From contig CANBWO010000010.1 of the NCBI GenBank assembly GCA_947373155.1, forward strand, positions 1 through 54,019: a stretch of DNA of 54,019 nt, given 5' to 3'. Source of the stretch: Microbacteriaceae bacterium. Lineage in GTDB: Bacteria; Actinomycetota; Actinomycetes; Actinomycetales; Microbacteriaceae. Positions within the stretch are counted from its first letter, which is position 1. Each line of letters opens with the position of its first letter. This document shows, piece by piece, positions 1 to 54,019 of the stretch. A program made the translations under genes and the position numbers. Under the pieces are notes generated by a model, which saw only the letters and a list, made by a program, of their open reading frames with translations, was not told the origin of the DNA and made no database searches.

Positions 1-320
1 ACAAAATAAGACAGCGCCATGATGGCGATCAGCACGGCGGAGTTTGCCAATAGCCAGAACTTGCGCTTGCCAGAATCATCGCTGCGACGACCAAAGATGG
101 GTGCACTTACCGCCACCAAAACCGAGGCAATGATGCTTCCTATTGAGAGGACGCTGGTGTTGGCATCCTTGTCGCCGAAGGCACTACTAGTGATGTACGT
201 AGCAAAGATGAAGGTCTGGATCATGGTTGGGTAAGGCTGCTCGGCCCAGTCCCAAAGTGCCCAGCTGAATGTTGCCAGTTTTGCCCTGCGGTTGGATGCG
301 CTTACGCCAGTGGAAGTCAT
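1..320 (-). CDS. MFS transporter, UMF1 family (N-terminal part; gene runs off the window)
   Basis: About 106 codons are present and the rest of the gene lies left of base 1. The N-terminus reads WALWDWAEQPYPTMIQTF, which resembles UMF1/Atg22-like MFS permeases, followed by hydrophobic helices and the loop GRRSDDSGKRKFW, which fits the MFS loop 2-3 motif. The start is the ATG at 320-318; a TAGGCT box lies exactly 6 nt upstream (332-327), suggesting a leaderless transcript. Substrate is unknown. It is divergent from dnaK, sharing the 321-561 intergenic region. Family call is good; the role is not known. Confidence 0.75.
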   Translation of the reverse strand, partial: MTSTGVSASNRRAKLATFSWALWDWAEQPYPTMIQTFIFATYITSSAFGDKDANTSVLSIGSIIASVLVAVSAPIFGRRSDDSGKRKFWLLANSAVLIAIMALSYF

Positions 321-409
321 GGCTTGAGCCTAGCGAAAGCAAGTGGCCACAGGGGTTAAGGCTTGATAACAACTGGCGTGATTGTTGGGCAATCGACAGT
401 TTCCTGAAA

Positions 410-430
410 GTTGAGTGTGAATGACTCAAC
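410..430. promoter_or_regulatory. HAIR operator 1 (HspR binding site)
   Basis: GTTGAGT, 7 nt, ACTCAAC is a perfect 7-bp inverted repeat. It matches the HAIR layout (consensus CTTGAGT-N7-ACTCAAG) bound by HspR in actinobacteria. hspR itself is the fourth gene of the operon downstream, so this is expected to be an autoregulatory heat-shock operator. Confidence 0.85.
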
Positions 431-445
431 TTTGGGGTCGGAATC

Positions 446-474
446 TTGACAATGTCAGAGGCTCATGTGAAACT
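446..474 (+). promoter_or_regulatory. candidate dnaK promoter
   Basis: TTGACA at 446-451 is a consensus -35. A 17-bp spacer leads to GAAACT (469-474), a poor -10. The second HAIR box begins at 473, so HspR bound there would cover the -10 and start site. The -35 is clear; the -10 is weak. Confidence 0.5.
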
Positions 475-493
475 TGAGTCCAAGCGGCTCAAC
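473..493. promoter_or_regulatory. HAIR operator 2 (HspR binding site)
   Basis: CTTGAGT, 7 nt, GCTCAAC: the left arm is exact consensus and the right arm matches five of seven. A third half-site GTTGAGT lies at 499-505. Centres of boxes 1 and 2 are 63 bp apart (about six helical turns), which would allow same-face binding. Confidence 0.75.
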
Positions 494-561
494 TTCCCGT
501 TGAGTCCAAAAACCAAAAACTTAGTCCCAAACCAACTAGGCAAGTAAACAAGGAGACAAAA

Positions 562-2397
562 ATGGCTCGTGCTGTAGGTATCGACCTAGGAACCACTAAC
601 TCGGCAGTATCTGTTCTAGAAGGTGGCGAACCAACCGTAATCGCCAACGCAGAAGGCTTCCGCACCACCCCATCGGTGGTTGCATTCACCAAGGATGGCG
701 AGGTGTTGGTTGGAGAAACCGCAAAGCGTCAGGCTGTAACCAACGTTGACCGCACCATTGCGTCGGTCAAGCGCCACATGGGAACCGACTGGAAGTTCTC
801 TGTGGACGACAAGAAGTACACCCCGCAAGAGATCTCGGCTCGAATCTTGGCCAAGCTAAAACGCGATGCAGAGACCTACCTTGGCGAGGCAGTAACCGAC
901 GCCGTAATCACCGTTCCTGCGTACTTCAACGACGCAGAGCGCCAGGCAACCAAGGAAGCCGGCGAGATCGCAGGCCTAAACGTTCTACGTATCATCAACG
1001 AGCCAACCGCTGCCGCGTTGGCCTACGGCCTAGACAAGGGTAAAGAAGACGAGCTCATTCTTGTATTCGACCTTGGTGGCGGTACCTTCGACGTCTCGCT
1101 TCTAGAAGTTGGAAAAGACGACGGCTTCAGCACCATCCAGGTTCGCAGCACCTCGGGCGACAACCGCCTTGGTGGAGACGACTGGGACCAGCGCCTGGTA
1201 GACCACCTGGCCAAGAAGTTCAAGGAGACCACCGGTGTAGACGTAAGCAAGGACAAGATTGCCCTGCAGCGTCTAAAGGAAGCAGCCGAGCAGGCCAAGA
1301 AGGAGCTTTCGCAGGCTACCTCGGCCAACGTTCAGTTGCCATACCTAAGCCTCACCGAGAACGGCCCAGCCAACCTCGATGAGACCATTACTCGCGCCCA
1401 GTTCGAGCAGCTAACCGCTGACTTACTAGAGCGCACCCGCAAGCCATTCAACGACGTAATCAAGGAAGCCGGCGTAAAGCTAGCCGACATCGACCACATC
1501 GTTTTGGTTGGTGGATCCACTCGTATGCCAGCAGTTGCCGAGCTAGTCAAGAGCCTCACCGGTGGCAAGGAAGCAAACAAGGGTGTGAACCCAGATGAGG
1601 TTGTAGCCGTTGGTGCTTCGCTTCAGGCCGGTGTTCTAAAGGGAGAGCGCAAAGACGTTCTGCTAATCGACGTAACCCCACTGAGCCTCGGTATCGAGAC
1701 CATGGGTGGCATCATGACCAAGCTGATCGAGCGCAACACCGCTATCCCAACCAAGCGTTCCGAGACCTTCACCACCGCGGCCGACAACCAGCCATCGGTG
1801 AGCATTCAGGTTTACCAGGGCGAGCGCGAGTTCACCCGCGACAACAAGTCGCTAGGAAACTTCGAGCTAACCGGTATCGCACCTGCACCACGCGGAGTTC
1901 CTCAGGTTGAGGTCACCTTCGACATCGATGCCAACGGAATTGTGCACGTAAGTGCCAAGGACAAGGGCACCGGTAAGGAGCAGTCCATGACCATCACCGG
2001 TGGATCCAGCCTGAGCAAGGATGACATCGAGCGCATGGTTAAGGAAGCCGAGGAGCACGCCGCAGAAGACAAGAAGCGTCGTGAAGACCAGGACACCAAG
2101 AACCAAGCCGAGCAGATGGTCTACCAGACCGAGAAGCTAATCAAGGAGAACGACGACAAGCTACCGGAGGACGTAAAGACCACCGTTCAGGCCGATGTCG
2201 ACGCTCTAAAGACCGCTCTTGCCGGAGACGACGTAGACGCAATCAAGGCAGCACTTGAAACCCTAAACACCAGCGCACAAAAGCTTGGCGAGGCAATCTA
2301 TGCGGCAGCAGCTGCGGAGACCCCAGCCGAAGGCGAAGCAGCTGGCGAAGACGTGGTTGACGCCGAGGTTGTAGACGACGAAGAAGAGAAGAAGTAA
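562..2397 (+). CDS. dnaK: chaperone DnaK (Hsp70)
   Basis: 611 aa, the usual length for Gram-positive DnaK. It is the cytosolic ATP-driven chaperone that binds exposed hydrophobic peptides with DnaJ and GrpE. The ATPase domain (about residues 1-370) shows GIDLGTTNS near the start, the phosphate loop [11 protein letters not shown] and [10 protein letters not shown]. The substrate-binding domain follows, then a helical lid and an acidic tail ending DDEEEKK. The ATG at 562 has AGGAGA at 551-556. It is first in dnaK-grpE-dnaJ-hspR-clpB and its stop overlaps the grpE start (TAATG). Leucine is mostly encoded by CTA, which is unusual for an actinobacterium. Confidence 0.98.
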
Positions 2398-2987
2398 TGG
2401 GCGACCAGGACAACTTTTCGAGCGACGCTTCCAGCGCCGAGTCGACAGAAGCTCCCGGCTCGCAGAGTGCAACCAATGCTTCACCAGAAGCTTCTTCTGA
2501 CTCGGCTGCCGATGCCGTAGATCCGATTGACGCGGCGCTCGCCGATTTGGTTGAGGACCTTGGTCCGATTTCCAAAGAGGCAGAGCTGCTGAACGATCTA
2601 CAGAGGCTCCAGGCTGAGTTCGTGAACTACAAGGCTCGCGTCGAACGCGACCGCGATGTGTCACGCAACAACGCCATTGCAGAAGTGCTTCGTGCTTTCC
2701 TTCCGGCACTAGACGACCTAGCACGTGCCGAGGCACACGGCGACCTCGAGGGGTCTCCGTTTGCTGCCGTAGCCAACAAGTTGCGCGCAGCCGGAGACAA
2801 GTTTGGGCTAAAGAGTTTTGCCGTAAAGGGCGATGCCTTCAACCCAGAACTTCACGATGCCCTTGTGCAGACTCCATCTGCAGAGGTAACCCAAAACACG
2901 GTTGCCGACGTAGTTGAACCTGGTTACCTGCTGGGCGAGCGCGTGATTCGCGCCGCCAAGGTAGCCGTTTTCATCCCTGCTGAGTAA
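2397..2987 (+). CDS. grpE: nucleotide exchange factor GrpE
   Basis: 196 aa. GrpE releases ADP from DnaK and so drives substrate release. An acidic, Ser/Ala-rich N-terminal tail (about residues 1-60) precedes a long helix (LLNDLQRLQAEFVNYKARVERD) and the C-terminal beta domain with the family motif FNPELHDAL and a VxPGY-like VVEPGYLLGERVIRAAKV. The ATG overlaps the dnaK stop by one base, so translation is probably coupled. The order dnaK-grpE-dnaJ-hspR is standard for actinobacteria. Confidence 0.97.
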   Translation: MGDQDNFSSDASSAESTEAPGSQSATNASPEASSDSAADAVDPIDAALADLVEDLGPISKEAELLNDLQRLQAEFVNYKARVERDRDVSRNNAIAEVLRAFLPALDDLARAEAHGDLEGSPFAAVANKLRAAGDKFGLKSFAVKGDAFNPELHDALVQTPSAEVTQNTVADVVEPGYLLGERVIRAAKVAVFIPAE

Positions 2988-3017
2988 TCAGCTCTAGAAG
3001 CGAAAGAGGAGGCACAC

Positions 3018-3953
3018 TTGGCTAGTCAAGACTGGTTCGATAAGGACTTTTACAAGATCCTTGGCGTCTCTAAAGACGTTTCCGAGGCCGAGCTCAAAAA
3101 GGTTTACCGTAAACTCGCTCGTCAGTATCACCCGGATTCAAACCCGGGTGATACTGCGGCTGAGGCAAAGTTCAAAGAGGTATCCGAGGCCTACTCGGTG
3201 CTCAGCGACCCAACCCAACGCAAAGAATACGATGCCGTGAAAGCCATGGGCGGAGGTGCCCGATTCACGGGTGCCGGACCAAACATGGGTGGCGGCGGAT
3301 TCGAAGACGTCTTTAGCAACCTTTTCGGTGGCGCAGGCGCTCGCGGTGGTTTCGGTGGGGGTGGATTCCCTGGCGGTTTCGGCGGCTTTGGTGGTCCAAC
3401 CGCCGGCGCAGATCTAACCGCCTCGGTCACCATTGATTTCATCGATGGCGTTCGCGGAGCTACCAAGAAGCTGAGCTTTCAAGGTGGCGAAGACGTAAGT
3501 TTCAAGGTCCCGGCCGGAGTCACCGACGGCTCCAAGATCAAGTTGCGCGGGCGGGGACAGCCATCGATGAATGGTGGACCAAACGGCGACATGATCGTGA
3601 CCGTCACGGTCAAGCCACACCCGATTTTTGTGCGCGATGGATTGAACATCCGTGTAAATGTGCCAATCACATTTGCCGAAGCAGTCCTTGGTGGCACCAT
3701 TCAGGTTCCAACTTTGGGTGGCGAACCGGTGAAACTCAAGGTGGCACCAGGCACTCCAAACGGTCGCGTTTTGCGCGTTAAGGGCAAGGGCGTTGTCACG
3801 GAGAAGCAGTCCGGAGACCTACTTGCCAGCGTAGAAGTGGCGGTTCCAAGTCACGTTTCGGCGGCGGCAGAGGACCTGCTAAAGCAATTTGCGGCCGAGT
3901 TACCAGACGAAGACCCGAGAGCAGAAATCCTGTTGAAGGCTGGGTTGCTCTAA
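3018..3953 (+). CDS. dnaJ: J-domain co-chaperone DnaJ without zinc-finger domain
   Basis: 311 aa. J domain at about residues 9-75 with the DnaK-stimulating HPD motif (YHPDSNPGD), then a Gly/Phe-rich stretch (about 80-135) and the two C-terminal beta domains. No CxxCxGxG repeats are present, so this is a type II (CbpA/DnaJ2-like) protein although it occupies the operon place where type I DnaJ is common. The start is TTG at 3018, supported by AGAGGAGG at 3005-3012. It stimulates DnaK ATPase and delivers substrates. Confidence 0.95.
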
Positions 3954-3995
3954 CCGGCAACCAGCCAACTTCAGACCAAGGTCAAAGGAATGAGC

Positions 3996-4409
3996 ATGGA
4001 AGAAGTCAACGAAGACACTCCGCTGTTTGCCATTACCGTGGCGGCGGAGCTAGCCGAAATGCACGCGCAAACCCTGCGCCAGTACGACCGCCTGGGTTTA
4101 GTAGTGCCTAGCCGAACCGTTGGGCAAAGCCGGCGCTACACGTTGCGCAATGTAGCCCAGCTAAAAGAGATTGCCCAACTTAGCGCCGAAGGCCTAAGCC
4201 TCGAGGGAATCCGACGCGTTTTGGAACTGGAAAACCAGAACGCCGAACTCCGCAAGCGAGTCCGCGACCTGGAGTCGACGCTTGCAAACGAACTAATGAA
4301 CCGACCCGGAGCCCGCGTCTTTGCCGCCGGCGATCAGGGTGTCGTGAGCCTGGCTTCAGGCAAGCGTCCCGCTAAGAATTCCTCTGTCGTTTTATGGAGA
4401 GCCAAATGA
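3996..4409 (+). CDS. hspR: heat shock repressor HspR (MerR family)
   Basis: 137 aa from the ATG at 3996, which has AAAGGA (3984-3989) at good spacing; an in-frame ATG at 3990 is too close to that site. N-terminal MerR-type winged helix ([24 protein letters not shown]) is followed by a coiled coil ([18 protein letters not shown]). HspR represses the dnaK operon by binding HAIR boxes, with DnaK as co-repressor in studied actinobacteria. Both HAIR boxes are visible at 410-493. Its TGA overlaps the clpB ATG (ATGA), coupling the two. Confidence 0.95.
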
Positions 4410-6565
4410 GCCCCAACCAAAATCAAGGTCAAGAAGACCAAAAATCCGCCTTAGAAAAATACGGCGTCAACCTAACCGACATCGCTAAGGCAGGCAAACT
4501 AGACCCCGTAATCGGCCGCGATGCCGAGATTCGCCGCGTGAGCCAAGTGCTCAGCCGACGCACCAAAAACAACCCGGTGCTTATTGGTGAACCGGGAGTT
4601 GGAAAGACCGCAGTTGTCGAGGGCCTGGCCCAGCGCATTGTTGCCGGCGATGTTCCCGAGAGCCTCAAGGGCAAGCAGCTGATTAGCCTAGACCTAGCCG
4701 CACTGGTGGCTGGAGCCAAATACCGTGGTGAGTTCGAAGAGCGCCTCAAAGCCGTGCTTGCCGAAATCAATGCGGCTGAAGGCCAGGTAATCACCTTTGT
4801 AGATGAACTCCACACCCTGGTTGGTGCCGGTGCAGCCGATGGCTCCATGGATGCCAGCAACATGCTCAAGCCAATGTTGGCCCGAGGTGAACTGCGCCTG
4901 ATTGGTGCCACCACTTTGGATGAATACCGAGAGCGAATCGAACGTGACCCAGCTCTGGAACGACGATTCCAGCAGGTTTACGTGGGTGAGCCATCGGTGG
5001 TAGATACCATTGCCATTCTGCGTGGCCTAAAAGAGCGTTACGAGGCACACCACAAGGTGGCGATTGCCGACAGTGCTCTGGTTGCCGCCGCCACTTTGAG
5101 CAACCGGTACATCACAGGTCGTCAGCTGCCAGACAAAGCGATTGACCTAGTAGACGAAGCCGCCAGCCGTTTGCGCATGGAAATCGACAGTGCCCCGGTT
5201 GAGATCGATGAGCTCAGGCGCTCCGTGGATCGTCTCAAACTAGAAGAGCTGGCTCTGGCCAAAGAGAAAGACGCCGCCAGCAAGGACCGCCTAGAAAAAC
5301 TGCGCGAAGACCTAAAGGTTAAGAGTGCTGCCCTCAAGGAACTTTCGGCTCGCTGGGACAAAGAACGGGCTGAGCTTAACCGAATCGGTGAGCTAAAGAC
5401 CAAGTTGGATCAACTTCGCATCGATGCGGAACGCGCACAACGCGAGGGCAACCTCGAACTTGCTAGTCGCCTGCTCTATGGCGAAATCCCAACTCTTGAA
5501 AAGCAACTAGTTGCTGCGGAAACCGAAGAAGCCCAAGCAGGTGCTTCGGAGCGCATGGTGAACGATCAGGTGGCAGAAGACGACATCGCTGCCGTAGTTG
5601 CAGCCTGGACTGGAATCCCAGTTGGTCGTTTGCTAGCGGGTGAAACTCAGAAACTGCTTCATCTTGAAACCGAATTGGGTAAGCGCCTGATTGGTCAAAA
5701 GCGGGCGGTCAAGAGTGTGTCCGATGCGGTCCGTCGCACCAAAGCTGGAATCGCAGACCCGGATCGCCCAACCGGCTCTTTCTTGTTCCTTGGCCCAACT
5801 GGCGTAGGTAAGACCGAGCTGGCCAAGAGCCTGGCCGAGTTTCTTTTTGACGATGAAAAAGCCATGATTCGCATCGACATGAGCGAGTACGGCGAGAAGC
5901 ATTCGGTTAGCCGTTTGGTGGGCGCTCCTCCGGGATACATCGGCTACGAACAGGGTGGACAGCTAACCGAGGCGGTTCGCCGTCGCCCGTATTCGGTGGT
6001 GTTGCTTGATGAAGTTGAGAAAGCACACCCCGAGGTATTCGATGTGCTGTTGCAGGTGCTGGATGATGGCCGCCTCACCGATGGTCAAGGCAGAACCGTT
6101 GACTTCAAGAATGTGATTCTGATTCTGACCAGCAACCTTGGCAGCCAGTTCTTGGTTGACCCTGAGTTGACCACCGAACAAAAGGACCAGGCCGTGATGA
6201 CCATGGTTCGTGGTTCCTTCAAGCCTGAGTTCCTAAATCGCCTAGATGACATTGTGATCTTTAGCGCCTTAGACAAGAGCGAACTGGGTCAAATTGTTGA
6301 GCTGAACATAGATCGTTTGAGTAAACGCCTTGCCGAGCGCCGCCTGCAGTTGGCTGTCACGCCAGCAGCGCGCACTTGGCTTAGCGAGCATGGCTACGAC
6401 CCCATCTATGGAGCCAGGCCGTTGCGCCGCCTAATGCAACAGCAAATTGACGACCAACTGGCTAACTTGCTTTTGGCCGGTCAAGTGGGCGATGGCTCAC
6501 TGGTTCGGGTAGATGTGCGCAGCGATGACAATGGCCTTTTGGTTGAGCCAGCAGCATTGGCATAA
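4406..6565 (+). CDS. clpB: disaggregase ClpB, short form lacking the N-terminal domain
   Basis: 719 aa against roughly 860 for full-length ClpB. The first Walker A (GEPGVGKT) is at residues 61-68, about 140 residues earlier than usual, so the mobile N-domain with its two Clp repeats is absent. Remaining parts: AAA1 with Walker [15 protein letters not shown], pore loop KYRGEFEER, ClpB/Hsp104-type middle coiled coil (about 260-380), and AAA2 with GPTGVGKTE and [15 protein letters not shown]. The ATG at 4406 overlaps the hspR stop and has GGAGA at 4396-4400; an upstream ATG at 4394 lacks a ribosome site. It resolubilises aggregates with DnaK. Confidence 0.93.
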
Positions 6566-6568
6566 CTC

Positions 6569-7324
6569 GTGATTCATACTGGGCAAACGGCAGCCGAGGC
6601 CAAGCAGGCGTTAGCGGTTTTTGCCGATCCGATTCGCGCCAAGAATTCCAACTGGTTTTTCAAAACAGGTCCCGGCGAATACGGTGAGGGCGATGTTTTC
6701 ATCGGTGCCAAAGTTCCCCAGGTTAGGGCTGTTGGCAAAAGGTTTTTCTATTTGCCCTTGGAGGAGCTTCGTGAACTTGCCGAAAGCCCGGTTCACGAAG
6801 AACGCTTGATGGCAGCGCACATTTTGGCGGCCAGGTTTGCGTTGCTAAAACCAACCGCAGAAAACCAAAACGCTCGCCGGCAACTCTTTGAGTTCTATTT
6901 GGAACTTGGCCTAGAACAGCGATGGAATAACTGGGATTTGATCGACACCAGCGCCCCATACTTTGGCAGCTGGCTGATTGAACACCCTGATGACGCTCTG
7001 CTGGAGCGGCTGTCAAAATCCGATTCCCTCTGGGATCGCCGGCTAGCAGTGATGTTCACCTTCGCTCACATCCGTGCCGGAATTTTGGAGCCAACCCTGC
7101 GGCTGGCCAGAACTTTGCACAACGACAAACAAGACCTCATTCACAAGGCCGTTGGTTGGATGTTGCGTGAGCTTGGCAAAAAGAACATCGATGCCCTGCG
7201 CACCTACCTTGAGGAAATGGGTGCAACCATGGCTCGAACCCAACTGCGATACGCCATTGAGAAGCTTGGGCCGGGCGAGCGAGCGCACTTCATGGGGTTG
7301 GCTAAGGCCTCGGGAATCCGCTAA
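6569..7324 (+). CDS. DNA alkylation repair protein, AlkD-like HEAT-repeat family
   Basis: 251 aa, GTG start 3 nt after the clpB stop, so probably the last gene of the heat-shock operon. The family is made of HEAT-like helical repeats that bind DNA and excise bulky alkylpurines. Recognisable pieces are the N-terminal GAKVPQVRAVGKRF, the mid-protein NNWDLIDTSAPYFGSWL (containing the conserved W and D of AlkD-type proteins) and WDRRLAVMFTF. Length is close to AlkD (about 235 aa). Family assignment is firm; exact lesion specificity is not known. Confidence 0.88.
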   Translation: MIHTGQTAAEAKQALAVFADPIRAKNSNWFFKTGPGEYGEGDVFIGAKVPQVRAVGKRFFYLPLEELRELAESPVHEERLMAAHILAARFALLKPTAENQNARRQLFEFYLELGLEQRWNNWDLIDTSAPYFGSWLIEHPDDALLERLSKSDSLWDRRLAVMFTFAHIRAGILEPTLRLARTLHNDKQDLIHKAVGWMLRELGKKNIDALRTYLEEMGATMARTQLRYAIEKLGPGERAHFMGLAKASGIR

Positions 7325-7340
7325 ACTTTGAGGGCAACTG

Positions 7341-7429
7341 GGAGACGTCGCATAGCCCGGTCGAGTGCGCCTCACTGCTAATGAGGTAACCAAGAAATTG
7401 GTTCGGAGGTTCAAATCCTCTCGTCTCCG
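7341..7429 (+). tRNA. tRNA-Ser (anticodon GCU)
   Basis: Acceptor arm GGAGACG (7341-7347) pairs with CGTCTCC (7422-7428), discriminator G7429. The anticodon stem CCTCA/TGAGG encloses the loop CTGCTAA, giving anticodon GCU (reads AGC/AGU). A long variable arm (AACCAA/TTGGTT) is typical of serine tRNA. The T loop is TTCAAAT. No CCA is encoded. Confidence 0.93.
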
Positions 7430-7470
7430 CAAAACAAAATCCTCACCCTTTCGGGTGGGGATTTTTGTTT
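7416..7470 (+). repeat. direct repeat, copy 1: tRNA-Ser 3' end plus terminator
   Basis: 55 bp that recur at 7525-7579 (offset 109) with a single C/T difference. The copy spans the last bases of the tRNA T stem, the acceptor 3' strand and the terminator hairpin. Confidence 0.9.
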
Positions 7471-7471
7471 T
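7435..7471 (+). terminator. terminator after tRNA-Ser
   Basis: AAAATCCTCACCC, loop TTTC, GGGTGGGGATTTTTGTTTT forms a stem of about 12 bp with one T-G wobble, followed by a T-rich tail. Confidence 0.88.
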
Positions 7472-7500
7472 GATCTGGTGTGCTGGAGGATTTGGGAGGC

Positions 7501-7518
7501 GGCCGCGGTTAGGCGGCC
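7501..7518. other. GC-rich hairpin between the two repeat copies
   Basis: GGCCGC, loop GGTTAG, GCGGCC is a perfect 6-bp hairpin with no T tail. It sits in the unexplained 54 bp between the two copies of the tRNA-Ser 3' end. No function is assigned. Confidence 0.5.
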
Positions 7519-7524
7519 AACGGC

Positions 7525-7579
7525 TCCTCTCGTCTCCGCAAAACAAAATCCTCATCCTTTCGGGTGGGGATTTTTGTTT
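7525..7579 (+). repeat. direct repeat, copy 2: displaced tRNA-Ser 3' end plus terminator
   Basis: 54 of 55 bases are identical to 7416-7470. It is a tRNA 3' fragment without a tRNA body, the kind of scar left by tandem duplication or by insertion and loss of an element at a tRNA 3' end. Confidence 0.9.
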
Positions 7580-7600
7580 AAAGGCAGCTAACCCAAAAGA

Positions 7601-7630
7601 AAAACCCCGCCGATTCCTCGGCGGGGTTTT
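7601..7630. terminator. bidirectional terminator, mainly for arsC
   Basis: AAAACCCCGCCG and CGGCGGGGTTTT form a 12-bp stem with A-run and T-run on either side, so it can work in both directions. It lies just after the arsC stop on the minus strand. Confidence 0.9.
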
Positions 7631-7649
7631 GCACATCAAATGCCGATTC

Positions 7650-8060
7650 TTAGAACTTGGCGTCGATCTCTGCAATAAGTGCCTCAACCTTGGCGCGAAT
7701 CTCATCGCGGATTGGACGCACTGCGTCTACGCCCTTGCCGGCTGGGTCATCTAGTGGCCAGTCAAGGTAGGTCTTACCTGGGAAGAACGGGCACTTGTCG
7801 CCGCAACCCATGGTGATCACGTAGTCGGAATCCTTCACGGCTTCATCGGTTAGAACCTTTGGGCTGTTGTTGGCAATGTCGATGCCCTCCTCGGCCATAG
7901 CTGCAATAGCCGATGGATTGATCTGATCCTTTGGTTCGGTTCCAGCCGATAGCACCTGAACGCGGTCGCCCGCCAAAGCCTGCAGGTAGCCCGCGGCCAT
8001 CTGTGAACGGCCAGCGTTGTGAACGCAAACGAAAAGTACTGCTGCTTTTTTGTCTGACAT
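7650..8060 (-). CDS. arsC: arsenate reductase ArsC (low-molecular-weight phosphatase fold)
   Basis: 136 aa. Reduces arsenate to arsenite in the cytosol. The phosphatase-type P-loop is VCVHNAGRS (C-x5-R), with the catalytic Cys near residue 12. The later MGCGDKCPF supplies further Cys residues and DWPLDDPAGK contains the catalytic Asp region. AGGAG lies just upstream of the ATG at 8060. It is the last gene of the aquaporin-arsC-arsC operon, 11 bp after the second arsC-like gene, and is followed by a strong terminator. Whether thioredoxin or mycothiol is the electron donor cannot be read from sequence alone. Confidence 0.93.
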   Translation of the reverse strand: MSDKKAAVLFVCVHNAGRSQMAAGYLQALAGDRVQVLSAGTEPKDQINPSAIAAMAEEGIDIANNSPKVLTDEAVKDSDYVITMGCGDKCPFFPGKTYLDWPLDDPAGKGVDAVRPIRDEIRAKVEALIAEIDAKF

Positions 8061-8071
8061 GTTTACTCCTG

Positions 8072-8494
8072 TTAGTTGTTTACAAGCTCTTGGTAAAGGG
8101 CATCGATGCGCTTCACGATGTCGTCGCGCACGATACGGGTCTGGGCCAGTTTGTCACCGTCGGCTGCGGTTGGCTCTGGAGTGAGCCAGGTCTCGATTGT
8201 TCCGTTCATTCCTTCAACCGGTGTCAACTTGGCCTCGTTGCCCAGAATCACAATTCGATCCACCGTGTTGAAAACTTCATCGGTGATTGGTTTTGGGTAT
8301 TCGCCGGTCATCAAAACACCAAGCTCGCCCACGGCGGTTTCCGCTTCAAAGTTCAATGCGTCTCCCGGGTGGGTTCCGCCAGAAAGCACCTGCACCGAAT
8401 CGCCAGCCTTGGCTCGCATCAACGCGGCGGCCATCTGTGATTTACCGGCGTTGTGGACACATACAAAAAGCACCGATGGATTAGTTGCTGACAT
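8072..8494 (-). CDS. ArsC-like protein, probably arsenate-mycothiol transferase type
   Basis: 140 aa, paralogous to the downstream arsC. The P-loop reads VCVHNAGKS, so the Arg of the C-x5-R loop is Lys. It has no second or third redox Cys (the region equivalent to CGDKC is GNEAK), which is expected if resolving thiols come from mycothiol and mycoredoxin, as in actinobacterial transferases. A ribosome site (AAGGAA) precedes the ATG at 8494. Its start overlaps the aquaporin gene by 14 bp. The alternative is a protein-tyrosine phosphatase of unknown substrate, but the operon argues for arsenate. Confidence 0.82.
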   Translation of the reverse strand: MSATNPSVLFVCVHNAGKSQMAAALMRAKAGDSVQVLSGGTHPGDALNFEAETAVGELGVLMTGEYPKPITDEVFNTVDRIVILGNEAKLTPVEGMNGTIETWLTPEPTAADGDKLAQTRIVRDDIVKRIDALYQELVNN

Positions 8495-9143
8495 TCGTGA
8501 TTCCTTTTACTAGTGCAAAGCCAAGAACTGCCCCAACCAACTGAGCCAAAATAAATGGCGCAACCGAGTCTGGTGCGATGCCGGCGAAGGTGTTGCTAAA
8601 AATGCGGCCAACCGTGACGGCCGGGTTGGCAAATGAGGTACTTGAGGTAAAGAAGTAAGCGGAGCCGATCCAGGCTGGAACTGCCACCGGAATGTAGTTG
8701 CCTTGCCCGCGCTCAGATAGCACACCGATGACCACAATCAGCCCGGCAGTGGCAACCGCCTCGCCAATCAGGGTGCCGGTCGATGTTCTCTGGTGGGTAG
8801 CTATGGAAATCGCACTTAAATTGAACATCAAATTCGCCAGAATAGCGCCGAAAATAGCTCCAAATACCTGAGCAACAAAATATCCAAGTGCCTGCGCACC
8901 CGACAGCCCTTTGCCCAACCACTGAGTTAGGGAAACCACGGGGTTGAAGTGCGCGCCGCTGATCGGCCCAATCACCATAATCAGCAGACCCAGAGCGAAA
9001 ATGGTGGAAAAGGCATTTATGATCAGCGCCACACCCGAGTCCGCAGACAGGCTCGTACCCATGATTCCAGACCCGACCACAACTGCAACTAGCGAGGCTG
9101 TGCCTACAAGTTCTGCAATTAGCTTGGTAACGATTTTGGTCAC
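8481..9143 (-). CDS. aquaporin-family channel, AqpS-like arsenite exit channel
   Basis: 220 aa with about six membrane helices. The two half-helix motifs are FNPVVS (NPA variant, NPV) and ANPAVTVG. In ars operons lacking ArsB/Acr3, such as that of Sinorhizobium meliloti, an aquaglyceroporin lets arsenite leave the cell; no ArsB or Acr3 is seen here, so the same role is inferred. The start is GTG at 9143. It heads the minus-strand ars operon and is divergent from arsR across two operators. It also resembles glycerol facilitators, but context favours arsenite. Confidence 0.85.
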   Translation of the reverse strand: MTKIVTKLIAELVGTASLVAVVVGSGIMGTSLSADSGVALIINAFSTIFALGLLIMVIGPISGAHFNPVVSLTQWLGKGLSGAQALGYFVAQVFGAIFGAILANLMFNLSAISIATHQRTSTGTLIGEAVATAGLIVVIGVLSERGQGNYIPVAVPAWIGSAYFFTSSTSFANPAVTVGRIFSNTFAGIAPDSVAPFILAQLVGAVLGFALVKGITNVSN

Positions 9144-9161
9144 GAATACACCCTGAATTAA

Positions 9162-9181
9162 ATAGACAACTATCTATGTTT
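9162..9181. promoter_or_regulatory. ArsR operator copy 1
   Basis: ATAGAC-AACT-ATCTAT followed by GTTT. This is an inverted repeat (5 of 6 pairs) and a close copy of the site at 9195, 33 bp away, or three helical turns. Both sites lie between the divergent aquaporin and arsR starts. Confidence 0.8.
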
Positions 9182-9194
9182 TACAGTAGCAAAG

Positions 9195-9214
9195 ATAGAC
9201 AATCGTCTATGTTT
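9195..9214. promoter_or_regulatory. ArsR operator copy 2
   Basis: ATAGAC-AATC-GTCTAT followed by GTTT, a perfect 6-bp inverted repeat around 4 nt. Together with the copy at 9162 it should let ArsR control both divergent transcripts. Confidence 0.85.
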
Positions 9215-9249
9215 GCTTAAAGTTCACTTTTCGATGATGGGGTTTAGAA

Positions 9250-9594
9250 ATGCAGTTGCTTTCGTTATCGGTGGTAGACGTCCCCTCATGCGCCCCAGAT
9301 GGCCTAGCCAACGCGCTTCAGAGACCAGAGGCCGAGCAACTGGCATCGCTGCTAAAGGCCGTAGCAGATCCCACCAGATTGCAACTTATTAGCCTGATCA
9401 ATTCCAGCAATAACTCCGAAGCCTGTGTCTGCAATCTAACCGAGCCGTTGAACCTGAGTCAGCCCACTGTTAGCCATCACCTAAAAGTGCTTACCGAGGC
9501 CGGACTAATAGAGCGCGAAAAACGTGGCACTTGGGTTTGGTACAGATTGAATCAACAGCGATGGCAAGAAATTGCCAAATTATTGAACCTTTAG
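9250..9594 (+). CDS. arsR: ArsR/SmtB-family arsenic-responsive repressor
   Basis: 114 aa winged-helix repressor. The arsenite-sensing motif is ACVCNLTEPL (CxC in the helix before the recognition helix), and the DNA-binding part reads LSQPTVSHHLKVLTEAGLIEREKRG. It binds arsenite and lets go of DNA, derepressing the divergent aquaporin-arsC genes. Two near-identical palindromes lie upstream. The ATG at 9250 is used because other upstream ATGs are out of frame. Its 3' end overlaps the convergent SDR gene by 15 bp. Confidence 0.92.
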   Translation: MQLLSLSVVDVPSCAPDGLANALQRPEAEQLASLLKAVADPTRLQLISLINSSNNSEACVCNLTEPLNLSQPTVSHHLKVLTEAGLIEREKRGTWVWYRLNQQRWQEIAKLLNL

Positions 9595-10368
9595 CGCCCC
9601 ACGGATCAACTTGTGCTGGGCAGCCTGCGCAACTGGGCGCATGGTAACTAGGTCTATGTTGATGTGGCCCGGCAACTCAACCGAGTGCACAATGGCTAGC
9701 GCCACATCCGCTGCCAAGAGCGGAGCCTCCACTCCCGCGTAGAGTTCTTCAACCTTGGCTGTTTCACCAGCAAAGCGGTTCAGCGCGAACTCATCTGTCT
9801 TGACCATTCCAGGTGCCACCTCGATAACTCGAATCGGCTCACCCGCTAACTCAAGGCGCAGTGCTCCAACCATTCCGTGCGCGGCAAACTTGGCGGCGTT
9901 GTAACCACTGCCACCCTCATAGGCAATGTGACCTGCGGTGGATGTCAGTGTGACGATGTCGGCGTGACCGTGCCCAAACTCATCGCCGTGCTTTGCGCTC
10001 TGGCGCAACAGCGGAAGCAGTGCGGTGATCATTCGCTTGGCGCCAATCACGTTTACATCGAACATCTTGAGCCAGTCGGCTGGGTCGCTGGATTCCACCG
10101 AGCCAGTACCAAATGCGCCGCCGGCAACATTCACCAGGGTGTGAACTGGCCCGGTTTTGGAAAGGTAGTCTGCCAAGGCGTCTACGTCTGTCTGTTTGGT
10201 CACATCGGCTTCAAAAACATCGATGCCGGTTTCGGCGGCTAGCTCAGCTAGGCGGTCGGCACGGCGGGCAACACCAACAACCTTCCAGTTGTGTTCTGCA
10301 AAAAGTTGGGCTGTGGCCCGCCCAATTCCAGAGCTGGCACCAGTGACAACAACGCGACGTTCATCCAT
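9580..10368 (-). CDS. short-chain dehydrogenase/reductase
   Basis: 262 aa classical SDR. The NAD(P)-binding motif TGASSGIG is at about residues 9-16, NVAG near 80, the catalytic Ser in TLTSTAG and YNAAK (Tyr, Lys) follow. An unusual insertion, GDEFGHGH, lies before the catalytic strand. A TAGGTT box is exactly 6 nt upstream of the ATG, so it is probably leaderless. Substrate is unknown. It is convergent with arsR, overlapping by 15 bp. Confidence 0.88.
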   Translation of the reverse strand: MDERRVVVTGASSGIGRATAQLFAEHNWKVVGVARRADRLAELAAETGIDVFEADVTKQTDVDALADYLSKTGPVHTLVNVAGGAFGTGSVESSDPADWLKMFDVNVIGAKRMITALLPLLRQSAKHGDEFGHGHADIVTLTSTAGHIAYEGGSGYNAAKFAAHGMVGALRLELAGEPIRVIEVAPGMVKTDEFALNRFAGETAKVEELYAGVEAPLLAADVALAIVHSVELPGHINIDLVTMRPVAQAAQHKLIRGALKVQ

Positions 10369-10374
10369 GAAATA

Positions 10375-10380
10375 AACCTA
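10375..10380 (-). promoter_or_regulatory. leaderless -10 box of the SDR gene
   Basis: TAGGTT on the minus strand ends 6 nt before the ATG at 10368. Confidence 0.45.
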
Positions 10381-10393
10381 CCTTGCGTGCACT

Positions 10394-10399
10394 TACCAT
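10394..10399 (+). promoter_or_regulatory. leaderless -10 box of the 10406 gene
   Basis: TACCAT followed by 6 nt and then the ATG at 10406. Confidence 0.45.
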
Positions 10400-10405
10400 T
10401 GAGGC

Positions 10406-11311
10406 ATGGGGGAAACCAACAAGAGTTTTATTCAAAGACTTACCGCAGCATTTGTTGCAGCTAGCACTGTTTTTCTGGTGATCTTGGGCGTGGTCGCATT
10501 GCCGAGTCTGTTCAGAGATGCCAATGGCCTCATGGGCACTTTCACGGCAGCTGCAAATGCCCTAGACACCGTGGCGCTTTGCTTGGCAATCATCGTTGTG
10601 GTGTTGTTTGTCATCGCGTACCCAGTGGAACGTTGGTTGGTTAGAGAAACCACTGCCGCCTGGAAAGCATCGCTGATTTATCTGCTGGTTTTTGCAGGGC
10701 TAACTTTTGTGGCCGCTTGCTTCATTCCGCTGAGTCACTACCCCGATATGTGGGGCGTTGTTTTTGCAATTGGATTTGCCGTGGGTGGAGTAGTTGCCGC
10801 TATTTCAAGACTGTTTTACCCGCTCCTGCTCAAAGTCCCTCGTACCTCGCGAGTGGTAGCAATTATCTTTTTGGTTGCCGGGCTACTTGGGCCAGCTGTT
10901 CCTTACCAAAGCAGCAACGCACCAATTGGTGTGGGCATTTTTCCCCAGCTCGTGCAGGGTGAACTTGGCCGTGGCACCATGAACCTAAATAGCCGCGACG
11001 GAGTTTACGGTTCGGACTACTACGACCCCGCGATCAGCATCGACCCAAGCACGAAGTACGAACTCAGTTTTAGTTGCCTAAAGCCTCGCAAGCCGTTTGT
11101 GTTCGAGGCAGAGATACGAAACGGCATAAGTGGCGACCAATTCTTGAAGCACGACTTCACTTGCGAATCTACTCAAATTCAGCGTGTTCCAGTGGACTTT
11201 GGTAAGCGCCACTTTGACCCATCGGTGCTTTTATTTAATGTGACCCAAAGCGGCGGTGGCTGGGCACCAGATGCCTGGGTGATCCTGGCTCCCTTGGGTG
11301 CGGTCAAGTAG
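10406..11311 (+). CDS. membrane protein of unknown function
   Basis: 301 aa, family not recognised. The N-terminal two thirds hold about five membrane helices (first at roughly residues 12-34, then about 48-70, 84-104, 112-135 and 148-165). The C-terminal third (from about residue 180) is soluble, beta-rich, and probably extracellular, with two Cys (SFSCLKPRK, DFTCEST) that could form a disulfide. A TACCAT box 6 nt before the ATG suggests a leaderless mRNA. It is followed after 22 bp by the SGNH gene and may be co-transcribed with it. Confidence 0.7.
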   Translation: MGETNKSFIQRLTAAFVAASTVFLVILGVVALPSLFRDANGLMGTFTAAANALDTVALCLAIIVVVLFVIAYPVERWLVRETTAAWKASLIYLLVFAGLTFVAACFIPLSHYPDMWGVVFAIGFAVGGVVAAISRLFYPLLLKVPRTSRVVAIIFLVAGLLGPAVPYQSSNAPIGVGIFPQLVQGELGRGTMNLNSRDGVYGSDYYDPAISIDPSTKYELSFSCLKPRKPFVFEAEIRNGISGDQFLKHDFTCESTQIQRVPVDFGKRHFDPSVLLFNVTQSGGGWAPDAWVILAPLGAVK

Positions 11312-11333
11312 GAGATTGTATTGGGGGTAAGCC

Positions 11334-12256
11334 TTGCGAACAAAAATTTTTGCAGCCTTTGCCGTTGTTTTGTTGATTGGTTGTTTAGGCCCTATTCCGG
11401 GCAGTCGCGCCGACACCGATTCATGGCCCGAAACGCTGAGCCTTCCGGCAGGTAGCCCTTCGGCTAATTCAGAATACGAAATCAAACTCGCACTCACTAA
11501 AGCGTTGCAACAAAACCAGCTGGCACCAGACATAACCCCCGCCCTAAAATCTGCAGATGCCCGAAGTGTCATTTACTCGGATAAATGCATGGAGCAAAGG
11601 GCCCAAGCAATCCGCTTTCCCTGCGTCTATGGCGACCCAAACGGCCAAGACACTATGTGGCTTATTGGTGATTCGCACGCGGCTCAATGGTTTTACGCTG
11701 TAAATAATTTTGCAAAAAGTGCTGGCTACCGATTAGTAGTGCATACCAAGTCAAGTTGCCAGCCTCAGGTAAACAGCCACAACAAATGGGATTTTAAGGA
11801 ATGCGCTGATTTCAACAATTGGCTTTTGAACTCAATTCAAAAAGCGAAACCCGATGTGTTGGTAGTGGGTCTTTACAGCGGAATATTAAAACTTATTGAA
11901 CCCAACGTTTTTCATCGGCTAAAAACTCTTGTGGGTTCAGCAGGCACCACTTACCTGATTGGCGATACCCCAAAACGGTCAAAGTACCCACCGACTTGTC
12001 TGCGTCAAAACAAGATCAACGTCCACTTTTGCGACACTTCAGAATCCAAGGCCTTTGATGGCCGAGTAACCAATGACACTAAAAATTGGGCGAAACAAAA
12101 TACATCGATGTTAAAAGCTGGTTCTGTGTCAAAAAGATGTGCCCTGCCACCGTTGGGAATTTGGTGCTATTCCGCGATTTCACGCACATCACTGGCGTAG
12201 CGGCAACCTGGTATTCCCATGTCTTGGCTAAAGAACTGGCAAGCCAGCAGAAGTGA
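11334..12256 (+). pseudogene. secreted SGNH-domain protein interrupted by a frameshift
   Basis: TTG start with GGGGG at 11323-11327. An N-terminal signal or lipoprotein-like segment (VVLLIGCLG) precedes an SGNH domain of the kind fused to OafA-type acyltransferases: block I is LIGDSHAAQW. As sequenced, the frame ends at 12200 with an unrelated tail. Reading one base ahead from 12101 gives YIDVKSWFCV, then CPATVGN and the catalytic Asp-His block RDFTHITGV, ending at TGA 12254-12256. Adding one A to the AAAA run at 12097-12100 restores the full protein of about 307 aa. It is either a real pseudogene, a phase-variable tract, or a sequencing error. Confidence 0.75.
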
Positions 12257-12344
12257 TGAAGCTGCTCGAAGGTGGACAGCAGGCCAAAACACGGGTAAAC
12301 TAAAGTCTTGTTGTTTTGAATAGGAATGTTCGGCAACGCCCAAC

Positions 12345-12420
12345 GCGTTTGTAGCTCAACGGATAGAGCATCTGACTACGGATCAGAAGGTTGGGGGTTC
12401 GAGTCCCTCCAAGCGCACCA
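12345..12420 (+). tRNA. tRNA-Arg (anticodon ACG); attachment site of the island
   Basis: Acceptor GCGTTTG pairs with CAAGCGC (one U-G pair), and the discriminator A is followed by an encoded CCA (12418-12420). The anticodon stem TCTGA/TCAGA encloses loop CTACGGA, anticodon ACG. The T loop TTCGAGT is normal. Its 3' 44 bp are the left copy of the att direct repeat, so the 3' end and its CCA were supplied by the integrated element. Confidence 0.95.
12375..12418. other. attL: left att core of the integrated island
   Basis: 44 bp running from the anticodon loop to the tRNA-Arg 3' end, identical to 26591-26634. The sequences differ on both sides of the repeat, which marks the site-specific recombination core. 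Confidence 0.92.
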
Positions 12421-12425
12421 AGCTG

Positions 12426-12450
12426 AAGCCCTGTATTTACGGGGCTTTTT
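12426..12450 (+). terminator. terminator after tRNA-Arg, supplied by the island
   Basis: AAGCCC and GGGCTT (12442-12447) form a stem followed by a T-run. The original chromosomal terminator now sits beyond attR at 26641. Confidence 0.8.
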
Positions 12451-12500
12451 GCTTTTTTGCTTCAGAGTCGACTCATTTAGAAATGGAAATCGTTCGGCAC

Positions 12501-12520
12501 ATTCCGTTTAGATTCCGTTT
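12501..12520. repeat. candidate integrase/excisionase arm sites, left end
   Basis: Two copies of ATTCCGTTT (12501-12509 and 12512-12520), 11 bp apart. The same word with the same spacing occurs at the right end (26465-26484). Confidence 0.6.
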
Positions 12521-12543
12521 GAGTTGAAGTTTTCATAAAAGAG

Positions 12544-12572
12544 TTATCGATTCAACGAATTTGTTTTATAGT
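12544..12572 (+). promoter_or_regulatory. candidate promoter of the AbiF-associated RNA
   Basis: TATAGT at 12567-12572 is a good -10; a 17-bp spacer leads back to TTATCG (12544-12549), a weak -35. Transcription would start near 12579. Confidence 0.45.
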
Positions 12573-12578
12573 GGAAGT

Positions 12579-12637
12579 AACAAACCCCGCCAGGGCTAGA
12601 GCGAAAGCTTCCCCAAGACCGGCGGGCTTTGCGTTTT
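12579..12637 (+). ncRNA. structured RNA upstream of the AbiF-like gene
   Basis: About 58 nt. An outer stem CCCGCC (12586-12591) pairs with GGCGGG (12621-12626). Inside, GGG (12593-12595) pairs with CCC (12611-12613), followed by GAGC-GAAA-GCTT with a GNRA tetraloop; AAGACC stays single-stranded. The 3' stem strand leads into a T-run (12634-12637), so it can also work as a terminator or attenuator in front of the toxin-like gene. Structured RNAs are known upstream of abiF genes (abiF RNA motif, from memory); membership was not tested. Confidence 0.65.
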
Positions 12638-12646
12638 AATGGGCTT

Positions 12647-13531
12647 GTGGATAAGCCGAGCCAAAACATCAACGAATTATTAGAGACCCTTTTCGAACGG
12701 GGTCTTCAAATTGACCCAACTAATAGGTTGGAGTTCACAAGATTTTTGTTGGATGTGAACTACTACCGAATTTCTGGGTACTGGAGATACTTTCAAGAGG
12801 CTCCCCATTTAGGCGACAATCGTTTCCGGGCGAACATTAATAGCGAATTAATATTGGAGGTTTATGAATTCGATAGTGGGCTACGAAGCATCTTGCTTGA
12901 GGGTCTAGCATCGTTTGAAATTGCACTCAGAGCTCGTTTTGCCTACTATTTCGCACAAAAGCTGGATCCATCCCTTTATGTCTCGAGGCAGATTTACGAA
13001 GAACTGGGGAAGTCGGTTAGCGAGGATTTCCAGCCGCTAGATAATTTGATGTCCTCCATGAGGACTGATTTAGAAAAATCAAAAGAACCCTTCATCGAGC
13101 GTTATAGGGACAAAGGTTTAAATCCACCAATATGGGTTGCCATCGAGGCGTTTTCGATGGGGACCGTTTCGAAGATGTACAAACTGCTCAAAAACGAAGA
13201 CATCAGGTATCAAGTTTCAAAAAGTTTTGCTTTGCCAGATCCGACTGTGGCTGAATCGATTTTTCGTTCGTTCACTCTACTTAGAAACGTTTGTGCACAT
13301 CATGGTCGAATTTGGAATCGTGTTCCCGACTACCCACATGTTGTTCTGAAAAAGCTAAAAGTTGATAAAGACAAAGAGATTTACCACCGCACTCCTTGGG
13401 CCTGGGTGGTTAGCCTTGCGGATTTGGTGGATGGAATAAACAGAAATTCCGACTACTCTAAGCTGCTCTTTGGATACATCGCACGATACCCAGAGTTCGA
13501 GGATGGTCTAAAGCACCCTCATAGTCGATAG
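12647..13531 (+). CDS. Abi_2/AbiF-like HEPN protein
   Basis: 294 aa from the GTG at 12647; a TTG at 12629 would put the start inside the RNA hairpin. Family features are LDVNYYRISGYWRYF near the N-terminus, YEFDSGLRSILLEGL and the HEPN RNase motif RNVCAHH (R-x4-H, about residues 213-218). Abi_2 proteins include lactococcal AbiD/AbiF abortive-infection factors; HEPN domains usually cut RNA. A structured RNA directly upstream suggests an RNA-antitoxin or guide-like partner. It is the first cargo gene after attL and convergent with the Zn-ribbon gene. Confidence 0.88.
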   Translation: MDKPSQNINELLETLFERGLQIDPTNRLEFTRFLLDVNYYRISGYWRYFQEAPHLGDNRFRANINSELILEVYEFDSGLRSILLEGLASFEIALRARFAYYFAQKLDPSLYVSRQIYEELGKSVSEDFQPLDNLMSSMRTDLEKSKEPFIERYRDKGLNPPIWVAIEAFSMGTVSKMYKLLKNEDIRYQVSKSFALPDPTVAESIFRSFTLLRNVCAHHGRIWNRVPDYPHVVLKKLKVDKDKEIYHRTPWAWVVSLADLVDGINRNSDYSKLLFGYIARYPEFEDGLKHPHSR

Positions 13532-13534
13532 TGT

Positions 13535-13553
13535 CCCACCGGGGAGCTTTCGC
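13535..13553. repeat. inverted partial copy of the AbiF-associated RNA, just after the stop codon
   Basis: The reverse complement of this 19-nt stretch reads GCGAAAGCTCCCCGGTGGG. The upstream RNA reads GCGAAAGCT(T)CCCC(AAGACC)GGCGGG at 12601-12626. Apart from one extra T, a 6-nt insertion and one C/T change they match. The abi gene is therefore flanked by imperfect inverted repeats, and the mRNA 3' end is complementary to the RNA. Confidence 0.6.
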
Positions 13554-13556
13554 ATG

Positions 13557-14213
13557 TCACCGGCCTATGTCAGTGAAAGAAAAATCTTGAGCCGATGGTA
13601 AGTCCTCGGCACGGCCGTCTTTGAAATAGATTGCTCGCTCAACCAGTGTGTTCATTTCATCCACACACATGCTTGCAAAGTACAACCAGTCGGATGAGGA
13701 TAAAAGCCCGTTCAGGGGACCGCCATTTATCGAAGCCTCGGCCCTGCGTGGGTCTGCGTGAAGAAGAAGACCATAAAGGTAATCAATAACAACGGTGTTT
13801 AGAGATCTTTCGTCTTTTATCCCATTGTTAACAAACTCAATCGGTGGCTTTAACTTGTTCGTGGTGAGCCGAGCTAAGTTACGCTCGATTTGGTCGCCTA
13901 GGCCCAAAGATTGGTATTCGTCGGGAAGTATGGCGAGGCAGGCTCTCAGGACTTTTGGGAGAAACACGTACTCCCTTGATTGCAGTATATATTTTCGAAG
14001 AACGGCGATGTGCAACTGCCTCAATGCCAGCTGGCCGTAATTCTCTGTGCCCACCCCCTCGACACTGCTAACAAGGGCCCTTTCTATTATTTTGTATTGG
14101 ATGTAAGTAGCACGGAAGAGGGCAATCGTCTCTACTTCCGAAATGGCACCTTTATCGGTCGGACCAATGGTGTGATCAAAGCCACACTGCGGACATGTGC
14201 ATTTATTTGTCAT
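13557..14213 (-). CDS. hypothetical protein with N-terminal Cys cluster
   Basis: 218 aa from the ATG at 14213, backed by GGAGAG upstream; a longer frame to 14285 has no ribosome site and lies inside the integrase. Residues 4-11 (KCTCPQCGF) form a short Zn-ribbon-like knuckle (C-x-C-x2-C) lacking a clear second pair. The rest is mostly helical. Its start overlaps the integrase stop by 11 bp, so the two are in one minus-strand operon. Function is not recognised; the place next to the AbiF-like gene, tail to tail, makes a regulatory or defence role possible. Confidence 0.7.
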   Translation of the reverse strand: MTNKCTCPQCGFDHTIGPTDKGAISEVETIALFRATYIQYKIIERALVSSVEGVGTENYGQLALRQLHIAVLRKYILQSREYVFLPKVLRACLAILPDEYQSLGLGDQIERNLARLTTNKLKPPIEFVNNGIKDERSLNTVVIDYLYGLLLHADPRRAEASINGGPLNGLLSSSDWLYFASMCVDEMNTLVERAIYFKDGRAEDLPSAQDFSFTDIGR

Positions 14214-15435
14214 TGTCGCTCTCTCCGAAAAGCTTTGAGTAAGACGACATCCACGCCGCTGCGTCGTCCTTGTAATAGTGGCCATACGTGTCCAAAGTCA
14301 TTTTGATCGAAGCATGTCCAAGAATCTGGCTGACCGTTGTGATCGGCGTTTGGAGTGCAATAAGCAAACTCGCACATGTGTGTCGCAAGGTGTGAATGGT
14401 TACACCGCTCAAACCAAGTTTCTTAGTTGCTGGGTCGAAGATTGCACGGCGAAAATACCCATAGTCAAGAGAGTCGCCAGCCGCACCGGTGAATAACCAG
14501 TCGGTCTCCCCCTTGCCTGTTATGGAGTCTTGAATTTCAATAAGTAGTTCTCTGCCAAGGGGGATGGTTCGAACCTCACGAGTTTTTGTTCTTCCCAGTA
14601 CCTTTTTCCCGCTAGCCGTTGCAGTCCAAGTTTTTGAAATGTGTACTGAAGAGGAATCAAAGTCGATGTCTTCAACTCGGAGTGCTAGTGCCTCATTAAT
14701 TCTTACCCCTGTCATCGCAAGGAACTTGATCAAAAGACCGTACTTTCCGCATTCACGAGCCAGAGTTAGGACCTGCTCCACAGTGAGGGCCTCAATCTTT
14801 TTCTTTGTAGCTTTGGGCAAGCGAATGCCAACGGCAGGGTTTCTAGTGATGCGTTCGTCGACTAGAGCAGACTCAAGAATTTGGTGGAGCAAGCGGTAGG
14901 ACTGTCGAATCGTTGTAGCTCCAACCGCCTTTGATTCGAGTTTCGAAACCCATTCACGAATGCTTGATGTGGATACGCCTAGCAGGGTTCTCTCTCCAAA
15001 AGCAGGGAGGATGTGATTCTTGAGCTGTGAATCGTAAGTGCCGAGTGTCTTACCTGAGACCGAAGCTTTAGTTGCACGCCAAGCTGCAGCGTATTGAGAG
15101 AACGACTGCTTTTGCTGATCTGGGTCCACCCAGGTTCCCAGTGACAACTGCACTTTGCCCTGTTCAAGCCAAGTGATGGCATCTGACAGGTTGCCGAACT
15201 TTTTTGAGGCCACTCCATTAGGGGTCACGAGTTCAGCCGACCATTCACGCTTTATCCGGCGAATCTCGACAGGGCAGCGTTCTAGATCAGCTTTGAGATT
15301 TCGCTGCCATCGTTGAGCTTCATAGATACGCTTGAAGTTTTTCGATTCTTCTTTGCCGTTGTGAAATACACGAGCTTGATATGCTCCTGGTGCGATTTGC
15401 TTGATGCCCGCATTGCGGTTTGCCAGTCTTGGCAT
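14203..15435 (-). CDS. int: tyrosine recombinase (integrase) of the island
   Basis: 410 aa. Arm-binding N-terminus (about 1-70), core-binding helical domain (about 110-190) and catalytic domain (about 215-400) with Arg in TGVRINEAL, Lys region KTREVRTIPL, HTLRHTCASLL (H-x-x-R), LGHAS (second His) and the nucleophile in TLDTYGHYY. It should recombine the 44-bp att cores in tRNA-Arg. AAGGAGA precedes the ATG. It sits about 1.8 kb inside attL, transcribed toward it, in an operon with the upstream HTH gene and the downstream Cys-cluster gene. Confidence 0.96.
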   Translation of the reverse strand: MPRLANRNAGIKQIAPGAYQARVFHNGKEESKNFKRIYEAQRWQRNLKADLERCPVEIRRIKREWSAELVTPNGVASKKFGNLSDAITWLEQGKVQLSLGTWVDPDQQKQSFSQYAAAWRATKASVSGKTLGTYDSQLKNHILPAFGERTLLGVSTSSIREWVSKLESKAVGATTIRQSYRLLHQILESALVDERITRNPAVGIRLPKATKKKIEALTVEQVLTLARECGKYGLLIKFLAMTGVRINEALALRVEDIDFDSSSVHISKTWTATASGKKVLGRTKTREVRTIPLGRELLIEIQDSITGKGETDWLFTGAAGDSLDYGYFRRAIFDPATKKLGLSGVTIHTLRHTCASLLIALQTPITTVSQILGHASIKMTLDTYGHYYKDDAAAWMSSYSKLFGESDNDK

Positions 15436-15444
15436 AAGTCTCCT

Positions 15445-16056
15445 TTAGTTGTGGTCCTTTATATCACTTGCCAATGACAAAGTCGCCTTCGGCAGCTGGC
15501 CGGATTTCCTTGCTCGGGTAATCCTGGTTTCAATCGTTAATGGGGAAATCTTTTGAAACTTGGCGATGTCCCGCACCTGTGTGCCCAGACCCAGCGACGT
15601 TGCCAATTGAAACTGCTGGATTGTTTGCTTCACGGGTGTGAGGTTCGACCTGAAGTGGTCTGTGAATCGATAAACGAGATGACGTAGAAAAAGCGAGCTT
15701 TTCTGTTCAGGCGATCGCCCCTCGAAGTATTCATTAAGCCCAGGTGTTGATCTTGCAATTCGCTCAGCCAAAGGGAATGCGTACTGCGAGGCGAAGTTCA
15801 GAAGTTCGGTATCAAGTTCAGATTTAGTAGTTGCTGCGATTGGAAGTTGAGCCTGGAACAGCATTGATAGGGCACCCTTTTCGTTGGGCCCAGAAACCCA
15901 CCAAGATGCTGTCCCGCAAGGCATGTGCCAGTCGATTTCAACGGTAGCGATGAGCTCGCCAGAAGCAAAAGCACCCGTGCTCGTGTCTGCCGCTAGCGAA
16001 CAACTCTCAAGAATCTCAATTTCCATTGCTAATGTCTTTCTAGTAATGACTGGCAT
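15445..16056 (-). CDS. hypothetical protein with C-terminal helix-turn-helix-like segment
   Basis: 203 aa, ending 9 bp before the integrase start, so first gene of the minus-strand integrase operon. The N-terminal half is not recognised. The C-terminus (VRDIAKFQKISPLTIETRI, then TRARKSGQLPK) looks like the HTH found in many small actinobacterial regulators that act on mobile elements. The start may instead be the ATG at 16026; neither has a good ribosome site. Possible role: regulator of integrase or of the divergent excisionase-replication operon. Confidence 0.65.
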   Translation of the reverse strand: MPVITRKTLAMEIEILESCSLAADTSTGAFASGELIATVEIDWHMPCGTASWWVSGPNEKGALSMLFQAQLPIAATTKSELDTELLNFASQYAFPLAERIARSTPGLNEYFEGRSPEQKSSLFLRHLVYRFTDHFRSNLTPVKQTIQQFQLATSLGLGTQVRDIAKFQKISPLTIETRITRARKSGQLPKATLSLASDIKDHN

Positions 16057-16111
16057 TTCTATAAATCCCAGTCTAGCAACAATTCACGAAGAAATCATTA
16101 GGAGGCCACAA

Positions 16112-16309
16112 ATTAGCCAAATTTATTCAGATCAGTTTCTCAGCTGCGAACAGCTCGCAACTCGTTGGAACAAACCAGTCAAGTGGGTTTACTCAAACTG
16201 GCGTCACCTGGAACTGCCCGTTATGCGTTTGGGACAACAAATTCGATTTCCACTTTCGGCAATTGAAGCTTGGGAGTTCTCAAAGATTCATCTTGGAGAG
16301 GGCAACTAG
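16112..16309 (+). CDS. excisionase-like HTH protein with apparent ATT start
   Basis: 65 aa. The sequence SCEQLATRWNKPVKWVYS, then LPVMRLGQQIRFPLSAIEAWE fits the AlpA/Xis-type HTH_17 fold (helix-turn-helix, wing, final helix). A perfect AGGAGG (16100-16105) is placed 6 nt before an in-frame ATT at 16112, and no ATG, GTG or TTG lies in frame between that site and the domain. An ATG at 16046 would extend it into the divergent gene with no ribosome site. It would direct excision and heads the replication operon. Confidence 0.65.
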   Translation: MSQIYSDQFLSCEQLATRWNKPVKWVYSNWRHLELPVMRLGQQIRFPLSAIEAWEFSKIHLGEGN

Positions 16310-16312
16310 AGA

Positions 16313-16492
16313 ATGACAGCCTACTCACCTTTTATTACCCAAGTCCTATTTTGTATGGACCGCTCAGTTATGAACAACGAAGTACGAATCACCCTTGAAA
16401 GCCCATGCCTAAAGGGATCTTCCACTGATTCTTGCTCGCCAACCGCTCACCTAACTTTTGGTTCACAGAAAGTGGGGAACGCCCGTGGATAA
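16313..16492 (+). CDS. possible small protein between excisionase and replication protein
   Basis: 59 aa, ATG 3 nt after the excisionase stop, ending in an overlap with the GTG start of the replication protein (GTGGATAA). Tight spacing on both sides favours translational coupling, but the protein is rich in Ser/Thr and matches nothing I recognise. It may simply be a leader that keeps ribosomes moving into the next gene. Confidence 0.35.
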   Translation: MTAYSPFITQVLFCMDRSVMNNEVRITLESPCLKGSSTDSCSPTAHLTFGSQKVGNARG

Positions 16493-18455
16493 CCTGCAGA
16501 TCGCTCTCAAATGGGCCTCTCTTGGTATTCCAGTCTTTCCGTGTCACAACAGCGATGGTTGGAAGGACGGGAAAGAGGTCTCAATGAAAGCTCCAATCCC
16601 ACCCCACGGCTTCAAGCAATCGACCACTGATCCTGAGGCTATCAAAATTTGGTGGACCGAAAACCCAGACGATTTGGTTGGCCTCTACGTAGGAACCGAC
16701 TTAGTTGTCTTAGACATCGATGTAAGCACAGAGAAGAACAAGGATGGCTGGTACAGCCTTGAGCAACACGGACTGATTCCACCGGAAACCTTCAATGTAA
16801 TTACTCGAAGTGGCGGAAGTCACTACTTCTACCGCAACCCTAATGGTCTCAAGTTAGGACCAACAGTCGGGGTGAAACTCCCTGATGGTCAAGTCATCGA
16901 AGATGTAGACCGTCGTGCAGGTGGTTCATACGTCATTGCTTGGTCTGAAAGTGTCCCTGCATCCCTAGATGAACTCGCACCACTGCCAGATTGGCTTGCC
17001 GTACCTGCCGGGAACTATGCCGAAAAAGGTTTCTCAGGATCGACCGAAGAGTGGTTCAAAAACCTCAAAAAAGGCCTTCCAACACCACTCGTTGTTTATG
17101 TAAAGAAAAAGCTCCCACTCGATGACATCAATCACCAGCAACTGCTTTCGATAACCGCCAATTTGGTCTCTCTAGGAAGCTCAGGTGAGTGCGGTGTCGA
17201 GGAGGCAATCGCCCAATTCAAGGCTCTCTATCTGGAGGAGCCATACAACCAAACCAAGTATCAGAAAGCCTTCGACAATGCACTCGAAGGAGCAATCAAG
17301 AAATATGGAGGATCGTCACAAATGACACCAGAAGAAGAACGTCAGTCAAAAATCGACCTAAAGGTTGAAGAACTAGAGATTCGCATGGAGGCTGAGCGAA
17401 TCGTTGGATCAAAGAACTTTGAAGGTTCACAGGTTCTAACTTGGGACGACTTAGCTGAAGCAGACCGTGCCGAAATCGTCGGCTCTTTGGTGCCTTGGCA
17501 AGGACTAGCCATGTTGGTTGGCGATAGCAACATTGGAAAGACTTTTTGCTATCTAGACATGTGCTGTCGCATTGCCCTAGGCCAAACATGGCTTGGCAAG
17601 CCAACCCAGCAAGTGAAAATCCTGCTTGTCCTCGGTGAAGGTAAGTCGGGGTTTCTCTCAAGATTCGAGTATTGGTGTGAGTACTACGGCTATGACATCG
17701 AGTTGATCAAACCCTGGTTCTACTTCATCGATGGAGGAAACCTGAACTCAGATCAATCCATTGACCTAATCCGAGAACACGCCACACAAAACGACTGTCA
17801 GCTGGTTATCTACGACACTTGGGCCGCTAACTCTGGGGTGGCAAACGAGAACGATGCAGCACTGACAGCCATGACCGTAAGCCGCATGCTCACAAAGATG
17901 CCTACTCTCTCGCACCTAGTGATCCACCACCCAACAAAGGAGTCGGGCAAGAAAACTGCCCCTAACCCTCGAGGCTCAGGTGCTCTACCTGCTGCCGCTG
18001 ACGTAGTCATGGTTCTTTATTACGACAAAGATGCAAAGAAGACCTTGGGTGCCACGCACACTTGGGTCGCACTATCAACCGAGACGTCGCACAACGGTAA
18101 GAACCGTAATGCTCAGACCGAAACGATTCGTGGGCTTCGACTCAAAGAGTTCGCAGCCAAAAAACTTGTCTGGTTCTACGAGGACGCAACAAAGACTAAA
18201 AAGTCCGTTGCGAATATTAAGACCCACTTGAAACCGAACATGACCGTGAAAGATTACGCATTGGCCGCCGGGGTCTCACAAACTACGGCTCAACGTGAAT
18301 TGACTGAAGCTGTTGAGTTGGGCATTGCGGAGGCGTCAAAACCAAAGGCAAAGAACCAAGGTGTCAAATACAGCCCTGCAGCTCCAAAGGATTTGGCAAT
18401 TAGCCCTGAATCAAACTGGGCTGCGTTGGCCGCATCAGCTGAGGAGGCAATTTAA
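16485..18455 (+). CDS. replication protein: prim-pol primase fused to RecA-fold helicase/ATPase
   Basis: 656 aa from the GTG at 16485. The N-terminal bifunctional primase-polymerase domain (about 5-190) shows PPHGFKQSTTD, the metal-binding LVVLDIDVS and SGGSHYFYRN. The central RecA/AAA_25 domain (about 335-520) has Walker A GDSNIGKT and Walker B QLVIYDTWAANSG. A C-terminal HTH follows (YALAAGVSQTTAQREL). This RepA/P4-alpha-like plan is typical of proteins that start and unwind replication of plasmids, integrative elements and phage satellites. It overlaps the next gene (TAATG). Confidence 0.88.
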   Translation: MDNLQIALKWASLGIPVFPCHNSDGWKDGKEVSMKAPIPPHGFKQSTTDPEAIKIWWTENPDDLVGLYVGTDLVVLDIDVSTEKNKDGWYSLEQHGLIPPETFNVITRSGGSHYFYRNPNGLKLGPTVGVKLPDGQVIEDVDRRAGGSYVIAWSESVPASLDELAPLPDWLAVPAGNYAEKGFSGSTEEWFKNLKKGLPTPLVVYVKKKLPLDDINHQQLLSITANLVSLGSSGECGVEEAIAQFKALYLEEPYNQTKYQKAFDNALEGAIKKYGGSSQMTPEEERQSKIDLKVEELEIRMEAERIVGSKNFEGSQVLTWDDLAEADRAEIVGSLVPWQGLAMLVGDSNIGKTFCYLDMCCRIALGQTWLGKPTQQVKILLVLGEGKSGFLSRFEYWCEYYGYDIELIKPWFYFIDGGNLNSDQSIDLIREHATQNDCQLVIYDTWAANSGVANENDAALTAMTVSRMLTKMPTLSHLVIHHPTKESGKKTAPNPRGSGALPAAADVVMVLYYDKDAKKTLGATHTWVALSTETSHNGKNRNAQTETIRGLRLKEFAAKKLVWFYEDATKTKKSVANIKTHLKPNMTVKDYALAAGVSQTTAQRELTEAVELGIAEASKPKAKNQGVKYSPAAPKDLAISPESNWAALAASAEEAI

Positions 18456-18811
18456 TGTATCGAAAGTATGGCGACACTTGGTTTGATGACCAGTTTGCGG
18501 TTCCATCGTTGAGCTCAATCTTGATTGGGGATGCACAGTATCGTGCAAAAGAAGGCAACAAGGTGCTCTACGGATTTGAATCAAAAGAGTGGACTATCCA
18601 AGCGAACCTAGACTTCCATGACGATGTTGTTGATCTTTCGTTTCAGATGGAATTGAAAGCCGGTTGTGAGTTCTACTACAAAGAATCTCGAATTGAAGGG
18701 CTCCCGTTAGTGGCGGCTTTAGAAAAAGCAGCTACTGTCTTGGATTTCTTAGGAATCGATACTATTTCCTGGATTACGTCGATTCCCAGACGCGAGCCAG
18801 GAGTCTTCTAG
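18455..18811 (+). CDS. hypothetical protein of the island
   Basis: 118 aa, ATG overlapping the replication protein stop, so co-translated with it. It contains a beta-rich middle (WTIQANLDFHDDVVDLSFQM) and a helical C-terminus ending at a conserved-looking WITSIPRREPG. No family recognised. Its tie to the replication gene suggests an accessory replication or copy-control role, but this is only inference. Confidence 0.6.
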   Translation: MYRKYGDTWFDDQFAVPSLSSILIGDAQYRAKEGNKVLYGFESKEWTIQANLDFHDDVVDLSFQMELKAGCEFYYKESRIEGLPLVAALEKAATVLDFLGIDTISWITSIPRREPGVF

Positions 18812-19002
18812 TGCTCCATTTTGCCACGGGTTGATTTTGGTGATTTCTCTTGTTTGTAAATGGAAACCGCCGGATCCCAGTGTTTATAAGGGTGTTGCAA
18901 CGTAAGAAATTGTTTTCATTTTTTCCCATAGAACACGGAAAACGTGGAGCAACTCTGAATGTCAGAGGTTCAGCAGATACTTTTCGAGTCTGGCTTGTTG
19001 CG

Positions 19003-19023
19003 GAAGGGCAAACCACGCCCTTC
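19003..19023. promoter_or_regulatory. hairpin or operator upstream of hsdM
   Basis: GAAGGGC, 7 nt, GCCCTTC is a perfect 7-bp inverted repeat 32 bp before the hsdM start, without a T tail. The rest of the 244-bp gap 18812-19055 shows nothing else I can name. It could be a terminator-like attenuator or a repressor site delaying restriction on entry. Confidence 0.45.
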
Positions 19024-19055
19024 GGCTAGCCTTAGATTTGAATAGTAGGGGAATG

Positions 19056-21008
19056 ATGTCCGAGACGAACAATGCCGCTTTTATCTGGTCGATCGCAAAC
19101 CTTTTGCGAGGCACCTACAAGCCAGCTGACTATGGAAAAGTCATCCTGCCGTTCACTGTACTCAGAAGGCTTGATAGTGCCTTGGAGGCCTCTAAAACCA
19201 AGGTTCTCGAAGAGTTCGGTAAGAATAAGAACGCCGGAGCCGCTCTCGACTTCTTATTGCAAAAAGCGTCTGGTTATAGTTTCTACAACACCTCACCGTA
19301 CGACCTAAAAAAGGCCGCAGGTGACACCACGAACTTGAAGGCAAACCTGCTCGCCTACATTGAAGGATTTTCTTCTAATGTGCGAGACATCTTTGAGCGT
19401 TATGACTTCACAGTTCAGCTGAACAAACTTGATGAAAACGATCTGTTGTTACTCGTTACACAGAAGTTTTCGAGCATCGACTTGCACCCAGAAACGGTTT
19501 CAAACGTCGAGATGGGGCTTATTTTTGAGGAGCTAATTCGCAAGTTCGCTGAAGCTTCAAACGAAACTGCTGGTGAGCACTTCACGCCTCGAGATGTTGT
19601 TCGTTTGATCGTCAACTTACTCTTCGCTACTGACGATGAGGTGCTCAGTAAGCCGGGTGTTGTACGCAGCGTATACGACCCTACAGCGGGCACAGGAGGC
19701 ATGTTGTCGGTAGCCGACGAGTACATTCGCCACCTAAACCCAGAAGCTCGCCTGACGCTTTTTGGGCAGGAATTAAACGGTGAATCGTTTGCCATCGCTA
19801 AGGCAGACATGGTCATCAAAGGCCAAGATATCGAAAACATGGTTTGGGGAGACACACTTACCAACGACGGCCACCATGGCAAACACTTTGATTACTGCCT
19901 AGCAAATCCTCCCTTTGGAGTGGAGTGGAAAAAGCAGCAGCCTCTTGTTGAGAGAGAGCACAAAGATCGTGGATTTGACGGTCGCTTTGGTCCCGGAACA
20001 CCTCGAGTTTCCGACGGATCGCTTCTCTTCCTATTGCACTTAGTAAAGAAGATGCGTCCAACTTCTCAAGGTGGCGGTCGTTTAGGAATTGTTTTGAATG
20101 GTTCACCGCTGTTCACCGGTGGAGCAGGTTCAGGCGAATCTGAAATTCGCAAGTATTTGCTCGAACAAGATCTAGTTGAGGCAATCGTCGGTCTCCCTAA
20201 AGACATGTTCTACAACACCGGCATAGCCACCTACATTTGGATCTTGAGCAACCATAAGTCATCCGAAAGAAAAGGCAAAGTTCAGCTCATCGATGCCACC
20301 AGCGAGTTTGAGAAACTTCGCAAGAACCTCGGCGACAAGAGGGCCGAAATTGGGCCAGAAAACCTGAGGCGGATCGTCAAATTTTATGGCGACTTCGAAG
20401 AAAACGAACAATCGAAAATCTTCAATACAACCGACTTCGGCTACACCACAATCACCGTTGAACAGCCACTGCGACTTTCGTGGGCGTTAACTCCTGAAAG
20501 AATCGCTTCAGCCCTGCAGGCTAAAGCATTCGAGAAGCTCTCGCCTGGGGAGCGAATCAAACTTGAAGATGCACTAAACGCAGAATCAGCAAATAGCACG
20601 GCTACCACAACCGATTCAGCAGCATTCACAAAGCGAATCCAAAACGCCGTGTCCGGCCTCGGGCTCTCAGCCAGCCGGATAAAGAACCTGGTGGCTGGAC
20701 TCGCTGAGCATGATGACAACGCACCGTTAGTGAAGGATGCCAAAGGCAACCTAGTGGCTGATGCGTCGCTGCGTGACACAGAGAATGTGCCGCTAGAGTT
20801 CGATATCGAGGCTTATGCAGCGAAAGAAATCCAACCTCACCTAGCTGATTTCTGGCTGGACAGGTCGAAAGACAAAGTTGGATACGAGATCCCGTTCACT
20901 CGCCATTTCTATAAGTACGAAGCCCCTCGCCCACTTGAAGAAATTGACGCCGACCTAAACAAACTGATTTCAGAAATCTCGAAGCTTCTAAAAGAGATTG
21001 AAAATTGA
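19056..21008 (+). CDS. hsdM: type I restriction-modification DNA methyltransferase subunit HsdM
   Basis: 650 aa N6-adenine methyltransferase. HsdM_N helical domain (about 1-140), SAM-binding motif DPTAGTGGM and catalytic motif IV ANPPFG. HFTPRDVVRLIVNLL is the usual type I signature. With HsdS it methylates the host recognition site. The ATG at 19056 follows AGGGGA; earlier starts at 19038 and 19053 are possible. It begins a four-gene operon and its TGA overlaps the hsdS TTG. A long C-terminal helical tail ends in LNKLISEISKLLKEIEN. Confidence 0.95.
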   Translation: MSETNNAAFIWSIANLLRGTYKPADYGKVILPFTVLRRLDSALEASKTKVLEEFGKNKNAGAALDFLLQKASGYSFYNTSPYDLKKAAGDTTNLKANLLAYIEGFSSNVRDIFERYDFTVQLNKLDENDLLLLVTQKFSSIDLHPETVSNVEMGLIFEELIRKFAEASNETAGEHFTPRDVVRLIVNLLFATDDEVLSKPGVVRSVYDPTAGTGGMLSVADEYIRHLNPEARLTLFGQELNGESFAIAKADMVIKGQDIENMVWGDTLTNDGHHGKHFDYCLANPPFGVEWKKQQPLVEREHKDRGFDGRFGPGTPRVSDGSLLFLLHLVKKMRPTSQGGGRLGIVLNGSPLFTGGAGSGESEIRKYLLEQDLVEAIVGLPKDMFYNTGIATYIWILSNHKSSERKGKVQLIDATSEFEKLRKNLGDKRAEIGPENLRRIVKFYGDFEENEQSKIFNTTDFGYTTITVEQPLRLSWALTPERIASALQAKAFEKLSPGERIKLEDALNAESANSTATTTDSAAFTKRIQNAVSGLGLSASRIKNLVAGLAEHDDNAPLVKDAKGNLVADASLRDTENVPLEFDIEAYAAKEIQPHLADFWLDRSKDKVGYEIPFTRHFYKYEAPRPLEEIDADLNKLISEISKLLKEIEN

Positions 21009-22285
21009 TCGAGACTAAAGACTCTGAAATCGAATGGATAGGTCCGGTACCTGTTCAATGGCAAGTCAAGCCACTCTTTGCCACTGGGAATCAGGTGCGA
21101 GCCAGGAATAGCCTCGGGCAAAACGCAAACCTACTTAGTCTCAGCTACGGTGAAATTAAAGAGAAGGACATTGATTCGACCGAAGGTTTGCTACCCGAAT
21201 CATTTGATACTTACCAAGAAATCAAACCTGGAGACCTAGTTTTTAGGTTTACCGATTTGCAGAATGACAAGCGTAGCTTGCGTTCTGCCGTAAATAGCTA
21301 CTCTGGGATTATCACGTCGGCCTACTTGGCTTTCCGGCCAAACAAAATTGATTCCAAATACTTGGGATACCTGATGAGGTTTTACGATACAACTAAGGTC
21401 TTCTACTCAATGGGCAGCGGCCTAAGACAATCCCTCAAATACGCAGACGTTCGCCGGATGCCTGTTCTCCTGCCGCCCATGGGAGAACAGAAGGCAATCG
21501 CTACCTTCCTAGACCGAGAGTTAGGTCAAATTGACTTACTAATTGAGAGAGAACAGCAACTACTCGCCACACTGGGATTACGCAGACAAGCCCTTATAAC
21601 TTCTTGCGTAACCAAAGGACTTGACTCTGACACCGACATGCACCCTTCCGATGTTTCATGGTTGGGAAATATCCCCAAGCATTGGAATCTAACCCCACTT
21701 AAATATTTGGTTGGCCTAAATGTCACAACACTTTCAGACGGTACGCCTGATGATTTTGAGTTCAACTACATAGAGATATCTGACGTCACTAAAGAAGCCG
21801 GGGTTTCCAGTTGGAGTCGACAACGTTTTGACGATGCCCCATCACGAGCCCGAAGAAGAGTCGAGCCAGGTGATGTTTTAGTTTCAACAGTCCGAACCTA
21901 TTTAAGAGCTGTTGGAATGGTACCTCCCGAAAACGAAATCCCTTTCATAGCTTCCACTGGCTTTGCAGCGTTAAGTCCCAAAAAAATTGCTGCTGATTTC
22001 CTCAATTTCGCACTTACTGCGGAACACTTTGTGTCACAGGTGGAGGCAGCATCAACAGGCATTAGCTATCCAGCGATAAATGCGTCAGATCTAGTTTCCA
22101 TCTCCATACCCGTGCCACCTGCTCATGAGCAGGAGGAGATTGCCTCTTATCTAAAGGAGAAGCTTGCAAGACTTGACGAGCTTGTGAGTGCATCATCGAG
22201 AGCAATAGACCTGCTGCGTGAACGCAAAAGCACGCTGATAAGTGCTGCAGTGACTGGAAAGATCGAAGTTCGGGGGAAGAACTAA
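21005..22285 (+). CDS. hsdS: type I restriction-modification specificity subunit HsdS
   Basis: 426 aa, TTG start inside the hsdM stop (TTGA). Two target-recognition domains (about 10-160 and 215-370) are each followed by a conserved helix: MGEQKAIATFLDREL in the centre and HEQEEIASYLKEKL at the C-terminus. This is the normal two-TRD plan that sets a bipartite DNA target. The two TRDs look unrelated in sequence, so an asymmetric target is expected. The hsdR ATG overlaps its stop (TAATG). Confidence 0.94.
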   Translation: MIETKDSEIEWIGPVPVQWQVKPLFATGNQVRARNSLGQNANLLSLSYGEIKEKDIDSTEGLLPESFDTYQEIKPGDLVFRFTDLQNDKRSLRSAVNSYSGIITSAYLAFRPNKIDSKYLGYLMRFYDTTKVFYSMGSGLRQSLKYADVRRMPVLLPPMGEQKAIATFLDRELGQIDLLIEREQQLLATLGLRRQALITSCVTKGLDSDTDMHPSDVSWLGNIPKHWNLTPLKYLVGLNVTTLSDGTPDDFEFNYIEISDVTKEAGVSSWSRQRFDDAPSRARRRVEPGDVLVSTVRTYLRAVGMVPPENEIPFIASTGFAALSPKKIAADFLNFALTAEHFVSQVEAASTGISYPAINASDLVSISIPVPPAHEQEEIASYLKEKLARLDELVSASSRAIDLLRERKSTLISAAVTGKIEVRGKN

Positions 22286-25200
22286 TGGCCGACTACAACG
22301 AATACAAATTTGAGATTGAGCTTTGCGAAGCACTTGAAGCTTCTGGCTGGTTTTATTCGAAAACGGATAAAGGCTACGACAAAGACTTAGCTCTATTTCC
22401 GGAAGATGTTCTTGCTTGGCTTGGCGAGAGCCAAGCAACAGAATTTGCCAAACTGGTTAAGCCGACTGACGCCCAGCCACAAAAAGATAAGGCTATGAAG
22501 GCTTTGGTGCAACGACTTGCCAAGTCCTTGGATGGGAATCTCTCCCAAGGTGGCGGAGCTTTGAATGTTTTGCGTTCCGGCTTCAAAGATGGTTCGGCAA
22601 AGTTTGAGATGTGTCAGTTCAAGCCTGCTGATAATTTGAACCAAACCACTCTTGAGAAGTATTCGAAGGTTCGGCTCAGAGTGATGCGTCAAGTGCATTA
22701 CTCAACTAAGAACAACAAGAGCATCGATCTAGTTCTATTCGTTAACGGCATCCCAGTTGCCACCATCGAGCTCAAAACGGACTTCACTCAAAGTGTTGAG
22801 GATGCAGTCAACCAATACAAGCGAGACAGAGATCCAAAAGGTGAGCCTTTGCTCTCATTCGGGCATAGAGCGTTGGTTCACTTCGCTGTCTCGAACTCCG
22901 AGGTTTACATGACCACCAAGTTGGCTGGCGAAAAGACTTACTTCTTGCCATTCAACATGGGCAATGAAGGTCGAGCCGGAAACCCAATCAATCCAGAAGG
23001 TTCAAAAACCTCTTACCTTTGGGAGCAAGTCTTCCAAAGAGATAACTGGTTGCAGATTATCGGCCGCTTCATGCACCTGAGTATCGAAAACATTGTTGAC
23101 CCAGTAACCGGTGAACAATCCAAACGAGAAAGCCTCTTGTTCCCTCGGTACCACCAGTGGGAGTCTGTAACCAAACTCATTGAGACCGCAAAGGTTGAAG
23201 GCCCAGGCCATCGCTACCTTATTCAACACTCTGCAGGGTCAGGCAAAACAAACTCAATCGCTTGGACTGCTCACCAGCTATCCACGTTGCACAATGATGC
23301 AGGCAACAAGGTATTCGATTCGGTCATAGTCGTTACCGATAGAACCGTCCTTGATGACCAACTGAGTTCAGCAATTCAACAAATCGACCACAAAACAGGC
23401 GTAGTAGCAGCAATAACTAACAAGCAAGGTTCGAAGTCTGGGGCGCTCGCCGAAGCCCTGTCACAAGGTAAGCCGGTCATTGTTGTGACTATGCAGACAT
23501 TCCCCTTCATCCTCGGTCAAATTCAGGAGTCGGCAGCTGCGAAGGGTAAAAACTTTGCGATCATCGCTGACGAGGCACACTCATCGCAAACTGGCAACAC
23601 AGCAAGCAGCCTCAAGAAGGTTCTGAGTGATGAGGACTGGAAGTCACTCCAAGATGGCGGAGACTTTGATGTTGAAGACCTCTTGGCTGCTGAGATGGCC
23701 AATAGAGCAGAACCAAGCAACATCAGCTTCTTCGCTTACACGGCTACGCCCAAGGCAAAGACGATGGAGTTGTTTGGACGCATCAAAGACGGGGAGGAGT
23801 TTCCTTCGCCGTTCCATGTTTACACGATGCAACAGGCAATCGAAGAGGGCTTCATCCTCGATGTCTTGAAGAACTACACCCCTTACAAACTGGCATTCAA
23901 GTTGACTCACAACGGCCAAGAATACGATTCAGATGGCCCACAAGTAGCCCAGAGCGAGGCACTGAAAGAGCTAATGTATTGGGTACGCTTGCACCCAACA
24001 AACATTGCATCAAAAGTCTCAATCATCATCGAACACTTCAGAGAAAACGTTGCTTGGCGTTTAGATGGCAAAGCCAAAGCGATGGTCGTAACCGGCTCCC
24101 GAAAAGAAGCTGTTCGATACAAACTAGCCTTCGATGACTACATCGCAAAGCATGGGTATAAGGATGTCAACGCAATGGTTGCATTCTCAGGAGAGATTGA
24201 CGAACCTGAGATAAGCCCAGTGCCGTTCAACGAAAACAACATGAACCCTGGTCTAAGAGGCCGAAAACTTGCCTCAGCATTCGCTACTGATGAATACCAG
24301 GTGATGTTAGTTGCTAACAAGTTCCAAACAGGATTCGATCAACCTCTTCTAGTTTCTATGTACGTCGATAAGAAACTCTCGGGAGTTACTGCAGTTCAGA
24401 CCCTTTCACGTCTAAACCGAACAGCAAAAGGCAAAGATGCGACCTTCATTCTGGACTTTGTGAATGAACCGTCAGACATCCTCGAAGCGTTTGAACCCTA
24501 TTTCAAAGGCGCAAAACTGGCAGACATCACTGACCCCAACCTTGTTCATGACATCGCAACGAAACTCGATCACTCAGGAATCTATGACATGAGTGAAGTT
24601 GAAGAAGTTGCCCGGGTCTTCGTGCAGAAGAAGGGGAATAATAAACTCTCGGCATCCCTCGCCCAGGTTAAGGACCGCTTCTGGAAAAAGTGGAAGGCCG
24701 CTGAGACTTCTGGTAACCGTATGGAACTTGATGGGCTAGAGGACTTCAGAAAGAGTGTTGATGCTTTCACCAAGACCTATGACTTCTTGTCGCAGCTCTA
24801 TAACTACGATGACACCGATCTCGAGAAGCGTTCCATTTTCCTCAGGCTCCTAGCAAGAGAAATTAGAGCTGGATCGAGAAGCACTGACATCGATTTGGCT
24901 GGCGTTGAACTAACCAAACTTGGCTTCAAGAAATCCGAAACAACAGCGATCAACCTTGCTGGTGAAGAAGGGTCACTAAAGCCACTCACAGCTGTCGGTT
25001 CCGGAAAAGCATACGATCCGGTCATGACTTCACTTCGTGAGGCCATTGAACAGATGAACTCGCTCTTTGACGCCGAGGAACTCACCACTGGAGACTTTGA
25101 AGGCTTCATCACTTATGTGACTGCTAAAGCTTCTGAGGACCAAAAAATCACAAAGCAGGCAACTTCTGGTAACACCCTGGAACAGTTCCTGGAGAGCCCT

Positions 25201-25350
25201 GACCTCAAAACAGTGTTACTTACAGCAATCCTCGCCTCAGGGGACAACCTTAAGGCGATGGGCGAAGAAGTGCTAGGTGACGAGGTAAAACTTGCACGAC
25301 TGGTGAAAATCATCGGCAAAGTTCTACACTCTAAACTTTCTGCAATTTAA
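22285..25350 (+). CDS. hsdR: type I restriction endonuclease/translocase subunit HsdR
   Basis: 1021 aa, normal length. An N-terminal nuclease domain (about 90-200; GIPVATIELKTDF supplies the E-x-K of the PD-(D/E)xK site) is followed by a superfamily 2 motor with Walker A HSAGSGKTNSIAW, DEAH box IIADEAHSSQTG, motif III FAYTATPKAKT and motif VI-like QTLSRLNRT. It cuts unmethylated DNA after ATP-driven translocation. It appears intact. Confidence 0.95.
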   Translation: MADYNEYKFEIELCEALEASGWFYSKTDKGYDKDLALFPEDVLAWLGESQATEFAKLVKPTDAQPQKDKAMKALVQRLAKSLDGNLSQGGGALNVLRSGFKDGSAKFEMCQFKPADNLNQTTLEKYSKVRLRVMRQVHYSTKNNKSIDLVLFVNGIPVATIELKTDFTQSVEDAVNQYKRDRDPKGEPLLSFGHRALVHFAVSNSEVYMTTKLAGEKTYFLPFNMGNEGRAGNPINPEGSKTSYLWEQVFQRDNWLQIIGRFMHLSIENIVDPVTGEQSKRESLLFPRYHQWESVTKLIETAKVEGPGHRYLIQHSAGSGKTNSIAWTAHQLSTLHNDAGNKVFDSVIVVTDRTVLDDQLSSAIQQIDHKTGVVAAITNKQGSKSGALAEALSQGKPVIVVTMQTFPFILGQIQESAAAKGKNFAIIADEAHSSQTGNTASSLKKVLSDEDWKSLQDGGDFDVEDLLAAEMANRAEPSNISFFAYTATPKAKTMELFGRIKDGEEFPSPFHVYTMQQAIEEGFILDVLKNYTPYKLAFKLTHNGQEYDSDGPQVAQSEALKELMYWVRLHPTNIASKVSIIIEHFRENVAWRLDGKAKAMVVTGSRKEAVRYKLAFDDYIAKHGYKDVNAMVAFSGEIDEPEISPVPFNENNMNPGLRGRKLASAFATDEYQVMLVANKFQTGFDQPLLVSMYVDKKLSGVTAVQTLSRLNRTAKGKDATFILDFVNEPSDILEAFEPYFKGAKLADITDPNLVHDIATKLDHSGIYDMSEVEEVARVFVQKKGNNKLSASLAQVKDRFWKKWKAAETSGNRMELDGLEDFRKSVDAFTKTYDFLSQLYNYDDTDLEKRSIFLRLLAREIRAGSRSTDIDLAGVELTKLGFKKSETTAINLAGEEGSLKPLTAVGSGKAYDPVMTSLREAIEQMNSLFDAEELTTGDFEGFITYVTAKASEDQKITKQATSGNTLEQFLESPDLKTVLLTAILASGDNLKAMGEEVLGDEVKLARLVKIIGKVLHSKLSAI

Positions 25351-25359
25351 GGGGCGATA

Positions 25360-26463
25360 TTGGCAGGTGAACACAAATGGCTATTTGAAAGCGAACGCAA
25401 AAAGCCAAACATTCACAATCAGTATTGCCTTAATGTTCGACGTGGGGATTTTGAACAGGCAGAACTGGCAAGAACAAGAATTTCTAAGTGGTTCGAAGAC
25501 TGGGATGACCATTCGGACGCCCACCTTTTGCAAGGCTTGAATTCGCCCCTTGACGAACAGTTCATTAGTTCCGTTTGGGAACTATACGTTAATACACTTC
25601 TAAAGCGGCTCGGCTTTGAGGTGACCCGCCTAAAACAGGCTTCATCTGGTACTAATCCCGACTTTCGGGTAGCTGGGAACGGCTCTACTTTTTTTGTGGA
25701 AGCATCGGCCATATACAAGGAAACTAGTGCTGCAGATAAAATCTGGACCCAGATCAGACATAATTTAAGCACAATTGTGAGTACTACATTGGGGTTTGCA
25801 ATCCGCCCTGAGAAGATGTCTGCGACTGCTCCAAAGTCCAGCGATCTTCGAAATCGAATAATTAAGTTTCTTGGTTCGGTTCAGGATCCCAAAAACATAA
25901 CATTGACGAATTCGCCGGAAGATTCCATTGAACTCGGTGAATGGTCATTTAGAGTCAATGCGTGGCCTCATCCACAACCGGATATTGAATCTAAGGCAAT
26001 GTTGTTGACCGGCATGGGCGAGGCGGGGTTAGTCACAGATCAGCAGGACCTTAAAGCCAAGTTAAAAACGAAAAGTGGCCACTATAAAAATCTAGAGCAC
26101 CCACTACTACTTGCAATTCTTGAAAACAGTTTTGTTGCAGGGACTGATAATTGGCATCGTATGGGTGCCTTGTTCGGCAGTGAAGCGATACGAATCCCAA
26201 AGGATGGAATCGGTGAGGCCGAGAGCTTTAGGCAGGCTGACGGGTTTTGGGATCTGAATAAGGGAAATAGAAAAGTAAGTGCGATTCTTCTAACTGGTCG
26301 CCTCGAGGTTCAATGGGATCAACTTCCTCTGCCATCTGTCTGGATAAATCCGATCGGAGAACGTGAAATAACGTCTAGCCCCTTGGATCGTCTTAGGTCT
26401 TACAAAGTAAATGGGTTTGAAGTTGAGGAAACCTCAGGAGACTTTGAATGGGATGGCCTATAG
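25360..26463 (+). CDS. fourth gene of the hsd operon, PD-(D/E)xK-like protein of unknown function
   Basis: 367 aa, TTG at 25360 with AAGGGG just upstream, 9 bp after hsdR; same operon. Residues about 75-120 (WELYVNTLLKRLGFEVTRL, then TNPDFRVAGNGSTFFVEAS) fit the core of a restriction-endonuclease fold: helix with Glu, PD, strand with E-x-A. The usual catalytic Lys after the Glu is replaced by Ser, so activity is uncertain. The rest is unrecognised. It ends 127 bp before attR. Possible accessory nuclease or restriction-alleviation factor. Confidence 0.65.
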   Translation: MAGEHKWLFESERKKPNIHNQYCLNVRRGDFEQAELARTRISKWFEDWDDHSDAHLLQGLNSPLDEQFISSVWELYVNTLLKRLGFEVTRLKQASSGTNPDFRVAGNGSTFFVEASAIYKETSAADKIWTQIRHNLSTIVSTTLGFAIRPEKMSATAPKSSDLRNRIIKFLGSVQDPKNITLTNSPEDSIELGEWSFRVNAWPHPQPDIESKAMLLTGMGEAGLVTDQQDLKAKLKTKSGHYKNLEHPLLLAILENSFVAGTDNWHRMGALFGSEAIRIPKDGIGEAESFRQADGFWDLNKGNRKVSAILLTGRLEVQWDQLPLPSVWINPIGEREITSSPLDRLRSYKVNGFEVEETSGDFEWDGL

Positions 26464-26464
26464 A

Positions 26465-26496
26465 AATCCGTTTATATTCCGTTTATTGGACGGAAT
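26465..26496. repeat. candidate integrase/excisionase arm sites, right end
   Basis: AATCCGTTT (26465-26473) and ATTCCGTTT (26476-26484), 11 bp apart as at the left end, then the inverted word ACGGAAT (26490-26496). All lie about 100 bp inside attR. The remaining bases up to attR show nothing else I can name. Confidence 0.6.
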
Positions 26497-26590
26497 GGGG
26501 CGGGAACATCGAGAACTGTCAAGCACCCATTGACTAATCAAATACTGGGGTACATTGCCGCAGAGGCGTCAGTAGAACTTAGTGCAACAT

Positions 26591-26634
26591 AACTACGGAT
26601 CAGAAGGTTGGGGGTTCGAGTCCCTCCAAGCGCA
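26591..26634. other. attR: right att core of the island
   Basis: 44 bp identical to the 3' part of tRNA-Arg (12375-12418). This is the displaced original 3' end; it is followed by GAAAG rather than CA, so the original tRNA gene did not encode CCA. Confidence 0.92.
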
Positions 26635-26640
26635 CGAAAG

Positions 26641-26672
26641 CCCGGTTACTTCTCACGAGGACCGGGTTTTTA
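26641..26672 (+). terminator. original tRNA-Arg terminator, displaced beyond attR
   Basis: CCCGGT and ACCGGG (26661-26666) form a 6-bp stem followed by TTTTTATTTTT. It probably ended the tRNA-Arg transcript before the island inserted and may now end the hsd operon. Confidence 0.8.
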
Positions 26673-26679
26673 TTTTTGA

Positions 26680-27120
26680 TTAGATTCCGTTCAGGATCTT
26701 GATGACCTTTTCAATTCGCCGGGCGCGAGTTTCTAAGCCTTTAGCGTCAGACACCTGACGTGCAAGCTCTCTTCGCTTGGAGTAGCTAAGCTCCGAAAAA
26801 ACGTCAGTGAGACTAAGTTTTGATAGTTCACGGGCTAAATCTTCTGGCATTTCAACGTCTCGGTAACCTGCGTCAAGCTCGAGATTCACCTCGACAACAT
26901 CGCCGGCCTTGGCCTTAGCCGCAAGTCTGTCTGCGCTAGGAAAAACTACTCGGCACTCACCTGCCACTCCTGTAGCTGTGCTCTTGTAGGTATGTCCATT
27001 GACTGTGATTATTAGCGGCGCTCGTTTATTGGTCTGCAGTTTTTGAAGTACCCAGTCAGGGATAGCAAGTGAGGCATGGTTTCCTTCACCGATAACTGCC
27101 GTGCTGTATTTCACCACCAT
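26680..27120 (-). CDS. DUF1905 / YdeI-OmpD-associated family protein
   Basis: 146 aa. The N-terminal DUF1905-like beta domain (about 1-80; HASLAIPDWVLQKLQ, then NGHTYKSTA and AGDVVEVNLELD) is followed by the helical YdeI/OmpD-associated segment (LSYSKRRELARQVSDAKGLETRARRIEKVI). Such proteins are common in actinobacteria and have no settled function. A TAGCAT box (27132-27127) lies exactly 6 nt upstream of the ATG, suggesting a leaderless mRNA. First chromosomal gene after the island. Confidence 0.85.
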   Translation of the reverse strand: MVVKYSTAVIGEGNHASLAIPDWVLQKLQTNKRAPLIITVNGHTYKSTATGVAGECRVVFPSADRLAAKAKAGDVVEVNLELDAGYRDVEMPEDLARELSKLSLTDVFSELSYSKRRELARQVSDAKGLETRARRIEKVIKILNGI

Positions 27121-27164
27121 GTCATCATGCTAGTTCGTGCGCTCGATGTGCTCTGGTGCACCAC

Positions 27165-27170
27165 TAAACT
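27165..27170 (+). promoter_or_regulatory. leaderless -10 box of the amidase gene
   Basis: TAAACT followed by 6 nt and then the ATG at 27177. Confidence 0.5.
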
Positions 27171-27176
27171 GACGGC

Positions 27177-28538
27177 ATGAATCTCCTCACTGCTGCGGAG
27201 TTGGCTGCCGCCGTTCGCTCCGGAAAACTAACCGCCGTTGAAGCCACCAAGGCTGCATTGAAACGGCTGGAGCAATCTGACGCCCAAGTAGGCGCGTTTC
27301 AGCTGGTTCGAGGTGAACGCGCTCTTGCGGAGGCCGCGGCCTTGGATGCCAAAGGAGATTTGGCATCGCTGCCACTGGCCGGTGTGCCGATAGTTGTAAA
27401 AGACAACATCCCTGTTGCGGGAGAACCGATGCGCGTTGGTTCGGCAGCAACCAGCGATGAACCACAGGCGACCGACCACGAATTGGTGGCCCGACTTCGC
27501 GCCGCCGGAGCAATAATTATCGGCCTGACTCGGGTGCCCGAGCTTTGCGTATTCGGTACAACCGACTCAATCTTTGGTGTGAGCCGAAACCCCTGGAACA
27601 CCGAGCGCACTCCTGGAGGGTCATCCGGTGGATCAGCGGCTGCGGTTGCCGCAGGTATCGTTCCGTTCGCGCACGGCAATGACGGCATGGGTTCCGTTCG
27701 AGGACCAGCAGGAAACTGTGGTCTAGTTGGACTCAAGCCGGGAGGTGGCGTGGTTCCCCAGAACATCGGTTTTGATTCCTGGGGTGGAATGAGTGAAAAC
27801 GGGCCTCTGGCAACCACTGTTTCGGATGCAGCCCTTTTGCTATCTGTGATGTCTAACCGTCCGGAGCTGGCCAACCCTGTGGAACCAACCCAACCACTGC
27901 GCATCGCGATTGCTGCCGGTGAACCCTCTGTACTAGTGAAGTTGGATCCAGAATGGAGACGAGCCCTAGAGCAAACTGCCGACGCGCTCAGGGCAGCCGG
28001 CCATATCGTTATCGAGACCAAGTTTCCATACGACCCGAACCCTATTCCGTTGTTGGCTCGTTGGTTTGCTGGCACCGCAGCGGACGCGCGTGAACTCGAC
28101 AAATCCCTGCTAAATCCGCGTACTCGTGTGCATGCTCGTCTGGGCCGGATTGCAAGTGCGGTGGGGTTTTTGAATTCGACCCCGGTAGATCGTATGCGCA
28201 CCAAGGCCACGCGTTTCTTCAATGATTACGACTTGCTTATTACCCCCACTCTCGCCCAGTCTGGCCCCAAGGCAGACCTCTGGCACAAGCGCAGTTGGTT
28301 CGCAAACCTAGCCTCGAACATTGCCTATGCTCCATATCAGTCCACTTGGAATATGCTCGACTGGCCAGCGGCTAGTGTGCCTGCTGGCTGGCATAGGGTC
28401 GATGCCGTTCCGCTTGGTGTGCAGATTATTGCCCCGCCGCATCCGAATGCTGAAGGCGAGGCATTGATCCTCAGCCTGGCTCTGCAACTAGAACGCATCC
28501 AGCCATGGCCAAGGGTTGCACCAGGTTTTGGGGGTTAA
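27177..28538 (+). CDS. amidase signature family hydrolase
   Basis: 453 aa. Hydrolyses C-N amide bonds with a Ser-cisSer-Lys triad: Lys in PIVVKDNIPV, Ser-rich loop TPGGSSGGSAAAVAAG, and the nucleophile region GMGSVRGPAGNCGLVGLKP. No signal peptide, so cytosolic. GatA is unlikely because no gatB/C neighbours are present; a general or xenobiotic amidase is more likely. It overlaps the region just before the acyltransferase, whose start follows its stop by one base. Confidence 0.88.
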   Translation: MNLLTAAELAAAVRSGKLTAVEATKAALKRLEQSDAQVGAFQLVRGERALAEAAALDAKGDLASLPLAGVPIVVKDNIPVAGEPMRVGSAATSDEPQATDHELVARLRAAGAIIIGLTRVPELCVFGTTDSIFGVSRNPWNTERTPGGSSGGSAAAVAAGIVPFAHGNDGMGSVRGPAGNCGLVGLKPGGGVVPQNIGFDSWGGMSENGPLATTVSDAALLLSVMSNRPELANPVEPTQPLRIAIAAGEPSVLVKLDPEWRRALEQTADALRAAGHIVIETKFPYDPNPIPLLARWFAGTAADARELDKSLLNPRTRVHARLGRIASAVGFLNSTPVDRMRTKATRFFNDYDLLITPTLAQSGPKADLWHKRSWFANLASNIAYAPYQSTWNMLDWPAASVPAGWHRVDAVPLGVQIIAPPHPNAEGEALILSLALQLERIQPWPRVAPGFGG

Positions 28539-28539
28539 A

Positions 28540-29733
28540 GTGCAGATTTCTAAAAATCGCCTTGCCGGAGCAGACGGCCTGAGAGCTATTGCTTGCCTTC
28601 TAGTGGTCTGGCATCACACCGCTCAGAAACTTAATCCTGACCTGCAGTCGCCTGTGATTTCGGCCCTTCACTTTTTAGGCATGCGAGGTGAGGTTGGCGT
28701 AAGCATTTTCTTTGTGCTCTCGGGTTGTTTGCTGTCTCTACCGTTCTGGAATGCATTCGCAGACCGCCAGGCATTCCCTTCGATCAGGACTTATGCGCTT
28801 AATCGTGCGGCGCGAATCGCACCGGCTTTCTGGCTTAACCTGATCATCAGCTCGCTTTTGGCATTTTGGGTTTTTCATCTGGAGCTCAGTGCTCAGAAAA
28901 TCACCACGGCCTTTTTCTTTGTGAACAGCTACAGTTACAAAACTTTCTTCCCGGCGGAACTCAATGGACCGCTGTGGTCTATTGGGCTAGAAGTGTCTTG
29001 CTATGTTCTGCTCCCGCTGTTTTTGTTTTTGATTTATAAGTTGGCCAAGAACCTTGGCACCGCAATCGCCTTACTGGCGGCTCTCATTCTGATTCTGCAA
29101 CTGCTCAACCCACTCTTCATTCAGTTGTTCATGACCAGCAGTTACCAAAAGGGCTGGCAATTTGGCCTCGATGGCGGTGCCAAACAGTGGCTTCCCTATT
29201 GGAACATTGGGTCATTTTTCTCGCAGTTTCTAATCGGGTCGCTAGCTGCTCTCATCGTTGTGAATTTGAACTCTAAGAAGGTTAGGCAGAGTGCGTTTTT
29301 CGACCTGGGTGCAATAACGGCGCTGGCAGCAGCAGGCGTTTTGGTGCTGGCCCGATTGACACCTGGTTCGCCAGACACACTCACTCAACAGCCGTATGTG
29401 TCACCGTTTTTTGCGCTGCTGATTGCAACCGCCATGGCTCTACTCAGTAAAAGCGCACTGTTTGCCAAGCTCTTAGACAACAGGCTGTTTGCTTGGATTG
29501 CCAAGCTTTCGTTTGGCATCTACCTCTGGCACATGGTTGTAATTGAGGTAATCGCTAGGCAGTTTGTGCCCAACTACGTTTATGGCGGGATTCAAGATCC
29601 GCTGCAGTGGATACTCGTGAGCGCGGCTGTGCTGGCCACAGCTATTGCAATCGCTGCGATATCTTGGCGTTGGTTCGAGTCGCCAATCTTGCGTGCCGTG
29701 CGCGCCAGAACCAAGCCCGTTCTAAATAGTTGA
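28540..29733 (+). CDS. acyltransferase 3 (OafA/NolL-like) membrane protein
   Basis: 397 aa from the GTG at 28540, supported by GGGGG at 28530-28534; a TTG at 28516 is the alternative. About ten membrane helices. Family marks are GLRAIACLLVVWHHTA (conserved His), NGPLWSIGLEVSCYVLLPLF and SFGIYLWHMVVIE. Such enzymes move acyl groups onto cell-surface sugars. It lacks a fused SGNH domain. Its 3' end overlaps the convergent PfkB gene by 12 bp. Confidence 0.88.
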   Translation: MQISKNRLAGADGLRAIACLLVVWHHTAQKLNPDLQSPVISALHFLGMRGEVGVSIFFVLSGCLLSLPFWNAFADRQAFPSIRTYALNRAARIAPAFWLNLIISSLLAFWVFHLELSAQKITTAFFFVNSYSYKTFFPAELNGPLWSIGLEVSCYVLLPLFLFLIYKLAKNLGTAIALLAALILILQLLNPLFIQLFMTSSYQKGWQFGLDGGAKQWLPYWNIGSFFSQFLIGSLAALIVVNLNSKKVRQSAFFDLGAITALAAAGVLVLARLTPGSPDTLTQQPYVSPFFALLIATAMALLSKSALFAKLLDNRLFAWIAKLSFGIYLWHMVVIEVIARQFVPNYVYGGIQDPLQWILVSAAVLATAIAIAAISWRWFESPILRAVRARTKPVLNS

Positions 29734-30543
29734 AAACGGCGGCGGAACCGATGCCTCGGTTGCCACAGTCTTAGCCGCCCATTTTGCACCGAGCTCGAGT
29801 CGCTGGGCAGCTCCAGTTATGCCTTTTGCCATGGCGGTTAGATAACCGGCAAGGAACGAATCGCCCGCACCCGTGGCATCAACTACCCGAGTCGGGAATG
29901 CTGGCTGGTGAACCGAGCCATTGGCCGAATACTCGGTAGCGCCGTTTTCACCTTGCGTTACAACTACTCTTTTGAACCTGTCGAAGTGCGCGGTGGGGTC
30001 GAATCCGGCGGCTAGGTCGTTGTGGCTTCCAATCGCAAGCTCCACTCCAGTCACTCGCGAATCGTTCATGGCATCCAGGCCAACCACTATTTGACAACCG
30101 GCATCGATGGCGATTTTTAGATCTTCGGCAAAGTGATCGCGCCAAAGAACGAAAACCACGGTGTCACCCGACACCAAAGGCACACCCTGCAAGCTGACTT
30201 GATCTAGGTGATCGGCTGCCATTCCAAGGATTGTGCGGTCGCCGCTGTCGTCAACCAAAATCAAAACATGCGATGTCGGTCCATCAATTTTGGTGAGTGC
30301 AAGTTTTGCAATCCCGCTGGCGTCAAGCTCGGCTTCCAGAACTCGCCCGTATTCATCGGTGCCAAGATAGCCAACGAATCCGGTCTCCACGTTCGCAGTG
30401 CAGAGCGCCCTGGCGACATTCGCACCGGTTCCACCCGTTCGCTCAATAAATTTTCGCCCCTGCGTAAACGCCCCGCGCGTTAAGAATTCATCGGTGTAAA
30501 CAACGCTGTCCCAAGCTACCGGCCCAACAATCCAAGTGGTCAT
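29722..30543 (-). CDS. PfkB-family carbohydrate or nucleoside kinase
   Basis: 273 aa, on the short side for the ribokinase family. It shows the N-terminal substrate motif ERTGGTGANVARAL and the C-terminal ATP/anion-hole motif VDATGAGDSFLAGYL with the catalytic Asp. Substrate is unknown. Its ATG overlaps the stop of the ADP-ribosylglycohydrolase gene by 4 bp, so the two are translated together; a role in salvaging the sugar or nucleoside released by that enzyme is a reasonable inference. Confidence 0.88.
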   Translation of the reverse strand: MTTWIVGPVAWDSVVYTDEFLTRGAFTQGRKFIERTGGTGANVARALCTANVETGFVGYLGTDEYGRVLEAELDASGIAKLALTKIDGPTSHVLILVDDSGDRTILGMAADHLDQVSLQGVPLVSGDTVVFVLWRDHFAEDLKIAIDAGCQIVVGLDAMNDSRVTGVELAIGSHNDLAAGFDPTAHFDRFKRVVVTQGENGATEYSANGSVHQPAFPTRVVDATGAGDSFLAGYLTAMAKGITGAAQRLELGAKWAAKTVATEASVPPPFSTI

Positions 30544-31472
30544 GATCTAGCTCGCTTTGTTAGCAGGGTTGTGATTCGCTCGGCTGTTTCGGGGATCTCC
30601 GCCCAGTTCACATCATTGATGAATGGCAGCTCGTAAAAACTGTTTGGGTTACGCAGCGCGACCAGCGCGCTGGCTAGTGCGGCCAAGGTATCGGTGTCGC
30701 CGCCCGCGCAAATCGCATTTTCGTAGGCATGCCAAACGGTGGGCGATCGTCGAACAATGCTCATAACCGCTAATAGCGTCTCGATCGGGTTCAGCGAGAC
30801 CCCGGTCGGTGCGCTCTCAAAAACCAAAGCGCCATCTAGCTGTTCGGAGATTTCCGGCGGTATCTCTAAGACATTCCGGCGGGCGATTTCCAAGGCCACA
30901 TCGATGTCCCAATCGGGCAGCTCAAGCGCACTGGCGTAAATCTCCGCCATCAATAGGGCCGCAACTAGGGCCTGGGTCTCAAAGTGGGTTGCGGCGCAAA
31001 GAGCTCGTACCCAGGCTTGTCGAGTGTCGCTTTGTTTTCCTGGGAATGCCAAACTCACCAGCGCGGTGCGCATCATTCCACCATTTGTCACACCGATGAT
31101 CCCCACCTCGCGCTCCTCCACAAAAATACCGAGGGCGTGGCGCGTGGTTGGTCCGAGACCGCGAAGAGTTGGTGCTGCAGCCCGGAGTCGAGTTACAAAT
31201 TCCGCCGCTGCTGCCTCCGGGGTGGCTGCGCCCAGGCAGGCAATGGTCATGAGTGATAGCAGCGAGTCATCGCTGACTCCGCCGGCCGGCCAGTTGGCTT
31301 TGCCCAGCATTGCCTTTGGAATAGGCGCCGAAACCAGAGGCTCAAACTCATATGAAACACCAAACGCATCGCCCGTGGCGTAGGCCAGAACGGCAGTGGC
31401 GATTGCAAACTCGTCACCACTCGGATCCATATCCGGCAACATTTCGCCCAGCACTGGGAGCTTGTTTGGCAT
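30540..31472 (-). CDS. ADP-ribosylglycohydrolase family protein
   Basis: 310 aa all-helical enzyme. Two-metal motifs are present: AYATGDAFG, GGVSDDSLLSLMT (the SDDS/TDDT metal site) and CAGGDTDTLAALASAL. The family removes ADP-ribose from proteins, DNA or small molecules. A TAGCAT box lies 7 nt upstream of the ATG. It is coupled to the PfkB kinase downstream. No ADP-ribosyltransferase is seen nearby, so a metabolic substrate is as likely as a signalling one. Confidence 0.88.
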   Translation of the reverse strand: MPNKLPVLGEMLPDMDPSGDEFAIATAVLAYATGDAFGVSYEFEPLVSAPIPKAMLGKANWPAGGVSDDSLLSLMTIACLGAATPEAAAAEFVTRLRAAAPTLRGLGPTTRHALGIFVEEREVGIIGVTNGGMMRTALVSLAFPGKQSDTRQAWVRALCAATHFETQALVAALLMAEIYASALELPDWDIDVALEIARRNVLEIPPEISEQLDGALVFESAPTGVSLNPIETLLAVMSIVRRSPTVWHAYENAICAGGDTDTLAALASALVALRNPNSFYELPFINDVNWAEIPETAERITTLLTKRARS

Positions 31473-31501
31473 GTGGCTAATGCTAGCAAGGCCTGCTGGC
31501 T

Positions 31502-31507
31502 TAGGGT
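31502..31507 (+). promoter_or_regulatory. leaderless -10 box of the DUF429 gene
   Basis: TAGGGT followed by 6 nt and then the ATG at 31514. Confidence 0.45.
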
Positions 31508-31513
31508 TTACCT

Positions 31514-32251
31514 ATGTTAATTGCCGGGTTGGATCTAGCCGCTGAGCCTAAGGGCACGGCCCTGGCTGTTCTGGATTGGGAGGCAAATCGGGTCAGCTTG
31601 GTTTCCCTGAAACTAAATGTTGCTGACCAAGAAATCATCGATGTCACGGCCAACGCGCAAAAGTTGGGAATTGATTGCGCGCTTGGCTGGCCGACTGATT
31701 TTGTGGATTTTCTCAAACTGTATTCCGCAGATTCAATCGCTGGTCTCGGCTTCACCGGGGACATCGATTGGCGCCGCAAGCTAGCTCACAGAGAGACCGA
31801 CCGCGAAGTACATCGGGTTACAGGCAAGTGGCCTCTGAGTGTTTCAACGGACCGCTTAGGAATGACCGCCCTCAGGTGTGCGGGGTTACTTTCTAAGTTG
31901 CAGCAATCCGGTGTTCAAGTAGATAGGTCCGGGTCTGGCAAAGTGGTGGAGATTTACCCTGCGGCCTCAATGCGAATCTGGGGACTGCAAATCGCTGGAT
32001 ATCGCAATTCGGAATCGATTCGAACCGAGCTTATCTGGCAATTGAAACAAAGTGCCAGCTGGTTGGATTTGAACGGATTTGAAACCTTGATGGTCGAATC
32101 CTGCGATTGCTTCGATGCGGTCATCGCTGCATTGGCGGCTGGTTCTGCCGCGATGGGTAAGTCATCGGTTGCGCCTGAAAGCAAAATGGAGCAGGCCAGG
32201 ATCGAAGGCTGGGTTGCGTTGCCCCTCACTCCACTAAAAGACCTAGGCTAG
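31514..32251 (+). CDS. DUF429 predicted RNase H-like protein
   Basis: 245 aa. N-terminal GLDLAAEPKGTALAVLDW resembles the first strand of the RNase H fold with an acidic residue, then GIDCALGWPTDF, the RETDREVHRVTG motif typical of DUF429, EIYPAASMRIWG and CDCFDAVIAALAAG (acidic residue in the last helix). The family is uncharacterised. Its stop overlaps the convergent blh gene by 9 bp. Confidence 0.83.
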   Translation: MLIAGLDLAAEPKGTALAVLDWEANRVSLVSLKLNVADQEIIDVTANAQKLGIDCALGWPTDFVDFLKLYSADSIAGLGFTGDIDWRRKLAHRETDREVHRVTGKWPLSVSTDRLGMTALRCAGLLSKLQQSGVQVDRSGSGKVVEIYPAASMRIWGLQIAGYRNSESIRTELIWQLKQSASWLDLNGFETLMVESCDCFDAVIAALAAGSAAMGKSSVAPESKMEQARIEGWVALPLTPLKDLG

Positions 32252-33190
32252 GGCCTTGGCATCAAGCTTGGCGGTGAGAATCATGTGCGGAACAGTTAGT
32301 GCCCAGACCACCACCAACAGGTACCAGAGCAGGTCTTGCCCAAGTACGAATCCTCTAGACCAACCCAAGACTGCTGCACCGCAAATAGTGATCAGAAGAG
32401 CCGGCAGACCAGCGATGAACGCCTTGGCAAAGGCTCCGGCGGTTCTGCCCTTTTGATGTTGTTTCGCAGATGCGTCTAACTGAAGGGTGAGGCGACCAGT
32501 GTGCCGCAACGCGTGCCAAAGGCCGAAATAAACCGCGAAAGCCACCAGCGGTGGGGCTACTAAAGCAAGAGCTATTAGCAGAAGCAAGTCGATGGCTTCT
32601 TGGGTTCGCTTTGTGACTAGCATGGCCAAAACTGAGCTGGCTGCTAGTACAAGAACAAGAGTCAAAATCAAAGTGGCCCAGGGTCCAACCCAGTTCACCA
32701 AATTTGGGTTTACTCGATTCAACGCCTTCGTACTTTCAGAGGTGACCAGCGGAATCACCACTGGAACGAATCCGGCAGCCAGGGCGTAAAAGTACTTTGC
32801 GAACTTAGTGGCGGGTTTGCGCCTGGCGTTTATTTCACCGATGAACGCGGAGTCGCCGATCCCAAAATGCACGGCGCTCATCAAAACCACAATCTGAAAA
32901 CCTAGGGTGTTCTGCGCCAAGATAAATGCAATCGCCAACGCCACAACCCCAAGGTAAGCGGCCATAAAAAGCGCAAGCTTAAAGCCAGTCAGCTTTGGGG
33001 TGGTGATCAGATGGTCAACCGCACCGTGTGGGATACCTACTGCCAGGGCAATCAGCGCTAAAAGCACCTGCAACTCCAGCGGGAATACTCCGCATGCTTT
33101 GGCGACTAGCGAGAGCAGGATTCCCGCAACAATGCTGTAGCGTGAGACCGTTCTCAGATTGAGCAAAAGGTTCAGTTCCGAAGCATGCAC
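32243..33190 (-). CDS. blh: Brp/Blh-type beta-carotene 15,15'-dioxygenase
   Basis: 315 aa from the GTG at 33190; the frame stays open to 33340 (ATG at 33244 possible). Integral membrane enzyme that splits beta-carotene into two retinals. About eight helices; conserved metal-site His in VGIPHGAVDHL, SAVHFGIGDSAF and LWHALRHTGRL. A TAGACT box 7 nt before the GTG supports this start. It is divergent from the lycopene cyclase genes that make its substrate, and would supply the actinorhodopsin at 46947-47720. Confidence 0.9.
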   Translation of the reverse strand: MHASELNLLLNLRTVSRYSIVAGILLSLVAKACGVFPLELQVLLALIALAVGIPHGAVDHLITTPKLTGFKLALFMAAYLGVVALAIAFILAQNTLGFQIVVLMSAVHFGIGDSAFIGEINARRKPATKFAKYFYALAAGFVPVVIPLVTSESTKALNRVNPNLVNWVGPWATLILTLVLVLAASSVLAMLVTKRTQEAIDLLLLIALALVAPPLVAFAVYFGLWHALRHTGRLTLQLDASAKQHQKGRTAGAFAKAFIAGLPALLITICGAAVLGWSRGFVLGQDLLWYLLVVVWALTVPHMILTAKLDAKALA

Positions 33191-33197
33191 ATGGCTG

Positions 33198-33203
33198 AGT
33201 CTA
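33198..33203 (-). promoter_or_regulatory. leaderless -10 box of blh
   Basis: TAGACT on the minus strand ends 7 nt before the GTG at 33190. A GATAGT box for the divergent crtYc lies at 33208-33213, so the two promoters are packed into about 30 bp. Confidence 0.4.
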
Positions 33204-33221
33204 AACCGATAGTGAGGTCTG

Positions 33222-33575
33222 ATGTTCGGCAGCTGGTCATACATGGCAATGCTGGGATTCGTTGTAGTTGCCTCATTTTGGCTTGAGTTTGCTTTCCGGC
33301 TTCGTGTGCTTAGGGACCCCAAGCGGCTCGCAAAAACCATATTGCTTTCTTCGCCCGCTTTTGTGATCTGGGATGCCTATGCGATTGCCCACGGGCACTG
33401 GACCTTTGGGCCTGGGCTCACCCTGGGAATCATCGGACCACTTGGTGTGCCGCTGGAAGAGTATTTATTTTTTCTCGTAATCCCCATCGCTGCCATTTTG
33501 ACTCTTGAGGGCGTAAAGAATTTCTTGCCTACGGTGAGACTTTGGATAACGAAACTGAAAGCCTTGAAATCATGA
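33222..33575 (+). CDS. crtYc: lycopene cyclase subunit, CrtYc type
   Basis: 117 aa, three membrane helices. The typical N-terminal helix (FVVVASFWLEFAFRLRVLRD), WDAYAIAHGHWTFGPG and the catalytic-loop motif PLEEYLFFLVIPIAA are present. With CrtYd it forms the heterodimeric cyclase of actinobacteria that closes the ends of lycopene. GAGGT precedes the ATG at 33222. Its TGA overlaps the crtYd ATG (ATGA). Carotenoid end-group type (beta or epsilon) is not decidable here, but adjacency to blh implies beta-carotene. Confidence 0.9.
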   Translation: MFGSWSYMAMLGFVVVASFWLEFAFRLRVLRDPKRLAKTILLSSPAFVIWDAYAIAHGHWTFGPGLTLGIIGPLGVPLEEYLFFLVIPIAAILTLEGVKNFLPTVRLWITKLKALKS

Positions 33576-33889
33576 TCACCTACACGCTGCTTTCTTCGGT
33601 CATGATCATTATTGTTTTCCTTCTTGAACTCGCAATCCTCAACTCTGGGCTGTTATCGCAGGGCCAGTTCTGGATTTCCATGGCAATCGTCACGTTTTTT
33701 CAGTTGCTGTCCAATGGTTTTCTGACCAGCCAGAAAATTGTGAACTACAACCCTGCGCTATTTAGTGGTTGGCGAATCGCCTACGCACCGATGGAGGACA
33801 TCTTCTTTGGCTTTGCTCTGGTGAGCCTGACCATGTTTGTCTGGACCAAAATCAAGCCATCGCCCAAAAAAGGCAAGACCAAGAACTAG
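33572..33889 (+). CDS. crtYd: lycopene cyclase subunit, CrtYd type
   Basis: 105 aa from the ATG at 33572, coupled to crtYc by ATGA. Three membrane helices and the family motif GWRIAYAPMEDIFFGFALV, the counterpart of the PLEE motif in CrtYc. A basic tail ends it. Its TAG shares the CTAG palindrome with the stop of the convergent DUF2200 gene. Confidence 0.9.
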   Translation: MITYTLLSSVMIIIVFLLELAILNSGLLSQGQFWISMAIVTFFQLLSNGFLTSQKIVNYNPALFSGWRIAYAPMEDIFFGFALVSLTMFVWTKIKPSPKKGKTKN

Positions 33890-34227
33890 CTGCGCAGCAC
33901 CTTGGAAAGCGCGCGCCCCTTGCCCACTTCATCCACGATCTTGTCCATGTAACGGATTTTTTGCATTAGAGGGTCCTGAATTTCTTCAATTCGTACACCG
34001 CAAATGACTCCCTTAATAAGAGGTGCGTTTGGGTGCAGATTCGCGGCCTCAAAGAACTCCGTAAAGGTGATGCCCGAGTCCAGTTTCTGGTGCAGTTCAT
34101 CCACCCCAAAGCCGGTTAGCCAGCAAATGGCAGCATCCATGTCTTCTTGGCTCTGACCCTTTCTGAGGATCTTGTTCAGGTAGTGGCCGTAAACCACAGA
34201 AACCTGCATGCCAAAAATTTTCTCCAT
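33886..34227 (-). CDS. DUF2200 family protein
   Basis: 113 aa. The family pattern is clear: KIFGMQVSVVYGHYLNKIL, AICWLTGFGVDELHQKL, then PLIKGVICGVRIEEIQDPLM. Cytosolic, function unknown, common in bacteria as a single small protein. Its start is divergent from the ABC exporter (17 bp between start codons) and its stop is shared with crtYd in a CTAG. Confidence 0.87.
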   Translation of the reverse strand: MEKIFGMQVSVVYGHYLNKILRKGQSQEDMDAAICWLTGFGVDELHQKLDSGITFTEFFEAANLHPNAPLIKGVICGVRIEEIQDPLMQKIRYMDKIVDEVGKGRALSKVLRS

Positions 34228-34232
34228 AGGTT

Positions 34233-34238
34233 CATACT
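34233..34238 (+). promoter_or_regulatory. leaderless -10 box of the ABC exporter operon
   Basis: CATACT followed by 6 nt and then the GTG at 34245. Confidence 0.4.
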
Positions 34239-34244
34239 AGAGAG

Positions 34245-35981
34245 GTGAACCTATGGCGAATTTTGATCCAATACGTTAAACCTCACTGGGGGCTGCTGGT
34301 TGCAGTAATGATCTTCCAGTTTGCTCAATCGATGGCTTCCCTGGCGTTACCCACGCTGAACGCAGACATCATCAACAAGGGCGTGGCCAAAGGCGACACA
34401 GCTTACATTCTGAGCACCGGCGGCCTTATGTTGCTGATTTCGGTGGGCCAAGTGGCCGGCAGCATCCTTGCCACATATTTTGGTTCAAAACTTGCAATGA
34501 TGGTGGGCCGCGACATCCGTGGCAAGGTTTTTGCCCAGGTGGGTAGGTTCTCCGAACGCGATGTCTCAATCTTTGGCACTCCATCGTTGATCACCCGTTC
34601 CACCAACGATGTTCAGCAGATTCAGATGCTGGTTCTAATGGGCAGCACTATGTTGCTTTCCGCGCCGATTCTGGCCGTGGGTGGTGTGATTACCGCACTC
34701 GGCTTGGACTTCAACTTGTCGATCATCATGGCGGTGAGCGTGCCGGTACTTTTGGTTGTCATCGGGTTCTTGCTTTCAAAGATGATTCCGCTATTTCGCC
34801 TAATGCAAACGCGAATCGACCGCATCAACCAGGTTTTGCGTGAGCAACTAACCGGCGTGCGAGTTGTTCGTGCGTTCGTGCGCGAGGAGACCGAAACCGC
34901 AAGGTTCGACCAAGCCAACGTTCAGGTAACTGAAACCGCACTTAAGTCCGGCCAGCTGATGGCCTTTATGTTCCCTGCGGTTTTGATTGTGCTCAACCTT
35001 TCTAGCGTGGCGGTGCTCTGGCTGGGTGCCTACCGCGTTGACTCCGGCGCCATGGAAATCGGCACGGTGATGGCCTTCCTTCAGTACCTGATGCAGATCC
35101 TGATGGCCGTGATGATGAGTATGTTCATGGCCATGATGATTCCACGCGCGGCCGTGTGTGCCGATCGCGTAACGGAAGTTATGAAGACCGAGCCAGGGGT
35201 TGTGAACAGCGCAACCCCAATCACCAGTGCGCAAAATGCGGGCGGCATCCAGTTCCAAGATGTGACATTCGCCTACCCCGGAGCCGAGAAACCGGTGTTG
35301 GCCAATCTGAACTTTGACATTAAACCGGGAACCACCACCGCCATTATTGGCCCAACCGGCTCGGGTAAAACCACGTTGATCAACTTGATTGCCCGTTTGG
35401 TAGACCCAACCCAGGGCAAGGTTCTCATCGATGGCGTTCCGCTTCAGGACCTAGACACCAACGATCTGTGGTCCAAGGTGGGTTTGATTCCGCAGAAGGC
35501 GTTCCTCTTTAGCGGCACGATTGCCGACACCCTGCGCTATGGTCGCCAAGATGCCACCGATGAAGAACTCTGGCAGGCGCTGGAAATCTCGCAGGCAGCC
35601 GACTTTGTGAAGGCGCTACCTGAAGGACTGGCCGCTTCGGTGGTTCAGGGCGGAACCAATTTCTCGGGAGGCCAGCGCCAGCGTTTAGCCATTGCCCGAG
35701 CATTGGTCAAACGCCCTGAGGTTCTTATCTTTGATGACTCTTTCAGTGCACTAGACCTAACCACCGATGCCAAGTTGCGCCAGGCGCTGGCCAAAGAGCT
35801 CCCGAGCATTACCAAGATCATCGTTGGTCAACGAATCGCCAGCATCAAGCACGCCGACCAAATTGTGGTTTGCCAAGATGGCGTGATTGCCGGCCTTGGA
35901 ACACACGCCCAACTTTTGAAGGACAACGCGAACTACCAAGAAATTGTGGAATCTCAGATGACCGCTGAGGAGGCCGCGTAA
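34245..35981 (+). CDS. ABC exporter half-transporter with degenerate catalytic site
   Basis: 578 aa: six-helix type IV ABC transmembrane domain (about 15-310) plus nucleotide-binding domain (about 335-575). Walker A GPTGSGKTT, signature FSGGQRQRLAIARAL, Walker B VLIFDDSFSALD. The Glu after Walker B is Asp, as in the non-hydrolysing site of heterodimeric exporters (LmrCD, TmrAB, EfrAB types). It pairs with the next gene, whose ATG overlaps its stop (TAATG). Likely exports drugs or lipids; substrate unknown. Confidence 0.93.
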   Translation: MNLWRILIQYVKPHWGLLVAVMIFQFAQSMASLALPTLNADIINKGVAKGDTAYILSTGGLMLLISVGQVAGSILATYFGSKLAMMVGRDIRGKVFAQVGRFSERDVSIFGTPSLITRSTNDVQQIQMLVLMGSTMLLSAPILAVGGVITALGLDFNLSIIMAVSVPVLLVVIGFLLSKMIPLFRLMQTRIDRINQVLREQLTGVRVVRAFVREETETARFDQANVQVTETALKSGQLMAFMFPAVLIVLNLSSVAVLWLGAYRVDSGAMEIGTVMAFLQYLMQILMAVMMSMFMAMMIPRAAVCADRVTEVMKTEPGVVNSATPITSAQNAGGIQFQDVTFAYPGAEKPVLANLNFDIKPGTTTAIIGPTGSGKTTLINLIARLVDPTQGKVLIDGVPLQDLDTNDLWSKVGLIPQKAFLFSGTIADTLRYGRQDATDEELWQALEISQAADFVKALPEGLAASVVQGGTNFSGGQRQRLAIARALVKRPEVLIFDDSFSALDLTTDAKLRQALAKELPSITKIIVGQRIASIKHADQIVVCQDGVIAGLGTHAQLLKDNANYQEIVESQMTAEEAA

Positions 35982-37978
35982 TGTCTAACACTCCAACCAC
36001 CAAGAAATCTGCCGCACGAATGACCGCACCGGCGGGAGCCATGGGGCAACGTCCAAGCGGCCCTGGAATGCGTGGGGGCCCGGGAATGGGCATGGGTATG
36101 CCCACGGAGAAATCGTTAAACTTTGGGCCCAGCGCCAAAAGGCTGATTTCTCGCCTTCGCCCGGAACGCACCCGTTTGATCCTGGTAATCATCCTCGCGG
36201 TGGTCTCGGTCACGCTAAGCGTTCTGGGCCCATGGATGCTGGGTAAGGCCACCAACGTGATTTTCAACGGAGCTATTTCGGCCAAGCTACCCGCCGGTGT
36301 AACCAAGTCTCAACTTGTGATGGGCCTCAAGGCCAAAGGCCAAGATCAACTGGCATCGATGCTTCAGGGAATGGATATTAATCCCGGGCACGGAATTGAC
36401 TTTGGTGCGTTGTCACAGATTTTGATTGCGGTGCTGGCGATTTACGTTGGCGCGTTCGTCTTTGGCATTTTTCAGGCTCGAATCCTAAACGTGAGTGTGC
36501 AAAACACCATTTTCAAACTCCGCAAGGAAACCGAAGCCAAGTTGCACCGTCTGCCGCTTTCGTACTTTGACACCATTCAGCGAGGCGAGCTACTTAGCCG
36601 AGTTACCAACGATATCGACAACGTCTCTCAGTCACTTCAGCAGACCTTGAGCCAGGTGCTGGTGAGCTTGCTAACCGTTATTGGTGTGCTGGTCATGATG
36701 TTCAGTATTTCGCCAGTTTTGGCTCTGATCGCTTTGGTTAGCATTCCCGCCAGCCTGGCACTGACCATGGTGATTGCCAAGCGCAGTCAAAAGTTATTCG
36801 TGGACCAGTGGGCCAAGACCGGCCAACTGAATGCGCACATCGAAGAGAGTTTCACCGGCCACGCTTTGGTCAAGGTATTTGGTCGTTCCAAGGCTGTTGA
36901 ACAGCGCTTTGGTGAACTGAACGAGCAACTCTATAAGTCCAGTTTTGGTGCACAGTTTGTCTCGGGCATCATCATGCCCACCATGATGTTCATCGGAAAC
37001 CTGGTCTATGTGGGCATCGCTGTGGTTGGTGGTTTGTTTGTGGCAAACGGCAACCTGACACTTGGCGCGATCCAGTCGTTTATTCAGTATTCGCGTCAGT
37101 TCAACCAGCCGCTGGCTCAACTTGGCTCCATGGCCAACCTCATGCAATCGGGTGTTGCCTCGGCAGAACGTGTGTTTGAGCTGCTAGACGCCCAGGAGCA
37201 GTCGGCCGATCTGGATCCGGCCGAAAGCCCCAGCAACCGCACCGGAACTCTGACGTTCGAGGACGTGAAGTTTGGGTACACCCCTGAAACCACTCTGATT
37301 TCCAACCTCAATTTGTCGGTAAAACCCGGACAGACCATCGCCATTGTTGGTCCAACCGGTGCTGGTAAGACCACCCTGGTTAACCTGATTCTGCGCTTCT
37401 ACGAGTTAAACGCTGGGCGTATCACCCTGGATGGCGTGGATATCGCTCACATGACTCGCGAGGACCTGCGTTCCCGAATCGGCATGGTGCTTCAGGACAC
37501 CTGGTTGTTCAAGGGAACCATTCGAGACAACATTGCCTACGGAAACCCCGATGCCACCGAAGAGCAGATTGTGGAAGCCGCCAAGGCCACCTATGTTGAC
37601 CGCTTTGTTCGCACCTTGCCTGCCGGCTACGACACAGTCTTAGATGACGAAGCCTCGAACGTAAGTGCGGGCGAGAAACAGTTGCTGACCATTGCTCGAG
37701 CATTCTTGTCGCAGCCAACAGTTTTGATTTTGGATGAAGCAACTTCAAGCGTGGACACCCGCACCGAGGTTTTGGTTCAGAGAGCCATGGCAGCGCTTCG
37801 CAAGGACCGCACAAGTTTTGTAATCGCTCACCGCTTGTCCACGATTCGAGATGCCGACCTGATTTTGGTGATGGAACACGGCGACATTGTCGAGCAGGGC
37901 ACGCACAATGAATTGATCAAACTTTCCGGCCCTTACGCCAAGCTCTACCAATCGCAGTTTGAAGCCACCGACGCCTAG
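35981..37978 (+). CDS. ABC exporter half-transporter with consensus ATPase site
   Basis: 665 aa. A 45-residue N-terminal tail rich in Gly, Pro and Met precedes six membrane helices (about 60-370) with a longer outer loop after the first helix, then the NBD (about 415-655): Walker A GPTGAGKTT, Walker B LILDEATSSVD with the catalytic Glu, His switch VIAHRLST. Its own signature is VSAGEKQLLTIARAF (SAGEK rather than SGGQ), so the degenerate motifs are split between the partners in the usual heterodimer pattern. Confidence 0.93.
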   Translation: MSNTPTTKKSAARMTAPAGAMGQRPSGPGMRGGPGMGMGMPTEKSLNFGPSAKRLISRLRPERTRLILVIILAVVSVTLSVLGPWMLGKATNVIFNGAISAKLPAGVTKSQLVMGLKAKGQDQLASMLQGMDINPGHGIDFGALSQILIAVLAIYVGAFVFGIFQARILNVSVQNTIFKLRKETEAKLHRLPLSYFDTIQRGELLSRVTNDIDNVSQSLQQTLSQVLVSLLTVIGVLVMMFSISPVLALIALVSIPASLALTMVIAKRSQKLFVDQWAKTGQLNAHIEESFTGHALVKVFGRSKAVEQRFGELNEQLYKSSFGAQFVSGIIMPTMMFIGNLVYVGIAVVGGLFVANGNLTLGAIQSFIQYSRQFNQPLAQLGSMANLMQSGVASAERVFELLDAQEQSADLDPAESPSNRTGTLTFEDVKFGYTPETTLISNLNLSVKPGQTIAIVGPTGAGKTTLVNLILRFYELNAGRITLDGVDIAHMTREDLRSRIGMVLQDTWLFKGTIRDNIAYGNPDATEEQIVEAAKATYVDRFVRTLPAGYDTVLDDEASNVSAGEKQLLTIARAFLSQPTVLILDEATSSVDTRTEVLVQRAMAALRKDRTSFVIAHRLSTIRDADLILVMEHGDIVEQGTHNELIKLSGPYAKLYQSQFEATDA

Positions 37979-37996
37979 TCAACGCCAAGAGGACAA

Positions 37997-38347
37997 ATGA
38001 GTAATCACAAAAACAACGCTGTTTTCTATCTAGTTTTTTCTGTCATCGGGCTAGTGACCGCATGGACTTTCAACGGGCTGGCTGTGATGCGCGGCGAAAA
38101 CTACATCGCCGATGGCTTCACCAGCAACGTGGACTGGGTTTACTCGCTTGACCTGCTCATTGGTGGCACGGCCGGAATGGCATTCATCATTGTTGAAGGC
38201 CGCAAACTAAAGATGAGATTCCTCTGGGCTTACATCGCAGCGAGTTTCATCACTGCCTTCGCCTTTGTTTTCCCACTTTTCCTGGCTATGCGCGAACTGC
38301 GCCTGGCCAAGATTGAACTTGAACAGGCCGCAAATACCCAGAACTAG
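37997..38347 (+). CDS. DUF2834 membrane protein
   Basis: 116 aa, three membrane helices (about 9-30, 50-68 and 76-97). The segment TAWTFNGLAVMRG, then YSLDLLIGGTAGMAFIIVEG fits the DUF2834 family. Function unknown. AGAGGA precedes the ATG; 18 bp after the ABC exporter, so probably in its operon. Its stop shares a CTAG with the convergent reductase. Confidence 0.8.
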   Translation: MSNHKNNAVFYLVFSVIGLVTAWTFNGLAVMRGENYIADGFTSNVDWVYSLDLLIGGTAGMAFIIVEGRKLKMRFLWAYIAASFITAFAFVFPLFLAMRELRLAKIELEQAANTQN

Positions 38348-39378
38348 GCTTTGACGAAACCGTTCTCCACCACGTACTTGGCGGTCTCAACCAGCGATTG
38401 CTCTGCCGAGATAAAGTCGATTCCCAGCACGGTGCGTGCCTTGGTGGAGTCGATTCCGATGTGCTTACCGAGGCTTGGCCACAGCGCACGAATCTCGCCA
38501 TCGAAAAGTCCCAATAAGCGCAGCAACAGGTTAGGCGCCAGGGTGGTTGAGATTTTGCGCTCGGGGTACGCAGCCTTGATGGTCTTGGCGATATCCACGA
38601 AAGTCTTGTCCGTCGAGCTAGCAATAAAGCGCTGACCCTTTGCCGCCTCAAGACCGATTGACTTCACGTGCATAGCGGCCACGTCTTTCACATCTACCAG
38701 AGAGAACATCACATCGGGTAGCACCGGGTCCTTGCCCGAGAGAATGCGCTGGATCACCGAAACCGACGATCCAAAGTTCTTGTCCAGCGGAGCACCGGTA
38801 ACCAAAACTGGGTTCACTGTGGTTAGTTCAAGTTCGGGAGCTTCGGCTGCGATGTAATCCCACGCGGCTTTCTCTGCCAGTGTCTTGGACTTGGTATAGG
38901 GAATCCGACCAATCGGGTGTTCCACGTTGGTCCAAGAGGTTTCGTTGAACTTGGTGGCTCCGGCTGGCAGGTCGTTTCCGTAAACGGCCGCCACAGACGA
39001 AGTCAAAATCACACGTTTTACCCCGGCCTTGTGTGCGGCTCTAAGTGCACGCAAAGTTCCCTCCACTGCCGGGCGAATCAGCTCGCTTTCGTCTTTCGGG
39101 GAGGCAATCGGGAACGGCGAGGCGGTGTGCATGAGCACATCGATGCCCGCAATGGCGTGGTCCCAGCCACTGTCACTTTCAAGATCAAGCAACACAAAAT
39201 CCAAGTGGTCGCCCAGATCGAAACCTGCGGGCAGGTGAGGCGCCACTGCCGCCTGAACTTCCGCTGCTTTGGCATCGTTGCGAACCGAGGCACGAACATC
39301 GTAGCCAGCTGCTAGCAACTGCAAGGTAATGTGCTTGCCGATGAATCCGCTGGCACCGGTTAGTAGAACTTTGGTCAT
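38344..39378 (-). CDS. NAD(P)-dependent extended SDR, dihydroflavonol/aldehyde reductase-like
   Basis: 344 aa from the ATG at 39378, chosen because AAGGAA lies 7-8 nt upstream; a longer frame adds nine residues. Nucleotide-binding motif TGASGFIG, then LLDLESDSGW, SSVAAVYG and the catalytic YTKSK. The family reduces aldehydes or ketones (cinnamyl-alcohol, methylglyoxal or flavonol types). Substrate unknown. It is divergent from the DHA2 pump. Confidence 0.88.
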   Translation of the reverse strand: MTKVLLTGASGFIGKHITLQLLAAGYDVRASVRNDAKAAEVQAAVAPHLPAGFDLGDHLDFVLLDLESDSGWDHAIAGIDVLMHTASPFPIASPKDESELIRPAVEGTLRALRAAHKAGVKRVILTSSVAAVYGNDLPAGATKFNETSWTNVEHPIGRIPYTKSKTLAEKAAWDYIAAEAPELELTTVNPVLVTGAPLDKNFGSSVSVIQRILSGKDPVLPDVMFSLVDVKDVAAMHVKSIGLEAAKGQRFIASSTDKTFVDIAKTIKAAYPERKISTTLAPNLLLRLLGLFDGEIRALWPSLGKHIGIDSTKARTVLGIDFISAEQSLVETAKYVVENGFVKA

Positions 39379-39444
39379 TCGGGTTCCTTCGTCGGGGAGA
39401 GGCAAATGGAATAAATGTGGCTGGCTGAGGTTAGGTTTGCTAGC

Positions 39445-39468
39445 GACTTCCTAGACCTAGGCTTAGTC
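39445..39468. promoter_or_regulatory. candidate operator before the DHA2 pump
   Basis: CCTAG-AC-CTAGG with outer GACT...AGTC forms an imperfect inverted repeat (GACTTCCTAG/CTAGGCTTAGTC) in the divergent gap between reductase and pump. No local regulator gene is next to it. Confidence 0.35.
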
Positions 39469-39496
39469 AAACACAAACTTGAACGGGCTACATCGC

Positions 39497-40939
39497 ATGA
39501 ACCAAGAATTAACCTCCGGCTACAAGCATCGATGGCTGGTCCTTGTGGTGGTTCTAATCGCCGAAATGATGGACCTTCTGGATTCCACCATTGTGAACGT
39601 GGCTGGTCCAACTTTGGCCGAAAAGCTAGGCGCCACTCCAACCGACCTGCAGTGGGTTATCGGTGGCTACACCCTGGCTCTGGGCTCGGGTCTGATTCTG
39701 GGTGGTCGCTTGGGCGACAGATTTGGTCGCAGAAACATGTTTCTATTCGGCCTAATTGGCTTCACCCTGGCCTCGCTTGCCTGTGCTTTTGCGCCAGCAG
39801 TTGGTGCCTTGGTTGCGTTTCGCTTCATCCAGGGTTTCCTGGGGGCAATGCTGCTTCCACAGGGTTTCGGCCTGATTCGTGAGAGCTTTCCGCCGCAGGA
39901 ATTTGGTAAGGCCTTCGCCGCGTACGGACCAGCCTTTGGTCTCGGTGGAATCCTTGGCCCAGTCATCGGTGGATTCCTGATTCAGGCCGACATCGCTGGT
40001 TTGGGTTGGCGAGCCGTGTTCTTGCTAAACGTACCGATTGGTATCGCAGCTACCTTGCTCTCCGTTAAGTACCTACCAAAGTCCAACGCAGACAAGAGTG
40101 TCAAGATCGACACCTTGGGCGCTTTGCTGGTGATTATTGCGTCTGGCATGTTGGTTTACCCGCTGATAAAGGGCCAGGATGAAGGTTGGCCACTTTGGAC
40201 CTACCTAATGCTGATTGGGTCCGCCGCGGTATTTGGTGTTTTCGCTCTTATGGAGCGCGCTGCCACCAAGCGCGGTGCCAGCCCGTTGATCGACCCAACC
40301 ATTTTTAGCAAGCGTTCGTTCACCATGGGGCTAAGCGGCCTTGGGCTCTATTTTGCAGGCTTCACCGGTGTGTACCTGATCCTGAGCCTGTTCCTACAGT
40401 TCGGAGAAAAGTTCACCTCGGCCGAGGCAGGTCTGGGCAACATTCCAATCGCCTTGGGAACTGCCATTGGCGCAACCATCAGCGGTGCCTTCCTGGCCGA
40501 GAAAATCGGTGGTCGCTACACACTCCAGATCGGTGCCGCCATTCAGTTAGTTGGCATTCCATTGATGTGGTTTTCGGTTCAGTCGCTGGCCAACTTCAGC
40601 ATCTGGCAGATGGTCCCAGCCCTTGTTGTCTCGGGTATCGGCACCGGCTTTATTGCTGCCCCAATCTTCGACACCATTTTGACCACCGTGGATTCCAAGC
40701 AGAGCGGTTCGGCAAGCGGCGTTATGTCGGCGGTTCAGTCGGTATTTTCATCGGTGGGTGTTGCCATTTTTGGTACCGTATTTTTCAAGTACGCAACTAT
40801 CGGACAAGCGGATGCGGGATTTAGAAACGCCTTGATTGTTCAGCTGGTAATTTTGGCCATCTTCTTGGTGGTCACCAACTTCATTCCAAAGCGAGACCAC
40901 GCTGCTGCGCCATCCGCTGGCGAACCAGCCGCCGCCTAA
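39497..40939 (+). CDS. MFS transporter, DHA2 (14-helix) drug efflux family
   Basis: 480 aa from the ATG at 39497 (a TTG at 39479 is possible). About 14 membrane helices. DHA2 marks are LLDSTIVNVAGPTL at the end of helix 1 (motif D1), GGRLGDRFGRRNMF (motif A) and GPAFGLGGILGPVIGGFL (motif C, antiporter). Proton-driven export of drugs or dyes is expected. Confidence 0.9.
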   Translation: MNQELTSGYKHRWLVLVVVLIAEMMDLLDSTIVNVAGPTLAEKLGATPTDLQWVIGGYTLALGSGLILGGRLGDRFGRRNMFLFGLIGFTLASLACAFAPAVGALVAFRFIQGFLGAMLLPQGFGLIRESFPPQEFGKAFAAYGPAFGLGGILGPVIGGFLIQADIAGLGWRAVFLLNVPIGIAATLLSVKYLPKSNADKSVKIDTLGALLVIIASGMLVYPLIKGQDEGWPLWTYLMLIGSAAVFGVFALMERAATKRGASPLIDPTIFSKRSFTMGLSGLGLYFAGFTGVYLILSLFLQFGEKFTSAEAGLGNIPIALGTAIGATISGAFLAEKIGGRYTLQIGAAIQLVGIPLMWFSVQSLANFSIWQMVPALVVSGIGTGFIAAPIFDTILTTVDSKQSGSASGVMSAVQSVFSSVGVAIFGTVFFKYATIGQADAGFRNALIVQLVILAIFLVVTNFIPKRDHAAAPSAGEPAAA

Positions 40940-40956
40940 TCAGTAACGGAGCAAGT

Positions 40957-41304
40957 ATGTCTGCAGAAGAAGTAACCGCCTACATCGAGGCGCAGCCTGA
41001 ACCAAAGCGTTCAACTCTGCTGGCGGTTCGAGCCACAATTCTGGAAATCGAGCCTGGGTTGGAGCAAGTGATTGCCTGGAAGACCCCGCAGTTCAAGTTC
41101 AACGGAAAGTACTGTGTTGGTTTTGCGGCGTTCAAGAATCACCTCACCTTCTCTCCGCAAAGTGCAGCTGTTATGGAGGCACATGCCACCCAGCTTGCCG
41201 ACTATGAGGTTTCCAAGAGCTCGTTTCAGTTTGCCGTAGACAAGCCACTGCCTAAGGCGTTGTTGGAGTCCTTGATTAAGGCTCGGTTAGTCGAACTGGG
41301 CTAA
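40957..41304 (+). CDS. DUF1801 (YdhG-like) protein
   Basis: 115 aa. The family core is visible: [46 protein letters not shown]. Cytosolic, function unknown; relatives have an iron-chaperone/frataxin-like fold. It follows the DHA2 gene by 17 bp and precedes the photolyase pair, so it may be in either transcript. Confidence 0.85.
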
Positions 41305-41306
41305 AA

Positions 41307-41444
41307 ATGCCACCAGCAGCCAAAACCAAAAACGGGTTCGCCCCCAAGATATGCCAACGCTGCGGTCTGCCGTTTGAGTGGCGCAAAAAATGGGCCAGAG
41401 ACTGGGACAACGTGAAGTACTGCTCCCAGAAGTGCAAGGGCTGA
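41307..41444 (+). CDS. DUF2256 small zinc-knuckle protein
   Basis: 45 aa, too short for most gene callers. It reads [19 protein letters not shown] followed by YCSQKCKG: two CxxC pairs around the WRKKW core that defines DUF2256. The family is nearly always encoded beside Fe-S photolyase genes, as here, where its TGA overlaps the photolyase ATG (TGATG). A partner in photolyase maturation or DNA binding is possible but untested. Confidence 0.9.
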
Positions 41445-42919
41445 TGCACACTCGCATTCTCTACCTAGCGCACGATCACCTGAACCCAACTCACGGCGTT
41501 TTTAGTTCAGCCAATCCAGCCACCGATGTTGTGGTGTTGGTTGAAAGCGCCCGCATGGTTACCGGTAGACCTTGGCACAAGGAGCGCCTGTTCTTTTTGC
41601 TTGCGTCGGCCAGGCATTTTGCAGCCGGTTTGCAAGACGCTGGCTTTACCGTTCGGTACCTCCAGGCGGCGACCACCATCGATGGCCTGGCGGCGGCCCG
41701 AAACGAGTTTGGTGACCTGCCGATTTACTGTGCCGAGCCGTCATCTTTTAGGCAGTTTCGTCTGTTGCAGGATTTCGGCGTTGAGTTCGTTGAAAACGAC
41801 CTGTTTCTGACAACCCGAAAACTATTTGCGCTTTGGGCCGAGTCGCAAAAGACGTTTGTAATGGAAAACTTCTACCGAGCCCAACGCAACCGCTTGGGAA
41901 TCTTGGTTGCAAATGGGCAGCCCGAGGGTGGTCGCTGGAATTACGATGCCGATAATCGGCTACCCCCACCAAAGAACTACACCTGGCCGGCAATCTTGGA
42001 ACACCAACGAGATGAGCTAGACCTACAGGTTGCCACCCAACTTAATCACACGGCAACCACCACCTGGGCTACCACTCGTCAGGGTGCACTGGCCCAACTC
42101 GATTACTTTATTGAGCACCACCTGGCCGGTTTTGGCCCTTATGAAGACGCGGTTGCGGCCGATAACTGGGCCATGCATCACTCACTGCTCAGCCCATACC
42201 TAAATAATGGTCTGTTGCATGCCAGCGAACTTGTTGCAGCGGCCACCAAGGCTTACGAACTGGGAAAAGCACCAATCGAATCTGTGGAGGCTTTTGTTCG
42301 ACAGGTAATCGGCTGGCGTGAGTACATCAATGGAATGTATTGGTTTTTGGGCGAGGACTACCGAGAGCGAAACGGCCTAAACGCCACTCGCAAACTCTTG
42401 CCGCTGTTCACCGATTCCAGCAAAACCAAGATGAACTGTGTTGGCAGCGTGGTGGCAAACATGGAAAAGCGCGCGTGGGTGCATCACATTCCCAGGCTAA
42501 TGATCTTGAGCAACCTAGCTCTGGTAACCGGAACCAACCCCCAGGAGTTTCTGGATTGGATGCGCGAGCAGTTCATTGATGCCACCGAATGGGTAATGGT
42601 TCCCAACGTGATTGGCATGGCCGTTCATGCCGATGGCGGCACTCTAATGACCAAGCCTTATGCGGCCGGCGGAGCCTATATCAGCCGCATGACCCAGTAC
42701 TGCAAGGGTTGCGCCTACGATCCCAAGTTACGCGCCGGCTCGAACGCGTGCCCATTCACCACTCTTTACTGGGATTTCCTAGACCGGCACAGCGAAACCT
42801 TTGTTAAGAATCACCGAATGAGCCAGCAGGTAAACGGCCTCAAGCGCCTGAGCGACCTACCCGAGTTACGCGAACGAGCCCAAGAGGTTTTGGCCGGTTT
42901 AGAGGCCGGAACCATCTAG
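41444..42919 (+). CDS. Fe-S bacterial cryptochrome/(6-4) photolyase (PhrB-like)
   Basis: 491 aa from the ATG at 41444, inside the DUF2256 stop. The N-terminal alpha/beta domain starts with RILYLAHDHLNP. The FAD domain contains VRQVIGWREYINGMYW, and Cys residues for the 4Fe-4S cluster appear in MNCVGSVV and CKGCAYDPK plus NACPF. The family repairs (6-4) photoproducts with blue light. It fits a sunlit habitat along with the rhodopsin. Confidence 0.92.
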   Translation: MHTRILYLAHDHLNPTHGVFSSANPATDVVVLVESARMVTGRPWHKERLFFLLASARHFAAGLQDAGFTVRYLQAATTIDGLAAARNEFGDLPIYCAEPSSFRQFRLLQDFGVEFVENDLFLTTRKLFALWAESQKTFVMENFYRAQRNRLGILVANGQPEGGRWNYDADNRLPPPKNYTWPAILEHQRDELDLQVATQLNHTATTTWATTRQGALAQLDYFIEHHLAGFGPYEDAVAADNWAMHHSLLSPYLNNGLLHASELVAAATKAYELGKAPIESVEAFVRQVIGWREYINGMYWFLGEDYRERNGLNATRKLLPLFTDSSKTKMNCVGSVVANMEKRAWVHHIPRLMILSNLALVTGTNPQEFLDWMREQFIDATEWVMVPNVIGMAVHADGGTLMTKPYAAGGAYISRMTQYCKGCAYDPKLRAGSNACPFTTLYWDFLDRHSETFVKNHRMSQQVNGLKRLSDLPELRERAQEVLAGLEAGTI

Positions 42920-42922
42920 TTG

Positions 42923-44293
42923 CTACTTGAGAATACGAATGAGCTTGCGGTTAACGAACTCTTCGATTCCGTAGCGACCAAGCTCGCGGCCGTAACCGGA
43001 ACGCTTCACTCCACCAAATGGCAGCTCTGGGCTGTCTAGCGCAACGCCGTTCACGTAAACCATGCCGGCCTCGATCTGGTCTGCCACTCGCGCCACCTGC
43101 TCGGGGTCTGTGCTGAAAAGGTACGAGCCAAGTCCGTAAGGCGTGTCATTGGCTAGAGCAACCGCCTCGGCCTCGTTAGCCACCTTATAAACCAGAGCTA
43201 CTGGACCAAAGAACTCAACGTGGTGAGCTGGGTTGCTTGGGGTAACATCGGTCAGCACGACGCCACCAAAGTAGTTACCGTTGCGTTCGGCGGCGGCGTA
43301 AACCTTGGCACCGTTCTCGATCGCTTCTTCAACCTGGTGAGCCAGGTTTTTGGCCGCAGCCTCCGATGAAATTGGACCCAGGTAAGTTTCGTCTTCCATT
43401 GGGTTTCCAGGCTTAAACGAGGTCATCTTCTGGGCGAACTTGGCCAGGAACTCGTCATAGAGGTCTGCAATCACAATCATGCGCTTGCCGGCGTTGCAGG
43501 CCTGGCCGTTGTTGTCGTTGCGGGCAGCAATCGCCGAGTCAACCGCGTAGTCCATGTCATCGGTGCTTAGCAGAATGAATGGGTCTGAACCACCCAGCTC
43601 AAGCACAACCTTCTTTAGGTGGCGGCCGGCCACCTCGGCAACCGCCGCACCAGCGCGCTCCGAACCGGTGAGCGAGACACCCTGTAGGCGAGGGTCGGCA
43701 ATGATGCTGGCAATCTGCTCGTTGCTGGCATAGATGTTCACGTAGGCACCGGCTGGGAATCCTGCCTCAATGAAAATCTGCTGCATGGCTGCGGCCGATT
43801 CCGGGCACTGCGCGGCGTGCTTTAGTAGCACAGTGTTACCCAGTGCCAGGTTTGGGCCGGCAAAGCGAGCCACCTGGTAGTAGGGGAAGTTCCAAGGCAT
43901 GATTCCAAGGAGCACACCCAGCGATGCCCGGCGGATAAACGCCTGACCCTCGCCCGCGAACTCCTCGATTGGTTCGTCGGCCAAGAAACGCTCGGCGTGA
44001 GTTGCATAGAAAGAGTAGATGTCCGCGGTGAAGTCAACCTCACCCAGTGCCTGCGCCAGCGGCTTGCCCATCTCCCGCACAATGATCTCGGCTAGTTCCT
44101 CGCGCTTCTTGCGGTGCAGCTCTGCAACGTTCTCGATTAGCGCGGCACGTTCAGCAATGGTTGTCTTTCGACTCCAGTTTTGGTGGGTGTCGTGGGCCGA
44201 GGCAATGGCTGCCGAAATCTGTGCGTCGGTAGCGGAAGCAAAAGGAGTGCCGCTCTGGCCGGTTGCAGGGTTGGTAACAACGTAAGTGCTCAT
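42923..44293 (-). CDS. NAD(P)-dependent aldehyde dehydrogenase, succinate-semialdehyde type
   Basis: 456 aa. Catalytic Cys in NNGQACNAGKR, general base Glu in VLELGGSDPF, Asn in MPWNFPYYQ. The close family (short GabD-like) oxidises succinate semialdehyde or related aldehydes. The expected GQ(V)C is GQAC. No GABA transaminase is nearby, so the substrate is not proved. It has AAAGAAG upstream of the ATG, unlike the many leaderless genes around. It ends 3 bp from the photolyase stop. Confidence 0.9.
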   Translation of the reverse strand: MSTYVVTNPATGQSGTPFASATDAQISAAIASAHDTHQNWSRKTTIAERAALIENVAELHRKKREELAEIIVREMGKPLAQALGEVDFTADIYSFYATHAERFLADEPIEEFAGEGQAFIRRASLGVLLGIMPWNFPYYQVARFAGPNLALGNTVLLKHAAQCPESAAAMQQIFIEAGFPAGAYVNIYASNEQIASIIADPRLQGVSLTGSERAGAAVAEVAGRHLKKVVLELGGSDPFILLSTDDMDYAVDSAIAARNDNNGQACNAGKRMIVIADLYDEFLAKFAQKMTSFKPGNPMEDETYLGPISSEAAAKNLAHQVEEAIENGAKVYAAAERNGNYFGGVVLTDVTPSNPAHHVEFFGPVALVYKVANEAEAVALANDTPYGLGSYLFSTDPEQVARVADQIEAGMVYVNGVALDSPELPFGGVKRSGYGRELGRYGIEEFVNRKLIRILK

Positions 44294-44373
44294 GAAACTT
44301 CTTTGTTCGATGGTGGGCAGGTTGTTTGGGCAAGGGGTTTGCGTACCTCGCCGACTACTTAAACTCTAGTTAC

Positions 44374-44700
44374 TTAGCCGTGCAGTTTGCGAAGTTCAAC
44401 CTTGCGGTTGCAGGCTTTGGAACCCTGTGCGGCTAGTTCGCGAGCCTGCTCTTCTGAATCGGCTTTGATTAGCCAGAATCCGCTCATGTACTCGGCCACA
44501 TTGTGCAGCGGGCCATCGGTGAATACGCCAGCCCCAGCACGGTTATCAATCACCAGCGCCTGCTCTGGTTCATAGATGCCGCAGGCAATGATCCAGTGGT
44601 CGTTAGCCTGCAGCTGGTCGTTAAATGCATCGATGGCAGCAATTTCGTCGCCACTTGCAGAGTTGGATTGGTCGTCGATTACAGCGATAAGAAATCTCAT
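44374..44700 (-). CDS. YCII-related (YciI-like) protein
   Basis: 108 aa from the ATG at 44700; a frame extension of 11 residues exists. RFLIAVIDDQ at the start, then VFTDGPLHNVAEYMSGFWLIKADSEEQA, which matches the YCII fold of small dimeric ferredoxin-like proteins. Function unknown in actinobacteria (some are fused to sigma factors). A CATAAT box lies exactly 6 nt upstream (44712-44707), so it is probably leaderless. Confidence 0.85.
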   Translation of the reverse strand: MRFLIAVIDDQSNSASGDEIAAIDAFNDQLQANDHWIIACGIYEPEQALVIDNRAGAGVFTDGPLHNVAEYMSGFWLIKADSEEQARELAAQGSKACNRKVELRKLHG

Positions 44701-44706
44701 AGGAAC

Positions 44707-44712
44707 ATTATG
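44707..44712 (-). promoter_or_regulatory. leaderless -10 box of the YCII gene
   Basis: CATAAT on the minus strand ends 6 nt before the ATG at 44700; it overlaps the first bases of the divergent GH16 gene. Confidence 0.5.
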
Positions 44713-45909
44713 GTGGACTTGAGGCTCACTCAAAAGAAAGCGGTCATGGCAATGAAATCGTTTGGGTTACGTTTTGGCGCAGCCACCGTTGCCATGCTGC
44801 TTAGTCTTTTGGCGCTCAGTATTCAGCCTGCTCCCGCCGCCTTGGCTGCCAACTCATACCCGGTGACCTTTGATCCGAACGGCGGTCTGGGTTCAGTCCA
44901 GAAACAGTCGCTACCTGCCTTGGGCAAGGCGCTCAAACATGTTTCATTTAGCCGCGATGGCTATGCCTTTGGTGGCTGGGCAACCAGCGCGACCGGTAAG
45001 GTTCGCTACGCCGACAAAGCGGTTCTCAAGCCCCGCGGGCCTGTGAGGTTATTTGCAGTCTGGAATCTGACGGTGGGAAAGCCTTCAATCGGACTGCACA
45101 GCATCGGTGCGCTGTTATGGGCCGAAGAATTCGGTGGGGCTCAGGGGGCGCAGCCAAACAGCGCAAACTGGACCATGCGCTACTGCGGACAACAGGCCAC
45201 CAATGGCGGTGGAGCCTGTTGGAACAACGAACCTCAGTGGTACGCCCCGGCCGCGGTAGCCCAGGATGGCACCGCTCAGGGTAACGCGGTAATCACCACC
45301 ACTCACGTGTTGCAAGCCCCAAACAACTCCGGTCAATGTTTGGCGTCCAGTTGCCAGTTCACCAGCGCCCGCTTTGATACTCAAGGCAAGGTTTCATTCC
45401 AGTACGGGTACATCGAGGCAAGAATCAAGATGCCTGTCGGCGGGGCTAACTGGCCGGCATTTTGGGCGCTGGGTGATTCGATTAGCCAGGTGGGCTGGCC
45501 AAACTCAGGCGAGATTGACATCGCCGAAGAAGGCGGAAACCTGCCGATGCGAGCCTCTAGCGCGGTGCATTATTCAACAGTTGAGCAAAACACTTGCTGC
45601 GATAACGCCACTTACGATGTGGGCGAAGTGGTGAATGTTGCTAACTATCAAACTGATTTTCACACCTACGGAATGGCCTGGACGCCTGGTCGGATGGACT
45701 TTTACGTTGACCGCCAGTTGTTCTTCACCTCAACCAGGCAGAGCATTCGGTCAACCGCTTGGCCGTTTGATTCGTCATTCTTTTTGATTCTGAATAATGC
45801 CACCGGCGGTTTTGGCGGCGACTACAGCGGTTGGTCCAAGAGCCAAATGACGATCGACTACGTGCGTGCCTGGCAGGTAGACGGCCAGGGTAGCGCCGTT
45901 AGGCACTAG
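44710..45909 (+). CDS. secreted GH16 beta-glucanase with a Listeria-Bacteroides repeat
   Basis: 399 aa from the ATG at 44710 (44746 also possible). Signal peptide (about 15-45, ending APAALAA), one InlB/Flg_new-type beta repeat (about 48-115; VTFDPNGGLGSV and GYAFGGWAT), then the GH16 domain with catalytic GEIDIAEEGG (E-x-D-x-x-E) and PAFWALG. GH16 enzymes cut beta-1,3/1,4-glucans such as laminarin. A secreted laminarinase would use algal polysaccharide. Confidence 0.9.
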   Translation: MVDLRLTQKKAVMAMKSFGLRFGAATVAMLLSLLALSIQPAPAALAANSYPVTFDPNGGLGSVQKQSLPALGKALKHVSFSRDGYAFGGWATSATGKVRYADKAVLKPRGPVRLFAVWNLTVGKPSIGLHSIGALLWAEEFGGAQGAQPNSANWTMRYCGQQATNGGGACWNNEPQWYAPAAVAQDGTAQGNAVITTTHVLQAPNNSGQCLASSCQFTSARFDTQGKVSFQYGYIEARIKMPVGGANWPAFWALGDSISQVGWPNSGEIDIAEEGGNLPMRASSAVHYSTVEQNTCCDNATYDVGEVVNVANYQTDFHTYGMAWTPGRMDFYVDRQLFFTSTRQSIRSTAWPFDSSFFLILNNATGGFGGDYSGWSKSQMTIDYVRAWQVDGQGSAVRH

Positions 45910-45963
45910 CTACAGGCACTTGTGCTCTAAGAACTTTTCCACAGCTTCGCCCGATCCCTTGAC

Positions 45964-45980
45964 TGGACTAAGTTAGTCCA
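45964..45980. promoter_or_regulatory. operator of the toxin-antitoxin operon
   Basis: TGGACTAA-G-TTAGTCCA is a perfect 8-bp inverted repeat. It lies between TTGACT (-35, 45959-45964) and TAGTCT (-10, 45983-45988); the -10 is 6 nt before the ATG at 45995, so the mRNA would be leaderless. A further TTAGTC follows at 45982. Phd/YefM antitoxins bind such palindromes to autoregulate. Confidence 0.8.
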
Positions 45981-45994
45981 CTTAGTCTGTTTTC

Positions 45995-46261
45995 ATGGGC
46001 AAACAGGTAAACATCCACGCGGCTAAGACCCAGTTCTCAAAACTGGTTGACGAAGTGCTTGCGGGCGGGGAAGTAACAATCGCAAAGTCAGGAAAACCGG
46101 TGCTTCGACTCGTGAAAATCGAAGACGAGCTGGCGATGCCAAGAAAGTTAGGCTTCGCTAGGCACATTGTAGAGGTACCCGACTGGGAGGCCCTGGAGTC
46201 TTACGACGCCGAGTTGGCTGCACAGTTCAACGCCAACAAGTTTGATCTCTCAAACGACTAG
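45995..46261 (+). CDS. Phd/YefM-family antitoxin
   Basis: 88 aa. The N-terminal DNA-binding fold (VNIHAAKTQFSKLVDEVLAGGEVTIAKSGKPVLRLV) is typical of Phd/YefM proteins; the C-terminal part (from about residue 55) is the likely toxin-binding tail. The PIN toxin gene follows after 8 bp. A palindrome in its promoter supports autoregulation. Confidence 0.92.
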   Translation: MGKQVNIHAAKTQFSKLVDEVLAGGEVTIAKSGKPVLRLVKIEDELAMPRKLGFARHIVEVPDWEALESYDAELAAQFNANKFDLSND

Positions 46262-46269
46262 TCACCGGC

Positions 46270-46656
46270 ATGGCATTTCTTCTGGACACCAACGTTTTGC
46301 TGTGGGCAGCAATTGGCAAATCGGACCTCGGTAGGAGAGCCGCAAATATCGTTATGAGGGAACCCAACCTCTACTACTCGGCAATTTCGGTTGCAGAACT
46401 CACCATGAAACAGCAGGCTGGAAAACTACGAATGGCTCCGTCGTTTGTAGATGATTTAGCCAACCAGGGATTCAAGAGACTTGGTTTCAATGATCAACAC
46501 GCGCTTGCGATTACCCGATTTGGCTCACTGGTTGGGCATGACCCTTTTGATCGTCTTATTGTGGCTCAAGCCGCAGCCGAGAACTACCAATTGGTTACTG
46601 CAGACAGAATGCTTTTATCGCTTGGTTTCGATTGGATTCTAGACGCCCGCGTCTAG
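46270..46656 (+). CDS. PIN-domain toxin (VapC-like)
   Basis: 128 aa. Acidic active-site residues are visible in LLDTNVLLWA, SVAELTMKQ, GHDPFDRLIVAQA and VTADRML. PIN toxins are Mg-dependent RNases, often against tRNA or rRNA, held inactive by the antitoxin. The pair looks intact. Confidence 0.92.
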   Translation: MAFLLDTNVLLWAAIGKSDLGRRAANIVMREPNLYYSAISVAELTMKQQAGKLRMAPSFVDDLANQGFKRLGFNDQHALAITRFGSLVGHDPFDRLIVAQAAAENYQLVTADRMLLSLGFDWILDARV

Positions 46657-46778
46657 AACCGCTTGGCCAAAGCCCAGGTATAGGCCGCACTGAATCCGAA
46701 CCCAACAATTGCGTAAGCAATGGAGAACCAGGTCTGATTTCCTGGCATCAGAAGTGTGAGTACGCCCAGTAAAAAAGG
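46653..46778 (-). pseudogene. remnant of a membrane protein C-terminus
   Basis: An open frame after an in-frame TAA encodes LLGVLTLLMPGNQTWFSIAY followed by AIVGFGFSAAYTWALAKRF and stop; this looks like two membrane segments of a real protein with no start upstream. An internal ATG at 46748 would give a 31-residue single-helix peptide. Its TAG shares CTAG with the toxin stop. More likely a gene fragment left by deletion than a functional micropeptide. Confidence 0.4.
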
Positions 46779-46900
46779 CGCTTATCTGCATGAGCCTGCC
46801 GGAGAACCTAACCGAGCCCTCGGAACCCCAGCTAATAGCACCTTACGAATACGTTGTTCCATTTAGCGATACCTAACTAAAAGTCTTGAAATAAAAAAGA

Positions 46901-46930
46901 GAGGGTGAGCGGCCGAAGCCACTCACCCTC
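46901..46930 (-). terminator. terminator of the actinorhodopsin gene
   Basis: GAGGGTGAG and CTCACCCTC form a 9-bp stem with an inner GGC/GCC pair block; on the minus strand it is followed by a run of T (46893-46898). The stretch 46779-46900 before it holds only a possible 28-codon frame (ATG near 46788) that I cannot support. Confidence 0.9.
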
Positions 46931-46946
46931 AACTTAGTTTTAGTGC

Positions 46947-47720
46947 TTAGTGACCTAGCTCGCTAGCGGTGAACGCTGCGTCTGCCTCGCCCGACTTGAT
47001 ACGAGCGATGCTGAAGATGATTAGACCAAAGACACACTTAGCAAGGATGTCTGCGATCGAGTAACCAACTTCGCGGGCTACAACCTCATCGAAGCTTGGA
47101 GCTCCGGTGTTGCCCATTGCAAGGATGAAGGTGATTGGGTAAACACCCCAGGTTGCGATAAGAAGCAAACGCGCACCCTTAAGCATCTTCTGAACGCGCT
47201 CAGACTGAGTCGCAAGGCTCTTGCCGATCTCGATGAACAGAACGTAAAGGATGTATAGGAATGGGATGGTCGAGATAGCTCCCCAGCCACCGTTCGAGAT
47301 GCCGAACAACTGAGTGTGCATGTCGCCTGGGTAACCAAGGATGATCATAAGAGCGGCAGCAGGAACTAGGCGCTTTAGCAACGATGACTGAACTGCACGG
47401 GCTAGACCCATTACAGCAACAAGCTCAACTAGAAGAAGTGGAACGGTTAGGAACCAGTCAACGTAGCGGTAGCCAACGTTGTAGCCGTCGAAACCAGCCT
47501 GAGCGGTTCCACCAACGGTGTAAGCAGCGTTGAAGGAGTCGAACATTCTGAAGTAGTGGTAAGCGGCGATCGAGGTTACGGTTGCCGAAACCATTACTGC
47601 AAGGCGGAACCTTGGAAGTACGCGGTCACGTGCGATCCATAGGAAGATGCTGGTGAAGAGCATGCTGGCGATACCAAGCGAGAGCATGTTATAGACGGCT
47701 GAGTGTTGTGCCAAATTCAT
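46947..47720 (-). CDS. actinorhodopsin, light-driven proton pump
   Basis: 257 aa, seven membrane helices. Proton-pump motif in helix C: Asp88, Thr92 and Glu99 within YVDWFLTVPLLLVE; Leu96, at the proteorhodopsin tuning position, predicts green absorption. His55 is the counter-ion partner. Lys228 (DILAKCVFG) binds retinal. GISNGGWGAISTIPF in the helix E region resembles xanthorhodopsin-type proteins that can carry a carotenoid antenna; that was not tested. AAAGG precedes the ATG. Retinal would come from blh. Confidence 0.96.
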   Translation of the reverse strand: MNLAQHSAVYNMLSLGIASMLFTSIFLWIARDRVLPRFRLAVMVSATVTSIAAYHYFRMFDSFNAAYTVGGTAQAGFDGYNVGYRYVDWFLTVPLLLVELVAVMGLARAVQSSLLKRLVPAAALMIILGYPGDMHTQLFGISNGGWGAISTIPFLYILYVLFIEIGKSLATQSERVQKMLKGARLLLIATWGVYPITFILAMGNTGAPSFDEVVAREVGYSIADILAKCVFGLIIFSIARIKSGEADAAFTASELGH

Positions 47721-47776
47721 TTGTGTTGCCTTTCATAGATTTAACGTCGTTGTGAAACTACAGAAGGTCTTTGAAT

Positions 47777-47794
47777 GTGCATAGGTTTATGCAC
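47777..47794. promoter_or_regulatory. palindrome upstream of actinorhodopsin
   Basis: GTGCATA-GGTT-TATGCAC, a perfect 7-bp inverted repeat 57 bp before the rhodopsin start. It is a good candidate for a repressor or activator site; the regulator is not identified. The rest of 47721-47936 holds only the -10 of the next gene. Confidence 0.6.
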
Positions 47795-47924
47795 GCCAAG
47801 GGCCGGTAAAACGGTCTTACAACTTCATACAACCTGAAAGTTCCCTGTGAAGATACCAATAGGCGGTAACGAAAACATAACTTTCTAGAAGGAGAAATTG
47901 TTCGAATGGCAAGCGCTTGCAGGA

Positions 47925-47930
47925 TAACCT
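47925..47930 (+). promoter_or_regulatory. leaderless -10 box of the dienelactone hydrolase gene
   Basis: TAACCT followed by 6 nt and then the ATG at 47937. Confidence 0.5.
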
Positions 47931-47936
47931 AAGCCT

Positions 47937-48638
47937 ATGCTCCTTACTGACATCCAAATCACCCCAGAACTCAATGGTCTACTCGCGGTTCCAAGTGGCT
48001 CAGGCCCTTGGCCAGCGGTGGTCATGGTTCATGAGGTTTTTGGCATCGATGCAAATATGCGGGCCCAAATTACGCGCCTTTGCCAGTCTGGATATGTGGT
48101 TCTCATGCCAGACCTTTACAGCAGAGGGGGCATGCGCAAGTGCCTCAACGCAACCTTCAAGGCGCTCGCCGCGGGTGAGGGACAGGCTTTCACCGATGTC
48201 CAAGCTGCCAAGGATTTGCTGGCAACCCGCATCGATGTGACCAGCAAGGTTGGCGTAATCGGCTTCTGTATGGGCGGCGGTTTTGCCCTTTTGTTAGCCA
48301 CCAAGGGTTACAACGCCTCGGCAGTCAACTACGGAATGCTGCCAAAAAACCTAGACGACGCCCTACTGGGAGCCTGCCCGATTGTTGGCAACTATGGCGG
48401 CAAAGATGGTCAGCTCAAAGATGCCAAGCTAAGGCTAGACGCTGCACTCGCAAAGCACGGCGTACCTCATGACATCAAGGAATACCCAGACTCTGGTCAC
48501 GCGTTCATGAACCCAAACCAGGGTGGCGGGCCAGTTTTTGGAACACTTCTGAAGATTACCGGCGCCAAGCCAAATCCTGCTGACGCTCAAGACGCCTGGC
48601 AGCGCATCGATGCCTTCTTTGCGGAGCACCTAGCGTAA
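47937..48638 (+). CDS. dienelactone hydrolase family protein
   Basis: 233 aa alpha/beta hydrolase. Nucleophile Cys in GVIGFCMGGGFALLL, Asp near YGGKDG and His in DSGHAFMN make the DLH triad. In aromatic degradation DLH opens dienelactone, but no such pathway is seen, so a general esterase role is as likely. It is convergent with the flavoprotein gene (14-bp gap). Confidence 0.88.
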   Translation: MLLTDIQITPELNGLLAVPSGSGPWPAVVMVHEVFGIDANMRAQITRLCQSGYVVLMPDLYSRGGMRKCLNATFKALAAGEGQAFTDVQAAKDLLATRIDVTSKVGVIGFCMGGGFALLLATKGYNASAVNYGMLPKNLDDALLGACPIVGNYGGKDGQLKDAKLRLDAALAKHGVPHDIKEYPDSGHAFMNPNQGGGPVFGTLLKITGAKPNPADAQDAWQRIDAFFAEHLA

Positions 48639-48652
48639 CCAGGGCAATTCCC

Positions 48653-50275
48653 TCAGTGCTTCAGCGCGCTCCAGGTTGCGTAACCACCGTCTAGGTTTCG
48701 TACCTTCGCGCCGTGGGCTTTCAAGATTTGTGTGGCAATGTGGCCACGTTGCCCAACGGCGCAGTAAACCACCACGTTGTCCAGCTGCACTTCGGCTAAT
48801 CTGTCTCGCAGTTCATCCACTGGAATGTTCACGGTGCCAGGGATGTGACCCGCAGAATGCTCGGCCGAGCTTCGCACATCTATAACCTGCGCTCCAAGGG
48901 AAATGGCCTCGGATAGCTGGTACCACTGCAAGGTGGGCGTTGTTCCGCTCCAAACATTGTTGCCAACATAACCTGCGATGTTCACCGCGTCTTTAGCGGA
49001 ACCGAACTGAGGGGCGTAGGCCAGTTCCAAGTCCATCAGATCATCAATGGTCAGGTGTCCTCGAATGGCGGTGGAAATCACATCGATGCGCTTGTCAACG
49101 CCGTCTTTGCCGTGTGCTTGGGCACCCAGAATCTTGCCGCTGATTGGGTCGAAGAGCAGTTTCATGGAAACCCGACTAGCCCCCGGGTAGTAGCCGGCAT
49201 GGTTGCTGGGGTGCACGTGAATGATCTGATGTTCGATTCCTGCAGAGATAGCGGCCCGTTCGCTGAGGCCTGTGATTCCAACGGAGTAACCGAAAGCACC
49301 CAATATAACGGTGCCAAGCGCTGGATGGGCTGCCACTTGGCGACCCGCAATGGCATCGGCAACAAGGCGGCCGTGTCGGTTGGCAAGATTTGCTAGTGGA
49401 ATCAAGGTTTGGGTGCCAGTGAGCTCACCATTTTTCTCAACTGCGTCTCCGGCTGCGTAAATGTTCGGATCGCTGGTGCGTTGTTGGGCGTCTACCCACA
49501 ATCCCCCGGTGGCACCAATCTTTAGCCCTGCGCTTACTGCTAGTTGATTGTCTGGCTCAACTCCAGCGGCCGTGAACACCACCCCGGAAGGAATGGTTTC
49601 ACCAGATTTGAGCAAAACCGAAGAGTCGGAGATTTCCGCCACTTCGGCATTCAAAACTACCCGAACGCCATTGGAAACCAACTGGTCATGCAAAGGCTGA
49701 ATCATCTCTGGATCAAATTGACCCAAAATGCTGCTACCCCGCTGAATTACGGTCACCGGAATACCTAGGTGCCGAATGTTCTCGGCAAGTTCGATTCCCA
49801 CAAAGCCCGCACCGATAATCGCCACACTCTTGTGGGGCGCTTTAGCCAGAGCATCTTTGACCGCGTCGGCGTCGGTGACGTTTCGCAACCAAAGCGCCCG
49901 TTCGATACCGGGTACGTCAAGATGCCTAGGCCGAGCCCCGGTGGAGATCACAAGTTTGTCGTAATTGTCTTGGTAGGTTTCACCCGTTGCGAGGTTCTGG
50001 ATTTCTACAAACTTGGCCGAACGATCGATTCGAACCACCTTGGACTGGGTTTTTACGGCAATGCGGAATCTAGACCACAGCGAATCCGGGGTTTGCAAAA
50101 GCAAAGACGAACGATCACTGATCACATCGCTGACAAAGTATGGCAAGCCGCAGTTGGCATAACTCACGTGCTCCGACATCTCGTACACCGTGATTTCGGC
50201 GGTTTCAGCTAGGCGCCTTAGACGCGCTGCGGCCGACATGCCACCGGCTACACCGCCAATGATTACAACCTTCAT
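48653..50275 (-). CDS. CoA-disulfide reductase-like flavoprotein with C-terminal rhodanese domain
   Basis: 540 aa from the ATG at 50275 (AGGAGA upstream). FAD/NAD(P)H disulfide reductase domain: GGVAGGMSAAARLRR, active-site Cys in SYANCGLPYF, GAGFVGIELAENI, AGDAVE. The C-terminal rhodanese domain (about 450-540) has the persulfide loop VVYCAVGQRGH. Such CoADR-RHD fusions reduce polysulfides or CoA-persulfides. It is downstream of the CstR-like gene (10-bp gap), in the same operon, so persulfide control is likely. Confidence 0.9.
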   Translation of the reverse strand: MKVVIIGGVAGGMSAAARLRRLAETAEITVYEMSEHVSYANCGLPYFVSDVISDRSSLLLQTPDSLWSRFRIAVKTQSKVVRIDRSAKFVEIQNLATGETYQDNYDKLVISTGARPRHLDVPGIERALWLRNVTDADAVKDALAKAPHKSVAIIGAGFVGIELAENIRHLGIPVTVIQRGSSILGQFDPEMIQPLHDQLVSNGVRVVLNAEVAEISDSSVLLKSGETIPSGVVFTAAGVEPDNQLAVSAGLKIGATGGLWVDAQQRTSDPNIYAAGDAVEKNGELTGTQTLIPLANLANRHGRLVADAIAGRQVAAHPALGTVILGAFGYSVGITGLSERAAISAGIEHQIIHVHPSNHAGYYPGASRVSMKLLFDPISGKILGAQAHGKDGVDKRIDVISTAIRGHLTIDDLMDLELAYAPQFGSAKDAVNIAGYVGNNVWSGTTPTLQWYQLSEAISLGAQVIDVRSSAEHSAGHIPGTVNIPVDELRDRLAEVQLDNVVVYCAVGQRGHIATQILKAHGAKVRNLDGGYATWSALKH

Positions 50276-50285
50276 GGGTTTTCTC

Positions 50286-50543
50286 CTAGGCCAATGACAT
50301 GAATGCTTTTTCAAGCATTGCGCGGTCGGTTTCGCCGCTCTGGTCGTTAGCGCAGTGGCGCATACCGGTGGCAATAATGGTGAAACCAGCGCGCGTGAGC
50401 GCGGTGGATGCTGCGGAGAGCTGGGTGAGGAGCTCGGTGCAATCTCGACCCTCGTCTAGCATCTTGACGATTCCACCAATTTGGCCCTGAACTCTAACTA
50501 GACGATCCCGTGCTGCCTTCAGTTCGGCTGCTTCAATCTGCAT
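50286..50543 (-). CDS. CsoR/CstR-family repressor, probably persulfide-sensing (CstR-like)
   Basis: 85 aa from the ATG at 50543 (GGGAG upstream); a longer frame to 50564 is possible. All-helical tetramer-forming family. Cys35 and Cys64 are 29 residues apart as in CsoR and CstR, but the copper-binding His expected at residue 60 is Gly; His63 is one before the second Cys. Lacking the C-H-C copper triad, it fits a dithiol persulfide sensor. The flavoprotein-rhodanese gene follows, and a CsoR/CstR-type operator lies upstream. Confidence 0.85.
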   Translation of the reverse strand: MQIEAAELKAARDRLVRVQGQIGGIVKMLDEGRDCTELLTQLSAASTALTRAGFTIIATGMRHCANDQSGETDRAMLEKAFMSLA

Positions 50544-50580
50544 TTTGCTCCCTAGTTGTTGCATTTTGCTTTGTTGTTAG

Positions 50581-50598
50581 TATACCCTAGGGGGTATA
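50581..50598. promoter_or_regulatory. CstR-type operator shared by divergent operons
   Basis: TATACCC-TAGG-GGGTATA, a perfect 7-bp inverted repeat with the G-tract/AT-flank form known for CsoR/CstR operators. It lies between the repressor start (50543, minus) and the rhodanese lipoprotein start (50614, plus), and overlaps the probable -10 regions. Confidence 0.85.
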
Positions 50599-50613
50599 AG
50601 AAAGGTTTGTCTG

Positions 50614-50982
50614 TTGACTAAATTAATCAAGGTTCTTACCGCCACATTTTTAGCTATTTTCCTTGTCGGCACTCTGTCAGGCTGCGCCACAACCACCATG
50701 GATACGAAGGCAGTCGGCACCGTCATCGATGTGCGCACCCCGCTTGAGTATTCGCAGGGACACTTGCAGGGCGCAAAGAACATCGATATCGAAGGTGCAA
50801 ACTTTGCGACTGAGATCGGTGCGCTCGACCATAAGGCAAACTACGTTCTGTACTGTCACTCTGGTCGTCGTGCGGGTTTGGCCTTGGACTACATGAAGTC
50901 AAACGGATTCACCGGAACCTTGACTAATGCCGGTGCCATAGCCGATGCCGCCAACCTCACCATGCTCCCCATAGTTCAATAG
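50614..50982 (+). CDS. rhodanese-domain lipoprotein
   Basis: 122 aa, TTG start with AAAGG upstream. Signal peptide II with lipobox LSGC (Cys at about residue 24), then a single rhodanese domain: VIDVRTPLEYSQGHLQGAKNID and active-site loop YCHSGRRAG with the persulfide-carrying Cys. It would sit outside the membrane and move sulfane sulfur. It is divergent from the CstR-like gene over a shared operator and is followed by two Cys-rich microproteins. Confidence 0.9.
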   Translation: MTKLIKVLTATFLAIFLVGTLSGCATTTMDTKAVGTVIDVRTPLEYSQGHLQGAKNIDIEGANFATEIGALDHKANYVLYCHSGRRAGLALDYMKSNGFTGTLTNAGAIADAANLTMLPIVQ

Positions 50983-51004
50983 CCCACTAGAAAAAGGATC
51001 CAAT

Positions 51005-51175
51005 ATGTGCCAAAAAGTCACCTGCCGCAAATGTGGCAAAGCATCGTGGTCTGGCTGCGGTCAGCACGTTGACCAAGTTATGCGAGGAATCCCAAAGTCT
51101 CAGCAGTGCCAGGGACATGCGAATGACCCCAAAGAGCCGGGCTTCTTTGCCAGACTATTCGGTAAGAAAAACTAA
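51005..51175 (+). CDS. Cys-rich microprotein 1
   Basis: 56 aa, 22 bp after the rhodanese gene, with AAGGATCC upstream of the ATG. It contains CRKCGKASWSGCGQH and later QCQGH, paralogous to microprotein 2. The CxxCGKxxWxGCGQH pattern is known to me as a small widespread unannotated family; function unknown. A basic tail (FFARLFGKKN) is unique to this copy. Possible roles: metal site, or thiols that accept sulfane sulfur. Confidence 0.75.
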   Translation: MCQKVTCRKCGKASWSGCGQHVDQVMRGIPKSQQCQGHANDPKEPGFFARLFGKKN

Positions 51176-51185
51176 GGACAAAAAT

Positions 51186-51305
51186 ATGTGCTCACCAGCA
51201 AACTGCGACAACTGCGGAAAAGTCACCTGGGCCGGCTGTGGCCAACACATCGAGGAAGCCCTAGAGGGGGTTCCAGCAGAGAACCGTTGCTCCTGCAACG
51301 ACTAG
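51186..51305 (+). CDS. Cys-rich microprotein 2
   Basis: 39 aa, 10 bp after microprotein 1, AAGGAC upstream. Seven Cys in 39 residues: MCSPANCDNCGKVTWAGCG, then QHIEEALEGVPAENRCSCND. It aligns with microprotein 1 over the whole core. It overlaps the start of the glycosyltransferase gene, which is in another frame. Confidence 0.75.
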   Translation: MCSPANCDNCGKVTWAGCGQHIEEALEGVPAENRCSCND

Positions 51306-52744
51306 TTAGGATCCGGGGCTACCTGGCAATCTTTGCGATTGCCTTGGGGCTTCAGACCTACAAAATCACCGTTCCATCGCTCTGGTGGGACGAAGCAGCC
51401 ACCAAGGCGAGCTTTGTAAACGGGTGGGCGGGCATTGATGCAATCACGTTGCATCTCGATGTGGTTCACAAGTTGTTTTACCAGTTGATGTACCTGAACA
51501 CCCAAGTTTTTGGACTCAGCACCCTGAGCCTGCGGTTACCCGGGGCGGTGGCGACTTCGCTAGCCTGTGTGCTCTTGGTGAAGTTAGCCAAGGAACTGGG
51601 GATTACTGGCGTTGGCGCCTATTTCGCTGGTTTGTTCTTGGCAATTCTGCCAAGGGTCACTTGGGCGTCGCTTGAATCTCGTTCCTATGCCATCGATGTT
51701 TTCACTGGCGTCCTTGCTGCGTTGATCTTGGTCCTTGCCCTAAAGCACGGTGCAAGTCGCTGGGCCTGGCTCTGGTGGGCGGGGTACGGTGCAGCAATGA
51801 CTTTTGCCACCTACCTATACATGTACCAAGTCTTGCTATTGATTGCGCATGCAATTTTCCTTTGGGCCCGGCGCTCGCCGCGAAGGACCTGGTTTTTCTG
51901 GGGTGCAGAGGCGCTGGTGGTTTTGAGTTTGGCCATTCCGCTGGTTCTAACAGCTAAGTCACAACAGCAACAGGTGGCTTGGATCCAGTTCGATCCGCGG
52001 CAGGCTCCGGGGTTATTTGTGAGCCAAAGTTACCCGCATGATCCAATCACGCCTTGGCTTGTCTGGGTAATCGTCCTTGGCTTTGGAATCTTCAACTGGC
52101 GCCGCAGGTCAGACCAGGGCGGCAAAGCCACTTGGCTCGCATCGGCTTGGCTTTTTGCCCCAACCCTGTCTCTCATGTTGGTTTCTGTGGTTGCCACCCC
52201 TATTTACAACTCCCGCTACCTCAGCTTTACGGCCGGCGGTTTCGCGCTGCTGGTGGCATCGGTGATTTTCAAAAACCAACGAAAATGGTGGGTTGCCGCC
52301 CTGGTTTTGGCCCTGTTGGTTTCACTCATCGGTCACGAGTATTTCAAGCAACGCAGGCCACAATCGTTTGGAGCCGACTGGGCACAAGCAGCGCAGGCAT
52401 TGGAATCCGCGGCGCATAAGGGCGATGCGGTCATCTTTACAGACTCTCGCCGATATCCGGTTCGCAGGGTGAGCGTGATGGCCGCGGCTTACCCAGAAGC
52501 GTTCAAAAACCTCAGCGATGTAACTGCCCGGCCGAATCCCAATCACCTGTTTGGCGACCGAGTTTTGTGGTCTGGTTTGGGCAAAGGACTGGGTGGCTAC
52601 AAAGCGGTTTGGGTGATCGAAGATCACCGCATCGACGCGGCAGAGTTGGTAAGGGCGCAACAGTTCTTGACTAGCCTGGGTTTCCATTTGGAAACCACGC
52701 AAACGTTGCGCTACACCTCAATGTACAGGTACGCAAAAAACTAA
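51287..52744 (+). CDS. GT-C glycosyltransferase, PMT/GT39-like membrane protein
   Basis: 485 aa from the TTG at 51287, overlapping microprotein 2 by 19 bp; the frame is open further upstream but that would run through the microprotein gene. About ten membrane helices. The first outer loop has WWDEAATKASFV, with the acidic motif of GT-C enzymes, and SLRLPGAVATSLACVLL is typical of the ArnT/PMT family. The C-terminal part is soluble. It transfers sugar from a polyprenyl-phosphate donor to a surface acceptor; which one is unknown. Confidence 0.82.
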   Translation: MLLQRLVRIRGYLAIFAIALGLQTYKITVPSLWWDEAATKASFVNGWAGIDAITLHLDVVHKLFYQLMYLNTQVFGLSTLSLRLPGAVATSLACVLLVKLAKELGITGVGAYFAGLFLAILPRVTWASLESRSYAIDVFTGVLAALILVLALKHGASRWAWLWWAGYGAAMTFATYLYMYQVLLLIAHAIFLWARRSPRRTWFFWGAEALVVLSLAIPLVLTAKSQQQQVAWIQFDPRQAPGLFVSQSYPHDPITPWLVWVIVLGFGIFNWRRRSDQGGKATWLASAWLFAPTLSLMLVSVVATPIYNSRYLSFTAGGFALLVASVIFKNQRKWWVAALVLALLVSLIGHEYFKQRRPQSFGADWAQAAQALESAAHKGDAVIFTDSRRYPVRRVSVMAAAYPEAFKNLSDVTARPNPNHLFGDRVLWSGLGKGLGGYKAVWVIEDHRIDAAELVRAQQFLTSLGFHLETTQTLRYTSMYRYAKN

Positions 52745-52765
52745 AACCGGCGACCAAGGTGCGAT

Positions 52766-54019
52766 TCAACCGAGTTTCTTGATCAGGCGCGCAATAGAGT
52801 TCATGGCGCCACCCATAACGGCTGGCATTCCGCCACCCGGGTGAACAGAGGCGCCAACGCGCCAGAGCCAAGGCCGGAATGGGTTGTTGTAAGCCGGGCT
52901 ATGGAACGGCCCGGACTGCCACATTTGACTAGTGGCGCCATACAGCGCACCACCGAGTGAACCCCACGAACCAAAGTATTCAGGGTCAAGCACCGTGTGT
53001 TCTTCAAAGTAGGAATCGATCGGTCGTTCGAGTCCCATCACTGTACTGATACGGTCTAGTTCGGCGCGCACCCAGGGCGACTCAATTGTGTAGTGCTTGC
53101 CGTCCGCCGGAGCTGTAAGCAAAACCGCCACGGTTGGTTTGGTGTTCGGGTAAATCTGGCCCGGTCTGTAATAGTTCACAAACGCCATGGTTTGGATTGG
53201 CGGCACAGCCTTGGCCAAGGCCTTGTGTAGGTCACCGGGTTGATTCGGCATTACAACCGAGTGGGTCACGGTGTTCTCGGGGAGTGGCTCTTTCAAAACC
53301 GCATAAATCGCCACACCGCTGCAAGAGCGCTTGCCAAGCTTGGCCGGCTTGCCCGTCATCAATGTTTTAAGAACCTGAGGATCAAGCGAACTAACCACAA
53401 TGTCGGGTTGGTAGCTGCGGTTGGCGGTGACCACCAAGTTTTTGGCTACCTTGGTTACCTTTTTGCCAAGCTCAAACTCGGCGCCGGCGGCCACTGCCAT
53501 TTGGAACAGAGCCAGCGGTAACTGATTTACTCCACCCTGGGGAACCCAAATTCCATCGCGCGCCATCACCGCGGTAATAGAGGCGTAAAGCGCCAACGTG
53601 TCTTTCGGCGCGATTCCGGCATTCAAGGTGTGAATCGCAACGATCTCTTTTAGGTCGTCGGGCATCCATCGCAGCCCATTTAGGTACTGCTGTGTCGTTA
53701 GTCTTGCGCCGTATTTGGCAAACACCTTTTGCACCGATGGAAGTGACGCCGCAGAAAATGGATCGGTAACCAGCAGCTTGCCAATTGCCGGTCCCAAGTC
53801 GCCGTGAATCGAGTCGAACTTAGCCCAGGCCTGGTGCCAAGGGTGTTCGGGCTCAACCGGCAACATGGTGCGCTGGCCTCTAAAAAAGTACTCGCCCACC
53901 TGTTCCAATTTGGTGAGTTCGAGCGGCGGAGCTTTGACTGCCGAATCACCCAGGGCGTTATATGTGGCGGCCAACTGCTCCCAGACGGCGGGAAAAGTAA
54001 GTAACGCGGGGCCGGTGTC
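52766..54019 (-). CDS. carotenoid desaturase (CrtI/phytoene desaturase-like), 5' part beyond the window
   Basis: 417 codons are present; the N-terminal FAD motif is off the right edge. The first residues seen, DTGPALLTFPAVWEQL, and the C-terminal NPFRPWLWRVGASVHPGGGMPAVMGG (the FAD-binding end of the family) identify an NAD(P)/FAD carotenoid oxidoreductase. CrtI makes lycopene from phytoene; other relatives act on later carotenoids, so the exact step is open. It would supply the lycopene used by CrtYc/CrtYd at 33.2-33.9 kb. Confidence 0.85.
   Translation of the reverse strand, partial: DTGPALLTFPAVWEQLAATYNALGDSAVKAPPLELTKLEQVGEYFFRGQRTMLPVEPEHPWHQAWAKFDSIHGDLGPAIGKLLVTDPFSAASLPSVQKVFAKYGARLTTQQYLNGLRWMPDDLKEIVAIHTLNAGIAPKDTLALYASITAVMARDGIWVPQGGVNQLPLALFQMAVAAGAEFELGKKVTKVAKNLVVTANRSYQPDIVVSSLDPQVLKTLMTGKPAKLGKRSCSGVAIYAVLKEPLPENTVTHSVVMPNQPGDLHKALAKAVPPIQTMAFVNYYRPGQIYPNTKPTVAVLLTAPADGKHYTIESPWVRAELDRISTVMGLERPIDSYFEEHTVLDPEYFGSWGSLGGALYGATSQMWQSGPFHSPAYNNPFRPWLWRVGASVHPGGGMPAVMGGAMNSIARLIKKLG

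What the first reader, a model, noticed from the sequence alone, without database searches (positions are those of the whole stretch)
12579..13553. AbiF-like HEPN gene with upstream structured RNA and an inverted partial copy after the stop
The gene has a clear R-x4-H HEPN motif and is preceded by a compact RNA (outer CCCGCC/GGCGGG stem, inner GNRA hairpin, T-run). Directly after the stop, 19 nt read as the reverse complement of the RNA 3' half apart from one extra T, a 6-nt gap and one change. The mRNA 3' end could pair with the RNA, giving self-inhibition, RNA sponging or a decoy. HEPN plus RNA pairs are relevant because AbiF-type systems have been proposed as relatives of Cas13 (recalled, not checked).
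Basis: partly seen in the sequence, partly recalled or inferred. Interest (0 to 1): 0.75.

Follow-up and report, generated by a model that had tools for sequence, protein, structure and literature searches.

The report
AbiF toxin with RNA antitoxin
A bacterial mobile element carries an AbiF-type RNA-cutting suicide gene guarded by a small folded RNA of a branch that the public RNA model misses, and near relatives of that RNA sit alone, without the toxin gene, in phages, often just before a tRNA, which hints that phages use them to disarm the toxin.

Summary
The gene (12647-13531) is a genuine AbiD/F (Abi_2) HEPN protein: Pfam E 7.6e-47, RNVCAH motif, predicted fold matching PbAbiF bound to its ncRNA (8vz6). 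The RNA (12586-12626) is real: a covariance model built without the window finds it at 55 bits, and it precedes Abi_2 genes in Rhodococcus, Mycolicibacterium, Nocardia and others. It shares the abiF RNA layout but is a branch (extra hairpin, CUA bulge) that Rfam RF03085 does not detect. Best reading: an AbiF type III-like toxin/RNA-antitoxin module, carried with a type I restriction system on a 14.2-kb integrative element in tRNA-Arg. The 19-nt inverted partial copy after the stop exists, is at best mildly unlikely by chance and was not found downstream of 17 relatives tested; a sponge or self-inhibition role is not supported. Unexpected: this RNA, and canonical abiF RNA, stand alone in phages. 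Of 15 phage records tested, 0 have Abi_2; in 9 of 15 the RNA ends 3-6 nt before a tRNA; one copy is identical to two Nocardia antitoxin RNAs. Decoy antitoxin RNAs released by tRNA processing are the likely meaning, untested. An abiF RNA in a cyanophage was already in print, without this interpretation.

The parts
12586..12626 (+). abiF-type RNA ('type B', my label): P1 CCCGCC/GGCGGG, A, P2 GGG/CCC, CUA bulge, P3 GAGC/GCUU with GAAA loop, 3' linker CAAGACC
   Evidence: R1 (built from L010-L013, L018, window left out) 55.1 bits, E 1.7e-10; pair counts; identical in L203
12627..12637 (+). U-rich tail after P1 (CTTTGCGTTTT), probable RNA 3' end; T-rich stretch at the same place in relatives
   Evidence: interrupted T-run, and the terminator scan called nothing here
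12567..12572 (+). possible -10 hexamer TATAGT, expected start of RNA near 12579-12580 (inferred)
   Evidence: read; the consensus scan found no promoter here
12647..13531 (+). abiF/abiD-like gene (Abi_2, HEPN), 294 aa, GTG start preferred over TTG 12629
   Evidence: PF07751 E 7.6e-47; PADLOC AbiD E 3.2e-52; model pLDDT 87.7, Foldseek 8vz6_A E 1.3e-11, TM 0.73
13283..13300 (+). HEPN active-site motif R213-N-V-C-A-H218
   Evidence: R213, N214, C216, A217, H218 invariant in the 9 aligned proteins; the only R-x4-H in the protein
13535..13553 (-). gapped inverted partial copy of the RNA 3' half; probably chance or a relic
13557..14285 (-). convergent ORF, 242 aa, no Pfam, PADLOC or NCBIfam match
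14203..15435 (-). tyrosine integrase of the element
   Evidence: PF00589 E 3.7e-25
15884..16309 (+). ORF with weak helix-turn-helix match (possible excisionase/regulator)
   Evidence: HTH_17 E 4e-4, below the cut-off
16458..18455 (+). Prim-Pol / AAA replication protein
   Evidence: PF09250, PF13481
19038..25350 (+). type I restriction-modification genes hsdM, hsdS, hsdR
12375..12421 (+). attL-like repeat inside tRNA-Arg(ACG) 12345-12420
   Evidence: 47-nt direct repeat; ARAGORN
26592..26638 (+). attR-like repeat, 98% identical over 47 nt; no tRNA gene called there

Best explanation
It is an AbiD/F (AbiF-type) toxin with its own RNA antitoxin, a type III-like toxin-antitoxin and abortive-infection module, carried as defence cargo beside the attachment site of a 14.2-kb integrative element. 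Mechanism: a short RNA of about 45-60 nt starts near 12579 and ends in the U-rich tail after the CCCGCC/GGCGGG stem. It binds the HEPN protein and blocks its active site. Some transcripts read through and give the mRNA of the toxin, so antitoxin is normally in excess. When infection stops host transcription the RNA falls, the HEPN RNase is freed and the cell stops growing. Shown here: protein family and fold, conserved HEPN motif, conserved RNA structure, the order RNA - T-rich tail - gene. Inferred, from published AbiF and other type III systems: RNA size and ends, binding, toxicity, read-through, trigger. The RNA branch is a new variant; the inverted piece behind the gene plays no demonstrated part.
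For: Pfam/PADLOC; nearest solved structure PbAbiF with ncRNA by sequence (E 3.4e-19) and fold. An RNA model made without the window finds it at 55.1 bits. Pairs with changes on both sides: 3 of 13 (2 of 500 shuffles as high); 99.7% of cells paired and covariation score 0.116 (0 of 500 each). Of 28 distinct bacterial loci with the RNA (30 rows less duplicates L184 and L247), 19 have an Abi_2 relative after it; ten of those 19 (the window and nine found by protein) have it by construction, and of the 16 found by RNA pattern 9 do. The start codon lies 18-25 nt after P1 in 12 of 14 loci listed. Published: RCd22 neutralises AbiFCd in cis and in trans by direct RNA-protein contact, and stem disruption abolishes neutralisation (PMC12373285: abstract, section 7, passages).
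Against: RF03085 does not score the window RNA even at E 10. 9 of 28 loci with the RNA show no Abi_2 relative in the stretch held (tblastn, five queries). In the pair counts the number of further pair types is no higher than in shuffles (4; mean 4.2; 496 of 500 as high), and ten of 13 pairs never vary on both sides. The window's T-run is interrupted and no terminator or promoter was called. The fold of the RNA alone is only modestly stable. No expression, binding or toxicity data exist for this locus.
Confidence: 0.85

Rival explanations
1. The RNA is only a cis-acting leader (attenuator or translational switch, as proposed for lactococcal AbiD1) and not a trans-acting antitoxin.
For: The RNA and its T-rich tail end within about 25 nt of the start codon in 12 of 14 loci; AbiD1 has a regulatory 5' UTR (PMC12373285, passage).
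Against: The same RNA occurs with no Abi_2 gene found behind it in phages and bacterial contigs; RCd22 works in trans as well as in cis (PMC12373285).
Confidence: 0.1
2. The inverted partial copy 13535-13553 is functional: the 3' end of the mRNA pairs with the RNA and acts as sponge, decoy or self-inhibitor.
For: Predicted duplex -37.6 kcal/mol against a shuffle mean of -28.2 (7 of 300 as good); joint fold 5.5 kcal/mol below the two separate folds.
Against: Not found downstream of 17 relatives with a gene and a 300-nt flank (reverse-complement scores 6.0-9.6, highest L245; L203 7.0; window 10.5). Weak chance statistics.
Confidence: 0.04
3. The inverted piece is chance similarity or a decayed antisense remnant of an abiF RNA between two convergent genes.
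For: Lies in the 25-nt gap between the convergent stop codons (13531 and 13557); CM score at most 3 bits; no conservation; with a 150-nt flank 136 of 1402 real stretches score as high.
Against: Several tests give chance values of 0.001-0.01.
Confidence: 0.9
4. The system is RNA-guided in the manner of Cas13, with the RNA choosing targets.
For: AbiD/F is placed near the Cas13 HEPN domains in print (PMC12165695, PMC12373285, passages).
Against: No variable guide stretch: the window and L203 share 41 of 41 nt while their proteins are 49% identical; published AbiF lacks RNA-targeting specificity (PMC12948488, passage).
Confidence: 0.02

Closest known systems
PbAbiF-ncRNA (PDB 8vz6)
   Same: Abi_2 HEPN protein of similar length and predicted fold (TM 0.73), R-x4-H motif, ncRNA partner
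   Different: 20% identity in the structural alignment; its RNA was not compared here
AbiFCd / RCd22 of Clostridioides difficile phi027 and phiC2
   Same: RNA upstream of the gene, CCCGCC/GGCGGG outer stem, premature termination then gene (PMC12373285)
   Different: RCd22 holds two canonical RF03085 motifs and a separate terminator hairpin (PMC12373285); the window has one motif with an extra hairpin, and its T-rich tail follows P1 directly
Rfam RF03085 abiF RNA
   Same: outer 6-bp stem, A, short inner stem, CAAA-type 3' linker, place before Abi_2 genes
   Different: the loop CUCUC is replaced by a CUA bulge plus a 4-bp hairpin; not detected by the model
Pseudo-ToxI of phage PhiTE (for the phage orphan copies)
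   Same: phage-encoded mimic of an RNA antitoxin (PMC5449768, passage)
   Different: another toxin family; PhiTE escape mutants expanded the pseudo-ToxI region, whereas these are mostly single structured RNAs, many before tRNAs
abiF sRNA of cyanophage S-CREM1 (PMC9964418)
   Same: RF03085 match (51.6) in a lytic phage genome, reported 2023
   Different: no link to AbiF antitoxin function or to counter-defence in the passages read

Membership tests
AbiD/F (Abi_2, PF07751) | profile match over the curated cut-off | tested here: met
   160.4 bits against 25.6
AbiD/F (Abi_2, PF07751) | HEPN R-x4-H motif | tested here: met
   RNVCAH at residues 213-218; key residues invariant in the 9 aligned proteins. 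A tenth protein not in that alignment, L188, has Q for the R
AbiD/F (Abi_2, PF07751) | fold of PbAbiF | tested here: met
   8vz6_A the only PDB match at E <= 0.001
abiF RNA RF03085 | score over the gathering threshold | tested here: not met
   no match in the window; none in type B loci L009, L019, L021, L026, L031, L203 or L009-L013, L015
abiF RNA (wider kind) | P1/P2 architecture, linker and place before an Abi_2 gene | tested here: met
Type III toxin-antitoxin | RNA binds and neutralises the protein toxin | not testable with these tools
   published for AbiFCd and, as cited in reviews read in passages, PbAbiF
Type III toxin-antitoxin | antitoxin RNA gene directly upstream, separated by a terminator | tested here: inconclusive
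   order met; the T-run is interrupted, no terminator was called at 12626 and transcription is not measured
Type VI CRISPR-Cas13 | two HEPN motifs, CRISPR array, guide RNA | tested here: not met
   one R-x4-H in 294 aa; no repeat array in 12560-13660 and no family of more than 3 copies of 18 nt or longer in 12300-54019

The most novel reading that the evidence does not exclude
Phages carry stand-alone abiF antitoxin RNAs, both the window's branch and the canonical one, as counter-defence. Many are set directly in front of tRNA genes so that RNase P cutting of the tRNA leader releases the RNA, and they neutralise AbiF toxins of the kind seen in this window. Basis: 15 phage records (13 complete-genome records of the phage collection, 2 IMG/VR contigs), 0 with PF07751 while the phiC2 control is positive; gap to the next tRNA 3-6 nt in 9 of 15; outer-stem changes largely compensated while the inner motif is mostly kept; the L098 phage copy is identical to the RNAs before Abi_2 genes in Nocardia L196 and L248. 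Ten further viral contigs with the canonical RNA also show no Abi_2 (0 of 10; they may be fragments).
Probability: 0.6. Interest if true: 0.8.

Novelty: new variant of a known kind. Interest (0 to 1): 0.52.

Why it matters
The locus adds an actinobacterial branch of the AbiF antitoxin RNA that the public model misses; in the five plasmid records seen, the gene is named 'Abi family protein' and nothing is annotated over the RNA. More important, searches started from that RNA exposed gene-less copies, mostly unannotated, in cultured phages of Mycobacterium, Gordonia, Arthrobacter (weak), Acinetobacter, Rhizobium and Synechococcus. If they are decoys, RNA mimicry of an antitoxin is a recurrent way past AbiF, the group held to be ancestral to Cas13, and it gives one concrete reason why some phage tRNA arrays hold extra small RNAs. 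Both points can be tested with laboratory strains.

Tried and rejected
Rfam RF03085 on the window at gathering and at E 10: no match. The search for related loci with the single protein in genome contigs and viral contigs: no relative, probably because patterns from one sequence are too specific; tblastn on plasmids and the genome search replaced it. MAFFT alignments of mixed RNA types (A2, A3) misplaced the 3' stem and were dropped for a model built on five sequences of equal linker length. The genome pattern gave 87 stretches, of which the 80 returned as loci were searched. L051 (E 0.0015, no Abi gene) is probably chance but was left in the pair counts. Loci fetched by that pattern fix part of the 5' half and add little covariation; the P1 changes come from L018/L184, L208 and L021, of which L018 and L021 were found by protein. 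L019 and L026, which look type B by eye, were given to R1 and did not reach E 0.01. Type B is patchy: R1 at E <= 0.01 in 9 of 396 genomes of the order, and in the window's own genome alone of 394 (class sample) and 396 (phylum sample), with strict filters that lose weak matches. Rejected: Cas13-like guiding; a functional 3' copy; a second RNA on the minus strand. Not built: a model of the third RNA type; alignment A7 of it failed.

Full report
What is there. The ORF 12629-13531 encodes an Abi_2 protein (PF07751, 160.4 bits, E 7.6e-47; PADLOC names it AbiD, E 3.2e-52). Most homologues listed begin at a GTG or ATG 18-25 nt after the RNA, so GTG 12647 is the likelier start (starts in pattern-found relatives are my assignment). 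R213-N-V-C-A-H218 (13283-13300) is the HEPN motif and the only R-x4-H in the protein: R213, N214, C216, A217 and H218 are invariant in an alignment of the window and 8 relatives with 28-49% identity to it. A further relative, L188, has Q in place of the R and a missing stretch. The closest solved chain is PbAbiF with ncRNA, 8vz6 (phmmer E 3.4e-19); an AlphaFold2 model (mean pLDDT 87.7, pTM 0.86) finds 8vz6_A as its only PDB match at E <= 0.001 (E 1.3e-11, TM 0.73).

The RNA. Rfam RF03085 (abiF RNA, 37 positions) does not match the window. Reading upstream of the five nearest homologues on Rhodococcus and Mycolicibacterium plasmids showed a closely similar 40-41-nt RNA in each. A covariance model, R1, built from five relatives without the window finds 12586-12626 at 55.1 bits, E 1.7e-10. 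On 25 distinct sequences, 99.7% of cells pair, 3 of 13 pairs carry changes on both sides (2 of 500 shuffles as high) and 0 of 500 shuffles reach the covariation score; further pair types are no more than in shuffles. Ten pairs never change on both sides, so support is positive but from a narrow set. The layout P1 (CCCGCC/GGCGGG), A, P2, 3' linker is that of the phiC2 abiF RNA seen; the difference is a CUA bulge plus a hairpin P3 where canonical RNAs have a CUCUC loop. In L203 (Micrococcaceae MAG) the RNA is identical, 41 of 41 nt, although the protein is 49% identical. Of 28 distinct bacterial loci with the RNA (30 rows less duplicates L184 and L247), 19 have an Abi_2 relative behind it, ten of them by construction; of the 16 found by RNA pattern, 9 do. 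In one (L204) a transposase gene (PF10551, PF00872) lies between RNA and Abi gene.

Distribution. Abi_2 relatives at E <= 0.001 occur in 91 of 396 genomes of the order sample; R1 at E <= 0.01 in 9 of 396, one of which (G394, L051) is probably chance. Among the 59 genomes searched first, the window's own included, 4 match by protein; the one other same-genus genome (G004, L003) carries an AbiF with a canonical RNA, 44.6 bits. The organism itself is not named by any search; a small-genome actinobacterium is my inference.

The inverted copy. The 19 nt 13535-13553 lie in the 25-nt gap between two convergent stop codons. The match is real: 12 of 13 in the core. How improbable it is depends on the test: 121 of 20000 flank shuffles, 143 of 20000 RNA shuffles, 2 of 2108 real stretch/strand cases; gap-tolerant 13 to 117 of 4000 shuffles on one strand, 41 to 234 of 4000 on either, and 26 of 4208 to 136 of 1402 real stretches, by flank length. 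It was not found in 17 relatives with an Abi gene and 300 nt of downstream sequence: scores 6.0-9.6 against 10.5. The full model scores the spot at 3 bits or less. The predicted duplex with the RNA is stronger than in most shuffles (7 of 300 as good), which is the same similarity seen again. I read it as chance or a relic.

The element. A 47-nt repeat of the tRNA-Arg(ACG) 3' part recurs at 26592-26638, enclosing 14.2 kb: the abiF unit, an integrase, a Prim-Pol/AAA protein and hsdM, hsdS, hsdR. The abiF unit is the first cargo next to attL.

Orphan RNAs in phages. Two IMG/VR contigs (L098, L055) have the RNA at 63.1 and 52.4 bits with no Abi gene found, each a few bases before a tRNA. BLAST of a 40-nt relative found full-length copies in Gordonia phage Syleon and Mycobacterium phages Aegeus and Baudelaire (11 of its 15 records were short partial matches); R1 gives 56.9 and 50.7 bits in Syleon and Aegeus. 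In Syleon it lies before tRNA-Gly, in Aegeus before tRNA-Phe inside a long tRNA array. BLAST of the window's own RNA found no clear copy in phages. A canonical 36-nt query hit 74 phage records at E <= 10, 48 with at least 80% coverage, 60 of the 74 from Mycobacterium; at E <= 1, 61 records, 53 from Mycobacterium; a canonical variant gave 15 records, two with at least 80% coverage. Of eleven records examined from these searches (nine, two), ten reach the RF03085 gathering score of 37 (Acj61 58.0, S-SZBM1 55.7, Thibault 54.9, Lolly9 45.3, Aziz 42.9, DyoEdafos 41.1, Bromden 40.5, ctMEh928 40.0, Wanda 39.7, RHEph21 38.0) and Arthrobacter phage Mimi does not (33.0). PF07751 is absent at E <= 1 from all 15 records tested; the control phiC2 gives 168 bits. 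Gaps from stem end to the next tRNA: Syleon 4, Aegeus 4, L098 4, L055 3, S-SZBM1 5, Lolly9 5, DyoEdafos 5, Bromden 5, Aziz 6; not adjacent: Thibault 270, Wanda 271, Mimi about 84, RHEph21 73, Acj61 and ctMEh928 without an annotated tRNA in the stretch shown. A rough chance estimate for a gap of 0-5 nt is 0.0002-0.017 per record, from tRNA counts that I entered by hand over the locus or, for Syleon, the genome; Aziz at 6 nt falls just outside that bin, and Bromden and DyoEdafos are one genus. Outer-stem changes are largely compensated (8 of 10 canonical phage copies have 6 of 6 pairs, G-U counted, two have 5 of 6) while the inner motif AAGCCTCTC..GATGCTCAAA is mostly kept. The copy in L098 equals the RNAs of L196 and L248 (Nocardia), both followed by Abi_2 relatives. 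Against the decoy reading: none of this is expression or function; the records could hold remnants of a lost AbiF unit or an RNA with another task; 6 of 15 are not next to a tRNA.

Literature. PMC12373285 (abstract, section 7, passages): RCd22 neutralises AbiFCd in cis and trans by RNA-protein contact. PMC12737573, PMC12948488, PMC12165695 (passages): AbiF as type III toxin-antitoxin and/or relative of Cas13. PMC9964418 and PMC12197685 (passages): an abiF sRNA in cyanophage S-CREM1, exact role unconfirmed; the former counts 136 bacterial and three phage genomes with it in Rfam. PMC5449768 (passage): pseudo-ToxI mimicry. In the listings of searches and the passages above I saw no paper proposing phage abiF RNAs as anti-AbiF decoys; listings were capped, most subscription papers are outside the library, and the Cell 2025 AbiF paper (recalled) was not read.

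Verdict. The locus is a well-supported AbiF toxin/RNA-antitoxin module with an RNA branch missing from the public model; the inverted copy is not shown to be a feature. The wider result, toxin-less abiF RNAs in phages, often before tRNAs, is the part worth bench work.

Noticed in passing
L259 2001-2040 (Syleon), L260 2001-2042 (Aegeus), L098 3780-3819, L055 120-159 minus strand: Stand-alone type B abiF RNAs in phages, 3-4 nt upstream of a tRNA, with no Abi_2 match in the record.
   Followed up: yes
L261, L262, L263, L264, L265, L266, L267, L279, L280, L281, L282: Stand-alone canonical abiF RNAs in phages of Mycobacterium, Acinetobacter, Synechococcus, Rhizobium, one uncultured podovirus and (below threshold) Arthrobacter; five end 5-6 nt before a tRNA; none of these 11 records has an Abi_2 match.
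   Followed up: partly
L004 2224-2262, L029 2232-2268, L033 2225-2263, L040 2209-2236 and 2356-2390 (minus strand): A third conserved hairpin RNA (CCGGTTCCGC..GTCCAGGGCCGG then T-run) upstream of Abi_2 genes, two in L040; the four loci gave no Rfam match at gathering.
   Followed up: partly
L227, L224, L231, L222, L238, L047, L048: Type B RNAs, most with a T-rich tail, but no Abi_2 relative found behind them in the bacterial contigs held; L222 has an AbiEii gene (PF08843) 2 kb on. Solo antitoxin RNAs or remnants.
   Followed up: partly
L240 7340-7379 (Mycolicibacillus koreensis): Type B RNA inside an array with 31 tRNA genes; no Abi_2 match in the genome searched.
   Followed up: partly
window 12375-26638: 14.2-kb integrative element in tRNA-Arg(ACG) with integrase, Prim-Pol/AAA protein and a type I restriction-modification system.
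   Followed up: partly
L188 5791-6564 (Curtobacterium sp. 'Ferrero'): Abi_2 relative of 258 residues with Q where the HEPN arginine stands and a missing inner stretch; probably inactive, beside an intact-looking type B RNA.
   Followed up: partly
window 25360-26463: 367-aa ORF at the right end of the element, after hsdR, without a Pfam or NCBIfam match.
   Followed up: no
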